Below are positions 1 through 64,000 of a DNA stretch of 64,000 nucleotides, piece by piece (within the stretch, counting starts at the first letter, position 1; every line of letters begins with the position of its first letter). This DNA comes from Tetraselmis striata (lineage: Eukaryota > Chlorophyta > Chlorodendrophyceae > Chlorodendrales > Chlorodendraceae), in assembly GCA_006384855.1 (NCBI GenBank), contig VCJN01003033.1, positions 18,501 to 82,500 of the forward strand, read 5' to 3'. The position numbers were made by a program, and so were the translations under genes. The notes under the pieces are model-generated. The model saw nothing but the letters and a program-made list of their open reading frames with translations. It made no database searches and was not told where the DNA came from.

Positions 1-155
1 TAGTCCTGTGAGGGATCGAAGGCGATGATGGATCCCTCAAGATCGGTGCTGCTGCCGGTGGGAAAGAGCTCAAACGATGCAATAGGGGGGCCCTGGAGTG
101 GGCATGTGCACAGAGTGAATTCCAGATATGTCGCATGAGGATTGCCAAGCAGGGA

Positions 156-1199
156 TCAGCGCAAGTGTTCAGGACGCCGGTAGAGCCAGCAAGCAACCGC
201 TTGAGCACACTGTTGTGCTGTGATGGTGGAATACGCACCTGCACCGGGCTCCATGCATATGCCGGCTCTCGAGCACACCGCATTTCCGTGGCAGACGCTG
301 TCGTCTCCAGCGCAGCCCGCCATGCCAATGGCACACTTACAATCAGAGGTGCACCGGTGGTCGTTGTATTCCTCGAAGCTGCGGAGCCCGGAGACGCACT
401 GATACATGAGGCGGATCTGGTCGACGTCCAGGTTGTCGGCGCCATCAATCTGGCCGATGAAGTTGCCGCCCGCGTTGATGGTGGTGCCGCCGTTGGCTGA
501 AAAATAGGTGCTCCCATAGTGCATCACTGAGAGGTAGTCATACGGAGTCCCCATGGGGTCGGCATAGCTGACCTTATCAAAGTTATTCTCGGACCCTGCC
601 TTGATGTTTTGGAAGTTGATGGTGACATAGTCGTCTCTGTCTGGCCGGGACTGCTCGTGGAAGAAGCCGAGTGCATGCATGACCTCGTGCTCTATGATAT
701 CCGTGTAGACGCATCCATTCGGTGAGAGGTTGAGAGTCTGACCGCCTGCCGCGAAGGAGGTCTTTCCGATGTAGGACCAGCAGCCATCGGACTTGGACTC
801 TATCGAGATCCACTCAGCGTCGACCCCGACGACCCTCGGACGGAAACGAAGGATGCCGATTCGGTCGCCAAATGCGGCGAGCGCGCTGTCGATTGTCGCC
901 CGCTGCTCGATGGTGAAAACGTTCCCGTCCCCTAAGGCATACGGAACATCGAGAATGCCATCGACACCGGGGTTGTGCCTCCACAGTCGTGAGAGGTAGC
1001 GCACGTCGGCGCCACGGACCGTCGCGATATCCTCGAGACTATGGAGCTCGTCCTCAGCAGGCTTGACGAGGCGGCCCGCCTTTACCTCCTCCTCGGCGAA
1101 TTCGACGCCGAAAAAGGCGCTGATGCTGCTGTAGTCTGGAGCCAGGCATCCGTGGATGAGGTTCGGATTCTCTGCGGCATTGCGGCGGCAACAGAACAT
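156..1199 (-). CDS. Astacin-family zinc metalloprotease
   Basis: This 347-residue reading frame contains the astacin zinc-binding signature HEVMHALGFFHEQSRPDR (residues 171-188), in which three histidines bind zinc and the glutamate is the general base. The Met-turn SVMHY follows at about 224-228; its tyrosine is the usual fifth zinc ligand. The region before the signature matches the start of an astacin catalytic domain. After residue 260 comes a cysteine-rich tail with about ten cysteines, as in secreted astacins with EGF-like or similar modules. Astacins are secreted endopeptidases made with a signal peptide and propeptide. This frame begins without a signal peptide, so the methionine at 1199 is probably not the true start. 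A frame with a clear signal peptide lies just upstream on the same strand (1571-1996) and is the likely first exon. The family call is secure; the 5' structure is not. Confidence 0.9.
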   Translation of the reverse strand: MFCCRRNAAENPNLIHGCLAPDYSSISAFFGVEFAEEEVKAGRLVKPAEDELHSLEDIATVRGADVRYLSRLWRHNPGVDGILDVPYALGDGNVFTIEQRATIDSALAAFGDRIGILRFRPRVVGVDAEWISIESKSDGCWSYIGKTSFAAGGQTLNLSPNGCVYTDIIEHEVMHALGFFHEQSRPDRDDYVTINFQNIKAGSENNFDKVSYADPMGTPYDYLSVMHYGSTYFSANGGTTINAGGNFIGQIDGADNLDVDQIRLMYQCVSGLRSFEEYNDHRCTSDCKCAIGMAGCAGDDSVCHGNAVCSRAGICMEPGAGAYSTITAQQCAQAVACWLYRRPEHLR

Positions 1200-1570
1200 T
1201 GAGTGGCCTCAACATCGAAGATAGATTTGCCACTTACACCAATTTTCAGCCGCCACCTGTACGGGTACGACAGATCGACGGCCTTCCCACAGCGCTAGGT
1301 GGGGCGCGACAGTATCAGCCGTGTAGTGGCTTGCGCTGCCATATCAGCTACTACCCGCCGCGCGACTCTCACCCGCGCAGCATTGAAATCTCGGCGCACG
1401 CACAGGCAGAGACAAATATGCCGATGGCAGCCTATGTCCGATAGTGCACGGGTGGCGGCGGTAGGAAGGCTCAAGTGCCTGATATGATAAGTAGGTTGCT
1501 ACAGACATGTATGAGGTCATAATTAAACTGTTTGGTTACAGGGAGAGCGTCCAGAGAATGCACGCAAAGG

Positions 1571-1996
1571 TCATAATTCGACCACAGTCTGCGCAGACGA
1601 AGTGACAGTATTCAAAGGATTGCCTTCAAGAATTTCCCGTCGCGACTGCTTAGCAGATTGGGCAGAATTTTCCATAGATACGGGCAGGCCCTCATCACCT
1701 CTGGCGTTTACCGCTTCTTCATTCCGTTCGTGTCTGTGTTCTCCAGCAGTTTTCGGTGAAAACGGGGCGGTGTCATCAAAGACTACCCGCGCGGTAGGGG
1801 TCTGGATAGGCGGTGTGGACAACGGCACGGTGGGGTGGACGGGGCCGGGAGGGTCGGACAAGAACGAGCGGAGCGAGCGCCCGTGGACAGCTGACACCGA
1901 GGTCAACAACAGCAGCGCCGCCAGAGGTGCTCTGAAGGCGTTTTTGCATGCCTTCCTCAGGAGCATGGCGGCCCGCAGACTGTTGCTGGCAGACAA
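1571..1996 (-). CDS. Probable signal-peptide first exon of the astacin gene
   Basis: This 141-residue frame has a typical eukaryotic signal peptide if translation starts at its eleventh residue: a basic start, the hydrophobic core APLAALLLLTSVSA and a likely cleavage after AVHG. The rest is proline- and serine-rich with no recognised domain, as expected of a propeptide or linker. It lies about 370 bases upstream of the astacin catalytic frame on the same strand, and that frame lacks a secretion signal. I infer the two are exons of one gene, but I could not fix the donor and acceptor. It could instead be a separate small secreted protein. Confidence 0.45.
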   Translation of the reverse strand: MSASNSLRAAMLLRKACKNAFRAPLAALLLLTSVSAVHGRSLRSFLSDPPGPVHPTVPLSTPPIQTPTARVVFDDTAPFSPKTAGEHRHERNEEAVNARGDEGLPVSMENSAQSAKQSRREILEGNPLNTVTSSAQTVVEL

Positions 1997-1999
1997 CGA

Positions 2000-2999
2000 G
2001 TATTCGCGTTTACGGGCAGTAGTACGTCGCGCGCCTATTCGTAGCGCCGCTCTGACGCTGGTCGGTGCTCACCGCATCCGTACAAGATCCTGCAGGTGCT
2101 GATACGCATTTGTCAGGCGCTGCTTTCTTAAAGGATAAACGTGCGGGTGGCCTGAGCTCGCGTGGTGCCACACAGAACAGACGCGGGTGGAGGTGAGGTC
2201 GTGGCATGGCGGTACTAACTGCTGGCTGTGTCGACACTACAGGTAGAATAATAATAATATAAATGTTCTGAACTACCAGTAGTTTATGTGGATTCTCTTA
2301 CTGTACGGGATAGCCCTGGCGCGGCGCCTGGAGCGCGCGTGCCCGCGCATAATTGAGGGGGCCCGGTCAGGGCCACCACCTGCATCCACGGCGGACCGAC
2401 CGATCACTGGGCCACCTGTAACCAAGAAGAGAAATATTCACCGACCGGTCACTCTCCTTTTCTGTGGCACGCTCCATCGAGCGAATCACAGCAAAGTCGA
2501 GGCATTTTTGCCGCGCAGGGTGCCGCCGGTCTTCCGCCATCGTCCCATGCTGTACGGCGAGCTTTCGGCGCCCCCCCCCCCCCCCCCCCCCCCCTGCTGC
2601 CCCCCTGGAAAAACCCGTAATAGGGTATGTGAGGGTATTGGACCCGCGCCGCTTGCAACTTGCTAACTACTACCCGCGAACGAGATGCTGAGTACTCGGC
2701 TACTCGCCCAACGCGAGTAGAGGACGAAGCCGCAGCGCTTCCCCACTCAGTGGAACAAGGTCCAAGCCCTTCGACCGGTGTCGACCAATAGTAACATGGC
2801 TGCCCCTCCCGTGTGGGCGTGGCTCGATCCGCACCGGTCCCTACTCGGCGTAGGTGCCGAGATGCGCTCCGATTGGGGCGCATGCCGGCGCATGCCCGTC
2901 GTCTAATACAGATTCGAAACCAAGGTGACACCACATTGCCAGTGGCCAAGCCAGTGGCACATGGCTACTCCCACGCCGCGGCACTTCCACTGTGCCGCG
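2000..2999. other. Intergenic, no gene recognised
   Basis: About 1 kb without a convincing coding region. It holds an uninterrupted run of 24 C at 2571-2594 and a short AATAAT-rich stretch near 2248-2262. The small frames that cross the C run are low-complexity artefacts. Confidence 0.5.
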
Positions 3000-3640
3000 C
3001 ACCGTGGACCCTGACGCCGATGCGGAGAGGGCCAACATAGCGATAGGGCGCTCTGCTCGCCCCCCTCGCGACATCCATCGCGCCGATTCCTTTCCCCCGA
3101 CTCCCCTTGTATGAGACAAGCATCGCGTCCAACGTAATCTCGGCAACTGGCAAGCCGTTGGTGCGAGTCGGCTGAATTTCTAGAGATATACGCGTCCCCT
3201 TTTCGGAAGGGCTTGCCCCCTCTTCCTTTCATCATGCCTGGGGTGTCAATGGAGGATGCTACTCCGGCCCAACTGAACTTCATGGACATTGAATTGGCTC
3301 GCTTCCTGGCCGTTGGGGCCTGGGAACGAGGCTACTGTGCAAAATGGGTGTCCCAGTTGCTATTCCTGGTTCCTAAGCCCGGAACAAACAAATGGAGGCT
3401 CATCATTGACCTTCGCCCCCATAACCGCTACTGCGAGACGCGCGGTCATCTTTCGTTCGAGACGCTTTCGTATATATATGCGCAATCTGGGACGCCTTGG
3501 GGATTACATGTTGCATATGGACGTGCGAGATGGGTGTTACGGGGTTGGAATCACCTTTGAGGACAGGGACTTTTTCACTGTCGATTACCGCGGCACTATG
3601 TAGTAACTGGCTGGCCTACACATAGGTTGGCCTTTGTCCC
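3000..3640 (+). mobile_element. Fossil DIRS/PAT-like retroelement fragment (reverse transcriptase part)
   Basis: A fossil piece of a tyrosine-recombinase retroelement. The sequence LLFLVPKPGTNKWRLIIDLR is the typical entry to the reverse transcriptase of DIRS/PAT/Ngaro elements, and the first catalytic block (DYMLHMDVRDG) and a following DRDFFTV block can also be seen. Only the N-terminal part of the reverse transcriptase is recognisable. No gag, RNase H or recombinase part is present here. It is broken, with at least one break within the visible part, and its ends cannot be placed exactly. It abuts LINE D remains to the right. Confidence 0.7.
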
Positions 3641-3721
3641 CTTCCTACTCAACAGCACGCTTAGACTCCTCAACGAGCTGCCTTGCAAGTCCTAAACGGT
3701 GGTCGCTAGCACGTACTATCC

Positions 3722-4697
3722 ATGGACGCGGGCAACAAACCCATGACCGACTTCTCCTCCCCCAACAACGACATCATGATCTCCGGCGTAACCGACATAA
3801 TCAAACACACAGTCCCGTACATCAACATCCCCGACCGCCTAGCGGATACCCAAGAAGGGGGAAGCGAAGGCCCCAACGCCGCACAAGCACCCACCCCGCT
3901 CCCCACAACCGTGCTACCCCAACACCTCCGCCCTTTACACTGCAAGTCGGACGCGGTACGCATCGTCGGCTTCGACTGGGACCCGGCCACTGAAATCATA
4001 TCTCTCAGCAGCGATCCCAGGGCAGTCCAAAAAGTACAGATAATCGAATTCAAATACTGCACTGATCTCAATCATGCCACCGTACACGCTCTCATCCGCG
4101 AAAATCCCAACACATGGTGAGCGCCCTACGTCGTCAAGGTTGGCAGTGTCCCACGGAAATCATCCCCGTCATCATGGGCTGCAGCGGTCCCGGCATGCAC
4201 AAGCTCACACTAGTAGCCATCCACAACCGCACGGTCCTCCGCCCCAAGAAGCAACCCCCGGACAAACCCCCTCCACCTCTCAGCACCGCTGCAATCCGCC
4301 TTTGTAGAAATCTCTATAGACGCTCAATCGGATGGTTACATACTCTCCTCCGCATATCCCGACAGTCCCTCGAACTTACCATGCCCAACCCCAATACCTC
4401 CCAAAACCGGAACACACACCCACCATTAACAGCCACGCTTTCGAAGATCACCATACATGACACCCCCGCTACGGTAGGAGGGGGGGGGGGGGGGGGGGGG
4501 ACAATACCAAGCGGCATGGAAGGAGGGCGCGGGCGAAGAGGAGGAAGGCCGGAAGTTGCATCCATAATCCCTAGGGTTCCCACAGCTGTTGGATAAAGCA
4601 GGTCCTAAAAACAACTCGGGTTAGGCAGTGGAGCGCAGCAAGTCAGCACGTTGTACTTCAGTTTCAGGTCCAATTTCAATTTCAATTTCAATTTCGC
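3722..4697 (+). mobile_element. LINE family D, 3' portion with TTTCAA-repeat tail
   Basis: The first part reads VQIIEFKYCTDLNHATVHAL, then in a shifted frame RRQGWQCPTEIIPVIMGCSG. This D/E-x-K-like block followed by a hydrophobic I-x-P-V-I-x-G strand resembles the nuclease-like domain near the C-terminus of many algal and oomycete non-LTR retrotransposon proteins. A proline-rich segment follows, broken by 21 G at 4480-4500. The end carries about four to five copies of a TTTCAA-type repeat (4655-4697), a common LINE 3' terminus. The last 200 bases resemble 62400-62590, which also ends in the same repeat, so this is a family 3' end and not chance. The frame is interrupted and the copy is dead. 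Assignment to a named LINE clade is not possible from sequence alone. Confidence 0.55.
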
Positions 4698-6740
4698 GAT
4701 GCCATGTCGCGAGGGCGCGTGACGCGGGCGGTGCCTCGCAGGACAGTAGCGACCGTCCCGACGGCATGTGCGTCCTCCGTCATCCGCACCGGTTATTTGT
4801 TGTGGTAGGTGTAGCTGCCGTTGTACACATGTGTGACGCACGGCGGCCATGGTACCGCACGTGTCCGCCACACAGAACCTCCGGAGTTTGAACCACTGCA
4901 AAAGGTTGCTCCTCTGCCAGCGGGAGCCCCGTAGCCCGTAGTGTGACTCAGCTACGGGTGTTGAGGTTTAGCCCCCCCCCCCCCCCCCCCTCACCTCCCG
5001 CCCCCCCCCCCCCCCCCCCCCGCTGGAGCTCCACCACCTTGGTGTGCACATGGTCACCAAAACTGTCTCGGCTGCCAACCTAGGGCAGGACTGGGAAACC
5101 ACCTCGGATGCACGAACCAGGTAAACCACAATTGCCGGGGCTGTCTGTCGCTGCCGATGAAGTAATTTGTAATTTGAAATTTCTTATTCACTCTTGTTAC
5201 ATCGTTGTTCATTTTCAGTGTTTTCTGCTAAGCAGCAGCCTGTCTTACGGCCAGACCACGCGAACCTGCATAGGGTCTGCTGCCTACCACCATTGCGCGT
5301 AACGTGTGGTCCTCTGAAGGCCAATTGATGAAGTAACGCATGAGCGTAGCACAACGACTCGCGCCGACAACTTGGTTCCCGGTGCGGACTTGACCAGCCG
5401 CGACCCTCACGCGCACATGTACGCGAAGCCGCCACCGAAGGCAGCGAGCTGGAAGATGGCAGGCGTGCTGAATCCGTCCAAGACAGCACGGCTCCCGCGC
5501 CATGAGGCATCCCGTACTGAAACCTTGTGGTACCGGTAATTTAACCGGTTGAAACCACATGCTGACTGTACGGATTGCGCTAGGACAGTAAAAAGTGTTG
5601 GGAAACCCTAAACCCCATAAACAGGTTTACATCATAATCGCGAGCTGCTCTGTTATTTGCTTTGGAGCAGGAGGGGCGCAAAAAGATATTGCTGAACTAC
5701 CCTATGTCCCTTTTCTTCAGGGCCCGGACCCCCCCCCCCCCCCCCCCTCTGCCCCCCAGGGCGGGCGGGGCACCCTCAACCCTGCGCTGAAGTACTGGTA
5801 CCCCTCTTGGGGCGGGCAGGCATGTTGGGGGCGGGATGTTGCACGGCTGCTTACACATGCACGCCATTGATGCCACTACCTTTGTTGATGCACTACCGAC
5901 ATGCACTACCTTCCATGCTGTTCTGGTGCATGTTATACCGCGGAAGCAGGGCCTAGCCAGGCAAGCTCCCACCAGGCAGTGCGCCGCCGCCAGGAGTCCG
6001 CGTTATCAATAGTCATCATTACAGGGTGCTTGTACTACGGGCAGAAGCGGCAGCATGCCGCCAGGGCCATGCTGATGAAGGAATGAAACCGTCAATCCTT
6101 ACAGGGTATGTACTCATACGTTCATTATTTCGTGTGGTGCACGGCATGGCGCCCCATGATGGCGGTGCATCATCTCTTGTCTGTGACCCAGTCTTAGTCA
6201 TACCGCCTGTTTTCGGGCGATAGATAAAGCTGCAAGGGTTAGCACCAGACCGGTATGGACGCACCAGCAGGGTAAATATACGAACATCGCGCTCAAATGT
6301 AGGACAGGGCATGTGCAGATAGCAAGCAGCACCCCCCCCCTTGTTGCATGCCTATCTGGTATCCAGGGCAGGTTACCGTAACTATGCCATGTTGTTATTC
6401 CTGGCCATGCGCTTGGCGTATTACAACACCAGGATATTGGCGCTCTGCCCGCAATGCAGCCGCAGCTGTCCTTAAATACCACAGTCCAAGGCTTTGCGCC
6501 CCAAGCAGCTCCGCTTGGTGTCATTGAGCCTACTAGGGTAGAATGCGATGCCTTGCCATCGCCATCTTGTCATCACCATCATCTTCAACGGAGGGAATGT
6601 CCTGGTGGTGGAGCCAGTCTACAGGGCGGCACTGGAATACATACACTACTTGACGCCTGCAGCTACACATTTGCATAAGCAATACATACACACACGGCAT
6701 GTACAACAAACGCCTGCCGCACCAAGGGTACGCCCCTCCA
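4698..6740. other. Intergenic, no gene recognised
   Basis: Two kilobases with no frame I can assign. They contain three long C runs (4972-4990, 5001-5021, 5729-5747), the first two only ten bases apart, and a shorter C run near 6332. Short frames here have no conserved motif. Confidence 0.5.
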
Positions 6741-8456
6741 TCAGGGATTCGCCGCCTCCCCGAGACAGCGAACCAACGTCAGTCCCGGCAGCATTGCCTC
6801 CACCTGTTCCAGCGCCTCGGGCGACATCTCCTCGCAGCCGGAGACGTCCAGGTGGGTGAGGCCGGCGCACCGCCCCAGCGGCGCCAACGCATGGTCCGTG
6901 AGCTGCCCGCAGCCGCGCAGGGAGAGCCACGCCAGGCTGGGCGCGCCGGCAAGACCCGCCACTGCGGCGTCGGTGATGTGGAGGCAGTTGTCGAGCCGGA
7001 GGCGACTCAGCCGCGGGAGCCGCAGCGCCTCTGCCAGGCCTGCATCAGTGAGGCGGTGGTGTTCGTGGTCGAGGTCGCCCTCGTCGTTGGCCCTGCTGCC
7101 GGTCCAGAACGCAGAGAGTGCGGGGTAGGTGCTGGGACGGGAGAGGTCGAGGTGGGTGAGGCTGGTGAGCGACTCTGCCAACAGCGCCAGGTGGCCATCG
7201 TTCACGAACGGGCTCTCGCCCAGGTGGAGGGCGGTCAGCCCGCTGTGGTGGAGCAGCCAGCGCAGGTCGCCGGCGCCGTGCATGACGCCCGTGCGGCCGA
7301 TGTCGAGCTCCGTGAGCGCAGTCAGCGCCGCCAGGTGCGTCATGCCCTCCTCAACGTCGATGTCGCGACAGCCCGAGAGGCGCAGGGTGCGCAGGCCGGT
7401 GAGGTCCGCCAGCTCCTCCAGCCAGCAGTCGAGGAACAACCCCTCGAAGTACTTCGGGTAGGACAGGTCAAGGGCGGTGAGCGTGGTGAGCGGCGCAAGC
7501 GCGGCAAGGCACTCGTCGCACAGGTCGCAGCGGCTCATGTGGAGACCCGTCAGGCTGTGCAAGGCGGTCAGCCCCTCCAGTGCGTCAGCGGCGTACAGGT
7601 CCGCCACCGGGCTGCCCGACAGGTCCAGCGTCCGCAGGCCCGACAGCGCGCCCAGTGCTGCAAGTCCGGCCTCCGTGACGCCGCGGCCGACAGTCAGCTT
7701 GAGGGAGGCCAGGCGCGGCGCGGTGGCCGCCAGATGCTGCAGCGTGCCGTCCTCGCGCAGCGGGCGGCAGGGGCGGTCACGGCCCAGCTCCAGCGATGTC
7801 AGCTGCGGCAGCGCGCCGGGCGCCAGGCTGGCCAGCAGGCGGTGCGGGTAGAAGCCCATGCCCTGCAGGTCGAGGGCGGTGAGGGCGGTGAGGGCGGCGA
7901 GCGCGGCGCCGCTCGTGACCAGCGGGCCGGGCTCCAGCTGCAGGGACGCGAGCCCCGGCAGGGCTGCGGCCAGCTGCGCGAGCCCGGCGTCACTCATGTA
8001 GCAGCTGCCGCCGGCGAGGCCCAGCGAGGTCAGCCGCCGCAGGCCGCCATCCGCCACCATCGCCGGCACCACCCTGTCCACCTCCTCCCCCTCCTCCGTC
8101 GCCAGCAGCGCGCTCAATGTGGCCAGCCCGCGCAGCCGGGCCGCCGCCCGCAGCTCCTCTGGACGCACGCCGCGCCACCGCAGCTCCGTCACCCTGGCGA
8201 ACTTGGCCTCCCAGGGCGTGCTGGGAGCAGGGCCCACCACCGACACCCGCCGCGGGGACAGGTGCTTGGACCAGTGCTGGCAGGCCAGCCGGCAGGCGGC
8301 CAGCTGCGACAGCGGCAGCGCCCCCACCAGCAGCTCCAGCAGCTCCATCGGGAGCACCGCCCAGCCACCGGCGTTCCCATCCTCGCCCCCAGTCATCGGC
8401 GCGCGCTGACGCCAAGGCTGGGCCCGCGCCCGTGCCTTGCCTCGTCCCGGACGCAA
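6741..8456 (-). CDS. F-box and leucine-rich-repeat protein (FBXL/AMN1-like)
   Basis: A single uninterrupted 571-residue frame. Residues about 34-68 (LPMELLELLVGALPLSQLAA and the following C-x-W block) form an F-box, the segment that binds SKP1 in SCF ubiquitin ligases. From about residue 90 to the end there are roughly 15 leucine-rich repeats of the cysteine-containing type, for example LTSLGLAGGSCYMSDAGLAQ and LAWLSLRGCGQLTDHALAPL, as in FBXL and AMN1 proteins. In such proteins the repeat arc selects the substrate for ubiquitination. The true start could be the methionine at residue 21, which still precedes the F-box. The GC-rich composition keeps the opposite strand open as well (604 codons), but only this strand shows domain structure. 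A 3' stub of LINE B and a copia element lie 0.5-0.75 kb upstream of its start. Confidence 0.88.
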   Translation of the reverse strand: MRPGRGKARARAQPWRQRAPMTGGEDGNAGGWAVLPMELLELLVGALPLSQLAACRLACQHWSKHLSPRRVSVVGPAPSTPWEAKFARVTELRWRGVRPEELRAAARLRGLATLSALLATEEGEEVDRVVPAMVADGGLRRLTSLGLAGGSCYMSDAGLAQLAAALPGLASLQLEPGPLVTSGAALAALTALTALDLQGMGFYPHRLLASLAPGALPQLTSLELGRDRPCRPLREDGTLQHLAATAPRLASLKLTVGRGVTEAGLAALGALSGLRTLDLSGSPVADLYAADALEGLTALHSLTGLHMSRCDLCDECLAALAPLTTLTALDLSYPKYFEGLFLDCWLEELADLTGLRTLRLSGCRDIDVEEGMTHLAALTALTELDIGRTGVMHGAGDLRWLLHHSGLTALHLGESPFVNDGHLALLAESLTSLTHLDLSRPSTYPALSAFWTGSRANDEGDLDHEHHRLTDAGLAEALRLPRLSRLRLDNCLHITDAAVAGLAGAPSLAWLSLRGCGQLTDHALAPLGRCAGLTHLDVSGCEEMSPEALEQVEAMLPGLTLVRCLGEAANP

Positions 8457-8944
8457 AAATGGATATCGGCCCGCTTCCCCAGCTCTGCGCCTCCAGCCTC
8501 AAGCAAGCCCTGACCTCTCAGCTCGCTTGTGCCACGCAGAGAGTGTGGCTTTCGAAGCGTGTCGCTGGCTGAGGTTGTGAGCGCGCTGACTTCGCCCAGT
8601 AGCCGGGACGGTGCTGACCTGGTCAGCACGCGACTGGTGCACGGTACGCTGAGCTTGCCTTTGGTTGCAAGTGAGGTCGCCCCAGGAGTCCAGGGTGGCC
8701 GATGGGTCGCTGAGAAAGTCGCCCCCCTTCAGCATCATCGTGATCTCCGCTCATATCGCTGAGCGCGGACGCGGAGGCTGACACGGCCACCGGTTGGACG
8801 ACGACCACCACCACTACGACCGTCGACCGCGCGCCACGCCAGCAGTCGTCGTACTGGTACCCTCGTCCTGCATTTACGGATGTCTGATTTTCGTTGCTGT
8901 TATTGTTACTTTTATTTTAAAAATTCGATATATCCGGGATCTAT

Positions 8945-9085
8945 ATACCGTGCGCGCACATATATCACTAATCCATCGCGCCTCGTGCGGGATGCGGGCC
9001 GCTTTTATTACGCGGCGCTAGCAGTACAGGTACAGGGTACATGTAGCTTGCTGTGTTGATCTGTATTTATTTGTGCTCGTACTGC
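8945..9085 (+). mobile_element. LINE family B, 3' stub
   Basis: About 140 bases match the 3' end of the near-complete LINE B copy at 40.6-45.2 kb, including the last codons of its protein (compare RLMRDAGRF there with the decayed ASCGMRAAF here) and the GCTTGCTGTGTTGAT tail. It is a severely 5'-truncated insertion, as LINEs commonly produce. A shared run GGTGGATTTGTTAC follows here and also after the other truncated copy near 21.16 kb. Confidence 0.65.
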
Positions 9086-9204
9086 TTTTAGCGGTAGGTG
9101 GATTTGTTACTGGCCTTCTGTAGTTCACACTTGGCGGGGGGAGTGGTTTGGTTTAAAATTCTACACGGGGCGGCGGAAGAGTCGGTTGCAAGCAAAGTAC
9201 CGGT

Positions 9205-9695
9205 TGTTGGAGGGAGATTGTCGAAGTGATGGCTGAGTGGCACTGTCACTAGGGGAAGAGTCGGCGAGAGTTGGCACGCATGCGTCGAGTCACGTCGAGT
9301 GCCAACAAGCAAGATGCAAGCTGGAAAGGCAAAGGGTTGCTGTGAGCCGTGGGCGATGGACGAAAGGTAGTCGTTGTCGCCGTGGTGATGGCTGAGTGGC
9401 ACTGTCACGAGAGAGAAGGGGTGAGTCGGAACATTTCTGGGAAGAGCGGTTGACTGAATTTACAGGGAGCTGAGGCTGACAATTTATACCCGCCGGCTAG
9501 GTGTCGACTAGGGCAGACACCGCTCCATCAAAGAAGGCAATCTGTCAAAGAAGTGCAAATGTCGTACTCTGGTAGTATATGGGTGGCGTACATCTTAGGC
9601 ACATGTACGGCAGTCAGCACTTCACTGGAACATGCGGATTTCACAGAGAGAAAATGCGGATTCAGGTAGGGTACCGGGGTACCCTGGGTCCAACA
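9205..9695 (-). repeat. Copia 3' LTR
   Basis: This 491-bp LTR begins TGTTGG and ends CCAACA on the plus strand, the usual copia terminal inversion. It pairs with 13308-13797. Confidence 0.88.
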
Positions 9696-12600
9696 CCCCT
9701 CCTCATCCTGTGGAATCCCGCGGGCGCAGGACTCATGGCGGCAGAGGCGCAACGGTAGGCTCCTCGGATGACCCCATCGGGAAAGCGCGGAAATGAAGAA
9801 GGTAGTTAGTGGCAGCGCCGTAGTGAAGAAGTCGGCCAACATGTCTGCGGTTAGTAGGCGTGTAGTGCATGTCGATGATGCCGCCTTGGCAGAGTTGGGC
9901 CGCATACTGAAACTTGAGGTCACTGTGGCGTTGCGCGCTTGTAATCATACCATGCTTCACCTGAACAATGCACGCCTGGTTGTCCTCGCATACCCACACT
10001 GCGTCAGTGGTGGGGTGGCTGAGCTGGCGCAGAAGAATGCGAACAAACGCCGTGCATTTGCAGGCCAGCATGCATAGCGCCACGAACTCGGCAGTAGACA
10101 GGCATTAGACATGGCATCGGCAGGGCCACGCCTCGGCAGTAGACATGGCCACGCTTTTCTGAACCTGCGCGCGGTAGGCGACTGTAGGGTCATGAAAGTC
10201 GGTATCCGGCGTGCATGGCAGGCGGCGAGGCTTGCACTCCGTCATGTTGAAGGTAGTTAGGATGTCGTTGATGTATTCCTCCTGATGGAGGTGGATCACG
10301 CCTCCCGGCTTGCGGTCAATGGCCATGCCAAGAAGCCAGGTGCATAGGCCGTTATTAGTAGTTGCATCAAACGTAGGGAAGAGATAAATCTGAAAACGCT
10401 CCTGGATGTTGGACGATGGGGAGGTAGCCAGCGTGATGTCATCAACGTAGACGCATAGGATGGCCAGCAGGGATCCATCGGCGGCAAGCAGCGTCCATAC
10501 GCCGGGATCGCACTCGGAGCTGATGAAGCTGAAGTCACGGAGAAAGGAAGAAAAGCGCAGAAACCATGCCGTGGGTGCCTGAGGCAGGCCGTAGAGTGCC
10601 TTAACGAGTTTCCAAGCCTGGTCCAAGCCTGGTCCTTGCGGTTGTAGCCGGCGGGGGGGGGGGGGGGGGTAGACGTAGACATCTTCATCGAGGTGAGCGT
10701 TGAGGAAGGCACAAGTGACGTCGAACTGGTATAGCTCCCAGTCGAGTTGAACTTCGAGAGCAATAGCGGTGCGCCAGGCGATGAAGCTGACGACTGGGGC
10801 ATAGGTCTTGGTGTCATCACAGTTCTCACCGGCAGTGAGTTGATCACCGCGGACGACCACTTTGGCCGTGCGCTTGATGAGGTTCCCATCCTTGTCGTGT
10901 TTCTCCGCGAATGCCCACGCCGTCTGTGTGATGATCGCTGACGGGTCGTCGCGTCGAAGCTCAGGGACGCTGATCCATACAAAAGTCTCCATCTTGGTGA
11001 TAGAGGCGATCTCACGGTCCATGGACTGTTTCCAATCATCGGGGTGATTGCTGGAGATGGCCTCCTTGTAGTTGCGCGGCGCCTTGGACACGCGGACAAC
11101 GGGTGCTGGTAGGGCGAGGGCGGCCATCTGTGCTGAGTAGGGGCGCACAACCTCCGCGATGGCGGATGCCACTAGCGCGGGGTGGTAGTCGCTGAGGTCG
11201 ATATAAGGGGAAGGCAGTTGCGCCGATCCACTGAAGTGAGGAGCTGGTAGTGCTGTAACGTCCCCCTCCTGATGACGCGGAAGATGCTGCTCGTCCTGAT
11301 ACGGAGATGGGGGCCCCTCTTGCGTCGAGGCAAGCGCCGCTGATGGCGGGATGGGTGGTGGTGCTTGGGTCCCCTCCTGTTGGTCCGAGGGTTGCGGCTC
11401 GTCCAGCAGGTGGTCATCCTTGGGGAACTGGAAGACTGGCATAGAGAGAGCCGGTATGCTGGAGAAGGGTCGTGTTATCTCGCCAAAGATGACATCACGT
11501 GTCACCGTTTCGCGCCATGTAGCTTGGTTGTAGATGCGGTAGCCAGCGGAGAGGAGCGGTAGCGTTGGTGGCGGGTCGCCACGCAGGACGCCCTGCTCCG
11601 CATGAAGGACATGGGACGCCAATGCCGCCGAGCCAGGCCGGGAATGTGGGTGAGGTGAGGCATAGGGGCTGGGCTAGGGTGGGGACGGGTTGAAGGCGTT
11701 GCCAGTGGTCATGTAAGTCATCCTCCGCCTCGTCCTGGCCCTTCCCCTCCTGCGCTCCGGTGGCCGCCCCTTCTGGGGCTGCGGTGGTGCAGGTGGGCTA
11801 GTGGGCAGGCTGCTATGGTGCTGTGCCGTCGGGGACACACCCATGAACGGGTAGGCCTCCTGGTGTCATGTCGGCCGCTGGTCGGAGTTGTTGTTGGCAT
11901 GCTGATGTCCCTGGTTCTCATGTCCGGCCGGGGAGACGAAGCCGACCGGCTGCGGATGGCGCTGCGTGCCGTCGTTGCCGCCCTGGTTGGTCCAACGCTG
12001 CTGCCGCTGGGGGCATGTCCTGATTGGTGCAGTTGTTATTGTAGAAATGCTGACTTGTCGGCGCATGATGGTTGTAGTTGTCGCGCGGGTTGTGGCCATA
12101 GCTAGTGTGGATGTGACGCTCCGCATGCGCGCGCTGACGGCGGTCATAGTGAGGGTCGTTCATGCTGCTGGTTGGTGTGGTGTCATCCAGAATACGCAGG
12201 CCGTTGGCATGGCGCTTGCCCACACACTGCTGCTGGGTATGGCCTGGACGGTCACACCTTCTGCATACGACGTTGGGCCTGGTGGCGTGCTGCGGGTCCC
12301 TGGGGTTGTAGGAATTGAGGTTTTGGCGGGCACGCGCGGACGCGCTGCGGCCGCTGACGCTTGCGCGCCTCCATGTTCTGTCCGGCGCTGATGATGGTTG
12401 CCAGCTTCTCGTTGACAGTGGCCGCCGAGATGGTGGTGTCGACGATGTGATCGTAGTCTGGGCGAAGTCCTGGGATGAGGTAGTTGGTGGCCACGTACTC
12501 GAAGGTCCACTGGCCATGTGCCTTGTTCAACAGATGCCAGAGGTTCTGGTAGCGCCTAACATACACCTGAACTGGCTCATTCGGGAGCTGGTATGCTGTG

Positions 12601-13307
12601 ATCTCCTCCTCCAAGCGCTTACGCTCCTCCATGGCCGAGCCCTAAAGTTCAGTAAGAAGGGCTTTCCAGGCTGCATATCCACACTTCTGGAGTGCATGCT
12701 GATGCTGTTGACGATGGCCAGTGCCATGGGATAATTCGATGTTGCGCGGCGCAGGGCTGCCATGAGGGTCATTTGTTCCTGACGGGTGCCTTTGCCCTTG
12801 GTGGTGTCCAAGTAGCCGGCGCTGCCGAAAGAGATCTTGATGGCTTGAGCGTTGTCTTGCGTAGAGATGGTGTCGTCCCATATGGGGACGTTCTTGAGGT
12901 CGAGTGTCGGCTTCACTGCAGCCGGCTTGATATGCTGGATGTCACCTGAGTCATTGTCTGATGCACCGTCCATGCTGAAGGCGTCGTCAAAATTGTTATC
13001 ATCACGGAAGTCAGGTGGTGGGGGAGCGCTGCCATGGTCCGTCTTGATCGCATTCTGCCGAGCCAGATTGGCTGAGGGGTGTTCATCATGCCGGTGGTGA
13101 TGTTGGTAGACATTGCGGAAGGATGTATGGCGCACTTGTGCGGGAAAATGTATAACTGTAGGGGTGGGCGGGTGGGAAGAAAATCTCGTCGCACGTCGCC
13201 GTCGACCGTCGAAACCTGTCGAGGGTCGAGATACACGTAGGTTGAAGCCTCTGGCAGGCGTCGAGCACGGGGCAAGACGTCGAACCAAAGGAGAGGGCCC
13301 AGAAAGC

Positions 13308-13797
13308 TGTCGGAGGGAGATTGTCGAAGTGATGGCTGAGTGGCACTGTCACTAAGTGGGGGAAGAGTCGGCGAGAGTCGGCACGCATGCGTCGAGTCAC
13401 GTCGAGTGCTAGCAAGCAAGGTGCAAGCTAGAAAGGCAGAGGGCTGCTGTGAGCCGTGGGCGATGGACGAAAGGTAGTCGCTGTCGCCGTGGTGATGGCT
13501 GAGTGACACTGTCACGCGAGAGAAGGGGTGAGTCGGAACATTTCTGGGAAGAGCGGTTGACTGAATTTACAGGAGCTGAGGCTTACAATTTATACCAGCC
13601 GGCTACGTGTCGACTAGGGCAGACACCGCTCCATCAAAGAAGAAAATCTGTCAAAGAAGTGCAAGTGCCGTACTCTGGTAGTATATGGGTGTCGTACATC
13701 TTAGGCACATGTACGGCAGTCAGCACTTCACTGGAAAATGCGGATTTCACAGAGAGAAAATGCGGATTCAGGGTACCGGGGTACCCTGGGTCCAACA
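13308..13797 (-). repeat. Copia 5' LTR
   Basis: This 490-bp LTR is about 96 percent identical by eye to 9205-9695. It ends about 385 bases upstream of the flavoprotein gene at 14182, so it lies in that gene's promoter region. Confidence 0.88.
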
Positions 13798-14181
13798 CTG
13801 GTATTACCGGCCGGGGTCGTACTTGTATGTTGCAACATACTCGCGTATGTATTAGGTGGCATGGGTGATCATCGTAGCACAGAAACTATGCGCAGGCGAA
13901 GTGACTCGGTGTTTAGTACGGGTGGTAAAGCAGCCTCACTTCCATCACCATTCAGTCGCACCACGGTGGCACCAATTGCGCTTCAAGGGCAGGGCGGTGT
14001 TGACACGAGAATCTAGCAGTCGAAAAATCTACAAAAGCCCTCCGTCAATACTCCCGTCGCTCCTCAACAATTCTCATTGGAACCGGTTACGGGCAGCCGC
14101 GAGCGAGTGGCAGGCCGACGGCGCTAATTTGCCGGAAAAAGCGTCCGATCTGTCGAGCTGTGCTTCACAGCTTCCGCAGGC

Positions 14182-14685
14182 ATGGCGAAGGGTGCCGCTG
14201 CTGCCCCTGCCACGGAGAGCGTCACCGCAGACATCCCATCTATACTATCGCAATGCCGCGCCTTGATCACCTCAGTCCCGTACACTGCCCGCGGCGCGCA
14301 CCCGGCTTCGTTTGTGACGGTGGATGAAGACGGCTTCCCGAGTGCGCGGCTGGTTGTTCCAACAAGCGCTTCCGAAGCCTTGACGGACTTCGTCATCAAT
14401 ACACGCGCAGACACGCGCAAAGTGCAGGAAATTCGCGCAGGTGGAAGGAACGCTAGTCTCGTGTGGACGAGTCAGAAGGGCAAGCAAGGCTGGCTGACGA
14501 TCAAGGGACTGGTGTCCTGCGGCGGGGTCGGCAACAACGAGCGCCTGGACATCCATTTTGAAGCGCGAAAGATTGAGGTCATGAGCTACAACCAGGCGGA
14601 CCTCAAGGGGGACGACAGTGGCTTCAAACCCCTTATTCTAGAGCGCGCTGATGGTGAAGGGAGATTCTGGAAGCGCGTGCACTGA
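14182..14685 (+). CDS. Pyridoxamine 5'-phosphate oxidase-like FMN-binding protein
   Basis: An intact single-exon frame of 167 residues. The pattern ASFVTVDEDGFPSARLVVPT, then a short FVINTRADTRKVQEIR block, then ASLVWTSQKGKQGWLTIKG is the split-barrel fold of the pyridoxamine-phosphate-oxidase-like superfamily, closest in style to the small general-stress-protein-26 type. Members bind FMN or a related flavin as dimers, and many have no proven substrate. The C-terminus FKPLILERADGEGRFWKRVH fits the last strand of the family. True PNPO enzymes are longer (over 200 residues) with an extra C-terminal dimerisation region that is absent here, so I do not call it the vitamin B6 enzyme. The ATG at 14182 is the first in frame and gives a normal family length; no targeting peptide is evident. 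Confidence 0.8.
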   Translation: MAKGAAAAPATESVTADIPSILSQCRALITSVPYTARGAHPASFVTVDEDGFPSARLVVPTSASEALTDFVINTRADTRKVQEIRAGGRNASLVWTSQKGKQGWLTIKGLVSCGGVGNNERLDIHFEARKIEVMSYNQADLKGDDSGFKPLILERADGEGRFWKRVH

Positions 14686-16608
14686 ACTCACTCCCCCCTC
14701 CCCCCCCTCCCCCTTCTCCCAACCTTCCTCACTGTTGCCCCTGGGAAAAGTCACGAAATACTGGCTTATGTACCCGCCATCCGCGACAAGTTGGAAGGTG
14801 AGGCGCCATCCCTGGGCAGCAGCTTCGAAGGATTCATCCAGATGCGTAGAATAGGTATGGGGTCAACTGATAGCATTGCAGGACAGCTGACGGATGATGC
14901 GGTTGTTGAGGCTGTTGGCACAAAGAAGCACCGTTCAACGAGATCCGTGTAAATGTCATCCGAGATGCAAATACCGACTGTTAAGTACTGTAAGTTTCAG
15001 AGGGTTACTTATACCATTTGCTACCGAATAGGCAGTCGCGCCACAATTGGTCTCACCCCCGTGAGATCTGCGCCCACATGAGCGTAACACGCCTGAAAGT
15101 CCAGAGGGCACCCGCCACACCAGTCACAGTACCATGTGGGTTTGCGGACCGTTTTCAGCGCCCTGTGTTTGCCTCCTAGTACTATTCTTATCTTTGGGGT
15201 TGTTACTGACCTTTTGCAAGTCAAAACAGTCACAATATTAGCCGCCCTTGCAACGGCGACCAACAGCAGGCAACTACAACACTACACAGGCGGCGGCGTC
15301 TGAGTGCAGACCTGCGATCCATATTACTGCCGGATACCATGGCTTCCTGAGCACGCGGGGCCTGCCAATGACCTTGTTTTCAGAATCGGTCCTTAGAGCG
15401 CCAGCGCTGTGATGCGCCCATGTGGACTGACACATACCATGGTGAGGGATGTATCCAAGTGCACAGCCTCTTATGTGTGACTTGTTCCCTCCCTCGGGCT
15501 TCACCACTTTAATCCTCTAAGTGGTGGTAGCTGAATGGGGAGAAGCCGCAAGCCAGGTTGCAAAGACTTCAATGTCGGACAATAAGCTGCTACTCAAAGT
15601 GTCAACCGGTGCTAGCAAGAAGGAGTATCTTACTGATTAGATAGATATTTATGCACACCGTTATCAGCGGCTCGTACTGCGCTTCGCGCATGTCTCCGTC
15701 AAATGTGCTGAATATATTGCTGCTGGCATGCTGGGCTATAGTGTGCGCTAATTCCAATCGGCTGCACTGTTGACTGCCATACATGAAATATTTCACTGTC
15801 GACGTGTAGTCATTGTCATATCGCCGCTAAACGTCTCTCTATATTTGACCAATACAATACTTAAACTATTTGTTTGTACGGTCTGGCAGCAGGTATCCTC
15901 TGTCATCAGTGTCATGTCATTGACGGTGTTCAATTTTTTTTCAGTACCACCACACCGCATATGTTAGCAGACAACACCATCCCACCAGTTCCGGAGATTG
16001 CTCACCAACACGCCGCGCATGCTTGCCAGATGTGAAGCTGGCCATATGCTTGGAAGCCCTTTATTGAGTTAACATGGCTACATGACCCATCGTTCGTGAT
16101 TGAGCTTTTGATAGGACGTGTGTAATGCTGACTGAATCACTGCCCTCTCCACTTGGGCTCCAATGGCCCTCACTTTCAGACAGCCCACCATGCAAACCAA
16201 GCAAACAGCAACGGAAACCTCAAGAAACCCGCTTGCGGTGTGCCATTAGCTCCGGATGGATCACACTAACAAGTTAAGGAGCTGTGCATGATGGCACTGT
16301 CTTCGCATTAAATTGTTTTGTTACCACAGCAAGTGCGCCCCATGGACGACTCACGACTGTCAGATGAGGCCGGGATCAAGTCCCCGAGAACGAACAGAGA
16401 CCGCACATCGCCTGTCCAAGAAGTCCTGACCAAGAAGTCTCACATCAATTATGAATGCCAGCCATAAATGCTGCTAAAACTATAAATGGCTACCGCGATG
16501 CAGCGGGGCTCCGCTACCAAAGCAGGGCGCCGCATCGAATGCGGGCAGTGTATACGGAAAGCGCGAAGTCGCATGTCGGCAGAGGCCGTATAGGTATTGC
16601 CGAACTGC
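14686..16608. other. Intergenic, no gene recognised
   Basis: Nearly 2 kb with lower GC than the genes and only short frames lacking any motif. A C/T-rich stretch (14695-14725) directly follows the flavoprotein stop codon. I see no tRNA or repeat structure. Confidence 0.5.
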
Positions 16609-17090
16609 TTAGTTGATGTGGGTAGACTTCAGGCACGCAGCGTGCAGCGACCGATTCTCCTTCTCTAGCTCGGCCTTCTGAGACTGCAGCTTGTTAATGG
16701 TGGCCTTATTGGCCTCGTCCTTTCTCCCTGTACATGCGCTCGGAGTCGCGCAGCTCAGTGAGGGCATTGTCTTGGTGGCATTGCATTGTTAATGGTGGCC
16801 TCGGCCGCCTTCTGTTTGTTGAGATTTTTCACCGAGTCGCGCGCGGCACGCTCGCGGACCGCACGAGCAAGTTGCGCGACCTCATACAGGACACGCCGGG
16901 AAGGGGAGGACCTGTCGGTGCTAGGACCCTGGGCAGCAAGCACGGAGTCGACCGCCAGCTCCATGATGGAGCTGAGGTCGAACGCCTCTTCGTAATCAAG
17001 CTCGTCCGCTGATTGCAATACCCGGGCCTGAGCAGTCGCGGGGACCACCAGCACGCCCACCAGAGCGAGGAGGGAGATTCGGGTCTGCAT
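16609..17090 (-). CDS. Small secreted coiled-coil protein, frame disturbed
   Basis: Translation from the ATG at 17090 gives a strong signal peptide (MQTRISLLALVGVLVVPATA, cleavage probably after AQA). An acidic helix with SSIMELAVDSVLAAQ and a charged coiled-coil region (RAVRERAARDSVKNLNKQKA) follow. The open frame runs to about 16755. Beyond it, in another frame on the same strand, the coiled coil clearly continues (NALTELRDSERMYREK, then INKLQSQKAELEKENRSL) to a stop at 16609. Two single-base shifts, near 16770 and 16727, would separate these pieces, so this is either a recent pseudogene or a sequencing problem; a spliced alternative is not obvious. A TATATA motif lies at 17284-17291, about 195 bases upstream. 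Function unknown; it may be a cell-wall or matrix protein. Confidence 0.5.
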
Positions 17091-17302
17091 ATTGACAATC
17101 GTGAAAGAAACATCGCACAACCAATGAGTGGCTCGAAATTTGGGCCACGCCGGGCTTGAGGGTGGTGCTCTCTCCATGCACGTCGGCATGCTTTTAGATG
17201 GCGGAATACTGGCCTGCTGGCCCGCGGCCACGCCGCAACGCCGGCACCGCGCCGGGATGATACTATCATATTTAAAATTTGTATCTATATACCGGTTTCG
17301 GA

Positions 17303-18310
17303 TTTTTTTTTGCCCCCGGGACAGGACTGGCACCAGTGAAACCCTTGCAGCGTCTCTACGACAGCCGTTTAGCCCACAATCCAGTTACGGAAAGCCCTTG
17401 GTAGGCGACGCTCCGTTATGGTCATCAAGCAAATTACCGAAGCATTCCGCCAGACTAATTAGAGGCAAGTGATGGAATTTCCAACACTGTTGGATCACCG
17501 TCTAAAACACTGCCATGAAAATACCAGGGTTGGGCTGCAGTCCACTTTCCAGTACTGCAGGCTGCAGTACTGCAGCCTGCAGGCAGACTGTAGTGCAGGC
17601 TGCAGTGCAGGCTGCAGTCGGCATGCTGCAATACTGCAGGCTGCAGGCAGGCTGCAGTGCAAGCTGCAGTGCAAGTTGCAGTCAACAGGTTGCAGTACTG
17701 CAGGATGCAGTGCAGGCTGCAGTGATGCATACTGCAGTAGCACTGAAACTGTTGATTATAGGGAAGGGCGGGACAAAGAAGGGCATATATGTGGGGCACT
17801 TTGGGTAACTGCACTGCAACCCCTTTTCGGGAACGAAGTACTGCAGGCTGCAGTGCAGTAGCTTAACGTTTCTGCAGTCTGCAGTGCAGTAGATACTGCA
17901 GCCCAACCCTGGAAAATACCCACACGGTCCGCCCTACCCGTTTGGAGGTCGGCCCCTTCGAGTAATGCGAGTTGGGGCAAGCCCCATCCCGTGGAGCAAA
18001 GCATGTCGGGAGTGCGATCATACATGTGCAACAAAGAAGGCAATGTGAGGGAGGACCCGATGCCATAGCTGGAAATTTTCCCATTCCAAGTAAAATCCAG
18101 GGCGCCGTGAAGGGAGGGGGGGACCCCGCCCAAAATAAAGGCAGTTAAGTCCTCAGGTGGTTGACGCAATAACCTGACTACTAATAAATCCCCGAACTCC
18201 GGAACTAACAACCCAAAAGTATGACGGTGATACCCCCACCGCGGGCACTCCACCAACATCGGTTTCGGGTTCTCCGCTCGTACGACTCATGGTCGCAGTG
18301 GGCCGCACAT
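17303..18310 (-). mobile_element. LINE family A, 3' fragment (interrupted by a MITE)
   Basis: This is an inverted, diverged copy of the 3' part of the LINE at 25.0-28.0 kb. Matching blocks include MLVECPRW, GALDFTWNGKISSYGIGSSL and the 3' untranslated segment. On the minus strand it ends in about nine A residues (17303-17312), the poly-A tail of the insertion. It is 5'-truncated, and the 387-bp MITE at 17525-17911 interrupts it. Confidence 0.75.
17525..17911. mobile_element. hAT-type MITE rich in CTGCAG motifs
   Basis: The element starts CAGGGTTGGGCTGCAGT and ends with its exact inverse complement, a perfect 17-bp terminal inverted repeat. It is flanked on both sides by the identical 8-bp direct repeat GAAAATAC (17517-17524 and 17912-17919). 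An 8-bp duplication and a CAGGG terminus are hallmarks of the hAT superfamily. The interior has no coding capacity. It consists of dense CTGCAG/CTGCAGG/TGCAGTGCAG motifs on both sides of a unique core of roughly 90 bases (about 17745-17835). Repeated subterminal motifs are known transposase-binding sites in hAT elements. The intact duplication and perfect inverted repeats point to a recent insertion into the older LINE A fragment. Confidence 0.9.
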
Positions 18311-18834
18311 CGATACCGTTAAAGCTGAAAGTACACGGAAGCAAGCCGATTATAATAATGCAGTTTTAAGCTTTAATTGTGACGACATGTACATGACTAG
18401 TATGGATTTTAAAGTGAGGTAGGCAAGGGACTAGCCGAAAAGTGCGCAGACTTAGTTACCGGGAAAGGGCGGCGGACTTGCGGCAAAGAGCCAGCACAAG
18501 AGGGAGGAAGGGCGGGTTGTGCAGGCATGAGGCTAGCACAAAACTGATAGTGGTCCCATTTACCGGACGATGGTTGATTTATTTTAATGAAGATTCGACG
18601 GGTATTGGGGTCATTGGGTGACCGGCGTTTTCGCTGAGGGCGGCACGCAAAGTGCGGGCCGTACTTTAGCATTTCAGTGCTAAAGCACTAGGACTGCCCC
18701 ACGGGCGTGCATTGCTATGTGGCCGCCACGTCAAATTGGCGTGGCGCAGAGGCCGCGGGAAGCCGGTGTCGACGTCCGCATACACTAGGGATAAGGGAGG
18801 GAAAGGATCCCCCAAGAGTACAGCTGTAAGCATT
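18311..18834. other. Unassigned stretch between LINE A and a DIRS-like fossil
   Basis: No coding region recognised. It may include the terminal sequences of the DIRS-like element to its right, but I could not identify their repeats. Confidence 0.35.
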
Positions 18835-20230
18835 TCAAAGTAAGGAAGGAAGATTAGCCATTTCGGTCTTCATGAATGCGGAGGGGGCGGGGCGGCGCCC
18901 GATGGAGCTAGGGCGCTGCCGAGAAGGCCGCGAACGACCCCTGTGGGAGAGAGCCCGCCGAGTAGAAGCGCGGCGGTGCGGGTAGTAAGGAAGCATAGTC
19001 GGGTCGATGTAGTCGTTGATTACCGCAGAATTGCTGGCCCATCCGCCCCAGTGGCGAAATTTGTCAAGAGGCACGCCATATACGTTTGCGCCCGACGCCG
19101 AGCCCTTCCGTAGGGAATAATGCGAGGTCCACACGAAGCCTTCGGGGGGGGGGGGGGGGGGGGGAGGGGGCGGGTCGATTGATCCGGCCGACGGCCCGCT
19201 TGAGCAAGTCGCCGAGGGTAGTGGCGGCGTTCCACGTAAGGGGTGAGGTAGCACTGTCCCCGGACAGCGCCTTGAATCGGTCGGGTTCCTTGGCGGAGGG
19301 GGATGCCCGGAAAGCCGCGTCGCAGAAGGGCTGTCAAAATGGGCGCGGCGGTGGCAGAGATTTGAAGTAGGGATTTGAGTTCGTCTCGACGCTTGCGATG
19401 TCCCACATTCTCACGGTTGACGAGGAAGGTGATTTGTGGGCTTCGACGGCCATGTCACGGAGTCGAAAGGAGTCGTTGGACTCACTACGGGAGTACAACA
19501 TAAACGTCGAAAACACCGTAGCGCCGTCGCGAAAGATGTTGCCGTAGTCGGTGGTGGTCATGGGAAGGGCATCAAGGTCGTCGAGGTTGTTGGTGATGAC
19601 GTGTCACGGCACGGGGGCGCGCCGAAGCTCCTCGCTGCTCTCGAGTTGACGGATGTTAAGCGCGCGCTTCATGTCGATGATGAATGGACATGTACCTGGG
19701 GCGTCGTACCCGTCGTCCGGTGTGACGTAGGAAGGTGTTGATGGCGGACATGTAGGGCTGCAAAGACCCTATACCGCCGCCGATACCGCGCTCCGCAATC
19801 CGGGCGAGGTAGCGGACGCACGTGGCCTCGGTGCAGTCTAGAGGGGAGATACCTTCCTCGTCGATGCAAAACTCGGCAAAGAAGCAAATCTTGCCCTCGT
19901 AGTTCGAGTAGGTGTTGGCACCGTGAGCGATGTAGTCAGGAGGTCGAAAATCTTGGCGCCCCAGTCGCCCGTGCCGTGCAAAGCTTCGATGATGCCTCGC
20001 ATGATCTCGCTCGAGGGGGCCTTCGCCTCGGCGTATGCTATGAAGTACGTAGGCGTGTTCGTGGTGCGAAGGACGCGCCGAAACGCGCCGTACGCCGCTG
20101 CATGGTTTAACAATGACCCTCGCCGGGTGGTGACGACGGGACCAAGAGTAGCATGAAGGTGATGCCATGAAGGTAGGGTGCTGTAGCCGCTGATCTCGTA
20201 ATGGACGTCGCGCACAAAAGTCGCAGCAAA
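18835..20230 (-). mobile_element. Fossil DIRS-like element, tyrosine recombinase part
   Basis: On the minus strand two separated blocks of a tyrosine recombinase are visible. The first (about 19.66-20.17 kb) has the helical N-terminal DNA-binding domain, with SPLDCTEATCVRYLARIAER and SLQPYMSAINTFLRHTGR. The second (about 18.84-19.26 kb) has the catalytic C-terminal region, with SHYSLRKGSASGAN and HWGGWASNSAVINDYI. This is the recombinase type of DIRS/PAT/Ngaro retroelements. No reverse transcriptase is attached in this piece. The fossil is broken, with several breaks, and contains 21 G at 19144-19164. It abuts a LINE B fragment on the right. Confidence 0.75.
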
Positions 20231-20234
20231 TTAA

Positions 20235-21140
20235 AGATGGTTGGGGACCATATCATTCTGCCCTCGACGAAGCACATCCCCGTCACTGTCGACCTATATG
20301 GCGACGCGCTCATGAACCTCCCTACACTTAGCGACGCTCACTGGCGTGTGCAGCACGATGCTTTCGCAGCCGCCTTTCGTGATCACCATGTTTACGATCT
20401 GGGCACCCATGTACGCCGAAAGGTGTACGACTTGTTCTAGCAGGCAGCGGCTTTGAGCAGCCTTGTATCAAGGGATGAGCTCAAGGAGTGACATAGAGAA
20501 AGGTGCAGAGCTCTCCCTCCCGGCGTTCAACGTCGTGACCGTGAGCTATGATTCCCGGAGCTTGAAGACTAGCATGCGGTACGTGGTCAAGTACATTGCC
20601 GTGCCCCGATGGCCAACGGCGGTGGGTCGGTTTAAGCGCACCATGTTGGGTAACATGCAACGGGTCGGGGGGTTGGCAGTGCGGGATGCGGCATGGCACG
20701 ATATAGGTTCGGTACGTAAGGACCCACCTCGAGACATCTTGGACACGTAAGAACACATGGGCATGGTCTTCGGCACATTGGGTGAGGTGAGCAAGGGGGT
20801 GTGCCGCATTGTGCGCGCTGTCGCGTGCGTAGCCGCATCTCGGGGCGCCTTCTTACCTCGGGGCACTTGGTGCACCGCCCGGGCTCACCAGCATGAGACC
20901 TTACTGGCACGAGATATTTCATTTGAGCTTGGTGGCGGCTCGAGAGCGAGCACGCTGCCTCAACATGCGGCGTAGATTCGTTGCCGAAGCTGCACATCGC
21001 GGCCGTAAATCATCCCCGCACACACGTGCACGCGTGGTCCGGACTCTCAACTGGGCGGGCATCATTCATCCATAACCCGTCTCGCCTCGTGCGGGTTGTG
21101 GACCAATTTTAACTAAGCGGCTTGTGTGGCTCGATCTCCT
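20235..21140 (+). mobile_element. LINE family B, 5'-truncated copy
   Basis: Coding blocks match the last 300 or so residues of the large LINE B protein at 40.7-43.3 kb, for example VTVDLYGDALMNLPTLSDAH here against VIVDLYGDALRNLPAPGDAH there, and MVFGTLGEVSKGVCRIVRAV against MVFGTVGEVSKGVHRTVRGI. The blocks fall in several frames, so the copy is dead. It ends with the degraded HPSRLMRDAG-type coding end and a GCGGCTTG tail. This is a classic 5' truncation. Confidence 0.8.
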
Positions 21141-21189
21141 AGTAGTCTAGTATTGCTTTAGCGGTGGATTTGTTACTTGCATTGTTGGA

Positions 21190-22212
21190 TTCAAATCAAT
21201 AGCAACTAGTCGCTACTGCTCGTTGATCACCCGACGATGATGCGATGATATGAAGCACGCAGGTGCATTGTAACGCTTGCCCAAATAAGGAATCAGTTGA
21301 GTAACAGCTAGCACTGACCAAAGTTGGACACGGCGTACACGCCGTAGAAGGTCACCGGGTCAGATAAAGTCAGGTATTTAAAAGCAACGGGCATACGGCG
21401 GGAGCTATCTAGAACAACGCTCGGAGCCTTGCGCATGAACATGCATTGGGACAAAAGGAGCAGACAATAAGGTCGAACGACCATGCACAACATCGCAACG
21501 CTCCACATTTAGCGAAGCGCATAGCAGGCTAAGCATTAGTGCGACGCCACACCCGGCCCCATCCCCACCTTGCTACCACCGCACACTACGCCACACCCAT
21601 AAATATTTTTCTCCCACCCAACCAGCCTACAAATCTCGTACAAGCCGGGCATCTTACCTGAGAAAACAACCGAATAACCGATCTCGAGGCCGTCCGCCAC
21701 CACCCACCGCAGCCAAGCCATGCGGAGGCGCAACACTTGTTGCATATCAAAATACAAGGAAGACCAAGGCGTGATTTCAGCAAGATAAGCAACAACAACT
21801 ACTAGGGCAGAAAACTGCTTCACGCCTAAAGGGCTGAACCAGTGGCCGAAACGGCGAGAGGCGGGAGTAGAGGGTAGGGCATGATACGATGACCCTATAT
21901 ATGACGGGTAACATACCACATAAATAAGTTGGCATAGACGAAAACAAATCCAGTTCGACGTATAGATAATTAATGGTCATATCGATAATATAAAGGTTTG
22001 ATATATACCGTGGGCAAACGGCCACTTCGTATTCCGCTAGCAATGCCGCAATTTATAGGCAATGCCGCAATGACCAGCAGCGCGTGCGCCAGCCCCAATT
22101 AGTCATGCTATATGACGCTCCGGAGCATCGACGGGAGTCCACCTCTACCTTTATTGCGCCAACTTAACAGTTTGCGCGACGGCATCGGCTCTCTCGTAGG
22201 GGCGCGCAAGGT
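21190..22212. other. Intergenic, no gene recognised
   Basis: About 1 kb with no assignable frame and lower GC. A near-direct short repeat AATGCCGCAATTTATAGGCAATGCCGCAATG-like occurs around 22043-22073 (two copies of AATGCCGCAA). It may hold the 5' terminal repeat of the fossil element to the right, but I found no matching partner. Confidence 0.35.
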
Positions 22213-24970
22213 GTGACTACTCGCGAGTGTACATACGGTACCGACCGACTCATTCTCTCCCTACATCTCCCAGCTACGATGGCGGGCGGTATGAAGGCGG
22301 GCGGTTCCTCGAACGAGCAGCCCAAAGAGAAATCCTCCGAGAAGACGCCGGAGCCGGTGGAGCAGGTGACCGCGGAGGCAACGCTTGCGATTGTGCAAGC
22401 GCGGAAACATCAGTCCGACAGCCTATCGACCCGGCTAGAAAACCAGAAGGAGGTCAACCAACAGCGTGCCAATCCCGCGACCAACGACGCCGAGGACGAG
22501 GGTGGTAACGATCCGGTGCACGACACCTACGCAGCTGTTGCGACGGAGAACGACGACGGCGACGACGGTGGCGAATTCATCGACCCCCGCGACTGGGTAG
22601 ACGACCTACCCCGCGCCTACCACGATATCCTCCCCCTTGGGGCGTACGACGCCCCAGCTTCTTCAAGCCCCGGCGCCACGAGGCGGACCTCTACTTCACG
22701 GGGACGAACAAGGCGGCATTCTGGGACGAGTACCGACACGCCCTATGCTACATATGGCCTTTTCCACGAGGCCGCAGAGTCGGCGGCAACAACTATGGCA
22801 GCGCTTCGGGCGCCAAACGCCACCGCCACCCGCACGAAGAAGGCCGACTTCGACTTACTCGAATCGCGCTTCGCACGTTTGCGGCAATGCGCGACGCGAA
22901 CGAGGCCCGGGTCACCTACGTACGCCCATTCAAGGTCAAGAAGGCACTCACCGGCGAAGAGCAAGTTGCGGAGCGTCTCTTATACTCCCGCGTCTTCGAC
23001 CCCGCCGAGGACGAGTGCTCCGCCAGCGTCGTCGACGGCCTCCTCCCCGCCCTCGAAGACGAGCGCCTCGAGGTCGGCCTCCTTGCGGCAGCCAAGACAC
23101 AAGCAGCGGCACATTTCAAGAAGAAGGAGCGGGAGGAGGGCCGCCCGGACACCGCTACCTCGCGGAAAATCAAGGACAAGATGGAGCGCGAGAAGCGTGA
23201 GCGGGAGCGCCGCGAGGCGGAGACAAAGAACAAGAACGACGAAGGTGAGAAAGGCAAGGGCAAGGCCAACGAATGACGGTGTGGCGCGCCGTGCCGACAG
23301 TTGCAGCCCTGGCTCTGACTTTATGCGACACTGCATGCGACACGCGCAAGTGCAGAGCTGGATCCGGGAGGGCGTACGAGTACCTTTCCGCAACGGCCGG
23401 CCACCCCAAGATTCAACCGAGGCGTCTCCTTCTAAGACGCAACCCCAGCCAAACTCAAGTTCCTCTTTTCCGAGCCTCGCCGCTTCCCGACAGCCGGCGC
23501 ATGGAAGCGGTCGACGTGCGCGTGGTGGGTGTCGCGGGCCTTCTTCGTATCGAAGCCCGGCGACAACTGGTGGCGGTTCATCATTGACATGCGCGTGCTA
23601 AACACCTACTGCGCTCGGAAGAGCCTCCGGATGGAAACGCCCATGGGTGTGCGACACCTAAACAAGAAAGGGGACTACATGTTGTGCTTTGCCCTTCAAG
23701 ACGGCTTCTCCGACCGAGACTACTTCACGGTCAACATCCGTGGCGAACTGTGCCGGCTCTGCGGGCTACCGATGGGGTGGTCGCTGAGCCCATACTACTT
23801 GGTCACCTTCACCATGACGTTCGTGCGGGGCCTACGCTCCTCGGCTACCTCTACGCCGGCTGGCAACGTGCTCCGCTCACGCCGCTGGCTCCGGAGGGGG
23901 CGGTGGCGGGGAGCACGCATCTTACCGTACGTGGACGACTTCTTGCTGTTCGCCTCGTCGTCGGGGCCGGAGCCGTTGGAGCTCCGCCATCGACCTACAT
24001 GACGGCTTGGGGCTACAACGCAACCCTATTCAGGGGTTGTGGGAGCCCGTCCAATAAAGGGCAACACTTGGGTGTGGACATCGACACGGCTATAGGTTAT
24101 TTTTATGCCTTGGAGGCCAAGATGGCCAAGATGTCGCAGCAAGCCAAGCAACAATCGTAGCGGGCGGCTCGCATCGCGATGGCTGCCCGTCCGAGAATTG
24201 CAATCCTTGGCGGGCCAGGCACAATACTTGTACCTGGCAATTCCGGCCGCCCGTTTCTTCTTGTGGGAGCCCCACGGCGTGGTGGGCTCCAAGTGGGGCG
24301 GTCGCGTCCGGATGACGCCGCAGCTTCGTCGGGACATGCAGTGGTGAACACATGTATCCGCTCAGTCCAACGGCAAGCCCATCCACCGGCCCGTCGAGAA
24401 CCCCTACATCCACTGCGACAGCTCGGGCTACGACTTCGCGGCTTCGTACGAGTTATCCGAGGGATTTGATCGTGGTGGTGGTGGGGGGGGAGGGGATTGG
24501 AACATGGATGAAAGGGAGTTGGCGGCTCTGCTCCGGCGTTGGCGGCGCCTTCCCGGCGGTAAGCCCATGTGGCCGCGGGATTTATCGGCGCGCGAACGCG
24601 GCACTTGCCGGAGGGGCAGCTGCCGCGCTCTCGACCACTATATCGCATGCCCCCCCCCCCCCCCCCCCCCCCCACCATAAGTCCTATCCCCGCACTCTCG
24701 CCCTCGGCATGGGTGGACTACTCTTGGGACACCTCCGATCACTTCCAGGTCCTATATTATTTATCCTGTGGGCGCCATCTGTGAAGATACCCGTCCACCT
24801 CCCCGGCATGGACGCATGTCTTCAAGGTCCATTCCCAAAGCGGCCCACGGTGACTCTCCCTCTGAATGGCCACAGCCGCATCACGATTTCGTCACCGCTA
24901 ATCCCTTCGTGGTGCTCGCCTCTCTGGATGACCCACCTATAGACGGCGGGCCCTCGGGAGGGTAGGGATC
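22213..24970 (+). mobile_element. Fossil DIRS/PAT-like element, gag and reverse transcriptase/RNase H
   Basis: A gag-like region (about 22.28-23.27 kb) is acidic at first and ends in a long charged helix (KIKDKMEREKRERERREAET). The reverse transcriptase follows with AFFVSKPGDNWWRFIIDMR, the RGELCRLCGLPMGWSLSPYY block and the catalytic PYVDDFLLF block (about 23.53-24.0 kb). Then comes the RNase H-type region with LQSLAGQAQYLYLAIPAARF (about 24.1-24.64 kb). This order is typical of DIRS/PAT/Ngaro elements. No recombinase is seen in this piece. The minus-strand recombinase fossil at 18.8-20.2 kb could belong to a related element. Broken, with several breaks. A run of 24 C lies at 24650-24673. 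Confidence 0.78.
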
Positions 24971-24984
24971 CCTAGACGCCGGCG

Positions 24985-27900
24985 CCGTCTAATTTATCCA
25001 GGCGGTATGGTCGGCGGCGCGCGTGCGGGTAGGGGTTGTTCCCAAGCCCAGGCGTCGTGGCCTAGGGCCACCGCTGCAACGGTATATTATATGGGCGATT
25101 AATCGTCGGCGCGTGGCTTTTATGGCATGCCGGGCGGGGGCTAGGAGTCCTCGGGATGCCGCTGTAGCCTCGGCACATTTTGTTGTTGTACGGCATAGGG
25201 TTCTGACACAGGTACGTATTAACCGCCGCCGCCATAGGGAGCGGGCCGTGCAAAAAGCGGTTCATGTTTTTTAAAATGGGTGTTGGAGACCGGATTTCTG
25301 GAAGTGGGCGCGCTCTCTCAAAAAGGGGCAGGGTTCATTCGAGGGCGCGAGCGATCAGCTAGTACGCGATCCGGTATCGGGGGTACTTCATACCGAGCCG
25401 GGCGAAATCAATGCGTTCTGGGCGCGGCACTATTGGGAGCTGCAGCGTGACCCCCACCCCCTAGCACAACGGGTTGCGACGACATACCGTGCGGCGTGGG
25501 AACACCGCCACGGTACATCGCCACCCATTGCCCCCGCACTAAACGGGATTAATGGGTCTATAGCATTGGGGGAACTAGTCAAGGCTCTTAGGCATTTAAA
25601 AAATAATGATAATGCCCCGGGGCAGGATGGGATTACTGCGGAAACTTTAAAATTGGCGATATACGCTCCCAATGGCCATTGCTGGCCTTAATTAACGGGT
25701 TATGGAGTAAGAATTACATCCTCAGCAATGGCGTAGGTTTACCATAGTATCGGTCCGTGCCAAAAAAGGCGACTCGACCGTAATGGACAATTATAGGGGT
25801 ATTTCGATTATGGGTGCAGGTATGAAACTCCTTATGACCGTAATTGCTACCCCACGCATGCAGGACGTCTGCCAGGCCAAAGGGAATATCCGGCATTGGC
25901 AAGCGGGTTTTCTGGGGAATGAGGAGGGGCCCATGCAAGTCGCCAGCTTGTTCGATATTGCGGGTTGTCGCCAAGCGGTATAGGTCTACCCATATACCCG
26001 GGATTCATTGACTTTAGGAAGGCATATGACACCGTACCTCATGAAGTTTTATTCCTAGAAAACTACAAGCTATAGGAGTTTTGGGGCTTATATATGCTTA
26101 CCTTCATTATAACTTTATATAGGGATAGTATGGTACGGATTAAGACAAGGGTGGCCCCGGGAACACTATCAGGCCACATACCCATAGAGCGTGCCCTCCG
26201 ACACGAGTGCCCCCCTTCCCCCATCCTATTTAACATATTTATCAACAATATACTCGATGGGGTAGAACATCTAGGGTGTGATGTACCAGGGTGCACCAAC
26301 ACATTAGCGGCAACCACTACGCGTGCCAGATTAGTTCTACGCGGACGACGCTGTTGGTCTCACATGCTCGTTCAATAACCTGCATGCCATGTTCTCCCAC
26401 TTCTCGTCGCACTAGGCGGAGGACCATTTTATGGGGTTTGGGATACTTAAATGTGGGTGATGGCATTAGACCGATATTCCGACCAGACCGTGTTATACGA
26501 ACAAGCTGTCCGATGGCAACTTCCGGGGGGCGGGGGGGGGGGGGGGGGGGGGGAGGGGGACGGGTACCGATAGTAAATGACTATGGGCATTAATGTTCAT
26601 TAACTCGGATTTATATATGCGGCACATAGAAGACGACCGGGTTAAAAAGGGTAAACGCGCCATTGAGGCGCTCGATTCGGTATTAGTCGGTGGACGGGAC
26701 ATGGTCCTATTAATGTGCGCGTGTCTGCCTTAAAAACCTGTATACTACCGGCTCTAACTTACGGGTGTGAAGTATGGGAATGGATGAAACTAGCGGCGCA
26801 AATAAATTACAAACAATGCTAACGCAATCAGTGCTTGCGGTGCTTTATTCACTGGGGTGGGTAAAAATTCCCATGAGGTGGACATTGCACCGATGATGTG
26901 GGAAGTGGAGATTGCGCCCATAGAGGCTACGGCTGCTACGGCACGGGCTCGGGCGTTCCTGAAAGTATCCGACTTGAATACATGTAAAACCCATGTCGTA
27001 GATCAGCCAAGTCGGGCGCCCTACCACGTGGACTTCGGGGACTGTGCGGTGGTTAGATCGACAAGCTAGGGCGAGCGTAGGGCTAGCTGAGGGGGGCGCA
27101 CCTTCCACTTGAGTGGAGGTCACTAGCCGCGCGTGATGCCGCTAAACTAGTAAAGGCACCGGAGTCGGCGCGTTACGAACCGTCGGCAGCGTTAGCCCGT
27201 ACTGAAACCTTGGGTATGTAAGCCCAAGCGTCTTTTGCGTCAAACCCGTTGCCACAATACGCACGGTGCAGGTGTCCCCGCGGGTGTTGTGGCCGGGCTG
27301 CATATTATGATACAACTACGCACCCGAGTATTTTCACTGCCCGTCGATTGGCCCGAATTTATGCATGCCTGAGCGGTTATTCCTTGAACATGTGGCAAGC
27401 ATGTGGCGGAAGTGAATCTGAGACTATCGAACATATATGATGTTGGTGGAGTGCCCGCGGTGAGGGCATCGCCGTCATAATTTGGGGCTGTTAGTTCCGG
27501 AGTTTAGGGATTTTATTAGCAGTCACGTTATTGCGGCAACACATGAGGACTTCCCATCCTTTATTTCGGGCGTGGTTCTCTCCCTTCTTTCACGGCGCCC
27601 TGGATTTTACTTGAAATGGGAAATTTTCCACTTATGGCGTCGGGCCCTCTCTCATATTGCCTTTGTGTTGCACATGCATCGCACTCCCGAAATGCTTCAC
27701 TCCGAGGATGGGGCTTTTTCCAACTCGCATTACTCGAATGGCCCGACGCCCAAAGCAAACTACGGGTAGGGCGGGCCTTTCGTCGTCAGTGCCGGGTATT
27801 TTGATGGCAGAGTTTAAACGGTGATCCAACGGTGTTGGAAATCCCATCACTTGCCTCCAATTAGTCTTACAAAATGCTTCGTCAATTTGCTTGATACTAT

Positions 27901-28017
27901 AACAGAGCGTCGCCTACCTAGGGCTTTCCGTAACTGGGTCGCCGCCTAAACGGCCGTCGGAGGGACGCTACATGGGTTTCACTGTTGCCAGTCCTGTCCC
28001 GAGGGCGGGAAAAAGGC
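24985..28017 (+). mobile_element. LINE family A, decayed reverse transcriptase copy
   Basis: Non-LTR reverse transcriptase blocks occur in order across several frames: LRHLKNNDNAPGQDGITAET near 25.59 kb, MDNYRGISIMGAGMKLLM near 25.8 kb, QAGFLGNEEGPMQVASLFDI near 25.9 kb, the first catalytic block IDFRKAYDTVPHE near 26.0 kb, PPSPILFNIFINNILDGVEH near 26.22 kb, the catalytic FYADDAVGLTCSF near 26.33 kb, TCILPALTYGCEVWEW near 26.74 kb and a zinc-binding tail with CGGSESETIEHI near 27.41 kb. No endonuclease domain is present, so the copy is probably 5'-truncated at its junction with the DIRS-like fossil. Frames change at least six times and 22 G lie at 26532-26553, so it is inactive. It ends in a short A-rich tail near 28010. 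The 3' third recurs inverted at 17.3-18.3 kb. Confidence 0.85.
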
Positions 28018-28379
28018 AAGTCCGTAGTACATCGTTTACTGGCGGTTAAGTTGCCCTTCGCGTATCATGTGGAGTAACAGAGAACTTCGGTATAGTTTCG
28101 TTCGTAATACAAATATTATCCATGGGTAACAACATTTGTCTGACAATTATGATGTCAGGAGTGAGAACATATGTTGTTCTCTACATTTCCGTGTATTCTT
28201 CGTTGATATTGGTACCTATAAATGGACAGACCGGGTCGGTTCGCACCCCGATTCCCCGAAATCCCGTCGTATTCCCGCACCCCGACGGTTGCCTAACTGG
28301 CAAACCAGCGCTACCAACAGTTCTCTGTTGTTCACCGCTCTCTTTTGGGGTCACATGACCCCATGATTATTTTTGCTTT
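28018..28379. other. Unassigned 360-bp stretch
   Basis: No gene recognised. A frame from 28136 to 28366 is open and shows IGTYKWTDRVGSHPDSPKSR, but I cannot place it in a family. Confidence 0.35.
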
Positions 28380-29054
28380 TCTTACATCAGTGGTTTGAAA
28401 TGTGCGCATTGAAAGCAGAACTAAAAGCAATTGTGAAAGGTTACCAGCAAAAGAGAGATATAATCATGAAACCAAGTGTCAAGTAGGCAAAGGAGCCAAG
28501 AACCAAGGAAGAGCCATGAGAACCAGGACGTAACCAATAAGTTGCCAAGAAACCAAAGGGTGTAGGGAAACTTACAATGAAAGCCAAGGAACCACAAGAA
28601 AAAAACCCGAAAGGGAAACAGGAAACCAATGGGGACCACCGCCCAGGGGTGAGCCATCGGCCGCGGTGAGTGCGCTTGCAACAATGACCCGGGTCATAGC
28701 AACACATGCTGACGAGCGACGCGACGCGGGCGCAGGAGCACCGTCACGTGCCGCGCGCGCCGCCGCGACCCCGCCAAGAACGTTGTCTGCATCTGCCATG
28801 TTGATGAGCAAGGAGAAACTGCGGCGCCACGCAAACAAGAGCTGGCCGATTTTCTGGCCAGTGTGCGTGTGGCTAGCTTTCGCGAGCTCCACCAAGAAGG
28901 CCTCAACGTGCGATGCCAGCGAGCGAGCCAAACTCGGAGACGGCGAAAGGAACAAAGCGAAGCATGCCGGCGGCGTTTCGGACACCCTCGTCATGCTTTT
29001 GGATTTTGTGGCGCTCTGCGGCCCGAAATGCACTCGTTGGATCCGAGCTTGACA
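28380..29054 (-). mobile_element. LINE family C, 3' fragment (uninterrupted copy)
   Basis: This segment is the inverted counterpart of 45.86-46.389 kb plus 57.938-58.01 kb. On the minus strand it contains the coding block EAFLVELAKASHTH and the shared 3' untranslated sequence. The two copies diverge abruptly just after GGATCCGAGCTTGACA. The important stretch reads, on the minus strand, TTTTGCTGGTAACCTTTCAC without interruption; in the other copy an 11.5-kb transposon splits this site. It therefore serves as an empty-site reference. A short nested inverted repeat lies at its left coding edge (GACATAATGA at 29051-29060 and its complement at 29115-29124). Confidence 0.75.
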
Positions 29055-29138
29055 TAATGATCATGGATTCGAGCATGATCATTTATTATCTTGTGCTCGC
29101 TAGTAAGGATTATGTCATTATGTCGCGACGCAGATGAC

Positions 29139-29334
29139 TGTAGGGTTTCCTTGGGAGGAACGACCTAGGAAACCCTGGTTTTCGCAGCGCCGTCAGGGTT
29201 AAGTGACGACCTTGCCGGCCCGGTACGCCGGTACCGGCCAGCACCGGTCCGGCGGCGCCCTTTAGCCGAGTATAAAGGGCGGCCGCGGACCGGGGGCGCC
29301 TTCAGTTGTTGGAAGGCATCCGACTATATTGTCT
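29139..29334 (+). repeat. Split direct repeat A1
   Basis: A 196-bp repeat starting TGTAGGGTTTCC with a TATAAA box. It is 195/196 identical to 31400-31595. Confidence 0.85.
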
Positions 29335-31331
29335 TCTACGACTGGTACATTTTCGTTTATCTTCGACTACAAAAATTCAAATTTCTTCTGCGTTCTGTAG
29401 TGTGTTTGATCCCGGCACTCACCATGGCTCGGTCCGCGAGTCCGTCTTGGACGTGGCTCCTTGTCTCGCTTGTGGTGCTGTCGCCTTGCTTTCTCGTCTC
29501 TGTTTTAGCAGTAGACAAGTTTGAACTCGTTTGGAACGAGTTACTTGAGTCTCGCAGAGCTCTTCGCGAGCAACTCGTTTCGCGCGAAAACCATCTCACT
29601 GTCCTAGGTGGCGACACTCTACCTGCAGACGGGGTAGCTGAATCTCCCCCTCTCGTCGCCGCTAGACAGGCAGTTGCTGATACTTCTGCTGCTCTACTCC
29701 GTATCGAACGAGAGGTCTCTGAGCTTAGGCAGGCAGTCGCGTCGTCGAGCGGTCCGTCCACTTCGGCTTCAGCTTCGAAACGCGTTGCGGAGGGGGACGC
29801 CGACTACGACCGCAAGGGCAAGAGACCAGCTCAACCTGCAGCTGTGGAAGCTCCGTCTCGCACCATCCACGCACCCGAGGATGGCTGGCTGGACAAAGAT
29901 GGTAAGGTTCACCGCCGCCATACCGCTGATGCTCGTATTCTTCAACGCGACCTAGACGACGTCTTCCAGATCTATGACCTTTTGGCACCGGCGGAGGAGC
30001 CTCTGCGTGACTTGGTTGAGGACGGCACCGATCTTCCTGCTTCCTCGCCAGCGTCGTCTGCGGAGCTGTTCAAGACGATCACCGCGGCACTGGCTTTGTG
30101 TACCACTGTAGCTCTTCGGATTAACAAGCGTGGCAAGAAGCTGCATGTGGAGCACGAGTACGGCGCGGAAGTCGCCAAGGAGTTCGATGCAGTGGACCCT
30201 CTCGGCGGGAAGGGCTCAGCGGACTACAAGGAGCTGAAGAAGGCGATTGAGAAGGTCAAGGCCAAGAAACCTTCCTCTTCTTCTTCGCGCGAGAAGCCTT
30301 CTTCCTCTTCTCGCGAGCCCGAGTCTTTTCACCGTGGGAGCGACGACCGGAGGGAGGGCGGCCGGCGCGAGGAGAAGTCTCCTTCTGGTCGGCCTTCTGC
30401 TGCGGACATCACCTGTTATCGCTGCCAAATTAAGGGACACTTCAGTAGGGACTGCCCGAGTGCACGTCGATGAAGCTGTGGAGTCTGCAGTCCTCCTGGC
30501 CTGGCCAGTGATGGTGTTCATGTAGCTGCAGTTAGGCCTCCGGGCGACTGTTAGCCCTCCTCCGGGAGCGGAGCTCAGGCTCGTGTCATAGCAGCTCTGA
30601 TCTCCTCCGGGAGAGTCACCTGTTAGGTGGTGTATCTCCGAGAGATACCTCGTGTGTAATACATATGATGGCCTCTGCTATCCTGTGCTGCCCCTGGCAG
30701 TTGTCTCGGCAACTTCCCATCAGTTGGCCGGCGATGCTTTCGTGTAAAAGGCGACACACCCTGTGGGACGATTCATATCTCCCGTTGTGTCGGAGCGATA
30801 TTTAATTTGAAAATACTGCTATTTTCAGTTCCAGACATTTTCGAGTTCAAACTCATTGTTTGATTGATTTCATGCAGCAGTCATCCAGGCTGCCTGCTAA
30901 CCACTATGATGCTATCTGTGGCGTTGGCATTTTGTGACGGTTTTAACGTCAGCTAAAATTGAGCTTCCTCATGAGCCGGCTCTGGACGTCAATTCTCCTG
31001 TGGAATCGGCCGGTGTTATCCGTAAAGGCTGGCTATTTTGGGACAGTTTCTCTGAATCAGTCAGAGTCAGTCGAGTCAGAGATTGGGTCAGGCATGGCTA
31101 CCGTATGAACTGGGCTGATGGTCCCGCACCACCCAGTCATCTGCCAAATCGCCCCTCCGCGCTGCAGCACCCCGATTTTATTGATGGGCAGATCGCTTTG
31201 TTATTGCCACTGGGCCATAGCAGAGAAGAGCCTATGCGTCCTGTGGATTATATATGGATATTCCCTGTATAATTGACTCACATATGTCCGTGTACGGGCC
31301 CCGCCAGACCGGCCACTGTTCTTTCATCTGT

Positions 31332-31400
31332 TGGATCTTTCGGTCCCAGCCGACCCCGTACATTTTGATGCAAAATCTACGCTGTCTAGCTGCGAAAACT
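31332..31400 (+). repeat. Split direct repeat B1
   Basis: A 69-bp repeat ending GCGAAAACT, identical to 31955-32023 and directly abutting A2. Confidence 0.85.
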
Positions 31401-31595
31401 GTAGGGTTTCCTTGGGAGGAACGACCTAGGAAACCCTGGTTTTCGCAGCGCCGTCAGGGTTAAGTGACGACCCTGCCGGCCCGGTACGCCGGTACCGGCC
31501 AGCACCGGTCCGGCGGCGCCCTTTAGCCGAGTATAAAGGGCGGCCGCGGACCGGGGGCGCCTTCAGTTGTTGGAAGGCATCCGACTATATTGTCT
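31400..31595 (+). repeat. Split direct repeat A2
   Basis: Second copy of A1. At its right edge the sequence forms a 9-bp hairpin (ATTGTCTCC ... GGAGACAAT, 31590-31620). Confidence 0.85.
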
Positions 31596-31954
31596 CCCAC
31601 CCACCCGCCCGGAGACAATGAGTCGCTTGTGTGTACGTTTCCGGATGCTGCTCGATTTAGATTAGGGTTAGTCTGGTTAGTTGTGAAAGCACCTGAGGTG
31701 GGGAGTGAATATCATTTTGATATACGTCATCCCACAGGGGTGTTGCGTGTCCGATAAGCCCAGGTGCGGCAGCAATTAGTCAGGCTTTCCCAACATCTTA
31801 GCCGTGATGAGAGGCCGAGAGCAGCATAGCGGAATGTACTGTCCTGATGAGCCACGTGATCGCTGGTGGCATGTAATTTACACACACCGGCGGGGGCTCG
31901 GGACGCGCGGCGCCTTTCCGGACACCATCCGGTCTGGCGGCCCCGTACCAGTCG

Positions 31955-32023
31955 TGGATCTTTCGGTCCCAGCCGACCCCGTACATTTTGATGCAAAATC
32001 TACGCTGTCTAGCTGCGAAAACT
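31955..32023 (+). repeat. Split direct repeat B2
   Basis: Identical 69-bp copy of B1. It marks the right end of the element and lies about 410 bases upstream of the exonuclease gene start. Confidence 0.85.
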
Positions 32024-32434
32024 CCCTGTAGCGACTGCTATAATCTTTTCGTCTGCTATATATGAATATATGCAAATAGACATGCTATTCTTTATATTAC
32101 ACGGGTACCAGTACCAGCACCAGCGGTGCATTTGTTTCTGGCCTTTTTGTAATTCACACCAGTACAGTACCAGTACTGTACGTATGGGACTGCCCCCCCC
32201 CCCCCCCCCCCCCGCGGGGCTGGGCCGGCCACTGCGCGCATGCGCGCCACGACTAACCACATGTTACTATGGCATCTGCACACGAAAGATCCTCAGCGGG
32301 CGCTCGGGCTGACGGCGGGTGTGGCGCCGGAGACAGCAGACGATTCGACCCTCAGCCCGTGCCGCTACTTGCTGTCCCGGAACATCAGCGCTTGAAGCGG
32401 ACTTCGGCGGCTCACCCACTCGCCCAGCGCGGGC

Positions 32435-34340
32435 ATGGCGCTGCTCGCCCCTCCTGCCCCAGCCACACAGCAGCTCCCGGGCCTTGACGGCTTCCAGCTG
32501 CCCGAGGCGGTGTGTTACGTCTCCACCGCGGAGAGCATCGACGCTGCGGTGACGCAGCACTTCAGCGGCGTGGCCCTGGTGGGCTTCGACATCGAGTGGC
32601 GCCCTAATTTTGCTGCCGGGCAGGACAACGCCAGCGCTGTGGTGCAGCTCGCCACGGAGAGCGCGTGCCTGGTGGCTCATGTGGCACACGCCAGGGTGCG
32701 CCCGACGTGCTGATGCCTCACCCCACCTGCCTTCCTCTAGGGACAGATGTCACCCACGTATGCCGCCCCAGTTGCCTTCAACTAATCAGGGATCCGGCCA
32801 AATTTCAATATCGCCGCTGTCGATCCCATCGCTGTACTATCCATACCCAGGCATTAGAGGGCGGTGGCAAGATCTTGAGAACTTCAGCACCATAGCATAC
32901 CCGTACCCTGCGAGTGTGCATGGGGTAGCCAAATGGAGCCGCTGAAAAACATACACCCGCCGACATTCCTTCCCAGTCCTATACGTATTGTTTACATCGT
33001 GATCCGATACATAAGTGCACATAAGATATCTCTGCAGATAAAATGTTGCAAGTGTTTCTACACGGATGCCCCAGTTTCCCCCTCCCTCCTCCCTCCTACT
33101 TATGTGCCTTCTGGCATGCGCAAGTACCCCCCCCCCCCCCCCCCCCCCACACACACACACAATTTCCACCAGGAGGCACCCACCCCACTCCTCTCTATAA
33201 TACTACAGCATATGCCTTCAAGCGCTCGCCCTTCCCTGAGACAGACCTTGCCTGCCCCTTGGCCACAGGACCCCGCTACCGGGACTGGCCCCTACCTCCC
33301 GCCTGAGCTGCAGCGGCTGCTCGCTGACCCATGCGTCCTCAAGTGCGGCGTCTCTATAGCCAGCGACCTCGACAAGCTGTCGTGCGACCTGGCCGTGCCA
33401 GGCTGGCCGCCTCAGTCCGCCGTGGGCTACGTGGACCTGGGCTTGGTGGCCTGGGCGCACGACCTGCCGGCGGCGGGGCTCAAGTCCCTGGCGGCGCTGT
33501 TTGGCCATTGCCTGGAGAAATCCAAGAGCGTGGCCATGAGCAACTGGGAGGCGGCCACGCTCAGCGCGAAGCAGGTCCACTACGCCGCGCAGGACGCCTA
33601 CGCTGCGGTCTGGGTGGCGGCCCAGATGCACAGGTGGGCCTCGCTGGATGCGGAGCGTACAGCGCATTACCCCTACCCCTTTCTAACACCTTATACCCAA
33701 TGCAACTCCCAGGCGCTGCGCGGAGGACGCGGCTTCCGAAGCGCCGGTGCCGGGCCTCGTCCAGTGGCTCGCCCCCTTCTCCAACCTGCGAGACAAGCCC
33801 TCCCTGGCGGATGCAGCCCCCCGGCTGCCGCTGGGCGCTGCCACCAAGGGTGTCATCCAGCGCTGGGTGGCCATGGGTGAGGAGCGCCGGCAGGCACGCA
33901 AGCAGCGCGACGCGGCCAAGGCCGCGGCCAGGGATGCGCGGCGGCTGTGCCCCGACTGGGCTGCGGCGGGGGCATGCGCTTACGGCGACAGCTGCCGCTA
34001 CGCGCACTCCCCCGAGGCCGTGGCTGTGCCGCCAGTGTCGATTGACAGGGGCAGACAGGGCCGCCCTGGGCGACGAGGCAGCGGCAGGGGTGGGGGCGGG
34101 GCGGGGCGCAGTGGACGCCCATCTGGGGAGTGCTGGGCGTGGTCGGCCCCGGGGGGCTGCGCGCGTGGGGACAGCTGCCGCTTCCTGCACGCGGGCCACG
34201 GGCGCGGGGGGTCGCTGCCAGAGAGCCTCGGTGCGTTTGCGACCGGGGGCCAGGCGCAGGCAGCGCCATGCTGGGACTGGGCACGCGGGCACTGCCGCTT
34301 TGGAGACGCGTGCAGGTATGCGCACCATGAGCGCGCCTGA
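32435..34340 (+). CDS. WRN-type 3'-5' exonuclease fused to three CCCH zinc fingers
   Basis: The proposed gene has three exons: 32435-32695, 33269-33633 and 33713-34340. Both introns are GT-AG, all phases agree, and the product is 417 residues. Residues 40-200 form a DEDDy exonuclease domain: motif I VGFDIEW (D52, E54), motif II CGVSIASDLDKL (D120), motif III YAAQDAY (Y192, D196). This is the fold of the Werner-helicase exonuclease and plant WRN-like exonucleases, which remove nucleotides from 3' ends of DNA or RNA. The last exon encodes three CCCH fingers: CPDWAAAGACAYGDSCRYAH and CWAWSAPGGCARGDSCRFLH (both CX8CX5CX3H), then CWDWARGHCRFGDACRYAH (CX7CX5CX3H). Such fingers usually bind RNA, so an RNA-processing exonuclease is a reasonable inference. 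A glycine/arginine-rich linker separates fingers one and two. Intron 1 (573 bp) carries 22 C followed by an AC repeat. The start ATG at 32435 is the first that gives a normal domain; no helicase domain is present. Confidence 0.85.
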
Positions 34341-36778
34341 GCCTGCGGCCGTCCCGCTGGAGGTGATTGGCCGCTACATACCCCGGAGGGGGGGCAAGGG
34401 AAGCGCTGAAGCATGGGCAACAGGAGGCGGACACCTCTCTGCCCAGGGCGGACTCTCGCTGGGCCACCCAACCACCTGCTGCTGACGCGCCGCCTGCATG
34501 GGCGTACGGCATGCGCCTAGATTGTAAACGGCATGTGACGGCATGCTGCACAGAGCCGTGTGGAATGCGCGGTCCTGTGCCCGTGGATGCATGTGCCGCA
34601 TTACCTGCTGCCGGCCAGGTTAAGGGGGGCCAATAGGAAACGCGTACACTAGAATGCCTTGGTTCGTAGGACACTGGAGATGCGCTGATGCATATGCATG
34701 ATCGCTGATGGGCATAGGGATGTGTCTCATGGGATATGGCGCGATTCATCTAAATAACAGTCGGGTGTAATACGGCGGGTACCACCTGCACCGGTGCGCG
34801 GACTCGTTGTAGCAATGCCGTAGCCTGGAGGCCGCTTTCAATGAGCGGCTAGAACTCATATCTTGCTCATATCGAAGTCCTGCTTCTGTTTGCGGTGGAT
34901 TTGCTGCTAGAAATAGCGCTTTATCCTTACTGCTCATATTACTACTCATCCCAATACCCGCAGTACTAATATGCAACTATAGTGACGTTGTTTCTATGAT
35001 GAACACTCCTATCGTGAGTCCACCCCATTAATGAACAGGGGGAGGGAGCCATAAACAAGCGTGTTAGTACTTTTATTCGAACCCTCTAGTGTTGAACTAC
35101 CCCTATAGTGAACAGGTGGGAGGGGCCCCGAATATTCATTTTAGATGTAGTGTGACTGTTCTGCACAAGGACGGTCAGCGACTACCCTGTAGGATAGTTT
35201 TAGGGTTTAAACGTGCAGCAGCGATGTGGCCGTCGTTGCCTGATGATGCGCAGTCGCGCGTTGCCGCCGTGACGCACGGGGGCGACGTCAGGACTCCTAC
35301 CTGGCAAGATCCGCACAACTACAGCATGCCACAAAAGTCTCTGCATGTTTTTATGGGTATGATTTGGGTTTGGTCGCTTCTAGTCGGGAAACCCACGCAT
35401 AGTCTATGCCGCTGCAGCAATTGCGAGGATGACCATGAGAGAGCGTGCACATGGTGTGTGCTTTGGCCAATGCGAAGGTGCGCGTGGCGCGCGCGGCGCC
35501 TGTTATGCGGCACTACCAGTGTAACAAGTGCTGCACGGCCGGGCTGCGAACGGTTTGAGCGCACGGCACGCTGACATTTGGACATATAGAACCGTGTTTT
35601 TCTCCCATGGTCGCCGAGTTACATGTGTTTGCAACCTACTCCATGCCGCGCGGCGCATGGTTTGGAGTCTATGATCAGCTAGCGGGCTGCATGCGACATT
35701 CGCAAACTGGCTGTTCGCCATGCAAGAAGCAGTAATATTGCAATCACGTTTTAATTCATAATATTCCGACCTTTTATCGGATTGGGCTGTAAATTAATGC
35801 GATGAAAAGCCCGAGTCTTGCGCTTTCCAACGCACTATTTTACAGCCCAATCCAATAAAACGTCGAAATGTTATGGTCTGTCAAAGTTACCCCCTGTTAT
35901 GTATCCCAGCCAGCCCACTCACCGTGGATGGGGGCGCATGATGGGGGCATGTAGTGTGTCCTTCCATGTAAGCTCCTAGGCGCGAGGACCCCTTGGATAG
36001 GTCTCCACGTCGGGCGGACCCCGTCATCATTTTGGCTTTTCCCCTTGGATGATGGGTGACATGTGTTACAACATGCGCGCAGACCTGAGCAACAGTGGCG
36101 ACATTGTTGCCGAGGGGGTCACCCCGCGCTTAGTTAAGCCTACGGTGCGGGCAGTACAAGCATGCAGCACCTATGGAATCGAAGGCAATTTATGTGTGCT
36201 ACTTTCACCCAGCGAGGCGCGGCCAGCGGCCCTTATCTTGCAGCTTGGAAAATTGTGGGATGATTGGCCCCATCACGACGACAGCATCAATGGCACCTTT
36301 TCATGAAAATGCCACGCATTACATCGGTAGCGTGCATGGATTGGGCTCAAGCTCGGTCGTCTTACAGCGCATGCATACGTCCACGCAACACCGGCAGCGC
36401 GAGGGCATATGCGACGGATGGTAACTACGCCGCCAACAAGTTGCCCCCTATTCATCGCCCGTGTTTTCTGTGGTTTTCGCCATGTGCCAAAAAATCCCAT
36501 TGCCGAAGAATAATTCTAAATGTGCCATAACCGGGAGAAAAGGCTGCCTCCTTGGCGCAGGAGGCTTGCATACACTGGATTACAAGGCTCCATGGCCCCG
36601 TGGCCCCATGGCTTGGGCACCAAGGCGAGGATACGCGCGGATTTCTAGGTGCCTTTGATTTTTGTGGACTGCTGTAGTTTTCTCGATTTTTTGCTGATTC
36701 ACTTCTTGCATATATCGCTGTGCTGGCTCGCGCATTACAGTATCCCTATTACAGTATCAGGGACACGGTACGGTACTT
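34341..36778. other. Intergenic, no gene recognised
   Basis: About 2.4 kb without a convincing gene. Short frames near 35.1-35.6 kb and 36.05-36.3 kb show no family motif. It contains the foldback structure at 35758-35874 and, near 34888-34903, GCGGTGGATTTGCTGC, which resembles the sequence that follows truncated LINE B copies. Confidence 0.45.
35758..35874. repeat. Foldback (inverted repeat) structure
   Basis: Two 44-base arms (35758-35801 and 35831-35874) are inverse complements at about 37 of 44 positions, including the exact core GGATTGGGCTGTAAA, around a 29-base loop. At about 117 bases it is small for a MITE, and no clear target duplication is visible. It could be a miniature foldback element or a structured RNA or terminator. 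Confidence 0.6.
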
Positions 36779-37605
36779 GTGTGGGCAGGCTTGCTACGAC
36801 GCATGGCCGACCCCTTCGACGCGGAAGCGGCGGCATTGGCGCCTGGGACTGCTGTTGCTGCTGCTCGTCGCGGGCCCCGCAGGCGTGCGGCCGCCACCGA
36901 CTGCACAGACCCACTACTGGTTGTCGGGACTGGGCCCGGCTCGACTTGCGGAGACGGCGCCCCGGTGCATGCGTACCCGCCCGCCGGCGGATGCCACTGC
37001 TGGGCGTCCACCGACTCCACCTGCAAGCAGCGCGACAACAGCGTTACCGGCATGCGCTGCGACGAAGACGGCAGCTTCTTGTTGGAACAGCACACCAACC
37101 TCGACTGCTCTGGCACCGGCAAAACGAAGACCGTCCGCCTTGACGAGTGCGAACAGGACGTTCCGCAGACGTTGTACTCCAGGGGCACTGGTCTCGCCTG
37201 CCGCGCCGACCCCGCGTCGCCCGATTGCGTGACTGCCATGCCGTACGCCACGGCAGTGGAGGGCAGGTCGATCTACCTGGACAATGAGCTCTGCAATGAC
37301 GCCACTGGCGCGACCGAGTGTGCGGGCGATACTGGGGCGGCGGCGGGGAACCCCGCCGACTGGCTCGAGAGCGGGGCCGACTACAACCGGAGTGTGAGCG
37401 AGGCTGAGATGGGTTCATGATGAAGCTGGGCAAAAGCCAGAGCAGCGACTGCGACGACATCACGAAGCGGGTGGAGGTCACTCTGCACGTGCACCCCAAC
37501 TTCGCGGACCTGTGCCAGGGCTGTAAACACCATCTCGCTCCCTACCTCGACTTCAATCCCAAGTCGGCAGCATCCGTACGGTGCGTGGATAGCGGGGCTG
37601 CGTAG
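36779..37605 (+). CDS. Secreted cysteine-rich protein, frame disturbed
   Basis: The main open stretch (to 37420) encodes a cysteine-rich module without recognised family, for example GGCHCWASTDSTCKQRDNSV and LLEQHTNLDCSGTGKTKTVR, with cysteines every 8-20 residues. In a neighbouring frame just upstream (about 36830-36900) lies a strong signal-peptide core, WRLGLLLLLLVAGPAG, so the mature protein is probably secreted and the frame is shifted near the signal peptide. After 37420 the same style continues in a third frame (SDCDDITKRVEVTLHVHPNF, CQGCKHHLAPYL) to a stop at 37605. Two shifts therefore disturb an otherwise coherent gene; introns, sequence errors or pseudogenisation are all possible. 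Function unknown; cell-wall or extracellular matrix roles are common for such proteins in algae. Confidence 0.45.
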
Positions 37606-38148
37606 TCCCAGTTCACAGAGCTCGACTGCATGTTGGCCGCGATGCAAATCGCGCCCGCTGAAAAGGATCGACTTCGCGGGACAGTGTAACCAAGGCACAC
37701 CACCCACGTGCAGGCGACGGACTATTCTGGCTGCGAGAAAGCTGTTCGCTCATGGGCTACACTCAGCTGCCATCCACCCCATCGCCTCCCCCTAGTGGCA
37801 ACAACACCGCGTCTGACGGTAACATTCTATAGGAACACGAGTTTCTGGTTAGCAGTCTTCACTGCGTTTGCAGCTGTGGCTCACCAGTGGCTGGTGGTAG
37901 CTGAATTGTAGCAGCAAATCGTTTCCTGTTCAAGGGGTCGAATCTATGGCAGCACAACCAAGTGGACTCGTTGCTGCCCCTGAAGAAGGGAAAAGAACAA
38001 CGTCACGCCTGGTTTGTGTTACATATTATTTCTATAGCATACACTAGTAGGTCCTGGCATACGATCGCTGCGTGCATGGGTGTATGTGTGTTGGGGGAAG
38101 GGGGGGGTCTACAGGGTCAGAGTGCGAAGTGAATGTGCTATGAATGTG
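37606..38148. other. Gap between genes, no gene recognised
   Basis: This stretch separates the cysteine-rich gene (plus) from the 3' end of the tubulin-ligase gene (minus). The two genes converge here, so it should contain both 3' untranslated regions. Confidence 0.4.
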
Positions 38149-39927
38149 CTATGACAAAGGCGGCACGATCTGAAGGAAGCCATTGAGGCGCTCTGCCTGT
38201 GCCGCATCTTCGGGCGGAGGGAACAATGGGTCCACGCACCGCTGCACCACCTCCTCGATCATGCGGGGCAACATTTCCTGCTTACAGCGCCGACAGGTCC
38301 CGGTCAGCACTGGCCGCTACCATCACATGTGCGGGGCTTCAGGCAGTGTTGGGATAGCATCAAGAATCAAGTGGTAGATGCAGAAGCTGGGAGGGGTTGA
38401 GCAAGCACCTGAAGGTACTTGCCCTTGCGGAACAGGGCAGGGCTGGTGTTGACCTCAATGAGGTACGCGCGGCCAGCCTCATCAAGCATGAAGTCAATGC
38501 CAAAGAGCTCAAAGCAGTACTCGAGCCGCATGGGGTTCATCTTGGGGATGACATGGTCAAAGAGTGTGGCGAGGCAGTCCACCAGCTGCGGGAACACTTT
38601 GCCCTTCATGTCCACCGCATGGTTTACGGCTACCTGGTGGGTGGGAGCGCACGGCAACGCCTACGGTTACGGCATGCTCCAAGCGCACAGCATGCGCGAT
38701 GCCTGAACTCAACACATGTTGCGAGGGCAAACAGCTCCTCCCCGCACCTCAAAGTCCTCGAATGATAGCTTGTTGGCATCTTCAAACTTGCCAAAGTCCT
38801 CGTGCTTCTTCTGGTAGGCGTCGTTGGTGAGATGGATGTACTTGTCCTCGAGGTTTTCGAGCTTATACTCAAAGCATGTCGTCCGGATGTAGCCTTCCTG
38901 GTACATGTACACCCGCTTGTCGGGGCCCACCAGCGCATAGGCACGGATGTCAAACTTGCGGCCGGTGATCAGCAGCGGCCGTTCAATGTACTTTTGCACA
39001 ACCCAGTTGCTCCCGCTGCGCTGCTTCGCTAGGTGGCTGAGGATGTCCTTCTGGCTGTCAAAGATCTCAATGCCCCGTCCTCGATTCATGAATCCAGGCT
39101 TGACTAGCCAGACCTTGCCCTGCCAATAGATAATGAACAATTGCTTAGGCTGGCCACATGCGGCGTGCAACATATCGCCTAGAATTAATGCTGAGCCACG
39201 CTTGCCAGCCTGCTGCCGCACCTCCGGCTCCTCAAGCCTCTGCATTGCAGCCTTCAGCTGGCTCACCTCCCTGCGGGCGTCCACGGCATATTCATTGAGG
39301 GACAGGACTGGGTGACGCCTATCGCATCGTCCCCCGAGTCATGGTCGGGCCCTGCTCCCTGGCTGTTGCCTCACCTGGCAGGGATGGACTTGCCACCACT
39401 GAGCGTGAGTGTGTACGGCACCCAGGGCAATGCACTCTTGCTGGCACGCGCAATGGCAGACAGATTCGCCGCCAGACCTGTCTTGGTGCAAATCTCCTTA
39501 TTGCCCTGAATTCGGTTCACAATCTGCCGGGGGGTATCCTGGCCTACATGCGTCCCACATGTGCCACCATACAGAGCGAAAGTCTCAGCGCACCTGGTTG
39601 CATGTCCGTCATTCTGCTCCCCCCCACCCTCCCCCCCCCCTCCACACCCTCATGTATGATCATGTATGGACAAATCCGCACGCCAGAGGGGCAAGGATTG
39701 ATACCTTGTGCAGGCCACGCCGGAATCTTCTGCCCATTTGCCCCCCACCACAGGTGACGCGTTTGCCCCTCTCCGCACTCCGCCCACCAAGGCCGGCTGG
39801 CAAACACGTCGCGTATCATCATGGCCTCGTTGCCGTTCGGGATGGTGTACTTGTAGGGAGGCTTGGCTTTCCCGCGCGGAGCACCGCCCTCCTGTACACA
39901 TACCCAGCGACTGAGCGTTGGCCCCAC
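38149..39927 (-). CDS. Tubulin tyrosine ligase-like (TTLL) enzyme
   Basis: Five exons can be placed with matching phases and GT-AG introns: about 39891-39705, 39543-39375, 39318-38748, 38633-38409 and 38277-38149 (stop). Introns are only 161, 56, 114 and 131 bases. In order they give an N-terminal piece with YTIPNGNEAMMIRDVF, then RQIVNRIQGNKEICTKTGLA, then the ATP-grasp core with VWLVKPGFMNRGRGIEIF (ATP-binding lysine), VVQKYIERPLLITGRKFDIR and YIHLTNDAYQKKHEDFGKFE, then FELFGIDFMLDEAGRAYLIE followed by VNTSP (metal-binding acidic residues and asparagine). The last exon is EMLPRMIEEVVQRCVDPLFP. TTLL enzymes ligate tyrosine, glutamate or glycine to tubulin or other proteins, mostly in cilia and basal bodies; I cannot tell which activity this one has. 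An acceptor directly before 39891 shows that at least one further exon lies upstream. Confidence 0.88.
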
Positions 39928-40639
39928 CCATCACAGTGAAGCCAGCACAGTGACCAGGAAGTTGACTGCTGTTCAAGGCGAGGAGATAGGGGTCAGGGGG
40001 TCAGCCGCGCTTGGCGAACCGTTTGCGAGCGCTGACGACTGATAGCCATGCCTTACTCCTGCGCTTTGTCACCTTGGGATACGTCTACTTCCGCCCGCAG
40101 CACTCAGCCCGTGCACCGCTCCTGCACTGAGATTGTTCAGCGTTCCGTCGAGTGACTCGGATTGGTGGATCGGCAAGGCGCTCCCTGCCAGGCACCCAAC
40201 AACGGCTGTGCCAGCAACGGCAACGACTCTACACGGCTACAGGTACTCGTGCACTCCGCGATGCGCAACGTCAAGCGGTTGTTTGCGTCGCTGCTCTCCG
40301 AGATAGCATTTCTCTTCCTTAAGTTCCCCCGTTGTGGAACGAGTCATTCCCCTACACCATCCCGGAGGTGGCTGATCCGAGCAGGCACCGTACCCGCTAT
40401 CCTGGACTTGGTTTCGGTCGTCTACGCTGATTTGAAAGGCCTACCGATGATACCATCGTCGACCTGATGCCCGGCATGACGCGGTTGGCACTCGGCATGT
40501 GCACGTACACGCGCATGTTATTGACAGTGCTGGCGCGCGCAGGTAGGCGCGCAGAGGCCGGCGCCCCCCCCCCCCCCCCCCCCCCCGTGTACCGTCCATA
40601 CAGTAAGAATCACATAAAAAATGTAGATGTGGTCCCTAT
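39928..40639. other. Upstream region of the TTLL gene
   Basis: Should contain the missing first exon or exons and promoter of the TTLL gene. A possible start, MAISRQRSQTVRQARLTP on the minus strand near 40.05 kb, is not supported by a splice match I can verify. A run of 23 C lies at 40564-40586 beside the LINE B 3' end. Confidence 0.35.
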
Positions 40640-40679
40640 AGTTATGCCCCAGAATTAGAAAATCAACACAGCAAGCCGC

Positions 40680-43346
40680 CTAAAAGCGGCCCGCATCCCG
40701 CATAAGGCGGGATGGATGAGTGATGCGCACACGGTTCAGAGTCCGGGCCACGCGAGCACGTGTGTGTGTAGGTGATCCTCGGACGTGCTGTGCAGCTTCA
40801 GCAACGGGATGGGAGACGAATCTGCGCCGTCTGATGAGGCAGCGAGCACGCTCTCGAGCGGCCACCAAGCTCAGGACCCCGAGGAAATCTCTTGCGAGCA
40901 AGGCCTCCTGGTGAGCCCGGGTGATGCACCGAGTGCCCCGCGATGAGAGGGCACCCCGGTCCGCAGCCAAGCATGCGATACCACGCACTGTGCGGTGCAC
41001 CCCCTTGCTCACCTCACCCACTGTGCCGAAGACCATGCACGTGTACTCCGACATATCCAGGATGTCTCGAAGAGGACCCTTCTGTCCGGGCTCTGTGTTG
41101 TGCCACGCCGCGTCCCGCGCAGCCAACCCCCGTTGTATGTCGCCCAACAGGGAGCGCTCAAACCGATCCACAACTGTGGCCCGGGGCACTGAAGTGTACT
41201 TGACCCCGTACCGCATAGTCTTGAACTCTAGCAGCGTGGACTTCAAGCTCCGGGGATCATAGCTCCCGGTCACGACGTTGAACGCCGGAAGGGAGAGCTC
41301 TGCGTCCGGCACTAGGTCCTTGAGTTCATCCCGGGGTACGGTGTTGCCGAGAGGCACTGCCTGCTGGAACAAGTCATCCACCTCCCGCCGTACCGCGATA
41401 CCTAGGTCGTGAACACAATGATCGCGGAAGGCATCTGCGATAGCGTCGTGCTGTACACGCCAGTGAGCGTCTCCAGGCGCCGGGAGGTTCCTGAGCGCGT
41501 CGCCGTATAGATCAACAATGACGGGGTTGTGCTCCGTCGAGGGCAGAATAATCTGGCACCCAACCACCGGGGCCAAGCACGGGCTAGGCAGAAAGAAGTA
41601 CCCGGCAGCGACCTCCCGCAGCTCATGCGGAGTCATGGCTGTCCGCGCGGTGGGGATGGCCACTGTCCACATGCATGACGCCGCGTCGAGCTGGTTGAAC
41701 GAGATCCGTTCCCTACATGTGGCAGGGAGAGCGCACACCTCATTTCGAAGCCGAGAGTTGTTGGCCTGGTCTAGAAATGCCGTCAGCTCCTTTTGCGAGC
41801 CCGACGCAGCCTCCACTTCCCGCTCCATCTGGCGTGCATCTACGTCGCCGAGATGGCCAGCAGTAGCCGCTTGGAGGCGGCCCCACGCCTCGCGCATCTC
41901 CGCGGCGTAGCTGTCCGACCCATGAGCATCGTTGAGGAAGTGGTCATACTGGCGGGCGGAAGAATGTGCGTTGAAGCTGCCTCGGCCAAGTACGGACCCG
42001 AGCTGTGGGTCGAAGAAACCAGGGGTGGGGGTGTTGGTGCCGGAGTTCCTAGTCAGGAACCTTGGGAGGATGGCGTTCATGCAGCCGATGAAGGCGGCAT
42101 CACAAACGGTAGCCATGCGGCGGATGCCAGCTCCCTTCAATCGAGTGGGGAGGTGAAGCCTGCTGCGCGCTCTGGCCACTGCATCCTCGCTCAAGGTAGC
42201 CACCTCCGCTGCCATGGGGTCGGGGTCGTGCAAAAGCTCCGCCAAGAAATCGGTGACCACCGGATTGGTGTCGGTGCCGTACGTGGAGGGATCAAAAGAG
42301 ACCCCTAGCACCCGTTCGACCGCCGCGAGGATGGTGGCATCCACCGCCTCCGCAAAGGCCTCCACCTCGGACGGAAGACAATTGCGGAGCCAATACCCCG
42401 CCTTGTGTTGCATGCAATGCTTGAGCAGGGCCCATGCGTGGTGATGCAAGGCGTGGGTGTACCGACGGCTGGGCTTGGCAGACAGAAGCTTGCTCAGGCT
42501 AGCGTCCACCTCCTCTCGTAGCTCCTCCGCCTTGCCGCGCATGTACGCCTGCACATACTCTGGCGATCCGAGCGGCACGTTGAGGACCGCGATGCCGTGA
42601 TGGCCATCTAGCTCTTGCCACTCGATGTCGGCCGGAGCCTCACGCCGCGCCGCCTCCATGTCTGCGCTGTACGCCTGCATCTTGTCGAAGCGCACCTCAA
42701 GCCCCACGGACGCCTTGATGGACGTGCGGAAGGCGTGAAGAGCCGGCCAAACGTGCTCCGGAAGGCCCACCAAAATTCCATCGTCGGCGTTGAAGCGCGC
42801 CGCCCCGTCATTGACCTCCAACGTGGTATCACACTGCTGCACTTCGGGGTGAATCGCGACGCAAAAGGAAGTCGTGGCCAAAGGTGCGCCCTGTTGCACG
42901 CCGTCCTCCGACCGCAGAGGGGCGGACCGGTCGTCCACGACCAGATACGAGTCCGTGGAGAGGGAGGCTAGGAGCGCAGGGATGACAGGGTGTAGTGGAG
43001 AGCAATCGATGTGGCGCTGGATGATGGTGCGGCGCCATGCTTCGTTGTAAGCGTTGCGAAGGTCTGTGTGGACGATGACGGCACGTGGGCCAAGCTTCTC
43101 GGCGATGAGCCGGACGCCGTGGGTGAGCACAGAGTCGCCCGCGGGCATGCCAACGCCGAGCTGAGATGGAGCGAGCACCGACACGTATGCCTCCTTCATG
43201 TTGTCAACCACTGCCCGCTCCGCTGCGCGCCGCTCCGCCTCCCCGACTGCCACAGGCCGCACGTCCGGGGCCCTCCCCTCGCCTAGCTTCTTGACAGGTG
43301 CCACGAGCCTAGCAGGGCAGGCGACCTTGGAGGTACATGGAGGCAA
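40680..43346 (-). CDS. LINE B reverse transcriptase and C-terminal domain
   Basis: An 888-residue frame. The reverse transcriptase carries the catalytic aspartate block VIVHTDLRNAYNEAW (D95), the SEDGVQQGAPLATTSF block (residues 146-161) and the catalytic FNADD (185-189, where most families have F/Y-A-D-D). It starts with the family motif PVAVGEAERRAAERAVV (31-47). The C-terminal half (about 560-880) contains IVDLYGDALRNLPAPGDAHW and MVFGTVGEVSKGVHRTVRGI. It recurs in the truncated copy at 20.2-21.1 kb and is probably a family-specific nuclease or nucleic-acid-binding region, which I cannot name. It reverse-transcribes the element's RNA at the target site. The first codons overlap the end of the preceding frame, so the methionine at 43346 is probably not a natural start. 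Confidence 0.85.
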   Translation of the reverse strand: MPPCTSKVACPARLVAPVKKLGEGRAPDVRPVAVGEAERRAAERAVVDNMKEAYVSVLAPSQLGVGMPAGDSVLTHGVRLIAEKLGPRAVIVHTDLRNAYNEAWRRTIIQRHIDCSPLHPVIPALLASLSTDSYLVVDDRSAPLRSEDGVQQGAPLATTSFCVAIHPEVQQCDTTLEVNDGAARFNADDGILVGLPEHVWPALHAFRTSIKASVGLEVRFDKMQAYSADMEAARREAPADIEWQELDGHHGIAVLNVPLGSPEYVQAYMRGKAEELREEVDASLSKLLSAKPSRRYTHALHHHAWALLKHCMQHKAGYWLRNCLPSEVEAFAEAVDATILAAVERVLGVSFDPSTYGTDTNPVVTDFLAELLHDPDPMAAEVATLSEDAVARARSRLHLPTRLKGAGIRRMATVCDAAFIGCMNAILPRFLTRNSGTNTPTPGFFDPQLGSVLGRGSFNAHSSARQYDHFLNDAHGSDSYAAEMREAWGRLQAATAGHLGDVDARQMEREVEAASGSQKELTAFLDQANNSRLRNEVCALPATCRERISFNQLDAASCMWTVAIPTARTAMTPHELREVAAGYFFLPSPCLAPVVGCQIILPSTEHNPVIVDLYGDALRNLPAPGDAHWRVQHDAIADAFRDHCVHDLGIAVRREVDDLFQQAVPLGNTVPRDELKDLVPDAELSLPAFNVVTGSYDPRSLKSTLLEFKTMRYGVKYTSVPRATVVDRFERSLLGDIQRGLAARDAAWHNTEPGQKGPLRDILDMSEYTCMVFGTVGEVSKGVHRTVRGIACLAADRGALSSRGTRCITRAHQEALLARDFLGVLSLVAARERARCLIRRRRFVSHPVAEAAQHVRGSPTHTRARVARTLNRVRITHPSRLMRDAGRF

Positions 43347-45129
43347 CCTCCGACATGGCGCGGACCGCCGCGGGCCCCGACGCCGGGGCGTATTCGCCCA
43401 CCAAGCAGCGGAGATACTCGTTGCGCATGCCTGAGGGCCCCGCCACCACGTGCTGCTTGAGTTGCTGGTACGGCACGCGCATGTCCACCGTCAGGGCGGC
43501 CTCGTCCACCGGAATGTCATACGCGGCGTCTGGGATCGGGTGGCTACGGGACGGGTGCTTGTCGCGCAGCTGGGCGAGGATAGCAGGATCGGACAAGTCG
43601 CCCATACCCTTAGAAGATAGTCGGCCCGCCGCTCGGGAGAGCTCTCCGTCCTCCACCAACGCCACAACGGTGTCCGCGGTGCCCGCGAGCAGCGCCGCAA
43701 AGAGATCGGCGTCCGTCCGACGCTGGCGGGCATGTCCGGCGTAGAACGCCTCAGTGCGCGCGTCGTCCCATGAGCGCACGAGCTCGGTCATGCGCCTCTC
43801 CGCGAAAGCGCGGCAGCGCCACGCCAAGGCTTGTAGCCGCCGCCGTCCGCCTCGTCTCGGGGCCCTAAGCAACAATTGTGGCAACAGGTACTTCCACTTA
43901 AGCGCCCTATCCAACACCACGGGGTCATTGGCCTCCATCGCCGCCACCACCCGCTCATTCACGCAGCGTTGTGCCTCTGCCCACGCTTCTTGAAAGTCAA
44001 TCGGCACTGCCGTCTCCATGGACATCTCCGCCGGCATGTGCACCATGTCCACGTCGGAGAGGTGGTCCACCGCACCCCACCCCACCTCGTCGCCGGCTGG
44101 AGATGGGCGAGTAGGGGGGGGCGGATACCGAGCCCGCGAGGCCTGGCCACCGGGGTGGCCGGCCGGTGCACCCACCTCTGGCGGCGTGGGAGCAACAACC
44201 GGGGGCGCTGCGACGCCCCGGAACGCAGCGACGGACGGCAGTGCGGGCGACGGCAGCACCGACGATTGTCCAGCTCCACCGGCGCGGCGCGCCCCCCGAC
44301 GGCGGTGCCGCTCGGCCAACACGGCGCGCGCCTTGGCTAGCCACGCGGCGGCGACCTCGGTGAAAGCCAACACATCGGCCGGGTGGTGCCTGACGCGGGC
44401 GGGCTGGAGCGACCTGGCTGCGGCGTCAATCCTCGGCGCCCACGCGGCGCCCGCGGCGACGCCAGCGACTGAAAGCGCGTCGGCGACTGTCCAAGCCGCT
44501 GCCGGTGCTACGCCCCGCCGCGCCGGCCCACTGTCGTGTAGCCTGGAATGCAGGCGGGCGAGAGCATCGAGGCCGGTGAGCGCTATGCCGCGGTTGCCGC
44601 CGCGCGGCCGCGGCTGGGGCCGCACGGAGACTTCCTGGCCGGTCGGAGCGCCATCGTGATCGCGCTGTGACGCGCCGGGCCCCGAAATACTGCTGAAAGT
44701 ACTGCGGCGAGGCGACGACACAGGCGAGGCAGCGCGCGCGCCGGTCGTACCTGCCGCGCCCGTCGCGGACTCGGGACTCGACGACCGGCTCACCGCCTGG
44801 GCGTACGTGGGAGCCGGCGGGGCGGCAGTCGCGGGCGGGCTCGGCCTTGGCTGGGTGGCGTCGGGTGCACTGCCGGTGGACGGTGTTGCCGCGGGCGACG
44901 CTCGCGCCGCACGCGATGCGCCGGGGCTGCCTGATATACTGGACGATGTACTGGGGGGCGGCGGCGACCCGGGGTCAACGGCGCGTTCTGCCGCACCATC
45001 GGCGGAAGGCGCAGACATCGCGCGGCGCACCGCCGGATACAAGCGACCCGCCACAGCCCGGGCATAACGGTGACGTCGCGTGGGAGGGGGTTGAGGGCAG
45101 CTACGCGATCTAGGCGGCGGGTAAGGCAT
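43309..45129 (-). CDS. LINE B N-terminal region
   Basis: A 606-residue frame. The first 350 residues are low-complexity, rich in alanine, proline and serine, and the rest is helical with YLLPQLLLRAPRRGGRRRLQ. It ends with LKQHVVAGPSGMRNEYLRCL, which is the first conserved block of the reverse transcriptase (the GPSGM motif). The protein therefore continues into the next frame, and the shift between the two lies near 43316. The N-terminal part may correspond to a gag-like or RNA-binding region; no zinc knuckle is seen. Confidence 0.7.
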   Translation of the reverse strand: MPYPPPRSRSCPQPPPTRRHRYARAVAGRLYPAVRRAMSAPSADGAAERAVDPGSPPPPSTSSSISGSPGASRAARASPAATPSTGSAPDATQPRPSPPATAAPPAPTYAQAVSRSSSPESATGAAGTTGARAASPVSSPRRSTFSSISGPGASQRDHDGAPTGQEVSVRPQPRPRGGNRGIALTGLDALARLHSRLHDSGPARRGVAPAAAWTVADALSVAGVAAGAAWAPRIDAAARSLQPARVRHHPADVLAFTEVAAAWLAKARAVLAERHRRRGARRAGGAGQSSVLPSPALPSVAAFRGVAAPPVVAPTPPEVGAPAGHPGGQASRARYPPPPTRPSPAGDEVGWGAVDHLSDVDMVHMPAEMSMETAVPIDFQEAWAEAQRCVNERVVAAMEANDPVVLDRALKWKYLLPQLLLRAPRRGGRRRLQALAWRCRAFAERRMTELVRSWDDARTEAFYAGHARQRRTDADLFAALLAGTADTVVALVEDGELSRAAGRLSSKGMGDLSDPAILAQLRDKHPSRSHPIPDAAYDIPVDEAALTVDMRVPYQQLKQHVVAGPSGMRNEYLRCLVGEYAPASGPAAVRAMSEVASMYLQGRLPC

Positions 45130-45299
45130 GGCGACACACGGCCCCGCAGCGCCTCCGGGGCCGCTGGGTGGGTGGGGCCGGTGGGACTGTATGCCATGCC
45201 TGTAGATACAGTTAGCAGACGTATAGCGGCTTCGCCGCTATGAGAAAAAGAGGCGGGGCCCATATCCCTGTATATTCTTGTAGGTATACTGCTAAACGG

Positions 45300-46389
45300 T
45301 ATACCGCTTCCGAGGCCGCCTCTTACGCGCTGCGACAACGTTCCTGGTGACTGATCCTCCAAATGAGGGTCGCCTTGGTGAAGTCCGTGAGCGTTCCCCT
45401 GAGTACTACGATTCCATGTTCCGCGTTGCCGCTTGCCGCCCATTTGGCCTTCCGGCGGCTCCTGTCCTCTCCCTTGGCGAGCCATGCCCTTGTGCTTTTT
45501 GCTCCTTCTCGGTACAAGGTATGCTAGCCCGTTTTGAGGATGCTGGCGTGGATTTCACTCCTTCTACTCGGGCAGTCGTGCACGTTGATCACGTGGCACG
45601 TTGCTCTGGGGGCGACTCCAATCACGCCGCCGCACACGAGTGGGCGGCTCATGGCCTTTCCGACGTTTGCCACGACGTGAAGTCCGCACTGGGTGTGGGT
45701 GTCCAGATCCTCACGGACCCGTCGGTGCTTGTTTCTCTTCCGGAGGGCAGCGACGGCCGGCCCGCCCGGCCGATGTTGGGCTTTTTGGGTATGGTGGTAT
45801 CTGCGGGAACACGGTTAGTTGTTGTCGATACCACCATTGCCCCTATCCTCGGCATGTCAAGCTCGGATCCAACGACTGCATTCCGGGCCACAGAGCGCCA
45901 CAAAATCGAAAAGAAACACGAGGGTGTCCGAAACGCCGCCGGCATGCTTCGCTTTGTTCCTTTGGCCGTTTCCGAATTTGGCTCGCTGGCCCCGCACGCT
46001 GAGGCCTTCTTGGTGGAGCTCGCGAAAGCTAGCCACACACACTGGCCAAAAAATCGGCCACCTCTTGTGTGCGTGGCGCCGCCGTTTCTCCTTGCTCATC
46101 AACATGGCACATGCAGACAACGTTCTTGGCGGGGTCGCGGCCGCGCGCGCAGCACATGATGGTGCTCCTGCGCCTGCGTCGCGTCGCGTCGCTCGTCGGC
46201 CGGTGTTGCTATGACCCGGGTCATTGGCTGCAAGCGTCCCCGCTGCGGCTCATAGCCTACCCCGGGGCGGTGGTCCCTTTGGTTCCTAGCTACTTGGCGA
46301 CTTCGTGGTTCTTTTGGCTCCTCCTTGGTTCTTGGCTCCCTGGCCTCTTGCTCGACCTTGGTTTCAGGCTTATATCTCTCTTTTGCTGG
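45300..46389 (+). mobile_element. LINE family C, part left of the transposon insertion
   Basis: A frame open from 45347 to 46159 encodes the C-terminal end of a non-LTR retroelement protein: a cysteine/histidine cluster (CPCAFCSFSVQG), VVHVDHVARCSGGDSNHAAA, then RPMLGFLGMVVSAG, VVVDTTIAPILG and the block FVPLAVSEFGSLAPHAEAFL. This order is typical of the restriction-like endonuclease tail of such elements. It is 5'-truncated and stops abruptly at CTGG (46386-46389), where the large transposon begins. The rest of the LINE resumes at 57938. Confidence 0.7.
46386..46389. repeat. Target-site duplication, left (CTGG)
   Basis: CTGG directly outside the left inverted repeat. The same four bases stand at 57938-57941, and the uninterrupted LINE C copy has them once. 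Confidence 0.85.
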
Positions 46390-46416
46390 AACAATAATGC
46401 AACCTATTTTGCACCG
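46390..46416 (+). repeat. Left terminal inverted repeat
   Basis: 27 bp beginning AACAATAATGC and continuing AACCTATTTTGCACCG. It matches the inverse complement of 57911-57937 at 24 of 27 positions. Confidence 0.88.
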
Positions 46417-48600
46417 AGGCACGCGGTGCATTGTGGTTAGGTCTAAATTAGGGTTCGGGGGCAGCCAGCTATGATGCTTGGCGGGGGCTTCCTGACGTAG
46501 AGGTAGTACTCATCGTCGTGACGCAGAGAACTGCCCATCTTCATCCTGCAATCCTTGGCCCAAGTCAGGACGTGATAGATGAGGCCCTCATCTTGTTGTT
46601 GTACGGCTGTGATTGCGGATCCAAGTTGCTGGTCCGAGAGGTGAATGAAGAAATGGCACCCATCGAGAGCAGTGTGGACGTCAGAAGATCCAGTCAGGAT
46701 ATTCAACTGCATGCGCGGGGAAAATCGGTAATGGGATAAATGAAAGCACAGTCATCTACGCACCCGGGTTGTGGGGGGTGTCTTGCCTGGCGAAAGCAAA
46801 CACGGCGTTGAAGTCGTCCGTACCCCACGCAACATCCTTCGAGTCCCATGTGTGCGAACCAGCTCCGAAAAGCGCGTCGGCAATGAAGACTGTTGCCTTT
46901 TTTGCTCGAATTGCCGACATGGCGTCCGCGACGGCTTGTTTTGTCGCGGGAGCCTTGAAGTCCCCCTCCACAATGCAAATCTTGCAAAGCTCCGTGTTCA
47001 ACCAGACCTTGTCATCCTTGTCGACCTCATGGCCCTTGGGCATCACCGGAAGTGCCTCGGCCTGTGTGTATTAGAAAACAGATTCTGGTTAATAGCTCAC
47101 AATGAAAATTCAGAAGAGCATTTGTGGTTGCACAAGATCTTAGTTACTTTCATCGATATCCACAGCTCATTAGAAACATTCGGAGCGGAAACCGCGATAA
47201 GCTCCGGCGCACATGCCAGAAGAGCAAACTCTGTGAAGAAGGAGATGACCAAGTCCGGCATCTGATTCTTGATGCGATACGCCTCACTCTTGATGGTGGT
47301 GTTGGTGGCCGCGATATGCTCTCGAACCGGTAGTGGTGTGAGACAATCGGCGGATTTCATGTCCCCCCATCTGGCAGGAGGGGTCAGCAAGACCATCAAA
47401 GGACCGGAGCGATGAGCACCTTTGAACAAATCCTGAAATTGTCTGGGGAAGCCTGTTGGGCCGAGGTCATCAACCTTGGCTCGGAACTTGGTGATGGCGT
47501 CAAGGCGAGCGGCCGCTTGCTCATCCGACACATCGTCTTCCACATCCCATTCGATGATGTGGTCCGAGAGATATTTCCCCCAGTTCCTGGCCGGTTCGTC
47601 CGGCGTCAGCAGTTGGAGTGCCTCTCTGCCCTTTGCCGTGTCAATGGCATTCATGAGCTTGATGCTTGCTCGACGCAAGAGATCGCGAAACCTCCAGGCC
47701 TCAATCATCGCGAGCCACTCCGCGTTGGTGTGCGTAACAGCCATGGGGCCATTGTCGCCGGCATCCTTAATGTCATCCACCAGCTCGTAGAGGCAAGGGG
47801 TCACACTGTCCTCGCCTTTGATGAGCAGTCCAACCACTAGGTACATCTAGCCCACAGGGAGATCCGCGCTGTCGCTCTGCTTGGCAAGAGACGGCTCGTC
47901 TAGCCAGGGCGCATGGTGTCCAAAGCCAACATCCTGGGTCGAAAAACAAACTTCAGTACGGAGAAAGGAATGATAGTATTCCATGTCATTAAGACACTGG
48001 GGTCGGTCACAACTTACCTCCATGAGGGCGACTCGGAAGTGAGCTCTGTCTTTGCCGAAGCCGTACTTCTTGTTATCGAGGATTGCATTGATAGGCTTCT
48101 GAATTGCTTCGTAAACCTTCCTCACTTCCTTCTGGGTGAGTTGCCTGCCGTGATTGAGACGCTCGACTCTATCGAGTTCTTGGTGATAGTACACAAATAG
48201 GTCTCCGAGTTTGGTTTTGGCTTCGTCCCATCCTCAAACCCCGAGGTCCACATGCCGGTAGGCTTCAGAAATCTGCTCAAGGGGCTCACAAACACTGCGC
48301 AAATCATTTGTCAGAATCTAGCAGCATTAACAACACGATAAATTTCCATCATATACGCAGCTTACCGTTGTGGGCGCGAGCAGAGGTCAATCAAATTTGA
48401 GAACTCGCTGCTCTTCTCATCTTTGATGCCGATCTTCTCAAGTTCAACTTCAGACTTCTTGAACTCCTTCACGACTCTGATTTGCGGAAGTGCCCTAAAG
48501 CCGGGGCGAGTTGCATCCTGATCTGCATACAAGCTCTCGAAACATCTGCGAAGGTTCTGCAGAAACAATCGCACCGATTTCAAAATTCCGAACGATTGTA

Positions 48601-48855
48601 CCTCTGATGACAGACCGTTTTGTCCCACTGATGACAGACCGTTTCGTCCCACTGATGACAAACCGTTTCGTCCCATTGATGACAGAACGTTTCGTCCCAC
48701 TGATGACAACCCGTTTCGTCCCGCTGATGACAACCCGTTTCGTCCCACTGATGACAGACCGTTTCGTCCCACTGATGACATATCGTTTCGTCCCACTGAT
48801 GATTGACCGATTCGTCCCACTGATGACAAACCGTTTCGTCCCACCGACAGACATA
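48601..48855 (+). repeat. 24-bp minisatellite array 1
   Basis: About 11 units of a 24-bp repeat with core GTCCCACTGATGACA, lying in an intron of the minus-strand transposon gene. The unit length is a multiple of three, so several frames stay open through it; this is not coding evidence. Confidence 0.9.
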
Positions 48856-51771
48856 TTTTTAGCCCGCTGACGACAGAACGACTTTTGTCACACTTTACGC
48901 CTATTTGCTCCCACGGCCAGCTTAATAATATTTTGGGAGAATGGGTCGCTCACCAGGAGTTTGTGCATGGACGTGTCTCCCACGACGGTGTGACCCGCCT
49001 CGTCGAGCTTCATAGACATGTAGCGGCAGACTTCCGGCGAGAGGCCGATGTACATCTTGTCCGACGTGAGGTGGATGCCTTTTTTGGCTTTGTAGATTTC
49101 CGGATAATTATCTTTCACCATTTTCTTTCACCATGCGCTTCGCCTCCCGTCTGTGGCTGCCGTCGATGTTGGCTTGACGCGCGCCGTGGGCGCCCAGAAA
49201 CATGATGATTACGTCGATCTCTGGCTTGTAGTAACTTGAATCCGCCAACCTCGGCTTCTCCCCGCCTTCGAATGCTGCGACTAGCTCCTTGAAGTTGGCC
49301 ATGGTCAGAGCGAGGGGCTCATACTATTCCCTGAACGTTGAGGTCATACCCTTGGCAACCACTGGAAAGGACACTGAGAAATTCTCGGCGGATAGGGAAG
49401 GGTTCCTCTGAATAACAAATGCAAGAAATGGATGTCAGTAAGTTGCATTGTGTATTGATTTAGATTTGTCTACACATATTTGATCCGGATAGGTACAACA
49501 GGTCGCGATAGGCTTTTACCTTGTAGCTTTGCGCCACCATATTGCAGTCTTGCACCTTTGGGGATCGGGATTCAAATTCCGGCGGCGGAGCGACGAACTT
49601 ATCGGATGGGAAGCTGAAAATGTGAGGCAGCCCCGTATCCTTGACGAGGTTGACTCTGTCGGCGTATAACGTGTTGATGTCGCCACCGTGAGATGTCTTC
49701 ACCTCTGGATCAGCAATCTCGACTCTGAGGTGGCCGTAAGAGATCCAGTCGACGGCACCGGCGTGGTGGAAGCCATTCAAGGCCGGCGGGACGGCAAACG
49801 TGTCGACGTATGGAAGCGCGTTCTTAAAATCCTTGTCAATGTTGGCCAAGTCATCGATGTCAATATGACCAGACGCGAAACCTGTCAGCGCCTGCGACAG
49901 CACATTGCGCTCGACCAAAGTCCATGCGTAGTAAGACTCGAACCGCGGCTGGAAGGAGAGTGGCGGTTGGATCGCGTGGAGTAGCAACCTCTCAAAGCCG
50001 ACATCGATCCTGAACTCCTTGTGCAGTGTCAAGCGATAAGGTTCAAGAGAGATCTGCGGTAACAAGCATAAGAATATTAATACTTATTGATACACGAAAT
50101 TGACACAAATTCAGAGACATTATATAAGCTTTACTCACCCCGTAGTTTCCGGCCGAGTCCAGCTCGACGTTCTTGATCTTTCCGATACACGCGAGAAGTG
50201 GCCCCTTCGGATCATCGAAAAAGTCCTTGCCAGTCAGCAGGCTCGCCTTGTGCAATTCGATGTACAAATAGATCTGTACCTCAGCACTTGTGTTCTTGAA
50301 CCAGTGGATAGTCCAGCTCCTTGAGGTAAAGTCGTTGTAGGAGTCATGTTCTTGGGATCCGTCCCTCTCGTCAAAGAAGTCGTCGTAAGAGGCGACTGTC
50401 ATCAGCTTTGTCTTCCTCTCGGGTCCAACAGTGCCGGTGATGTCGAGAGCTTGCTTACGCTTCTCTGCCGCCCGTTGCCTCTGTTCTTCCTCTGTGCCGA
50501 AGACCTTTTCATCCGTGCACATACTGAGGAATTCAGGAACCCTTCTTCTCGGAGCCTCGACAAGAGATGCTCGAGAACCAGAGGCTCCAGAACCGGACGC
50601 TTGCCCGATAGTCGGCGCTGGAGTCTCGAGCTCGGGCTCCGGCTCCGGTTCAGGCTCCGGGTCAAGCCGAGTGGGCTCATGCTCAGGCTCGGGCTCCGGC
50701 TCGGGTTGAGGCTCCGGTTCATGCTCCGGCTCTCGCTCCATCTGAGTGGGCTCAGTTTCAGGCTCATGCTGAGGCTCGGGCTCGGGCTCAGTGGGCTCTG
50801 TTTCAGGCTCCGGCTCGGGCTCCGGCTCCGGCTCAGTGTGCTCTATTTCAGGCTCTGGCTCTGGCTCGGGCTCCGGCTCGAGCTCAGGCTCCGGCTCTGT
50901 TTCCGGTACTTGAGGCGGGCCTTTAGACAAAGAAGAGCCTTGATTCGGGGAACCTGTAAAGAATGAGTAGAGAGTACTCAACACACCTGCAGTGGGCGTC
51001 ACGATTAACTACTGAACGGTATCGCCATACACCATCAAAGCCAAGCGTGATTTTCTTACCTGGGGATCCCGATTTACCAGCTGCTTCCGACGCGGTTGGT
51101 TGCGCCGATTGACGACATGTTGGAACGTCAGATAACTCACAGACGAGAAATTAATCGAAGGGAGTGAGAAGGCAGGGATTGATACTTTCAGTCACAATTA
51201 CATGGAGTCACAATCGTCTCTGAAACATTTTCTTTTCCCTTGGATTCCTTTGAAGCTTGAGTCGCTACTGGCTCATGTGCGCGTCCTTTCGAACCTTTTT
51301 GAAATCAACACACATGATTTCAAACAATGTCAATATGACACAGTGCACTCACAAAAATCATACGATTGGAGAGGCAAGGACGTGATTGATAGTAAGCTTG
51401 CATGAGCTTTTCGTAATCGATTAGCCTTCGCGCTGTCTGCATTTGAGCATCTGCGAGGACTTGGCCGCTCATGATTTGGGCCCTCAAAAGAGCGGCGGCC
51501 GATCTTTCTCCTTGCGAGTGCGTGCCGTAAGCCGGCACTCTACCTCCTAAAATGCTCGGTTTCCAGCGGGCGATGCCTCAGCGCCCGCTCTAGCTGCAGA
51601 AGCTCAGGCTGCACGGCTCTTCTTCGCCGCCGGCTGCTCGGGCACAGAAGATGACGCCTTGTGTTTTCTCCCGACTCGCGCTCCGAGCGCATCGAATTCT
51701 TTTGCTTTCTCTATTGGTTTTGATGTCCGCTTGGACCTTCGACCCATAAATATCATATTCTGTCAGACCGA

Positions 51772-52150
51772 CTCGTCCCACTGATGACAAACCGTTTCGT
51801 CCCACTGATGACAAACCGTTTCGTCCCACTGATGATATACCTTTTCGTCCCACTGATGACAAACCGTTTCGTCCCACTGATTACAGATCGTTTCGTCCCA
51901 CTGATGACAAACCGTTTCGTCCCATTGATGACATACCGTTTCGTCCCACTGATGACAAACCGTTTCGTCCCACTGATGACATACCGTTTCGTCCCATTGA
52001 TGACAGACCGTTTCGTCCCATTGATGACAAACCGTTTCGTCCCACTGATGACAGACCGTTTCGTCCCACTGATGACAGACCGTTTCGTCCCACTGATGAC
52101 AGACCGTTTCGTCCCACTGATGACAAACCGTTTCGTCCCACTGATGACAG
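51772..52150 (+). repeat. 24-bp minisatellite array 2
   Basis: About 16 units of the same repeat in the same orientation, in the first intron of the minus-strand transposon gene. Confidence 0.92.
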
Positions 52151-53974
52151 AACTATTTCCAATACATTATGTACTGCGGTTTAATAATGTTATGTCTTTA
52201 AGTACTGCGATTCACACTCATATTAAACCACTCCTTACGGCGGAGTACAGGCACAGGGTCCACCTGGCCGCTCTCCACCCCCATCCCCCTCCCACCACCA
52301 ATTAGCATCCTTTCTGAACTTGTCGCAGCTGCCTCGACGGGACGTACTACTACCGTGCATGACCCTGATGCCGCTCCTCTCGTTTGGATTTCTATTCCCA
52401 CTCGTCAGCCTACACCTCGAGCGGTCCTAGATTACACCGCTTCTACAGGGAACCCTAACCGAACTCGCTAGATCTCGCCGCATCACGCGTCGAGCAGGCA
52501 GGCAGCTATTGTACGCGCGCGCAACTCACCTGGGGTGGCGTCGTCCTTGTCTTCCTTGTCCTTGGCAGGCTCGTTCTTCTTCGGCGCCATTCTGGCGGTA
52601 GGTAGGTTGACGCGGTAGATGAGCGGGTTTCTTGGTGGGAAGCGGTGAGGGAGAGGTGGAAATGACGTGATTTATGTCTGACGCCGCTCTGACCCCTGCT
52701 GGACCAACGGCGCGCGTGCGCACACTATAGTGCACCTCGTCGTCGTCATCAGGTTCATGTATTTTGCACCGCGACGAATATACAGAGCTAACTACTGCGA
52801 CTATATATTACTATTACTGGAAGATAAATTATTCCCTACTCGAGAGTCATAACGGTACGAGAGTACAGTGGCATGGCAATAATATTCCTTCATGGGATGA
52901 TATATTCCTTGGATTGGATTCGGGTGTACGTACTAGTATATAACTATTACCGACATACGAAAGAAACACGAAATAATACGGTATTTGAGTCATCAGGTTC
53001 AATTATTTTGACCCGTAGCTGGATATTATGCACCCCGGTCAACGGCCCGTCCGAGAACGGTCATCGGCTGTCAGTCTTCCTCACCACAAATCACAGTCCT
53101 TCACCCCCCCCCCCCCCCCCCCACTCTCCCCACGCTGGAGCATGGCGGCGGTCGAAAGCATGGCCTCTTCTCCAGGATCCGGCGCGTCGGACACTACAGT
53201 TACATTACCGCCGTGTTCGTGCCGCAGCGGGTACTCGTGTGATTGCGACGCGCGTGCGAGTGATCGTAAGGAGCCTGAAAAAAGGAAGTACACGTGGGGC
53301 AAGGGCTCCGATGAGGTCGCCGAAAGCGATAATGGCAAGGTCTCGTCTCTGATCAAGAAGCGCACCTCTCGCGGCTGTATCCGCCTCATGCTCGCCAAGG
53401 AGGCTAGCGAGCAGTCGCCATGCTGTTCGCGGAAGTGCGAGCACAAGCTATACACACAGTGCGGAGAGGCCCTCGTTGATGCCGTGTTGGACCGTGCGTT
53501 GACCGTATACTCTGGCAATCAGAACCGCTCCTTTGACCGGCTCGCTCAGGTTCTCAGGGGTGGCTACGAGTCGGCATCCGACAATTTCGATTACATGTTT
53601 GATCACGGTGGCTACTTGCGCTCTTTCGATCATCGAGGCCCCATCTACACGTGTGGGCGTGCGTGGGAGGCCTTGCATCAGGTCTCGAAACACAGACGTC
53701 TCGTGATCTAGCGGTCGGTGGTGGATAACGAACCCACGTACATCAGGCAGCGCAAGCAATACGAGAGCAGACAAACCGGACCGAGGGAGCATGTGCGTAT
53801 GTTTCTCGAGCACTTCTTCTCAGATGACCTCGGTCACGTCGAGATCATGCCTTTTCATGACGGCAACAGCGAGACCTTCAAGAAGCACCTACCTCCCTGG
53901 ATGACCAAGATTTGCGTCTACTACTACTACAAGTCGTGGGCCGAGGACGACAACGCCATTCTCCGTGGCGAGGC

Positions 53975-54640
53975 CCATTTTGTCCCACTGATGACATACC
54001 GTTTTGTCCCGCTGATGACATACCGATTCGTCCCGCTGATGACAGACTATTTCGTCCCGCTGATGACAGACCGTTTTGTCCCGCTGATGACAAACCGTTT
54101 CGTCCCTCTGACGACAAATCGTTCCGTCCCGCTGACGACAAACCGTTTCGTCCCACTGATGACAAACCGTTTTGTCCCGCTAATTACATACCGTTATGTC
54201 CCGCTGATGACAAACCGTTTCGTCCCGCTGATGACAAACCGTTTTGTCCCGCTGATGACAAACCGTTTCGTCCCACTGACGACAGATCGTTTTGTCCCGC
54301 TGATGACAAACCGTTTCATCCCTTTGTTGACAAACCGTTTCGTCCCGATATCGCCAGAACGTTTAGTCCCACTGATGCCGGACCGATTTCGTCCCACTGA
54401 TGACAGAACGTTTCGCACCGCTCATGGCATACCGTTTCGTCCCACCGACCACAAAACCATTTGTCCCACATAACTGGCCGATATCGTCCCACTGCAGACA
54501 GAACGTTTTGTCCCACTGGTGAGAGACGGTTTTGCCCCACTGATGACATACCGTTTCGTCACACTGATGACAGATTGTTTCGCCTTGCTGATTACAGAAA
54601 TATTCACCCACTATCGATATAATTATTTCGACCCACTTTA
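53975..54640 (+). repeat. 24-bp minisatellite array 3
   Basis: About 25 units, more diverged toward the right end, in the first intron of the putative transposase gene. The right third belongs to the larger duplicated block at 54330-54763. Confidence 0.9.
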
Positions 54641-54763
54641 GACCGAACTTTTTCTGTCTCGGATTATGAGACCTTATTTGTATACCGACCTATTCTGCCC
54701 CTGCCGCTTTATAGATTTGGCTACCGAGAGCGAAGTGAAGCTCGCATCGTTCGACACTTTCCG
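54330..54763 (+). repeat. Duplicated block, copy 1
   Basis: A block of about 430 bases comprising degenerate minisatellite units plus the first 100 or so bases leading into the second exon (LASFDTF). It recurs nearly unchanged at 54988-55423. Confidence 0.8.
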
Positions 54764-54764
54764 C

Positions 54765-55255
54765 CCACTGATGACAAACCGTTTCGTCCCGCTGATGACA
54801 GACCGTTTTGTCCCGCTGATGACAGACCGTTTTGTCCCACTGATGACAAACCGTTTCGTCCCGCTGATGACAAACCGTTTTGTCCCGCTGATGACAAACC
54901 GTTTCGTCGCTTTGATGAGAAACCGTTTCGTCCCACTGACGACATATCGTTTTGTCCCGCTGATGACAAACCGTTTCGTCGCTTTGATGAGAAACCGTTT
55001 CGTCCCGCTATCGCCGGAACGTTTATTCCCACTGATGCCGGACCGATTTCGTCCCACTGATGACATAACGTTTCGCACCGCTTATTACAAACCGTTTCGT
55101 CCCACCGACCACAAATTAAACCATTTGTCCCACATAACTAACCGATATCGTCCCACTGCAGACAGAACGTTTTGTCCCACTAGTGAGAGACGGTTTTGTC
55201 CCACTGACGACATACCGTTTCGTCACACTGATGACAGACCGTTTCGTCTTGCTGA
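54765..55255 (+). repeat. 24-bp minisatellite array 4
   Basis: About 20 units of the same repeat. The part after 54988 is the second copy of the duplicated block. Confidence 0.88.
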
Positions 55256-55423
55256 TTACAGAAATATTCACCCACTATCGATATAATTATTTCGACCCAC
55301 TTTAGATCGAACTTTTATGTCACATTATGAGACCTTATTTGTATACCGACCTATTCTGCCCCTGCCGCTTTATAGATTTGGCTATCGAGAGCGAAGTGAA
55401 GCTCGCATCGTTCGACACTTTCC
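54988..55423 (+). repeat. Duplicated block, copy 2
   Basis: Second copy of the block, offset by about 660 bases. It leads into the intact continuation of the exon (FDTFHRTWKGDFPDV), so this copy carries the functional junction and copy 1 is the extra one. Confidence 0.8.
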
Positions 55424-57045
55424 ACCGGACTTGGAAGGGAGACTTCCCGGATGTCACCACGCCAAAGGTGAAGCGATTCAGCCACTGTCCCATTTGCGCG
55501 GCGGGCAAAGCACTCAAAGACCAAGCTCGCGAGATTTGCACAAAGGACATGACGCCAAAGGAACGTCAAGTGCACCGTCAACATCAGCAGCTCGTGAGGC
55601 GTCAGGTCAGAGCTGAGCAGAAGGTACACCTCGAGAGACTGCGCAAGGAACGAAGGGATCTGAACAACGCCGTCTTCCAGTCGCGCCTTGGCCATGGAAA
55701 CTTCTTCTTCTTCGAAATTGATAGCATGGACTCCGCGAAGACCCTGCTACCTCACTGGGTTCGCATCCCAAAGATTGTGAAGCCCAACATGCTCCTCAAG
55801 TACCACCTCACCTGTGTGAAGTACGACGGATACCGCTCGGACGACATCTACTACTACACCAACACCATCCCCCACGATTCGTCAACGACCTGCACTCTAA
55901 TATGGATCACGATCATGAAGGTGAGCTCGTTAGCCTCCCGATAGATTCGCCGTGGTTGTCCGGTAGCCATGGACTGATGAAATCTGATCTGCGATGCAGG
56001 AAATTCAACGCCGTGGTAGAAAGATTCCGTACATCAGAATCCAGATGGACAACACCGTCAGGGAGAACAAGAATAGGAACGTGGCGGCCCTCTGCAATTG
56101 GCTTGTGTCTATCGGCATCTGCGACGTCATTCATTGGTCTTCTTGCCTGTCGGGCACACTCACGAACGGGTTGACAAGATCTTCAGCCGCATCAGTCTTG
56201 CGCTATCTCGCAGCTCCGCCTACACAATCGAGGCCTTTCTTGACTTGGTGGCGAAGGCATTCTCGCCCACTCCGGAGATTGCTGAGCTCTCATTCTCCCT
56301 CGACTTCTCTGAGTGATTAAGGCCCCATTTCCAAGACCACATTCAGGACATCATTAAGCCGCACAAATTCGAGTTCACCCGTGACGCCGCCGCCGCGTCT
56401 GGCGGCTCGTTGCGCACCGCCTTGTGGTCCAACACACCGCTTTCTGAGCCCGTGCAGATCTTGAAGAGCGCGCCAACGGGGACGCCCGAGATTCGTGCGG
56501 GCCGGCCCCTTTTGTACGCTCTCTGCGACAAAAAGGAGCCCGACGCGGTGAAGGTCCAGAGGTACTTGGATGATTTCAAGAAGGCCAGGTCGTACATCAC
56601 GGACCTGGCGGTCCAGTGGTACTTCTCCCCAGTCGAGCGCGAGAGCTGGAGAATCTGCTCGGTACTTGGATGAGATGCAAACTGCTCCTTCGGCAGCTTT
56701 CTCCGGGTGCTGGCCGCAACGGAAAGAGGAAGTTGACGACTTCTTGCGCGAGCACGGGTAGACCGCGCCCGCCGAGGCACGTCACATGATGGCTACCAAC
56801 GCAGACCTCAACAATGCCGAAGCCGCTCGGGTTGAAGCCGAGGTTCGTGCTCAAGTGCTTGAAGATGACAGCGCCTTCCGGGGAGTTCACGCCGGCGCCA
56901 AGGAGAGGCTTCATAACAACACATCGCCCAGCGATGCAAAGGGCTCGAACCTCGTTGTCATCGACGTCTCCGATGCGAGTCCCATTGTTTGTCATTTCTG
57001 TCCTGTACGGGACAAAACAATTTGGTTCATCTCCCGTGCTTGTTA

Positions 57046-57067
57046 TTTTGTCCCAACTGGGACAAAA
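57046..57067. repeat. Perfect palindrome related to the minisatellite unit
   Basis: TTTTGTCCCA and TGGGACAAAA form 10-base arms around two bases. Similar arms occur at 57721-57738 and near 57003-57016. The minisatellite unit is itself an imperfect TTTGTC ... GACAAA inverted repeat, so the element is studded with one kind of half-site. Confidence 0.65.
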
Positions 57068-57910
57068 ATGGCGTGGCGTCTCGCTCAGGACTAACATAGT
57101 TCGCGGTCTTGGCCATCATTAGGTGCATGAGGAAGACAAGTGCCCTGAAACTCTTGGTGATTGGGAGTCGAGATTCGTCATCGGGCTTGTGAAGTCGCGT
57201 GAGACTACCGAAGACACGTTGACCGTGGCCGTATACGAGCCCTTCCATGCCCATGCAAAGGGCAAACCTCTCATGCCCCTATGGTTGTACGCGCAGACAA
57301 AAGGAGGGAAGAAGCCAGTTGACACAAGCTGGGAGAAGTGCCTGACGCTTCCTTGGAAGCTTGTTGAAGCCGTCTACCTATCGTACGCGAAGGCCATCCA
57401 CGACGCGTCGGGAAGTCGCGAGGTGTTCAACGAGGACGGCACCATGGTCAGAAAGAAGTGGTACGGTAAAAGCGTCCAAGTCGTGAAGACATATTCGCAA
57501 ACTGGGTGGCAAATCAGCCAGCCACGAAACAACTGCGTCCACGTCATGTCAACCACCCCAGCGCAACGTAAACCCGGCGGAGTCGTCAAGTTTATTTAAC
57601 GCAGCCACGAAGAAGGACTTGCTTGAGTTGGGGATGCTCAATGAATAAACTATTAGCAACGTCTTATGGCTAGCTAGCCGGTGGATAAAATCATCATAAT
57701 AAATATTGATTTGCCTCATCTTGTCCCATTTTGGACAAAATGCTCCAAAACCAACATTGGATATGCGTCGCGGCTGGCTTGCATGCTGATGAATGCTGCA
57801 CTGCACCCAAGGTCTACAAACCCAAGCTACATCACCAGTGAGTCTTAAGTACTGATAGTAGACCCGGGAACTAGGGTATAAACAAACCCTACGGTGCAAA
57901 ATGAATTCCA

Positions 57911-57937
57911 CGGTGCAAAATAGGTTAAATTACTGTT
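57911..57937 (-). repeat. Right terminal inverted repeat
   Basis: Read on the minus strand it begins AACAGTAATTT and continues AACCTATTTTGCACCG. A second copy of TTTTGCACCG lies just inside (57890-57899 as complement). Confidence 0.88.
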
Positions 57938-58012
57938 CTGGCAACCTTTCATAGTTGCTGTTAGTTTTCTTTGTAGTGCGCATTTGTGAAAGCCCTAGTG
58001 TAAAAAATAAAC
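57938..58012 (+). mobile_element. LINE family C, part right of the transposon insertion
   Basis: CTGGCAACCTTTCATAGTTG continues the LINE C sequence that stopped at 46389 and matches the 3' end of the copy at 28.4 kb (CTGGTAACCTTTCACAATTG). The first four bases are the right target duplication. Confidence 0.75.
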
Positions 58013-61000
58013 CAAAGGTAGTATTGGCAGTTCGTGAACATATGGTGTACATATGTCGTATACATGTTTCGTACTGTTTCGTACAGGTTTCGCTGATTTG
58101 CTGTAAACCCTATAATTCGAAAGAGGCTGACCACGGCTAGCCGAAGCTCGGCGGATCGGGCACTGAGGAGCAGAAATGCCCGAAAAGCTCGATTAATTGC
58201 TGCGTCGAGATGGTAAATGCCGGTTGCCAGTGAAAAAAGGCGTGGAAGAAAAAGACGTCTTTGTACCACACAGTATTTATTTTTGTCCGTACACCCGCTC
58301 CTAGTCGCTACCCCGCTGTCCAGTACGATTGTCACCTGTTTTTACTATCAAATTAATTAAAATGCGAGTAATAATCTATCCGTTATTACCATACCATATA
58401 TGACTATTACTGATGACATCATCCGAGAATTACTAGGGGAGAATTACGTGTAAGGCTCTTCCGATTTGATTTCCTGGTTTAGCTGCCGCCCCTCTCCGAT
58501 TTTGCGGCTTGCACAGCACTTTGTTTGTCATGGAAGTTCTTTTAACTGTTTTTTTAAACTGTGTAAAGCACTGCCATGGAACCTTTAAGCAAGTTCATCC
58601 TCTTCGTTAATGCCTCTTGCGCATTATTTGCTGCAAGTGCTATAGTAGTGTAGTGCAATGAGAACATACCATACATAGTGCCAAACATGTAAACCACAGT
58701 CACATGTTGATGTGGCTACGCCCCTAGCCCTCCCGGCTTCACGGCCTACCGCTTACTTGTTGCTCGATGCTTGCTGTAACTGTTCGCTGTCACTATGCTG
58801 CTGGTTGTCACTGCTCTTGTTGTCACTGTCACCCGCCATTAATCGCTGTCACTCGTCGCTCTGCCCCTTGTCCAACAACTAGTGCTCCATCTACATCCGG
58901 TTGGGCGGCCGGGCAAGCACGGCAGCCTTGCCGACGGAGGCATCATCCCCGACTGCGACGCTGATGATACGCACTTGAGGCAGCGGGCGACGCCGAGATG
59001 ACCACACCTCGTCCTCTGTGTTGTCCTTCGTCGTGGGGCGGGGAGGGTGCATGTGAATGTTGGGCGGTGGATAAGGTGGGAGTGACGGCGGTTGCTGCGG
59101 GCTGCTGCAACGTTTATGATAGCGTGGGTGGCAAGGCGCAAGCCAAGGGCGCGCGTGCTCGCGCGTGTACTCATCTGCGGTTGTGAGCTTGCGCGCATGT
59201 AATGTTTAATTCCATGAAAAAGTTCCATGAACGAAAAAGTTGCCCCCCCCCCCCCCCCCCCGCCGTTTTTCCGGGAAATCGGCAGCTAAATCAAGAAATT
59301 AATTCGGAAGAGCCTAAGGATTATTATGCATAGTGACACCATAAATGACGAAACCGAGGCTGCGTCGCCCGGACGTGAGCAGGCAGGCATGCAAGCACCC
59401 CCGCTCTCGATTTCGTACATAAATCGCTACAATGTCGGATACTTATCGACAGATTTTCACGCGGGTCGACCCATTGCATTCCATATTTGGCCGCTCCGGA
59501 TTCCAGTACTTTATAGAAGACATGTCGCACCGATGTCGAATTTCGGCCACTCAACAGAAAGGGATAAGGGAATACAACTAATCCTTAGACGCGGCATAAT
59601 CATTAGTTTCTTTAATCGATTAAGAAGCGATCGCTACTACGTGTAGAATATTGTAAGTCGTCCAAGAGCGGGCCGAATCCAAACTGAGACCGCCCAGGTT
59701 CCACCGCCCGGATAGGTTCCTGCATGAAGGTTTCGCCGGTACAAACAAACTTTGTTTATCTAGACGAACGAAGGGTATGGAGTATAGAAATGCTGGTAAT
59801 GTAACGTACATAATAATCTCCTCTATCTACATAAATCTTTGGAGCTATCTCCCGGACTCACTCCATGCATATTCATCATCATATAGTCGCTAAAGGATTA
59901 AATGGTCACCGCTAAAGGATTATATGGTCACCCCAGTCACCGTGGCCATTGCCGAACCGCCCGCATAGCAGGACGACTATGTAGTCATAGGAGATATAAC
60001 GGCGACACAACATGACTCATGATAAAATTGGTAATTAATATAGCAACAAGTAGACCCAATGCAGGAGTGTGGAATCTAGAGAGCCGCAAGGATCAATCGC
60101 AGCATTCGCTACACTGTACAGCCCCGCGTCCGCCGACCCGCCATCCCGGTGCCCGGCGTCCATCGAGGGACGGGCGGCGAGGCGGACAAGCGACGGTCGT
60201 CCGGCGTCCGGCGACGGACGAACGACGGCGTTTGGGTCCGGTCCACGCGGCGGGCTCGGCGCTTCGCGCCATGCCCGCCCCGTAGTCCTGACGAACGGCG
60301 ACGACCGGCCCACCGGCGGCGGCCGGGCGGCCGGGCGGCTGGCGACCGGTACCCGTACCGGAAGTACATGTAGCAAGCAACATGTACATGTAAGCGCGAC
60401 GGCTATTTTGGCCTGCGCGGATTTATCACGGAAGCTACAACAGATACATGTTGGGTCTATCTAATAACAGATGCGAAACTGTTCCGAAAGTCGGCGACAG
60501 ACAGACAAACAGACACACCGACACACATACAAACTCACAGACTCACCCCGTGATTGATATGGTATGATAATACAGACACTCATTGCGCGATGTATATTTG
60601 TCTTCCGGATGACCACATGCACAAGACTAAGCATCATCTATCGTGCGTGGCGCATTTGCTAGGCTGCTACCTAGTGATACGGGAACGAGCATGCACATGC
60701 AAAAAGTAGCAATAGGGCATACCAAACTGCACGATTGGAATATGACATGTGATGAGACATTTGCATGAATGAGCAGCAACATGTGTGGCGCATGTGCGAG
60801 CTAGTGACAATCGCATGGAAAATTATAGAGTATGGGCGCAACAACATCAAAGTCATATCATGAGACACTTCATGTGTGTGGGTGTGTGCATACGGATAAA
60901 CAATTGGCGGGGCAGCTATTGCAAATACAACGAGTAGCGTGCATCGAGCATGAGGCAATAGTACTAACAAAAGTTGCAGGCAAATGCAACCATAAGGCCG

Positions 61001-61146
61001 GCATGAAAAGCTGCGCGCGCAGCTTGGTGGGCTTGAAGCCTACATTGCAAGACACATAAAAGTCAGCAGTTCTCGGACCCGAAATTGGCATTAAACAAAC
61101 CAACATCCAACCCCTTTCGACAAAGTTCCCGATCACAAATTATATA
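58013..61146. other. Intergenic, no gene recognised
   Basis: Three kilobases of mixed composition without an assignable gene. They contain 19 C at 59243-59261, a GC-rich block at 60110-60360, and a CA/GACA-rich simple-sequence stretch at 60494-60545. Frames on both strands (for example 59324-59554 minus, with YKVLESGAAKYGMQWVDPRE) lack known motifs. Confidence 0.45.
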
Positions 61147-61620
61147 AGTATTCAACAGTTCTAGATTTGGTTGTTCCATGCGTTCGGTGCTTTGGGGAGA
61201 GACGAGAGAGAGAGAGAGGGAGTGCCCCGCGATGATGTCGGTACACATTCGCACCGACGGGCGTGGCGTTGTTTGGCTGGCATCTGATGCATTGTGCAAT
61301 ATTCAACCTTCAACATCTCGTCGCTAAACTGCACATAGAGGGCATGCACGAGGGTAGCGGCCCCCGTCCGGTTGATAACAGTGTCCGCTACAATAGCATG
61401 AGTCAGAGAAAGCACCGAGCCCCTAGAACATGGTGACACAGTCCCGATACCACACACCGAAATAAGCTAGATAATAGAATAACTACCATAACATATATTT
61501 CATGTGCGGGGTCGCGCGTAACAACCAGTAAGGGGCAGGAGGGGCAGTAACACACAAGCTAGACACATGTGTAAGGGGGAAAACCCTCGTGCGGATCACA
61601 CGATCACATCGGAGTGTTGT
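61147..61620. repeat. Tandem-duplicated segment, copy 1
   Basis: About 470 bases, roughly 85-90 percent identical by eye to 62602-63090. On the minus strand both copies keep an open frame of about 95 residues with LSLTHAIVADTVINR and ATLVHALYVQFSDEML, which I do not recognise. The duplicates flank the LINE D remnant. Confidence 0.8.
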
Positions 61621-61776
61621 TGGAAACCTGCAGTTACAACCGAAGAAAACACAACGCAATCAAACCCAATGCCGCATGAAACATGCATATCTAACCACCG
61701 ATACTTGTAACCATATTAAGCCACACGCAATCCCTCACCGAACCCCCCCCCCCCCCCCCCCGCGGGGGATGACCAC

Positions 61777-62600
61777 ATGACAGACGACCAGCCACTCTCC
61801 GGGAGGACTACTCCGACCTCGACGAAGAGGAAGACGAACCTGGGAGAGAGTCTATGCTGTACGACGACGATTATTGGCTTTGACTCCACCGCCGCGCCTG
61901 CCCCCCAGCCTACCTCCCCCCCCACAACCACCCATAACGATGGCCACCGTCCGACCTCCATCAACACCGATAGAACCGCCCTGAAGAACCTCCGGCGCCC
62001 ACAAACATGCCGCCTACCCCCATAAAGAACCACCCCTCGGCGGGCACCCCGTGCTCCCTGCTCGCCGACACCACCACATGCATCACTCCCATATGAACAA
62101 CATCTCCCCCACCTAACAACGGTCGCGATGGCGCCCGCTTTGAAATGGCCCCCCCTGCACGATACCTAGAGCGGGCGGGACGCTCTAACTGCCTTCGTCC
62201 AACTAGGTCTCCTCTGCGGGACACCCATACCTTAGTCGGAGTGGACGGTAACATGGAACCGCCCTAGCCCGACGCCTACCTGAGCAACGGGTCGATGCTG
62301 CAACTAGCGGACCAACAACCAACGGGCTGCTTGGGGCTCTATGCTGGACTGGGCGCGGAAGACGGACGAGAAGCCGCGAAGCCGGTGATAGCAGACATGC
62401 GCGGGGCAGCCGAAGGCTGCAACGGAATGAGGCGGGGATAGAAGCAAAAGAGGAAGGCCGGTAGCCGGAGCTGTAATACACATATGTGTCCCTACTATGC
62501 TTCGAGATGGCAGGCCCTCAGAACAACTCGGTCCGGGCGGCGGAGAGCAGCGAATTAGCATTTTGTAAGTCAACTTCAATTTCAATTCCACATGGCAATG
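61777..62600 (+). mobile_element. LINE family D remnant with TTTCAA-type tail
   Basis: The last 200 bases resemble the end of the copy at 3.7-4.7 kb (shared GAGGAAGGCCGG and AACAACTCGG blocks) and finish with short TTTCAA-type repeats at 62573-62589. A proline/threonine-rich frame at 61777-62025 may derive from its first protein. 19 C stand at 61743-61761, directly before it. The left boundary is uncertain. Confidence 0.5.
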
Positions 62601-62601
62601 T

Positions 62602-63090
62602 ACGTGTTCATCAGTTCTAGATTCGGTCGTTCCATGCGTTCGGTGCTTTGGGGAGAGATAAGACAGAGAGGGAGTGCCCCGCGATCATGTGTTCATGTGT
62701 TCGACGGGCATGGCGTTGTTGGGCCTGCATCTCATGCATTGTACAATATCCAACCTTCAACATCTCGTCGCTAAACTGCACATAGAGGGCATGCACGAGG
62801 GTAGCGACCCCCGGCCGGTTGATAACAGTGTCCGCTACAATAGCATGAGTCAGAGAAAGCGCCGAGCCCCTAGAACATGGTGACACAATCCTGATACCAC
62901 ACACCGCAATAGGCTAGATAATAGAATAACTACCACAACACATGCCCTCACGTAGTCATATATGGGGTACATATGTGCGGGGTCGCGCCCGGGCGTAACA
63001 ACCAATGGGGCGAAGGAGGGGCAATGGCAAGCAAGCTAGACACATGCGTAAAAGGGAATAACCTCGTGCTGATCACACGATCACAACGCA
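62602..63090. repeat. Tandem-duplicated segment, copy 2
   Basis: Second copy of 61147-61620. It starts about ten bases after the LINE D tail and runs into the ankyrin-like gene. Confidence 0.8.
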
Positions 63091-63610
63091 TGCATATGGG
63101 TGCAGGTTATTGGGACTACTCCTTGTTGGAGTGTGTCGTTCAAGGGGCGAACGCGGACCTGCTGAGGTACGTCATCGAGTTTACCGGTGCTTGGGACCCA
63201 CCGGGAGGTGTGGAAGGCCTCCAAGAGTACATCCAGGGCGAAGCAACCCATCACGCGGCTTTGGGTGGCAGTTTTAGGGTCACCGAACTGTTGGTGGAAC
63301 GCTTTGGAATGGCGCTCGCCCACGGATCCTATCACCTGCGGCGTCACGAGGTCATTCGTCTTTGGTGTCGTTCCTGCATTGCCGCGGACTCGACAGGCAT
63401 GATGCTGGTGCCTAAATGGCAGCTGCACCGGAGGGGGGGGGGGGTAGGCACCTCGAGGTGCTGCAGTGGGCCCATGACACCGGATACTCCGTGGATAGGG
63501 GCATGGTCATGGACGAGTTCAGAAATGTAATGGCTTCCGGTATGATACAGCCACGAGTTCTCGATTGGGCACATGACCACATGGCAGACCATGCAATTGT
63601 GATATGTTGA
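63080..63610 (+). pseudogene. Ankyrin-repeat-like gene fragment interrupted by poly-G
   Basis: One frame gives WDYSLLECVVQGANADLLRY and ATHHAALGGSFRVTELLVER, and after a run of 12 G (63433-63444) another gives RHLEVLQWAHDTGYSVDRGM and QPRVLDWAHDHMADHAIVIC with a stop. The pattern H-L-E-V-L-Q-W-A-H-x-x-G is typical of the ankyrin-like repeats abundant in protists and giant viruses. The frame differs on the two sides of the G run, so the run itself, or an error in its length, disrupts the gene. The 5' end may lie inside the duplicated segment before it. Such proteins mediate protein binding; no further role can be given. Confidence 0.55.
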
Positions 63611-64000
63611 CTTTGTGTTACATGTGCCAACCTGGTCCTAGCCAGGTACCCAATTGGTGATGCGTGGTGATGCCTTGTACCACTCCCCGAGCTACTTGGG
63701 TGCTTAATACGCTTTTAAACATACCACAACTTACGCACGCTGCGAGGAGTGGCTCTTCCCTTGCCTTCGATGCTCTAGAGTACGGGGGGGGGGGGGGGGG
63801 GGCGCTAACGACGGGTGCGGTTGCCGGCTACTCCTTGGCTCGTGTGCAACACTACCACAACTTGCACCGGCCGGTTGGGATGTGAGTGGATGATGTATGG
63901 TGTGGTATCGCTAATTGACCAGGTGATGTGAATTCCCGGATGGTCACCTTCTTCCTCAGCGACGCCACATAAACCGCATAAGACTTGAGCACTTTACCGC
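63611..64000. other. Window end, no gene recognised
   Basis: Contains 19 G at 63784-63802 within a short open frame of no known family. Nothing else stands out. Confidence 0.4.

Follow-up and report, generated by a model that had tools for sequence, protein, structure and literature searches.

A large DNA transposon with a DUF7869 gene and a divergent opposite-strand gene, represented by a decayed copy

The segment at 46390-57937 of the 64-kb window (the whole stretch of DNA that we analysed) is one DNA-transposon insertion of 11,548 bp, with terminal inverted repeats (TIRs), a target site duplication (TSD) and an empty site. Among large TIR transposons that carry an accessory gene it represents a new family, and the copy found here is decayed. 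We consider it likely that it descends from a large cut-and-paste transposon in which a DUF7869 protein was the DDE/D transposase, a second protein was accessory and TTTTGCACCG was the bound motif. DUF7869, a domain with no stated function, is tied here to a mobile element with both ends and an empty site, and the catalytic residues that we propose for it make the function of the family testable. The element is likely an additional case of a large eukaryotic transposon with an opposite-strand accessory gene.

Element ends, target duplication and empty site

The first 27 bp of the two ends are identical at 24 positions. When 27-bp stretches from the window were paired at random 200,000 times, this number was never reached, and the best pair had 21 identical positions. 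The left TIR (46390-46416, plus strand) carries TTTTGCACCG. The right TIR (57911-57937, minus strand) is part of a terminal region at 57880-57937 with a second, subterminal TTTTGCACCG at 57892, at a spacing of 19 bp. The termini of the element are AAC..GTT.

A related, uninterrupted copy of the target repeat lies at 28378-29055 on the minus strand and has one CTGG, at 28444-28447. The left flank of the element (45854-46389) aligns with 29055-28444, in reverse, in two pieces with identities of 88% (438 columns) and 79% (120 columns). The counterpart of the right flank (57938-58007) is 28447-28378, with an identity of 73% over 70 bp (E 9e-6). Taken alone, the first 100 bp of the right flank score 43, whereas 200 shuffles gave at most 25. 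The overlap of the two flank alignments is four bases long, and because they share just 28444-28447 (CTGG), the 4-bp duplication is shown directly; its two copies lie at 46386-46389 and 57938-57941. Rejoined with one CTGG, the flanks read ...CTCTCTTTTGCTGG up to the junction and CAACCTTTCA beyond it, and the empty copy reads ...CTCTCTTTTGCTGG and TAACCTTTCA. The duplication is that of one copy, and no further copies of the element occur within the 64-kb window.

These results uphold the proposal of an earlier note on this DNA that a single insertion, with 24/27 TIRs and CTGG flanks, has its pre-insertion site near 28.4 kb. The same note had described the element as complete and as interrupting a LINE. 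Complete it is in having both ends, but it is not intact, as both genes contain stops and frame breaks. The junction with the target is exact, but the match to the presumed LINE is short: the similarity between the target copies is limited to about 0.6 kb to the left and 70 bp to the right of the insertion site, and past about 45.85/29.06 kb no match was found by blastn (1e-10) or in all 24 tblastx rows (1e-15). Since the similarity stops there, we treat the target copies as related repeats and only putatively as members of one LINE family.

The plus-strand DUF7869 gene and its relatives

The transposase-like gene occupies 53142-57596 of the plus strand, with an ATG at 53142 and introns. Two of its pieces match Pfam DUF7869 (PF25273) with 38.6 and 66.3 bits, above the curated cut-off of 26 bits, and a third piece, further upstream, reaches only 13.4 bits. 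The DUF7869 core lies at 55720-56175 and is split by an intron at 55921-55999. The search of plus-strand pieces against Pfam had been suggested in the earlier note, which had read a DUF7869-like protein with acidic blocks from the sequence; the search agrees with that reading, and the blocks are common to the relatives described below.

We read the DUF7869 protein as a DDE/D-type transposase, with the first acid in EIDSMD, the second in QMDN and the third in GHTHERVD. By hand count, the proposed acids are encoded at 55720-55722 (FEIDSMD), 56048-56050 (QMDN) and 56164-56166 or 56173-56175 (GHTHERVD), with about 82 residues from the first to the second and about 40 from the second to the third, also counted by hand. 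Such a series would be consistent with a DDE/D enzyme. Two AlphaFold models of the protein have low confidence (mean pLDDT 38.1 and 39.8); both place a strand-helix-strand-helix succession from DN to past GHTH. A Foldseek search with the first of these models returned nothing at E<=0.001, and a PDB sequence search with the GHTH piece gave no match.

The gene is interrupted by two in-frame stops, TAG at 53709-53711 and TGA at 56314-56316, and by a frame break near 56137. Because of the stops and the frame break it cannot yield a full protein as assembled. Near its 3' end, a stretch at about 56670-57123 is either an intron or damage.

To find relatives, genome contigs were searched for a pattern that combines NKN and VGHTHE/D. 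It occurred at four loci, two of which hold true relatives (L009 and L010); the other two (L007 and L008) are chance matches. Three relative contigs (L009, L015 and L016) belong to a 'Synechococcales' MAG and a 'Flavobacteriaceae' MAG. DUF7869 was found in 1 of 395 and 1 of 386 genomes sampled from the phyla of these two MAGs, and both genomes are these MAGs. DUF7869 is thus not a common bacterial domain. As no other sampled genome has it, we take the three contigs to be eukaryotic contaminants, and they look like contamination of bacterial MAGs.

The alignment of the window's protein with these three relatives recovers the acidic blocks. GHTH..[IV]D..F is invariant in all four sequences, DN precedes GHTH in all four, and D.MD is present in the three that extend far enough upstream. 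For the GHTH exon, 0 of 500 shuffles reached the score of the window's sequence against each of the three relatives. For the DN exon, the score was reached by 0 of 500 shuffles with L009, 9 with L015 and 4 with L016, and for the D.MD exon by 0 of 500 with L015 and 43 with L009, L016 not extending into this region. The alignment with L015 pairs EIDSMD with KVDKMD and adds a C..C pair upstream. MAFFT set the window's D.MD fragment elsewhere, short exon fragments being misplaced in two alignments. The N-terminal and C-terminal parts of the gene showed no match to the relatives above shuffles.

That DUF7869 is cargo, with the minus-strand protein or an enzyme supplied from elsewhere as the transposase, appears to us very improbable. 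The minus-strand protein is free for such a role in having no assigned function, but the acids of DUF7869 are arranged as one would expect in a DDE/D enzyme, and a homologue of the minus-strand protein was not seen on L009, L015 or L016, which are short contigs (best tblastn E 1.8). A joined piece of the minus-strand gene found nothing at E<=1 in either of the DUF7869-bearing MAGs. We favour DUF7869 as the transposase, its mobility having one element as basis, since L009, L015 and L016 are not known as transposons.

On L016, a 2341-aa ORF (2064-9086, minus strand) lies opposite the DUF7869 gene, tail to tail, and has no Pfam match at 0.01. This arrangement hints that large accessory genes at other DUF7869 loci may differ from the one here. 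Comparison did not support this ORF as a homologue of the window's minus-strand gene (in 12 comparisons, the lowest result was reached by 4 of 200 shuffles). We rejected it as a GNAT enzyme, since a 1979-aa part gave E 0.077 and the complete ORF had no match at 0.01.

Searches of viral sequences added no relatives. The minisatellite unit and the TIR DNA had no match in viral contigs, and tblastn against phages found no protein relatives. Candidate protein relatives of three window pieces in viral contigs and of one in genome contigs were not confirmed. Motif patterns occurred at 2 and 4 loci in viral contigs, and from their translations we judged all six to be chance; neither record in the first pair contained DUF7869.

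The opposite-strand gene and named elements

The opposite-strand gene is a real multi-exon gene at 46443-52590 of the minus strand, with an ATG at 52590 and a stop at about 46443, both placed by inspection. Seven introns were tried, and six have GT-AG borders: 50954-51059, 50054-50138, 49408-49519, 48295-48365, 47934-48017 and 47062-47147. The gene has at least these six GT-AG introns, of 71-112 bp. Stop codons interrupt its frame at 49324-49326, 48234-48236 and 47847-47849, and near 49117 the frame breaks, so that it too cannot yield a full protein as assembled. The joined exons give a chain of 545 residues with one stop and, after the frame break and minisatellite array 1, a chain of 512 residues with two stops. 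An acidic EPEP repeat lies close to the start of the protein.

As the earlier note had held, the protein is large and has no credible database match: outside the minisatellite, nothing in Pfam, NCBIfam, PHROGs, PADLOC or PDB exceeded its cut-off. Two matches were set aside as chance. PF21300, at 30.6 bits with a cut-off of 30, falls on translated minisatellite, and a diguanylate cyclase match of the C-terminal piece in NCBIfam (E 5.8e-5) has 21.7 bits against a cut-off of 402. A tblastn comparison of the gene with phages gave only E values of 2-3.

Two regions of the protein carry motifs that we noticed by eye and for which profile tests were negative. The exon at 49118-49407 (minus strand) has a ParB-like DGSHRREA (49141-49164), and the last exons (46446-47061, minus strand) have a series resembling that of N6A/N4C methylases, in which ADALF replaces the catalytic DPPY and which includes W.K.....MGS..R..DE. 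By eye, we likened the latter to WDKGQGGMGSMYRSQHE in a ParB-methylase protein whose source belongs to the same phylum as genome G003.

Sola-1 elements have a TSD of 4 bp, and the 4-bp TSD found here fits Sola1/Sola2. It is a real possibility, to which we give a little less than even weight, that the element is a Sola-1 whose minus-strand gene encodes a ParB-methyltransferase accessory protein of the Sola1-1_Ec32 type. DGSHRREA and W.K.....MGS..R..DE, recognised by eye, stand in the right order for such a protein, but DALF in place of the catalytic DPPY counts against it, and the ParB and methylase readings fail library, profile, pairwise and hhalign tests. Our own ParB-MTase profile met the gene at E 0.037 (1.0 bit), while shuffles gave up to 6.8 bits. 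In pairwise comparison with 35 proteins, two were nearly above shuffles (L067, reached by 1 of 300; L044, by 0 of 100), with the catalytic motifs unpaired. The hhalign scores were 16.9 and 17.3 against shuffle maxima of 26.5 and 22.6, and 11.1 against 19.4.

The layout of the element also speaks for Sola-1. According to the part of PMC12477816 that describes it, Sola1-1_Ec32 of the brown alga Ectocarpus is an element of 21.5 kb with a transposase gene and an opposite-strand gene for a 1104-aa protein with ParB-like and DNA methyltransferase parts, and proteins similar to this accessory are cited there from green and red algal transposons. The present element is likewise a large eukaryotic DNA transposon of more than 10 kb in which a transposase gene, here a putative one, is accompanied on the opposite strand by one candidate accessory gene, about a thousand codons long (same part of PMC12477816). 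It differs in its size (11.5 kb against 21.5 kb), and its accessory has motifs seen by eye only, whereas that of Sola1-1_Ec32 is identified as ParB plus methyltransferase in the same description (PMC12477816). The statement in the earlier note that no described element has this gene pair was too strong, given this layout (PMC12477816, as far as that description goes). We read the minus-strand protein as an accessory factor, perhaps a DNA-binding methylase as in Sola1-1_Ec32. Should DUF7869 prove to be the Sola-1 transposase, the element would be an ordinary new family member.

Other named groups share single features with the element. Sola2 elements of social amoebae, as the relevant section of PMC3627910 presents them, are alike in their 4-bp TSD, short TIRs (12-21 bp in Sola2) and accessory genes. 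Their TSDs are AT-rich (AWWT) in contrast to CTGG, and their accessory is Fanzor1, whereas that of the present element is the minus-strand gene without a family match (PMC3627910, same section). KDZ and Plavaka are likewise eukaryotic DNA transposons with accessory genes, there for DNA modification (PMC12730594, in its account of these groups). In that account, KDZ has a TSD of 7 or 8 bp and Plavaka a TSD of 2-3 bp with TGT or CATCA ends, as opposed to 4 bp and AAC..GTT here, and most members of EnSpm/Chapaev/Transib/Plavaka have 5'-CA..TG-3' termini (PMC12730594).

These differences bear on a further reading, in which DUF7869 elements form a transposase superfamily of their own that is as yet unnamed. 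We think this rather unlikely. The AAC..GTT ends, where most members of the EnSpm-Transib group have CA..TG, and the 4-bp TSD, against 7 or 8 bp in KDZ, agree with it, as does the literature covered, from which most subscription papers fell outside and in which no naming of DUF7869 or PF25273 was found. Pfam names may, however, trail Repbase names, and Repbase and Dfam lay outside the comparison. In its fuller form, which is somewhat less probable still, the unnamed superfamily would have a DUF7869 transposase, 4-bp TSDs and divergent gene pairs, with the second protein marking or binding the element's own DNA.

Academ elements carry an XPG nuclease and a helicase beside the transposase. In the coding pieces scanned, which come from broken genes and leave out 53712-53980 and minisatellite array 3, Pfam gave no nuclease or helicase match, and membership in Academ appears less likely because of this. 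Of the superfamilies that the earlier note had allowed on the strength of the 4-bp TSD, Sola thus remains a candidate and Academ recedes.

Terminal motif, minisatellites and proposed mechanism

The 64 kb contain four exact copies of the motif TTTTGCACCG, all of them inside the element: each TIR has one, a third is subterminal on the right and the fourth lies between the genes. With one mismatch the motif is less exclusive, with 11 occurrences against a mean of 4.6 in shuffles, 1 of 100 of which reaches 11. The region between the divergent genes (52745-53015) contains a 27-bp direct repeat (52745-52771 and 52989-53015, 85% alike), in which the terminal motif TATTTTGCACCG occurs twice, once exactly and once imperfectly.

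In the mechanism that we propose, TTTTGCACCG in the two ends would be the binding site of the DUF7869 transposase, which would excise the element and insert it where the target is cut with a 4-bp stagger; gap repair would then leave CTGG on both sides. Through TTTTGCACCG between the divergent genes, the transposase could also regulate the transcription of both, a putative autoregulation. Since the copy as assembled makes neither full protein, the enzyme would have to come from another copy if this one is still mobile.

The element contains three arrays of one 24-bp minisatellite, all on the plus strand. Array 1 (48604-48844; about 10 copies) separates coding blocks of the minus-strand gene, and array 2 (51773-52149; about 16 copies) is either inside the first part of that gene or upstream of it. 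Array 3 (53978-55262; about 53 copies by TRF) is inside the transposase gene, and a block of about 0.47 kb is duplicated within it at 93% identity. When array 3 is omitted, by eye, the transposase gene becomes colinear with its relative L009, and the array may be an intron. With up to 5 mismatches allowed, the unit TTTCGTCCCACTGATGACARACCG matches at 63 positions, which are all plus-strand and, within the window, confined to the element. Towards the 3' end of the transposase gene, at 56990-57070 and 57720-57745, there are short TTTTGTCCCA and TGGGACAAAA stretches that look, by eye, like parts of the minisatellite unit.

Across the whole window, Rfam gave no match. Elsewhere in it, we found an astacin peptidase (156-1208, minus strand), a tubulin-tyrosine ligase (38709-39338, minus strand) and a 3'-5' exonuclease domain (32879-33880, plus strand); on the basis of these domains and of the spliced genes, the host is a eukaryote. 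A 936-aa ORF (40680-43490, minus strand) near the target repeat has a weak RVT_1 match below cut-off and is overlapped by a 642-aa ORF (43309-45237, minus strand) with no Pfam match at 0.01. A Copia-type reverse transcriptase (RVT_2, E 7.6e-38) is encoded at 10105-11673 on the minus strand.
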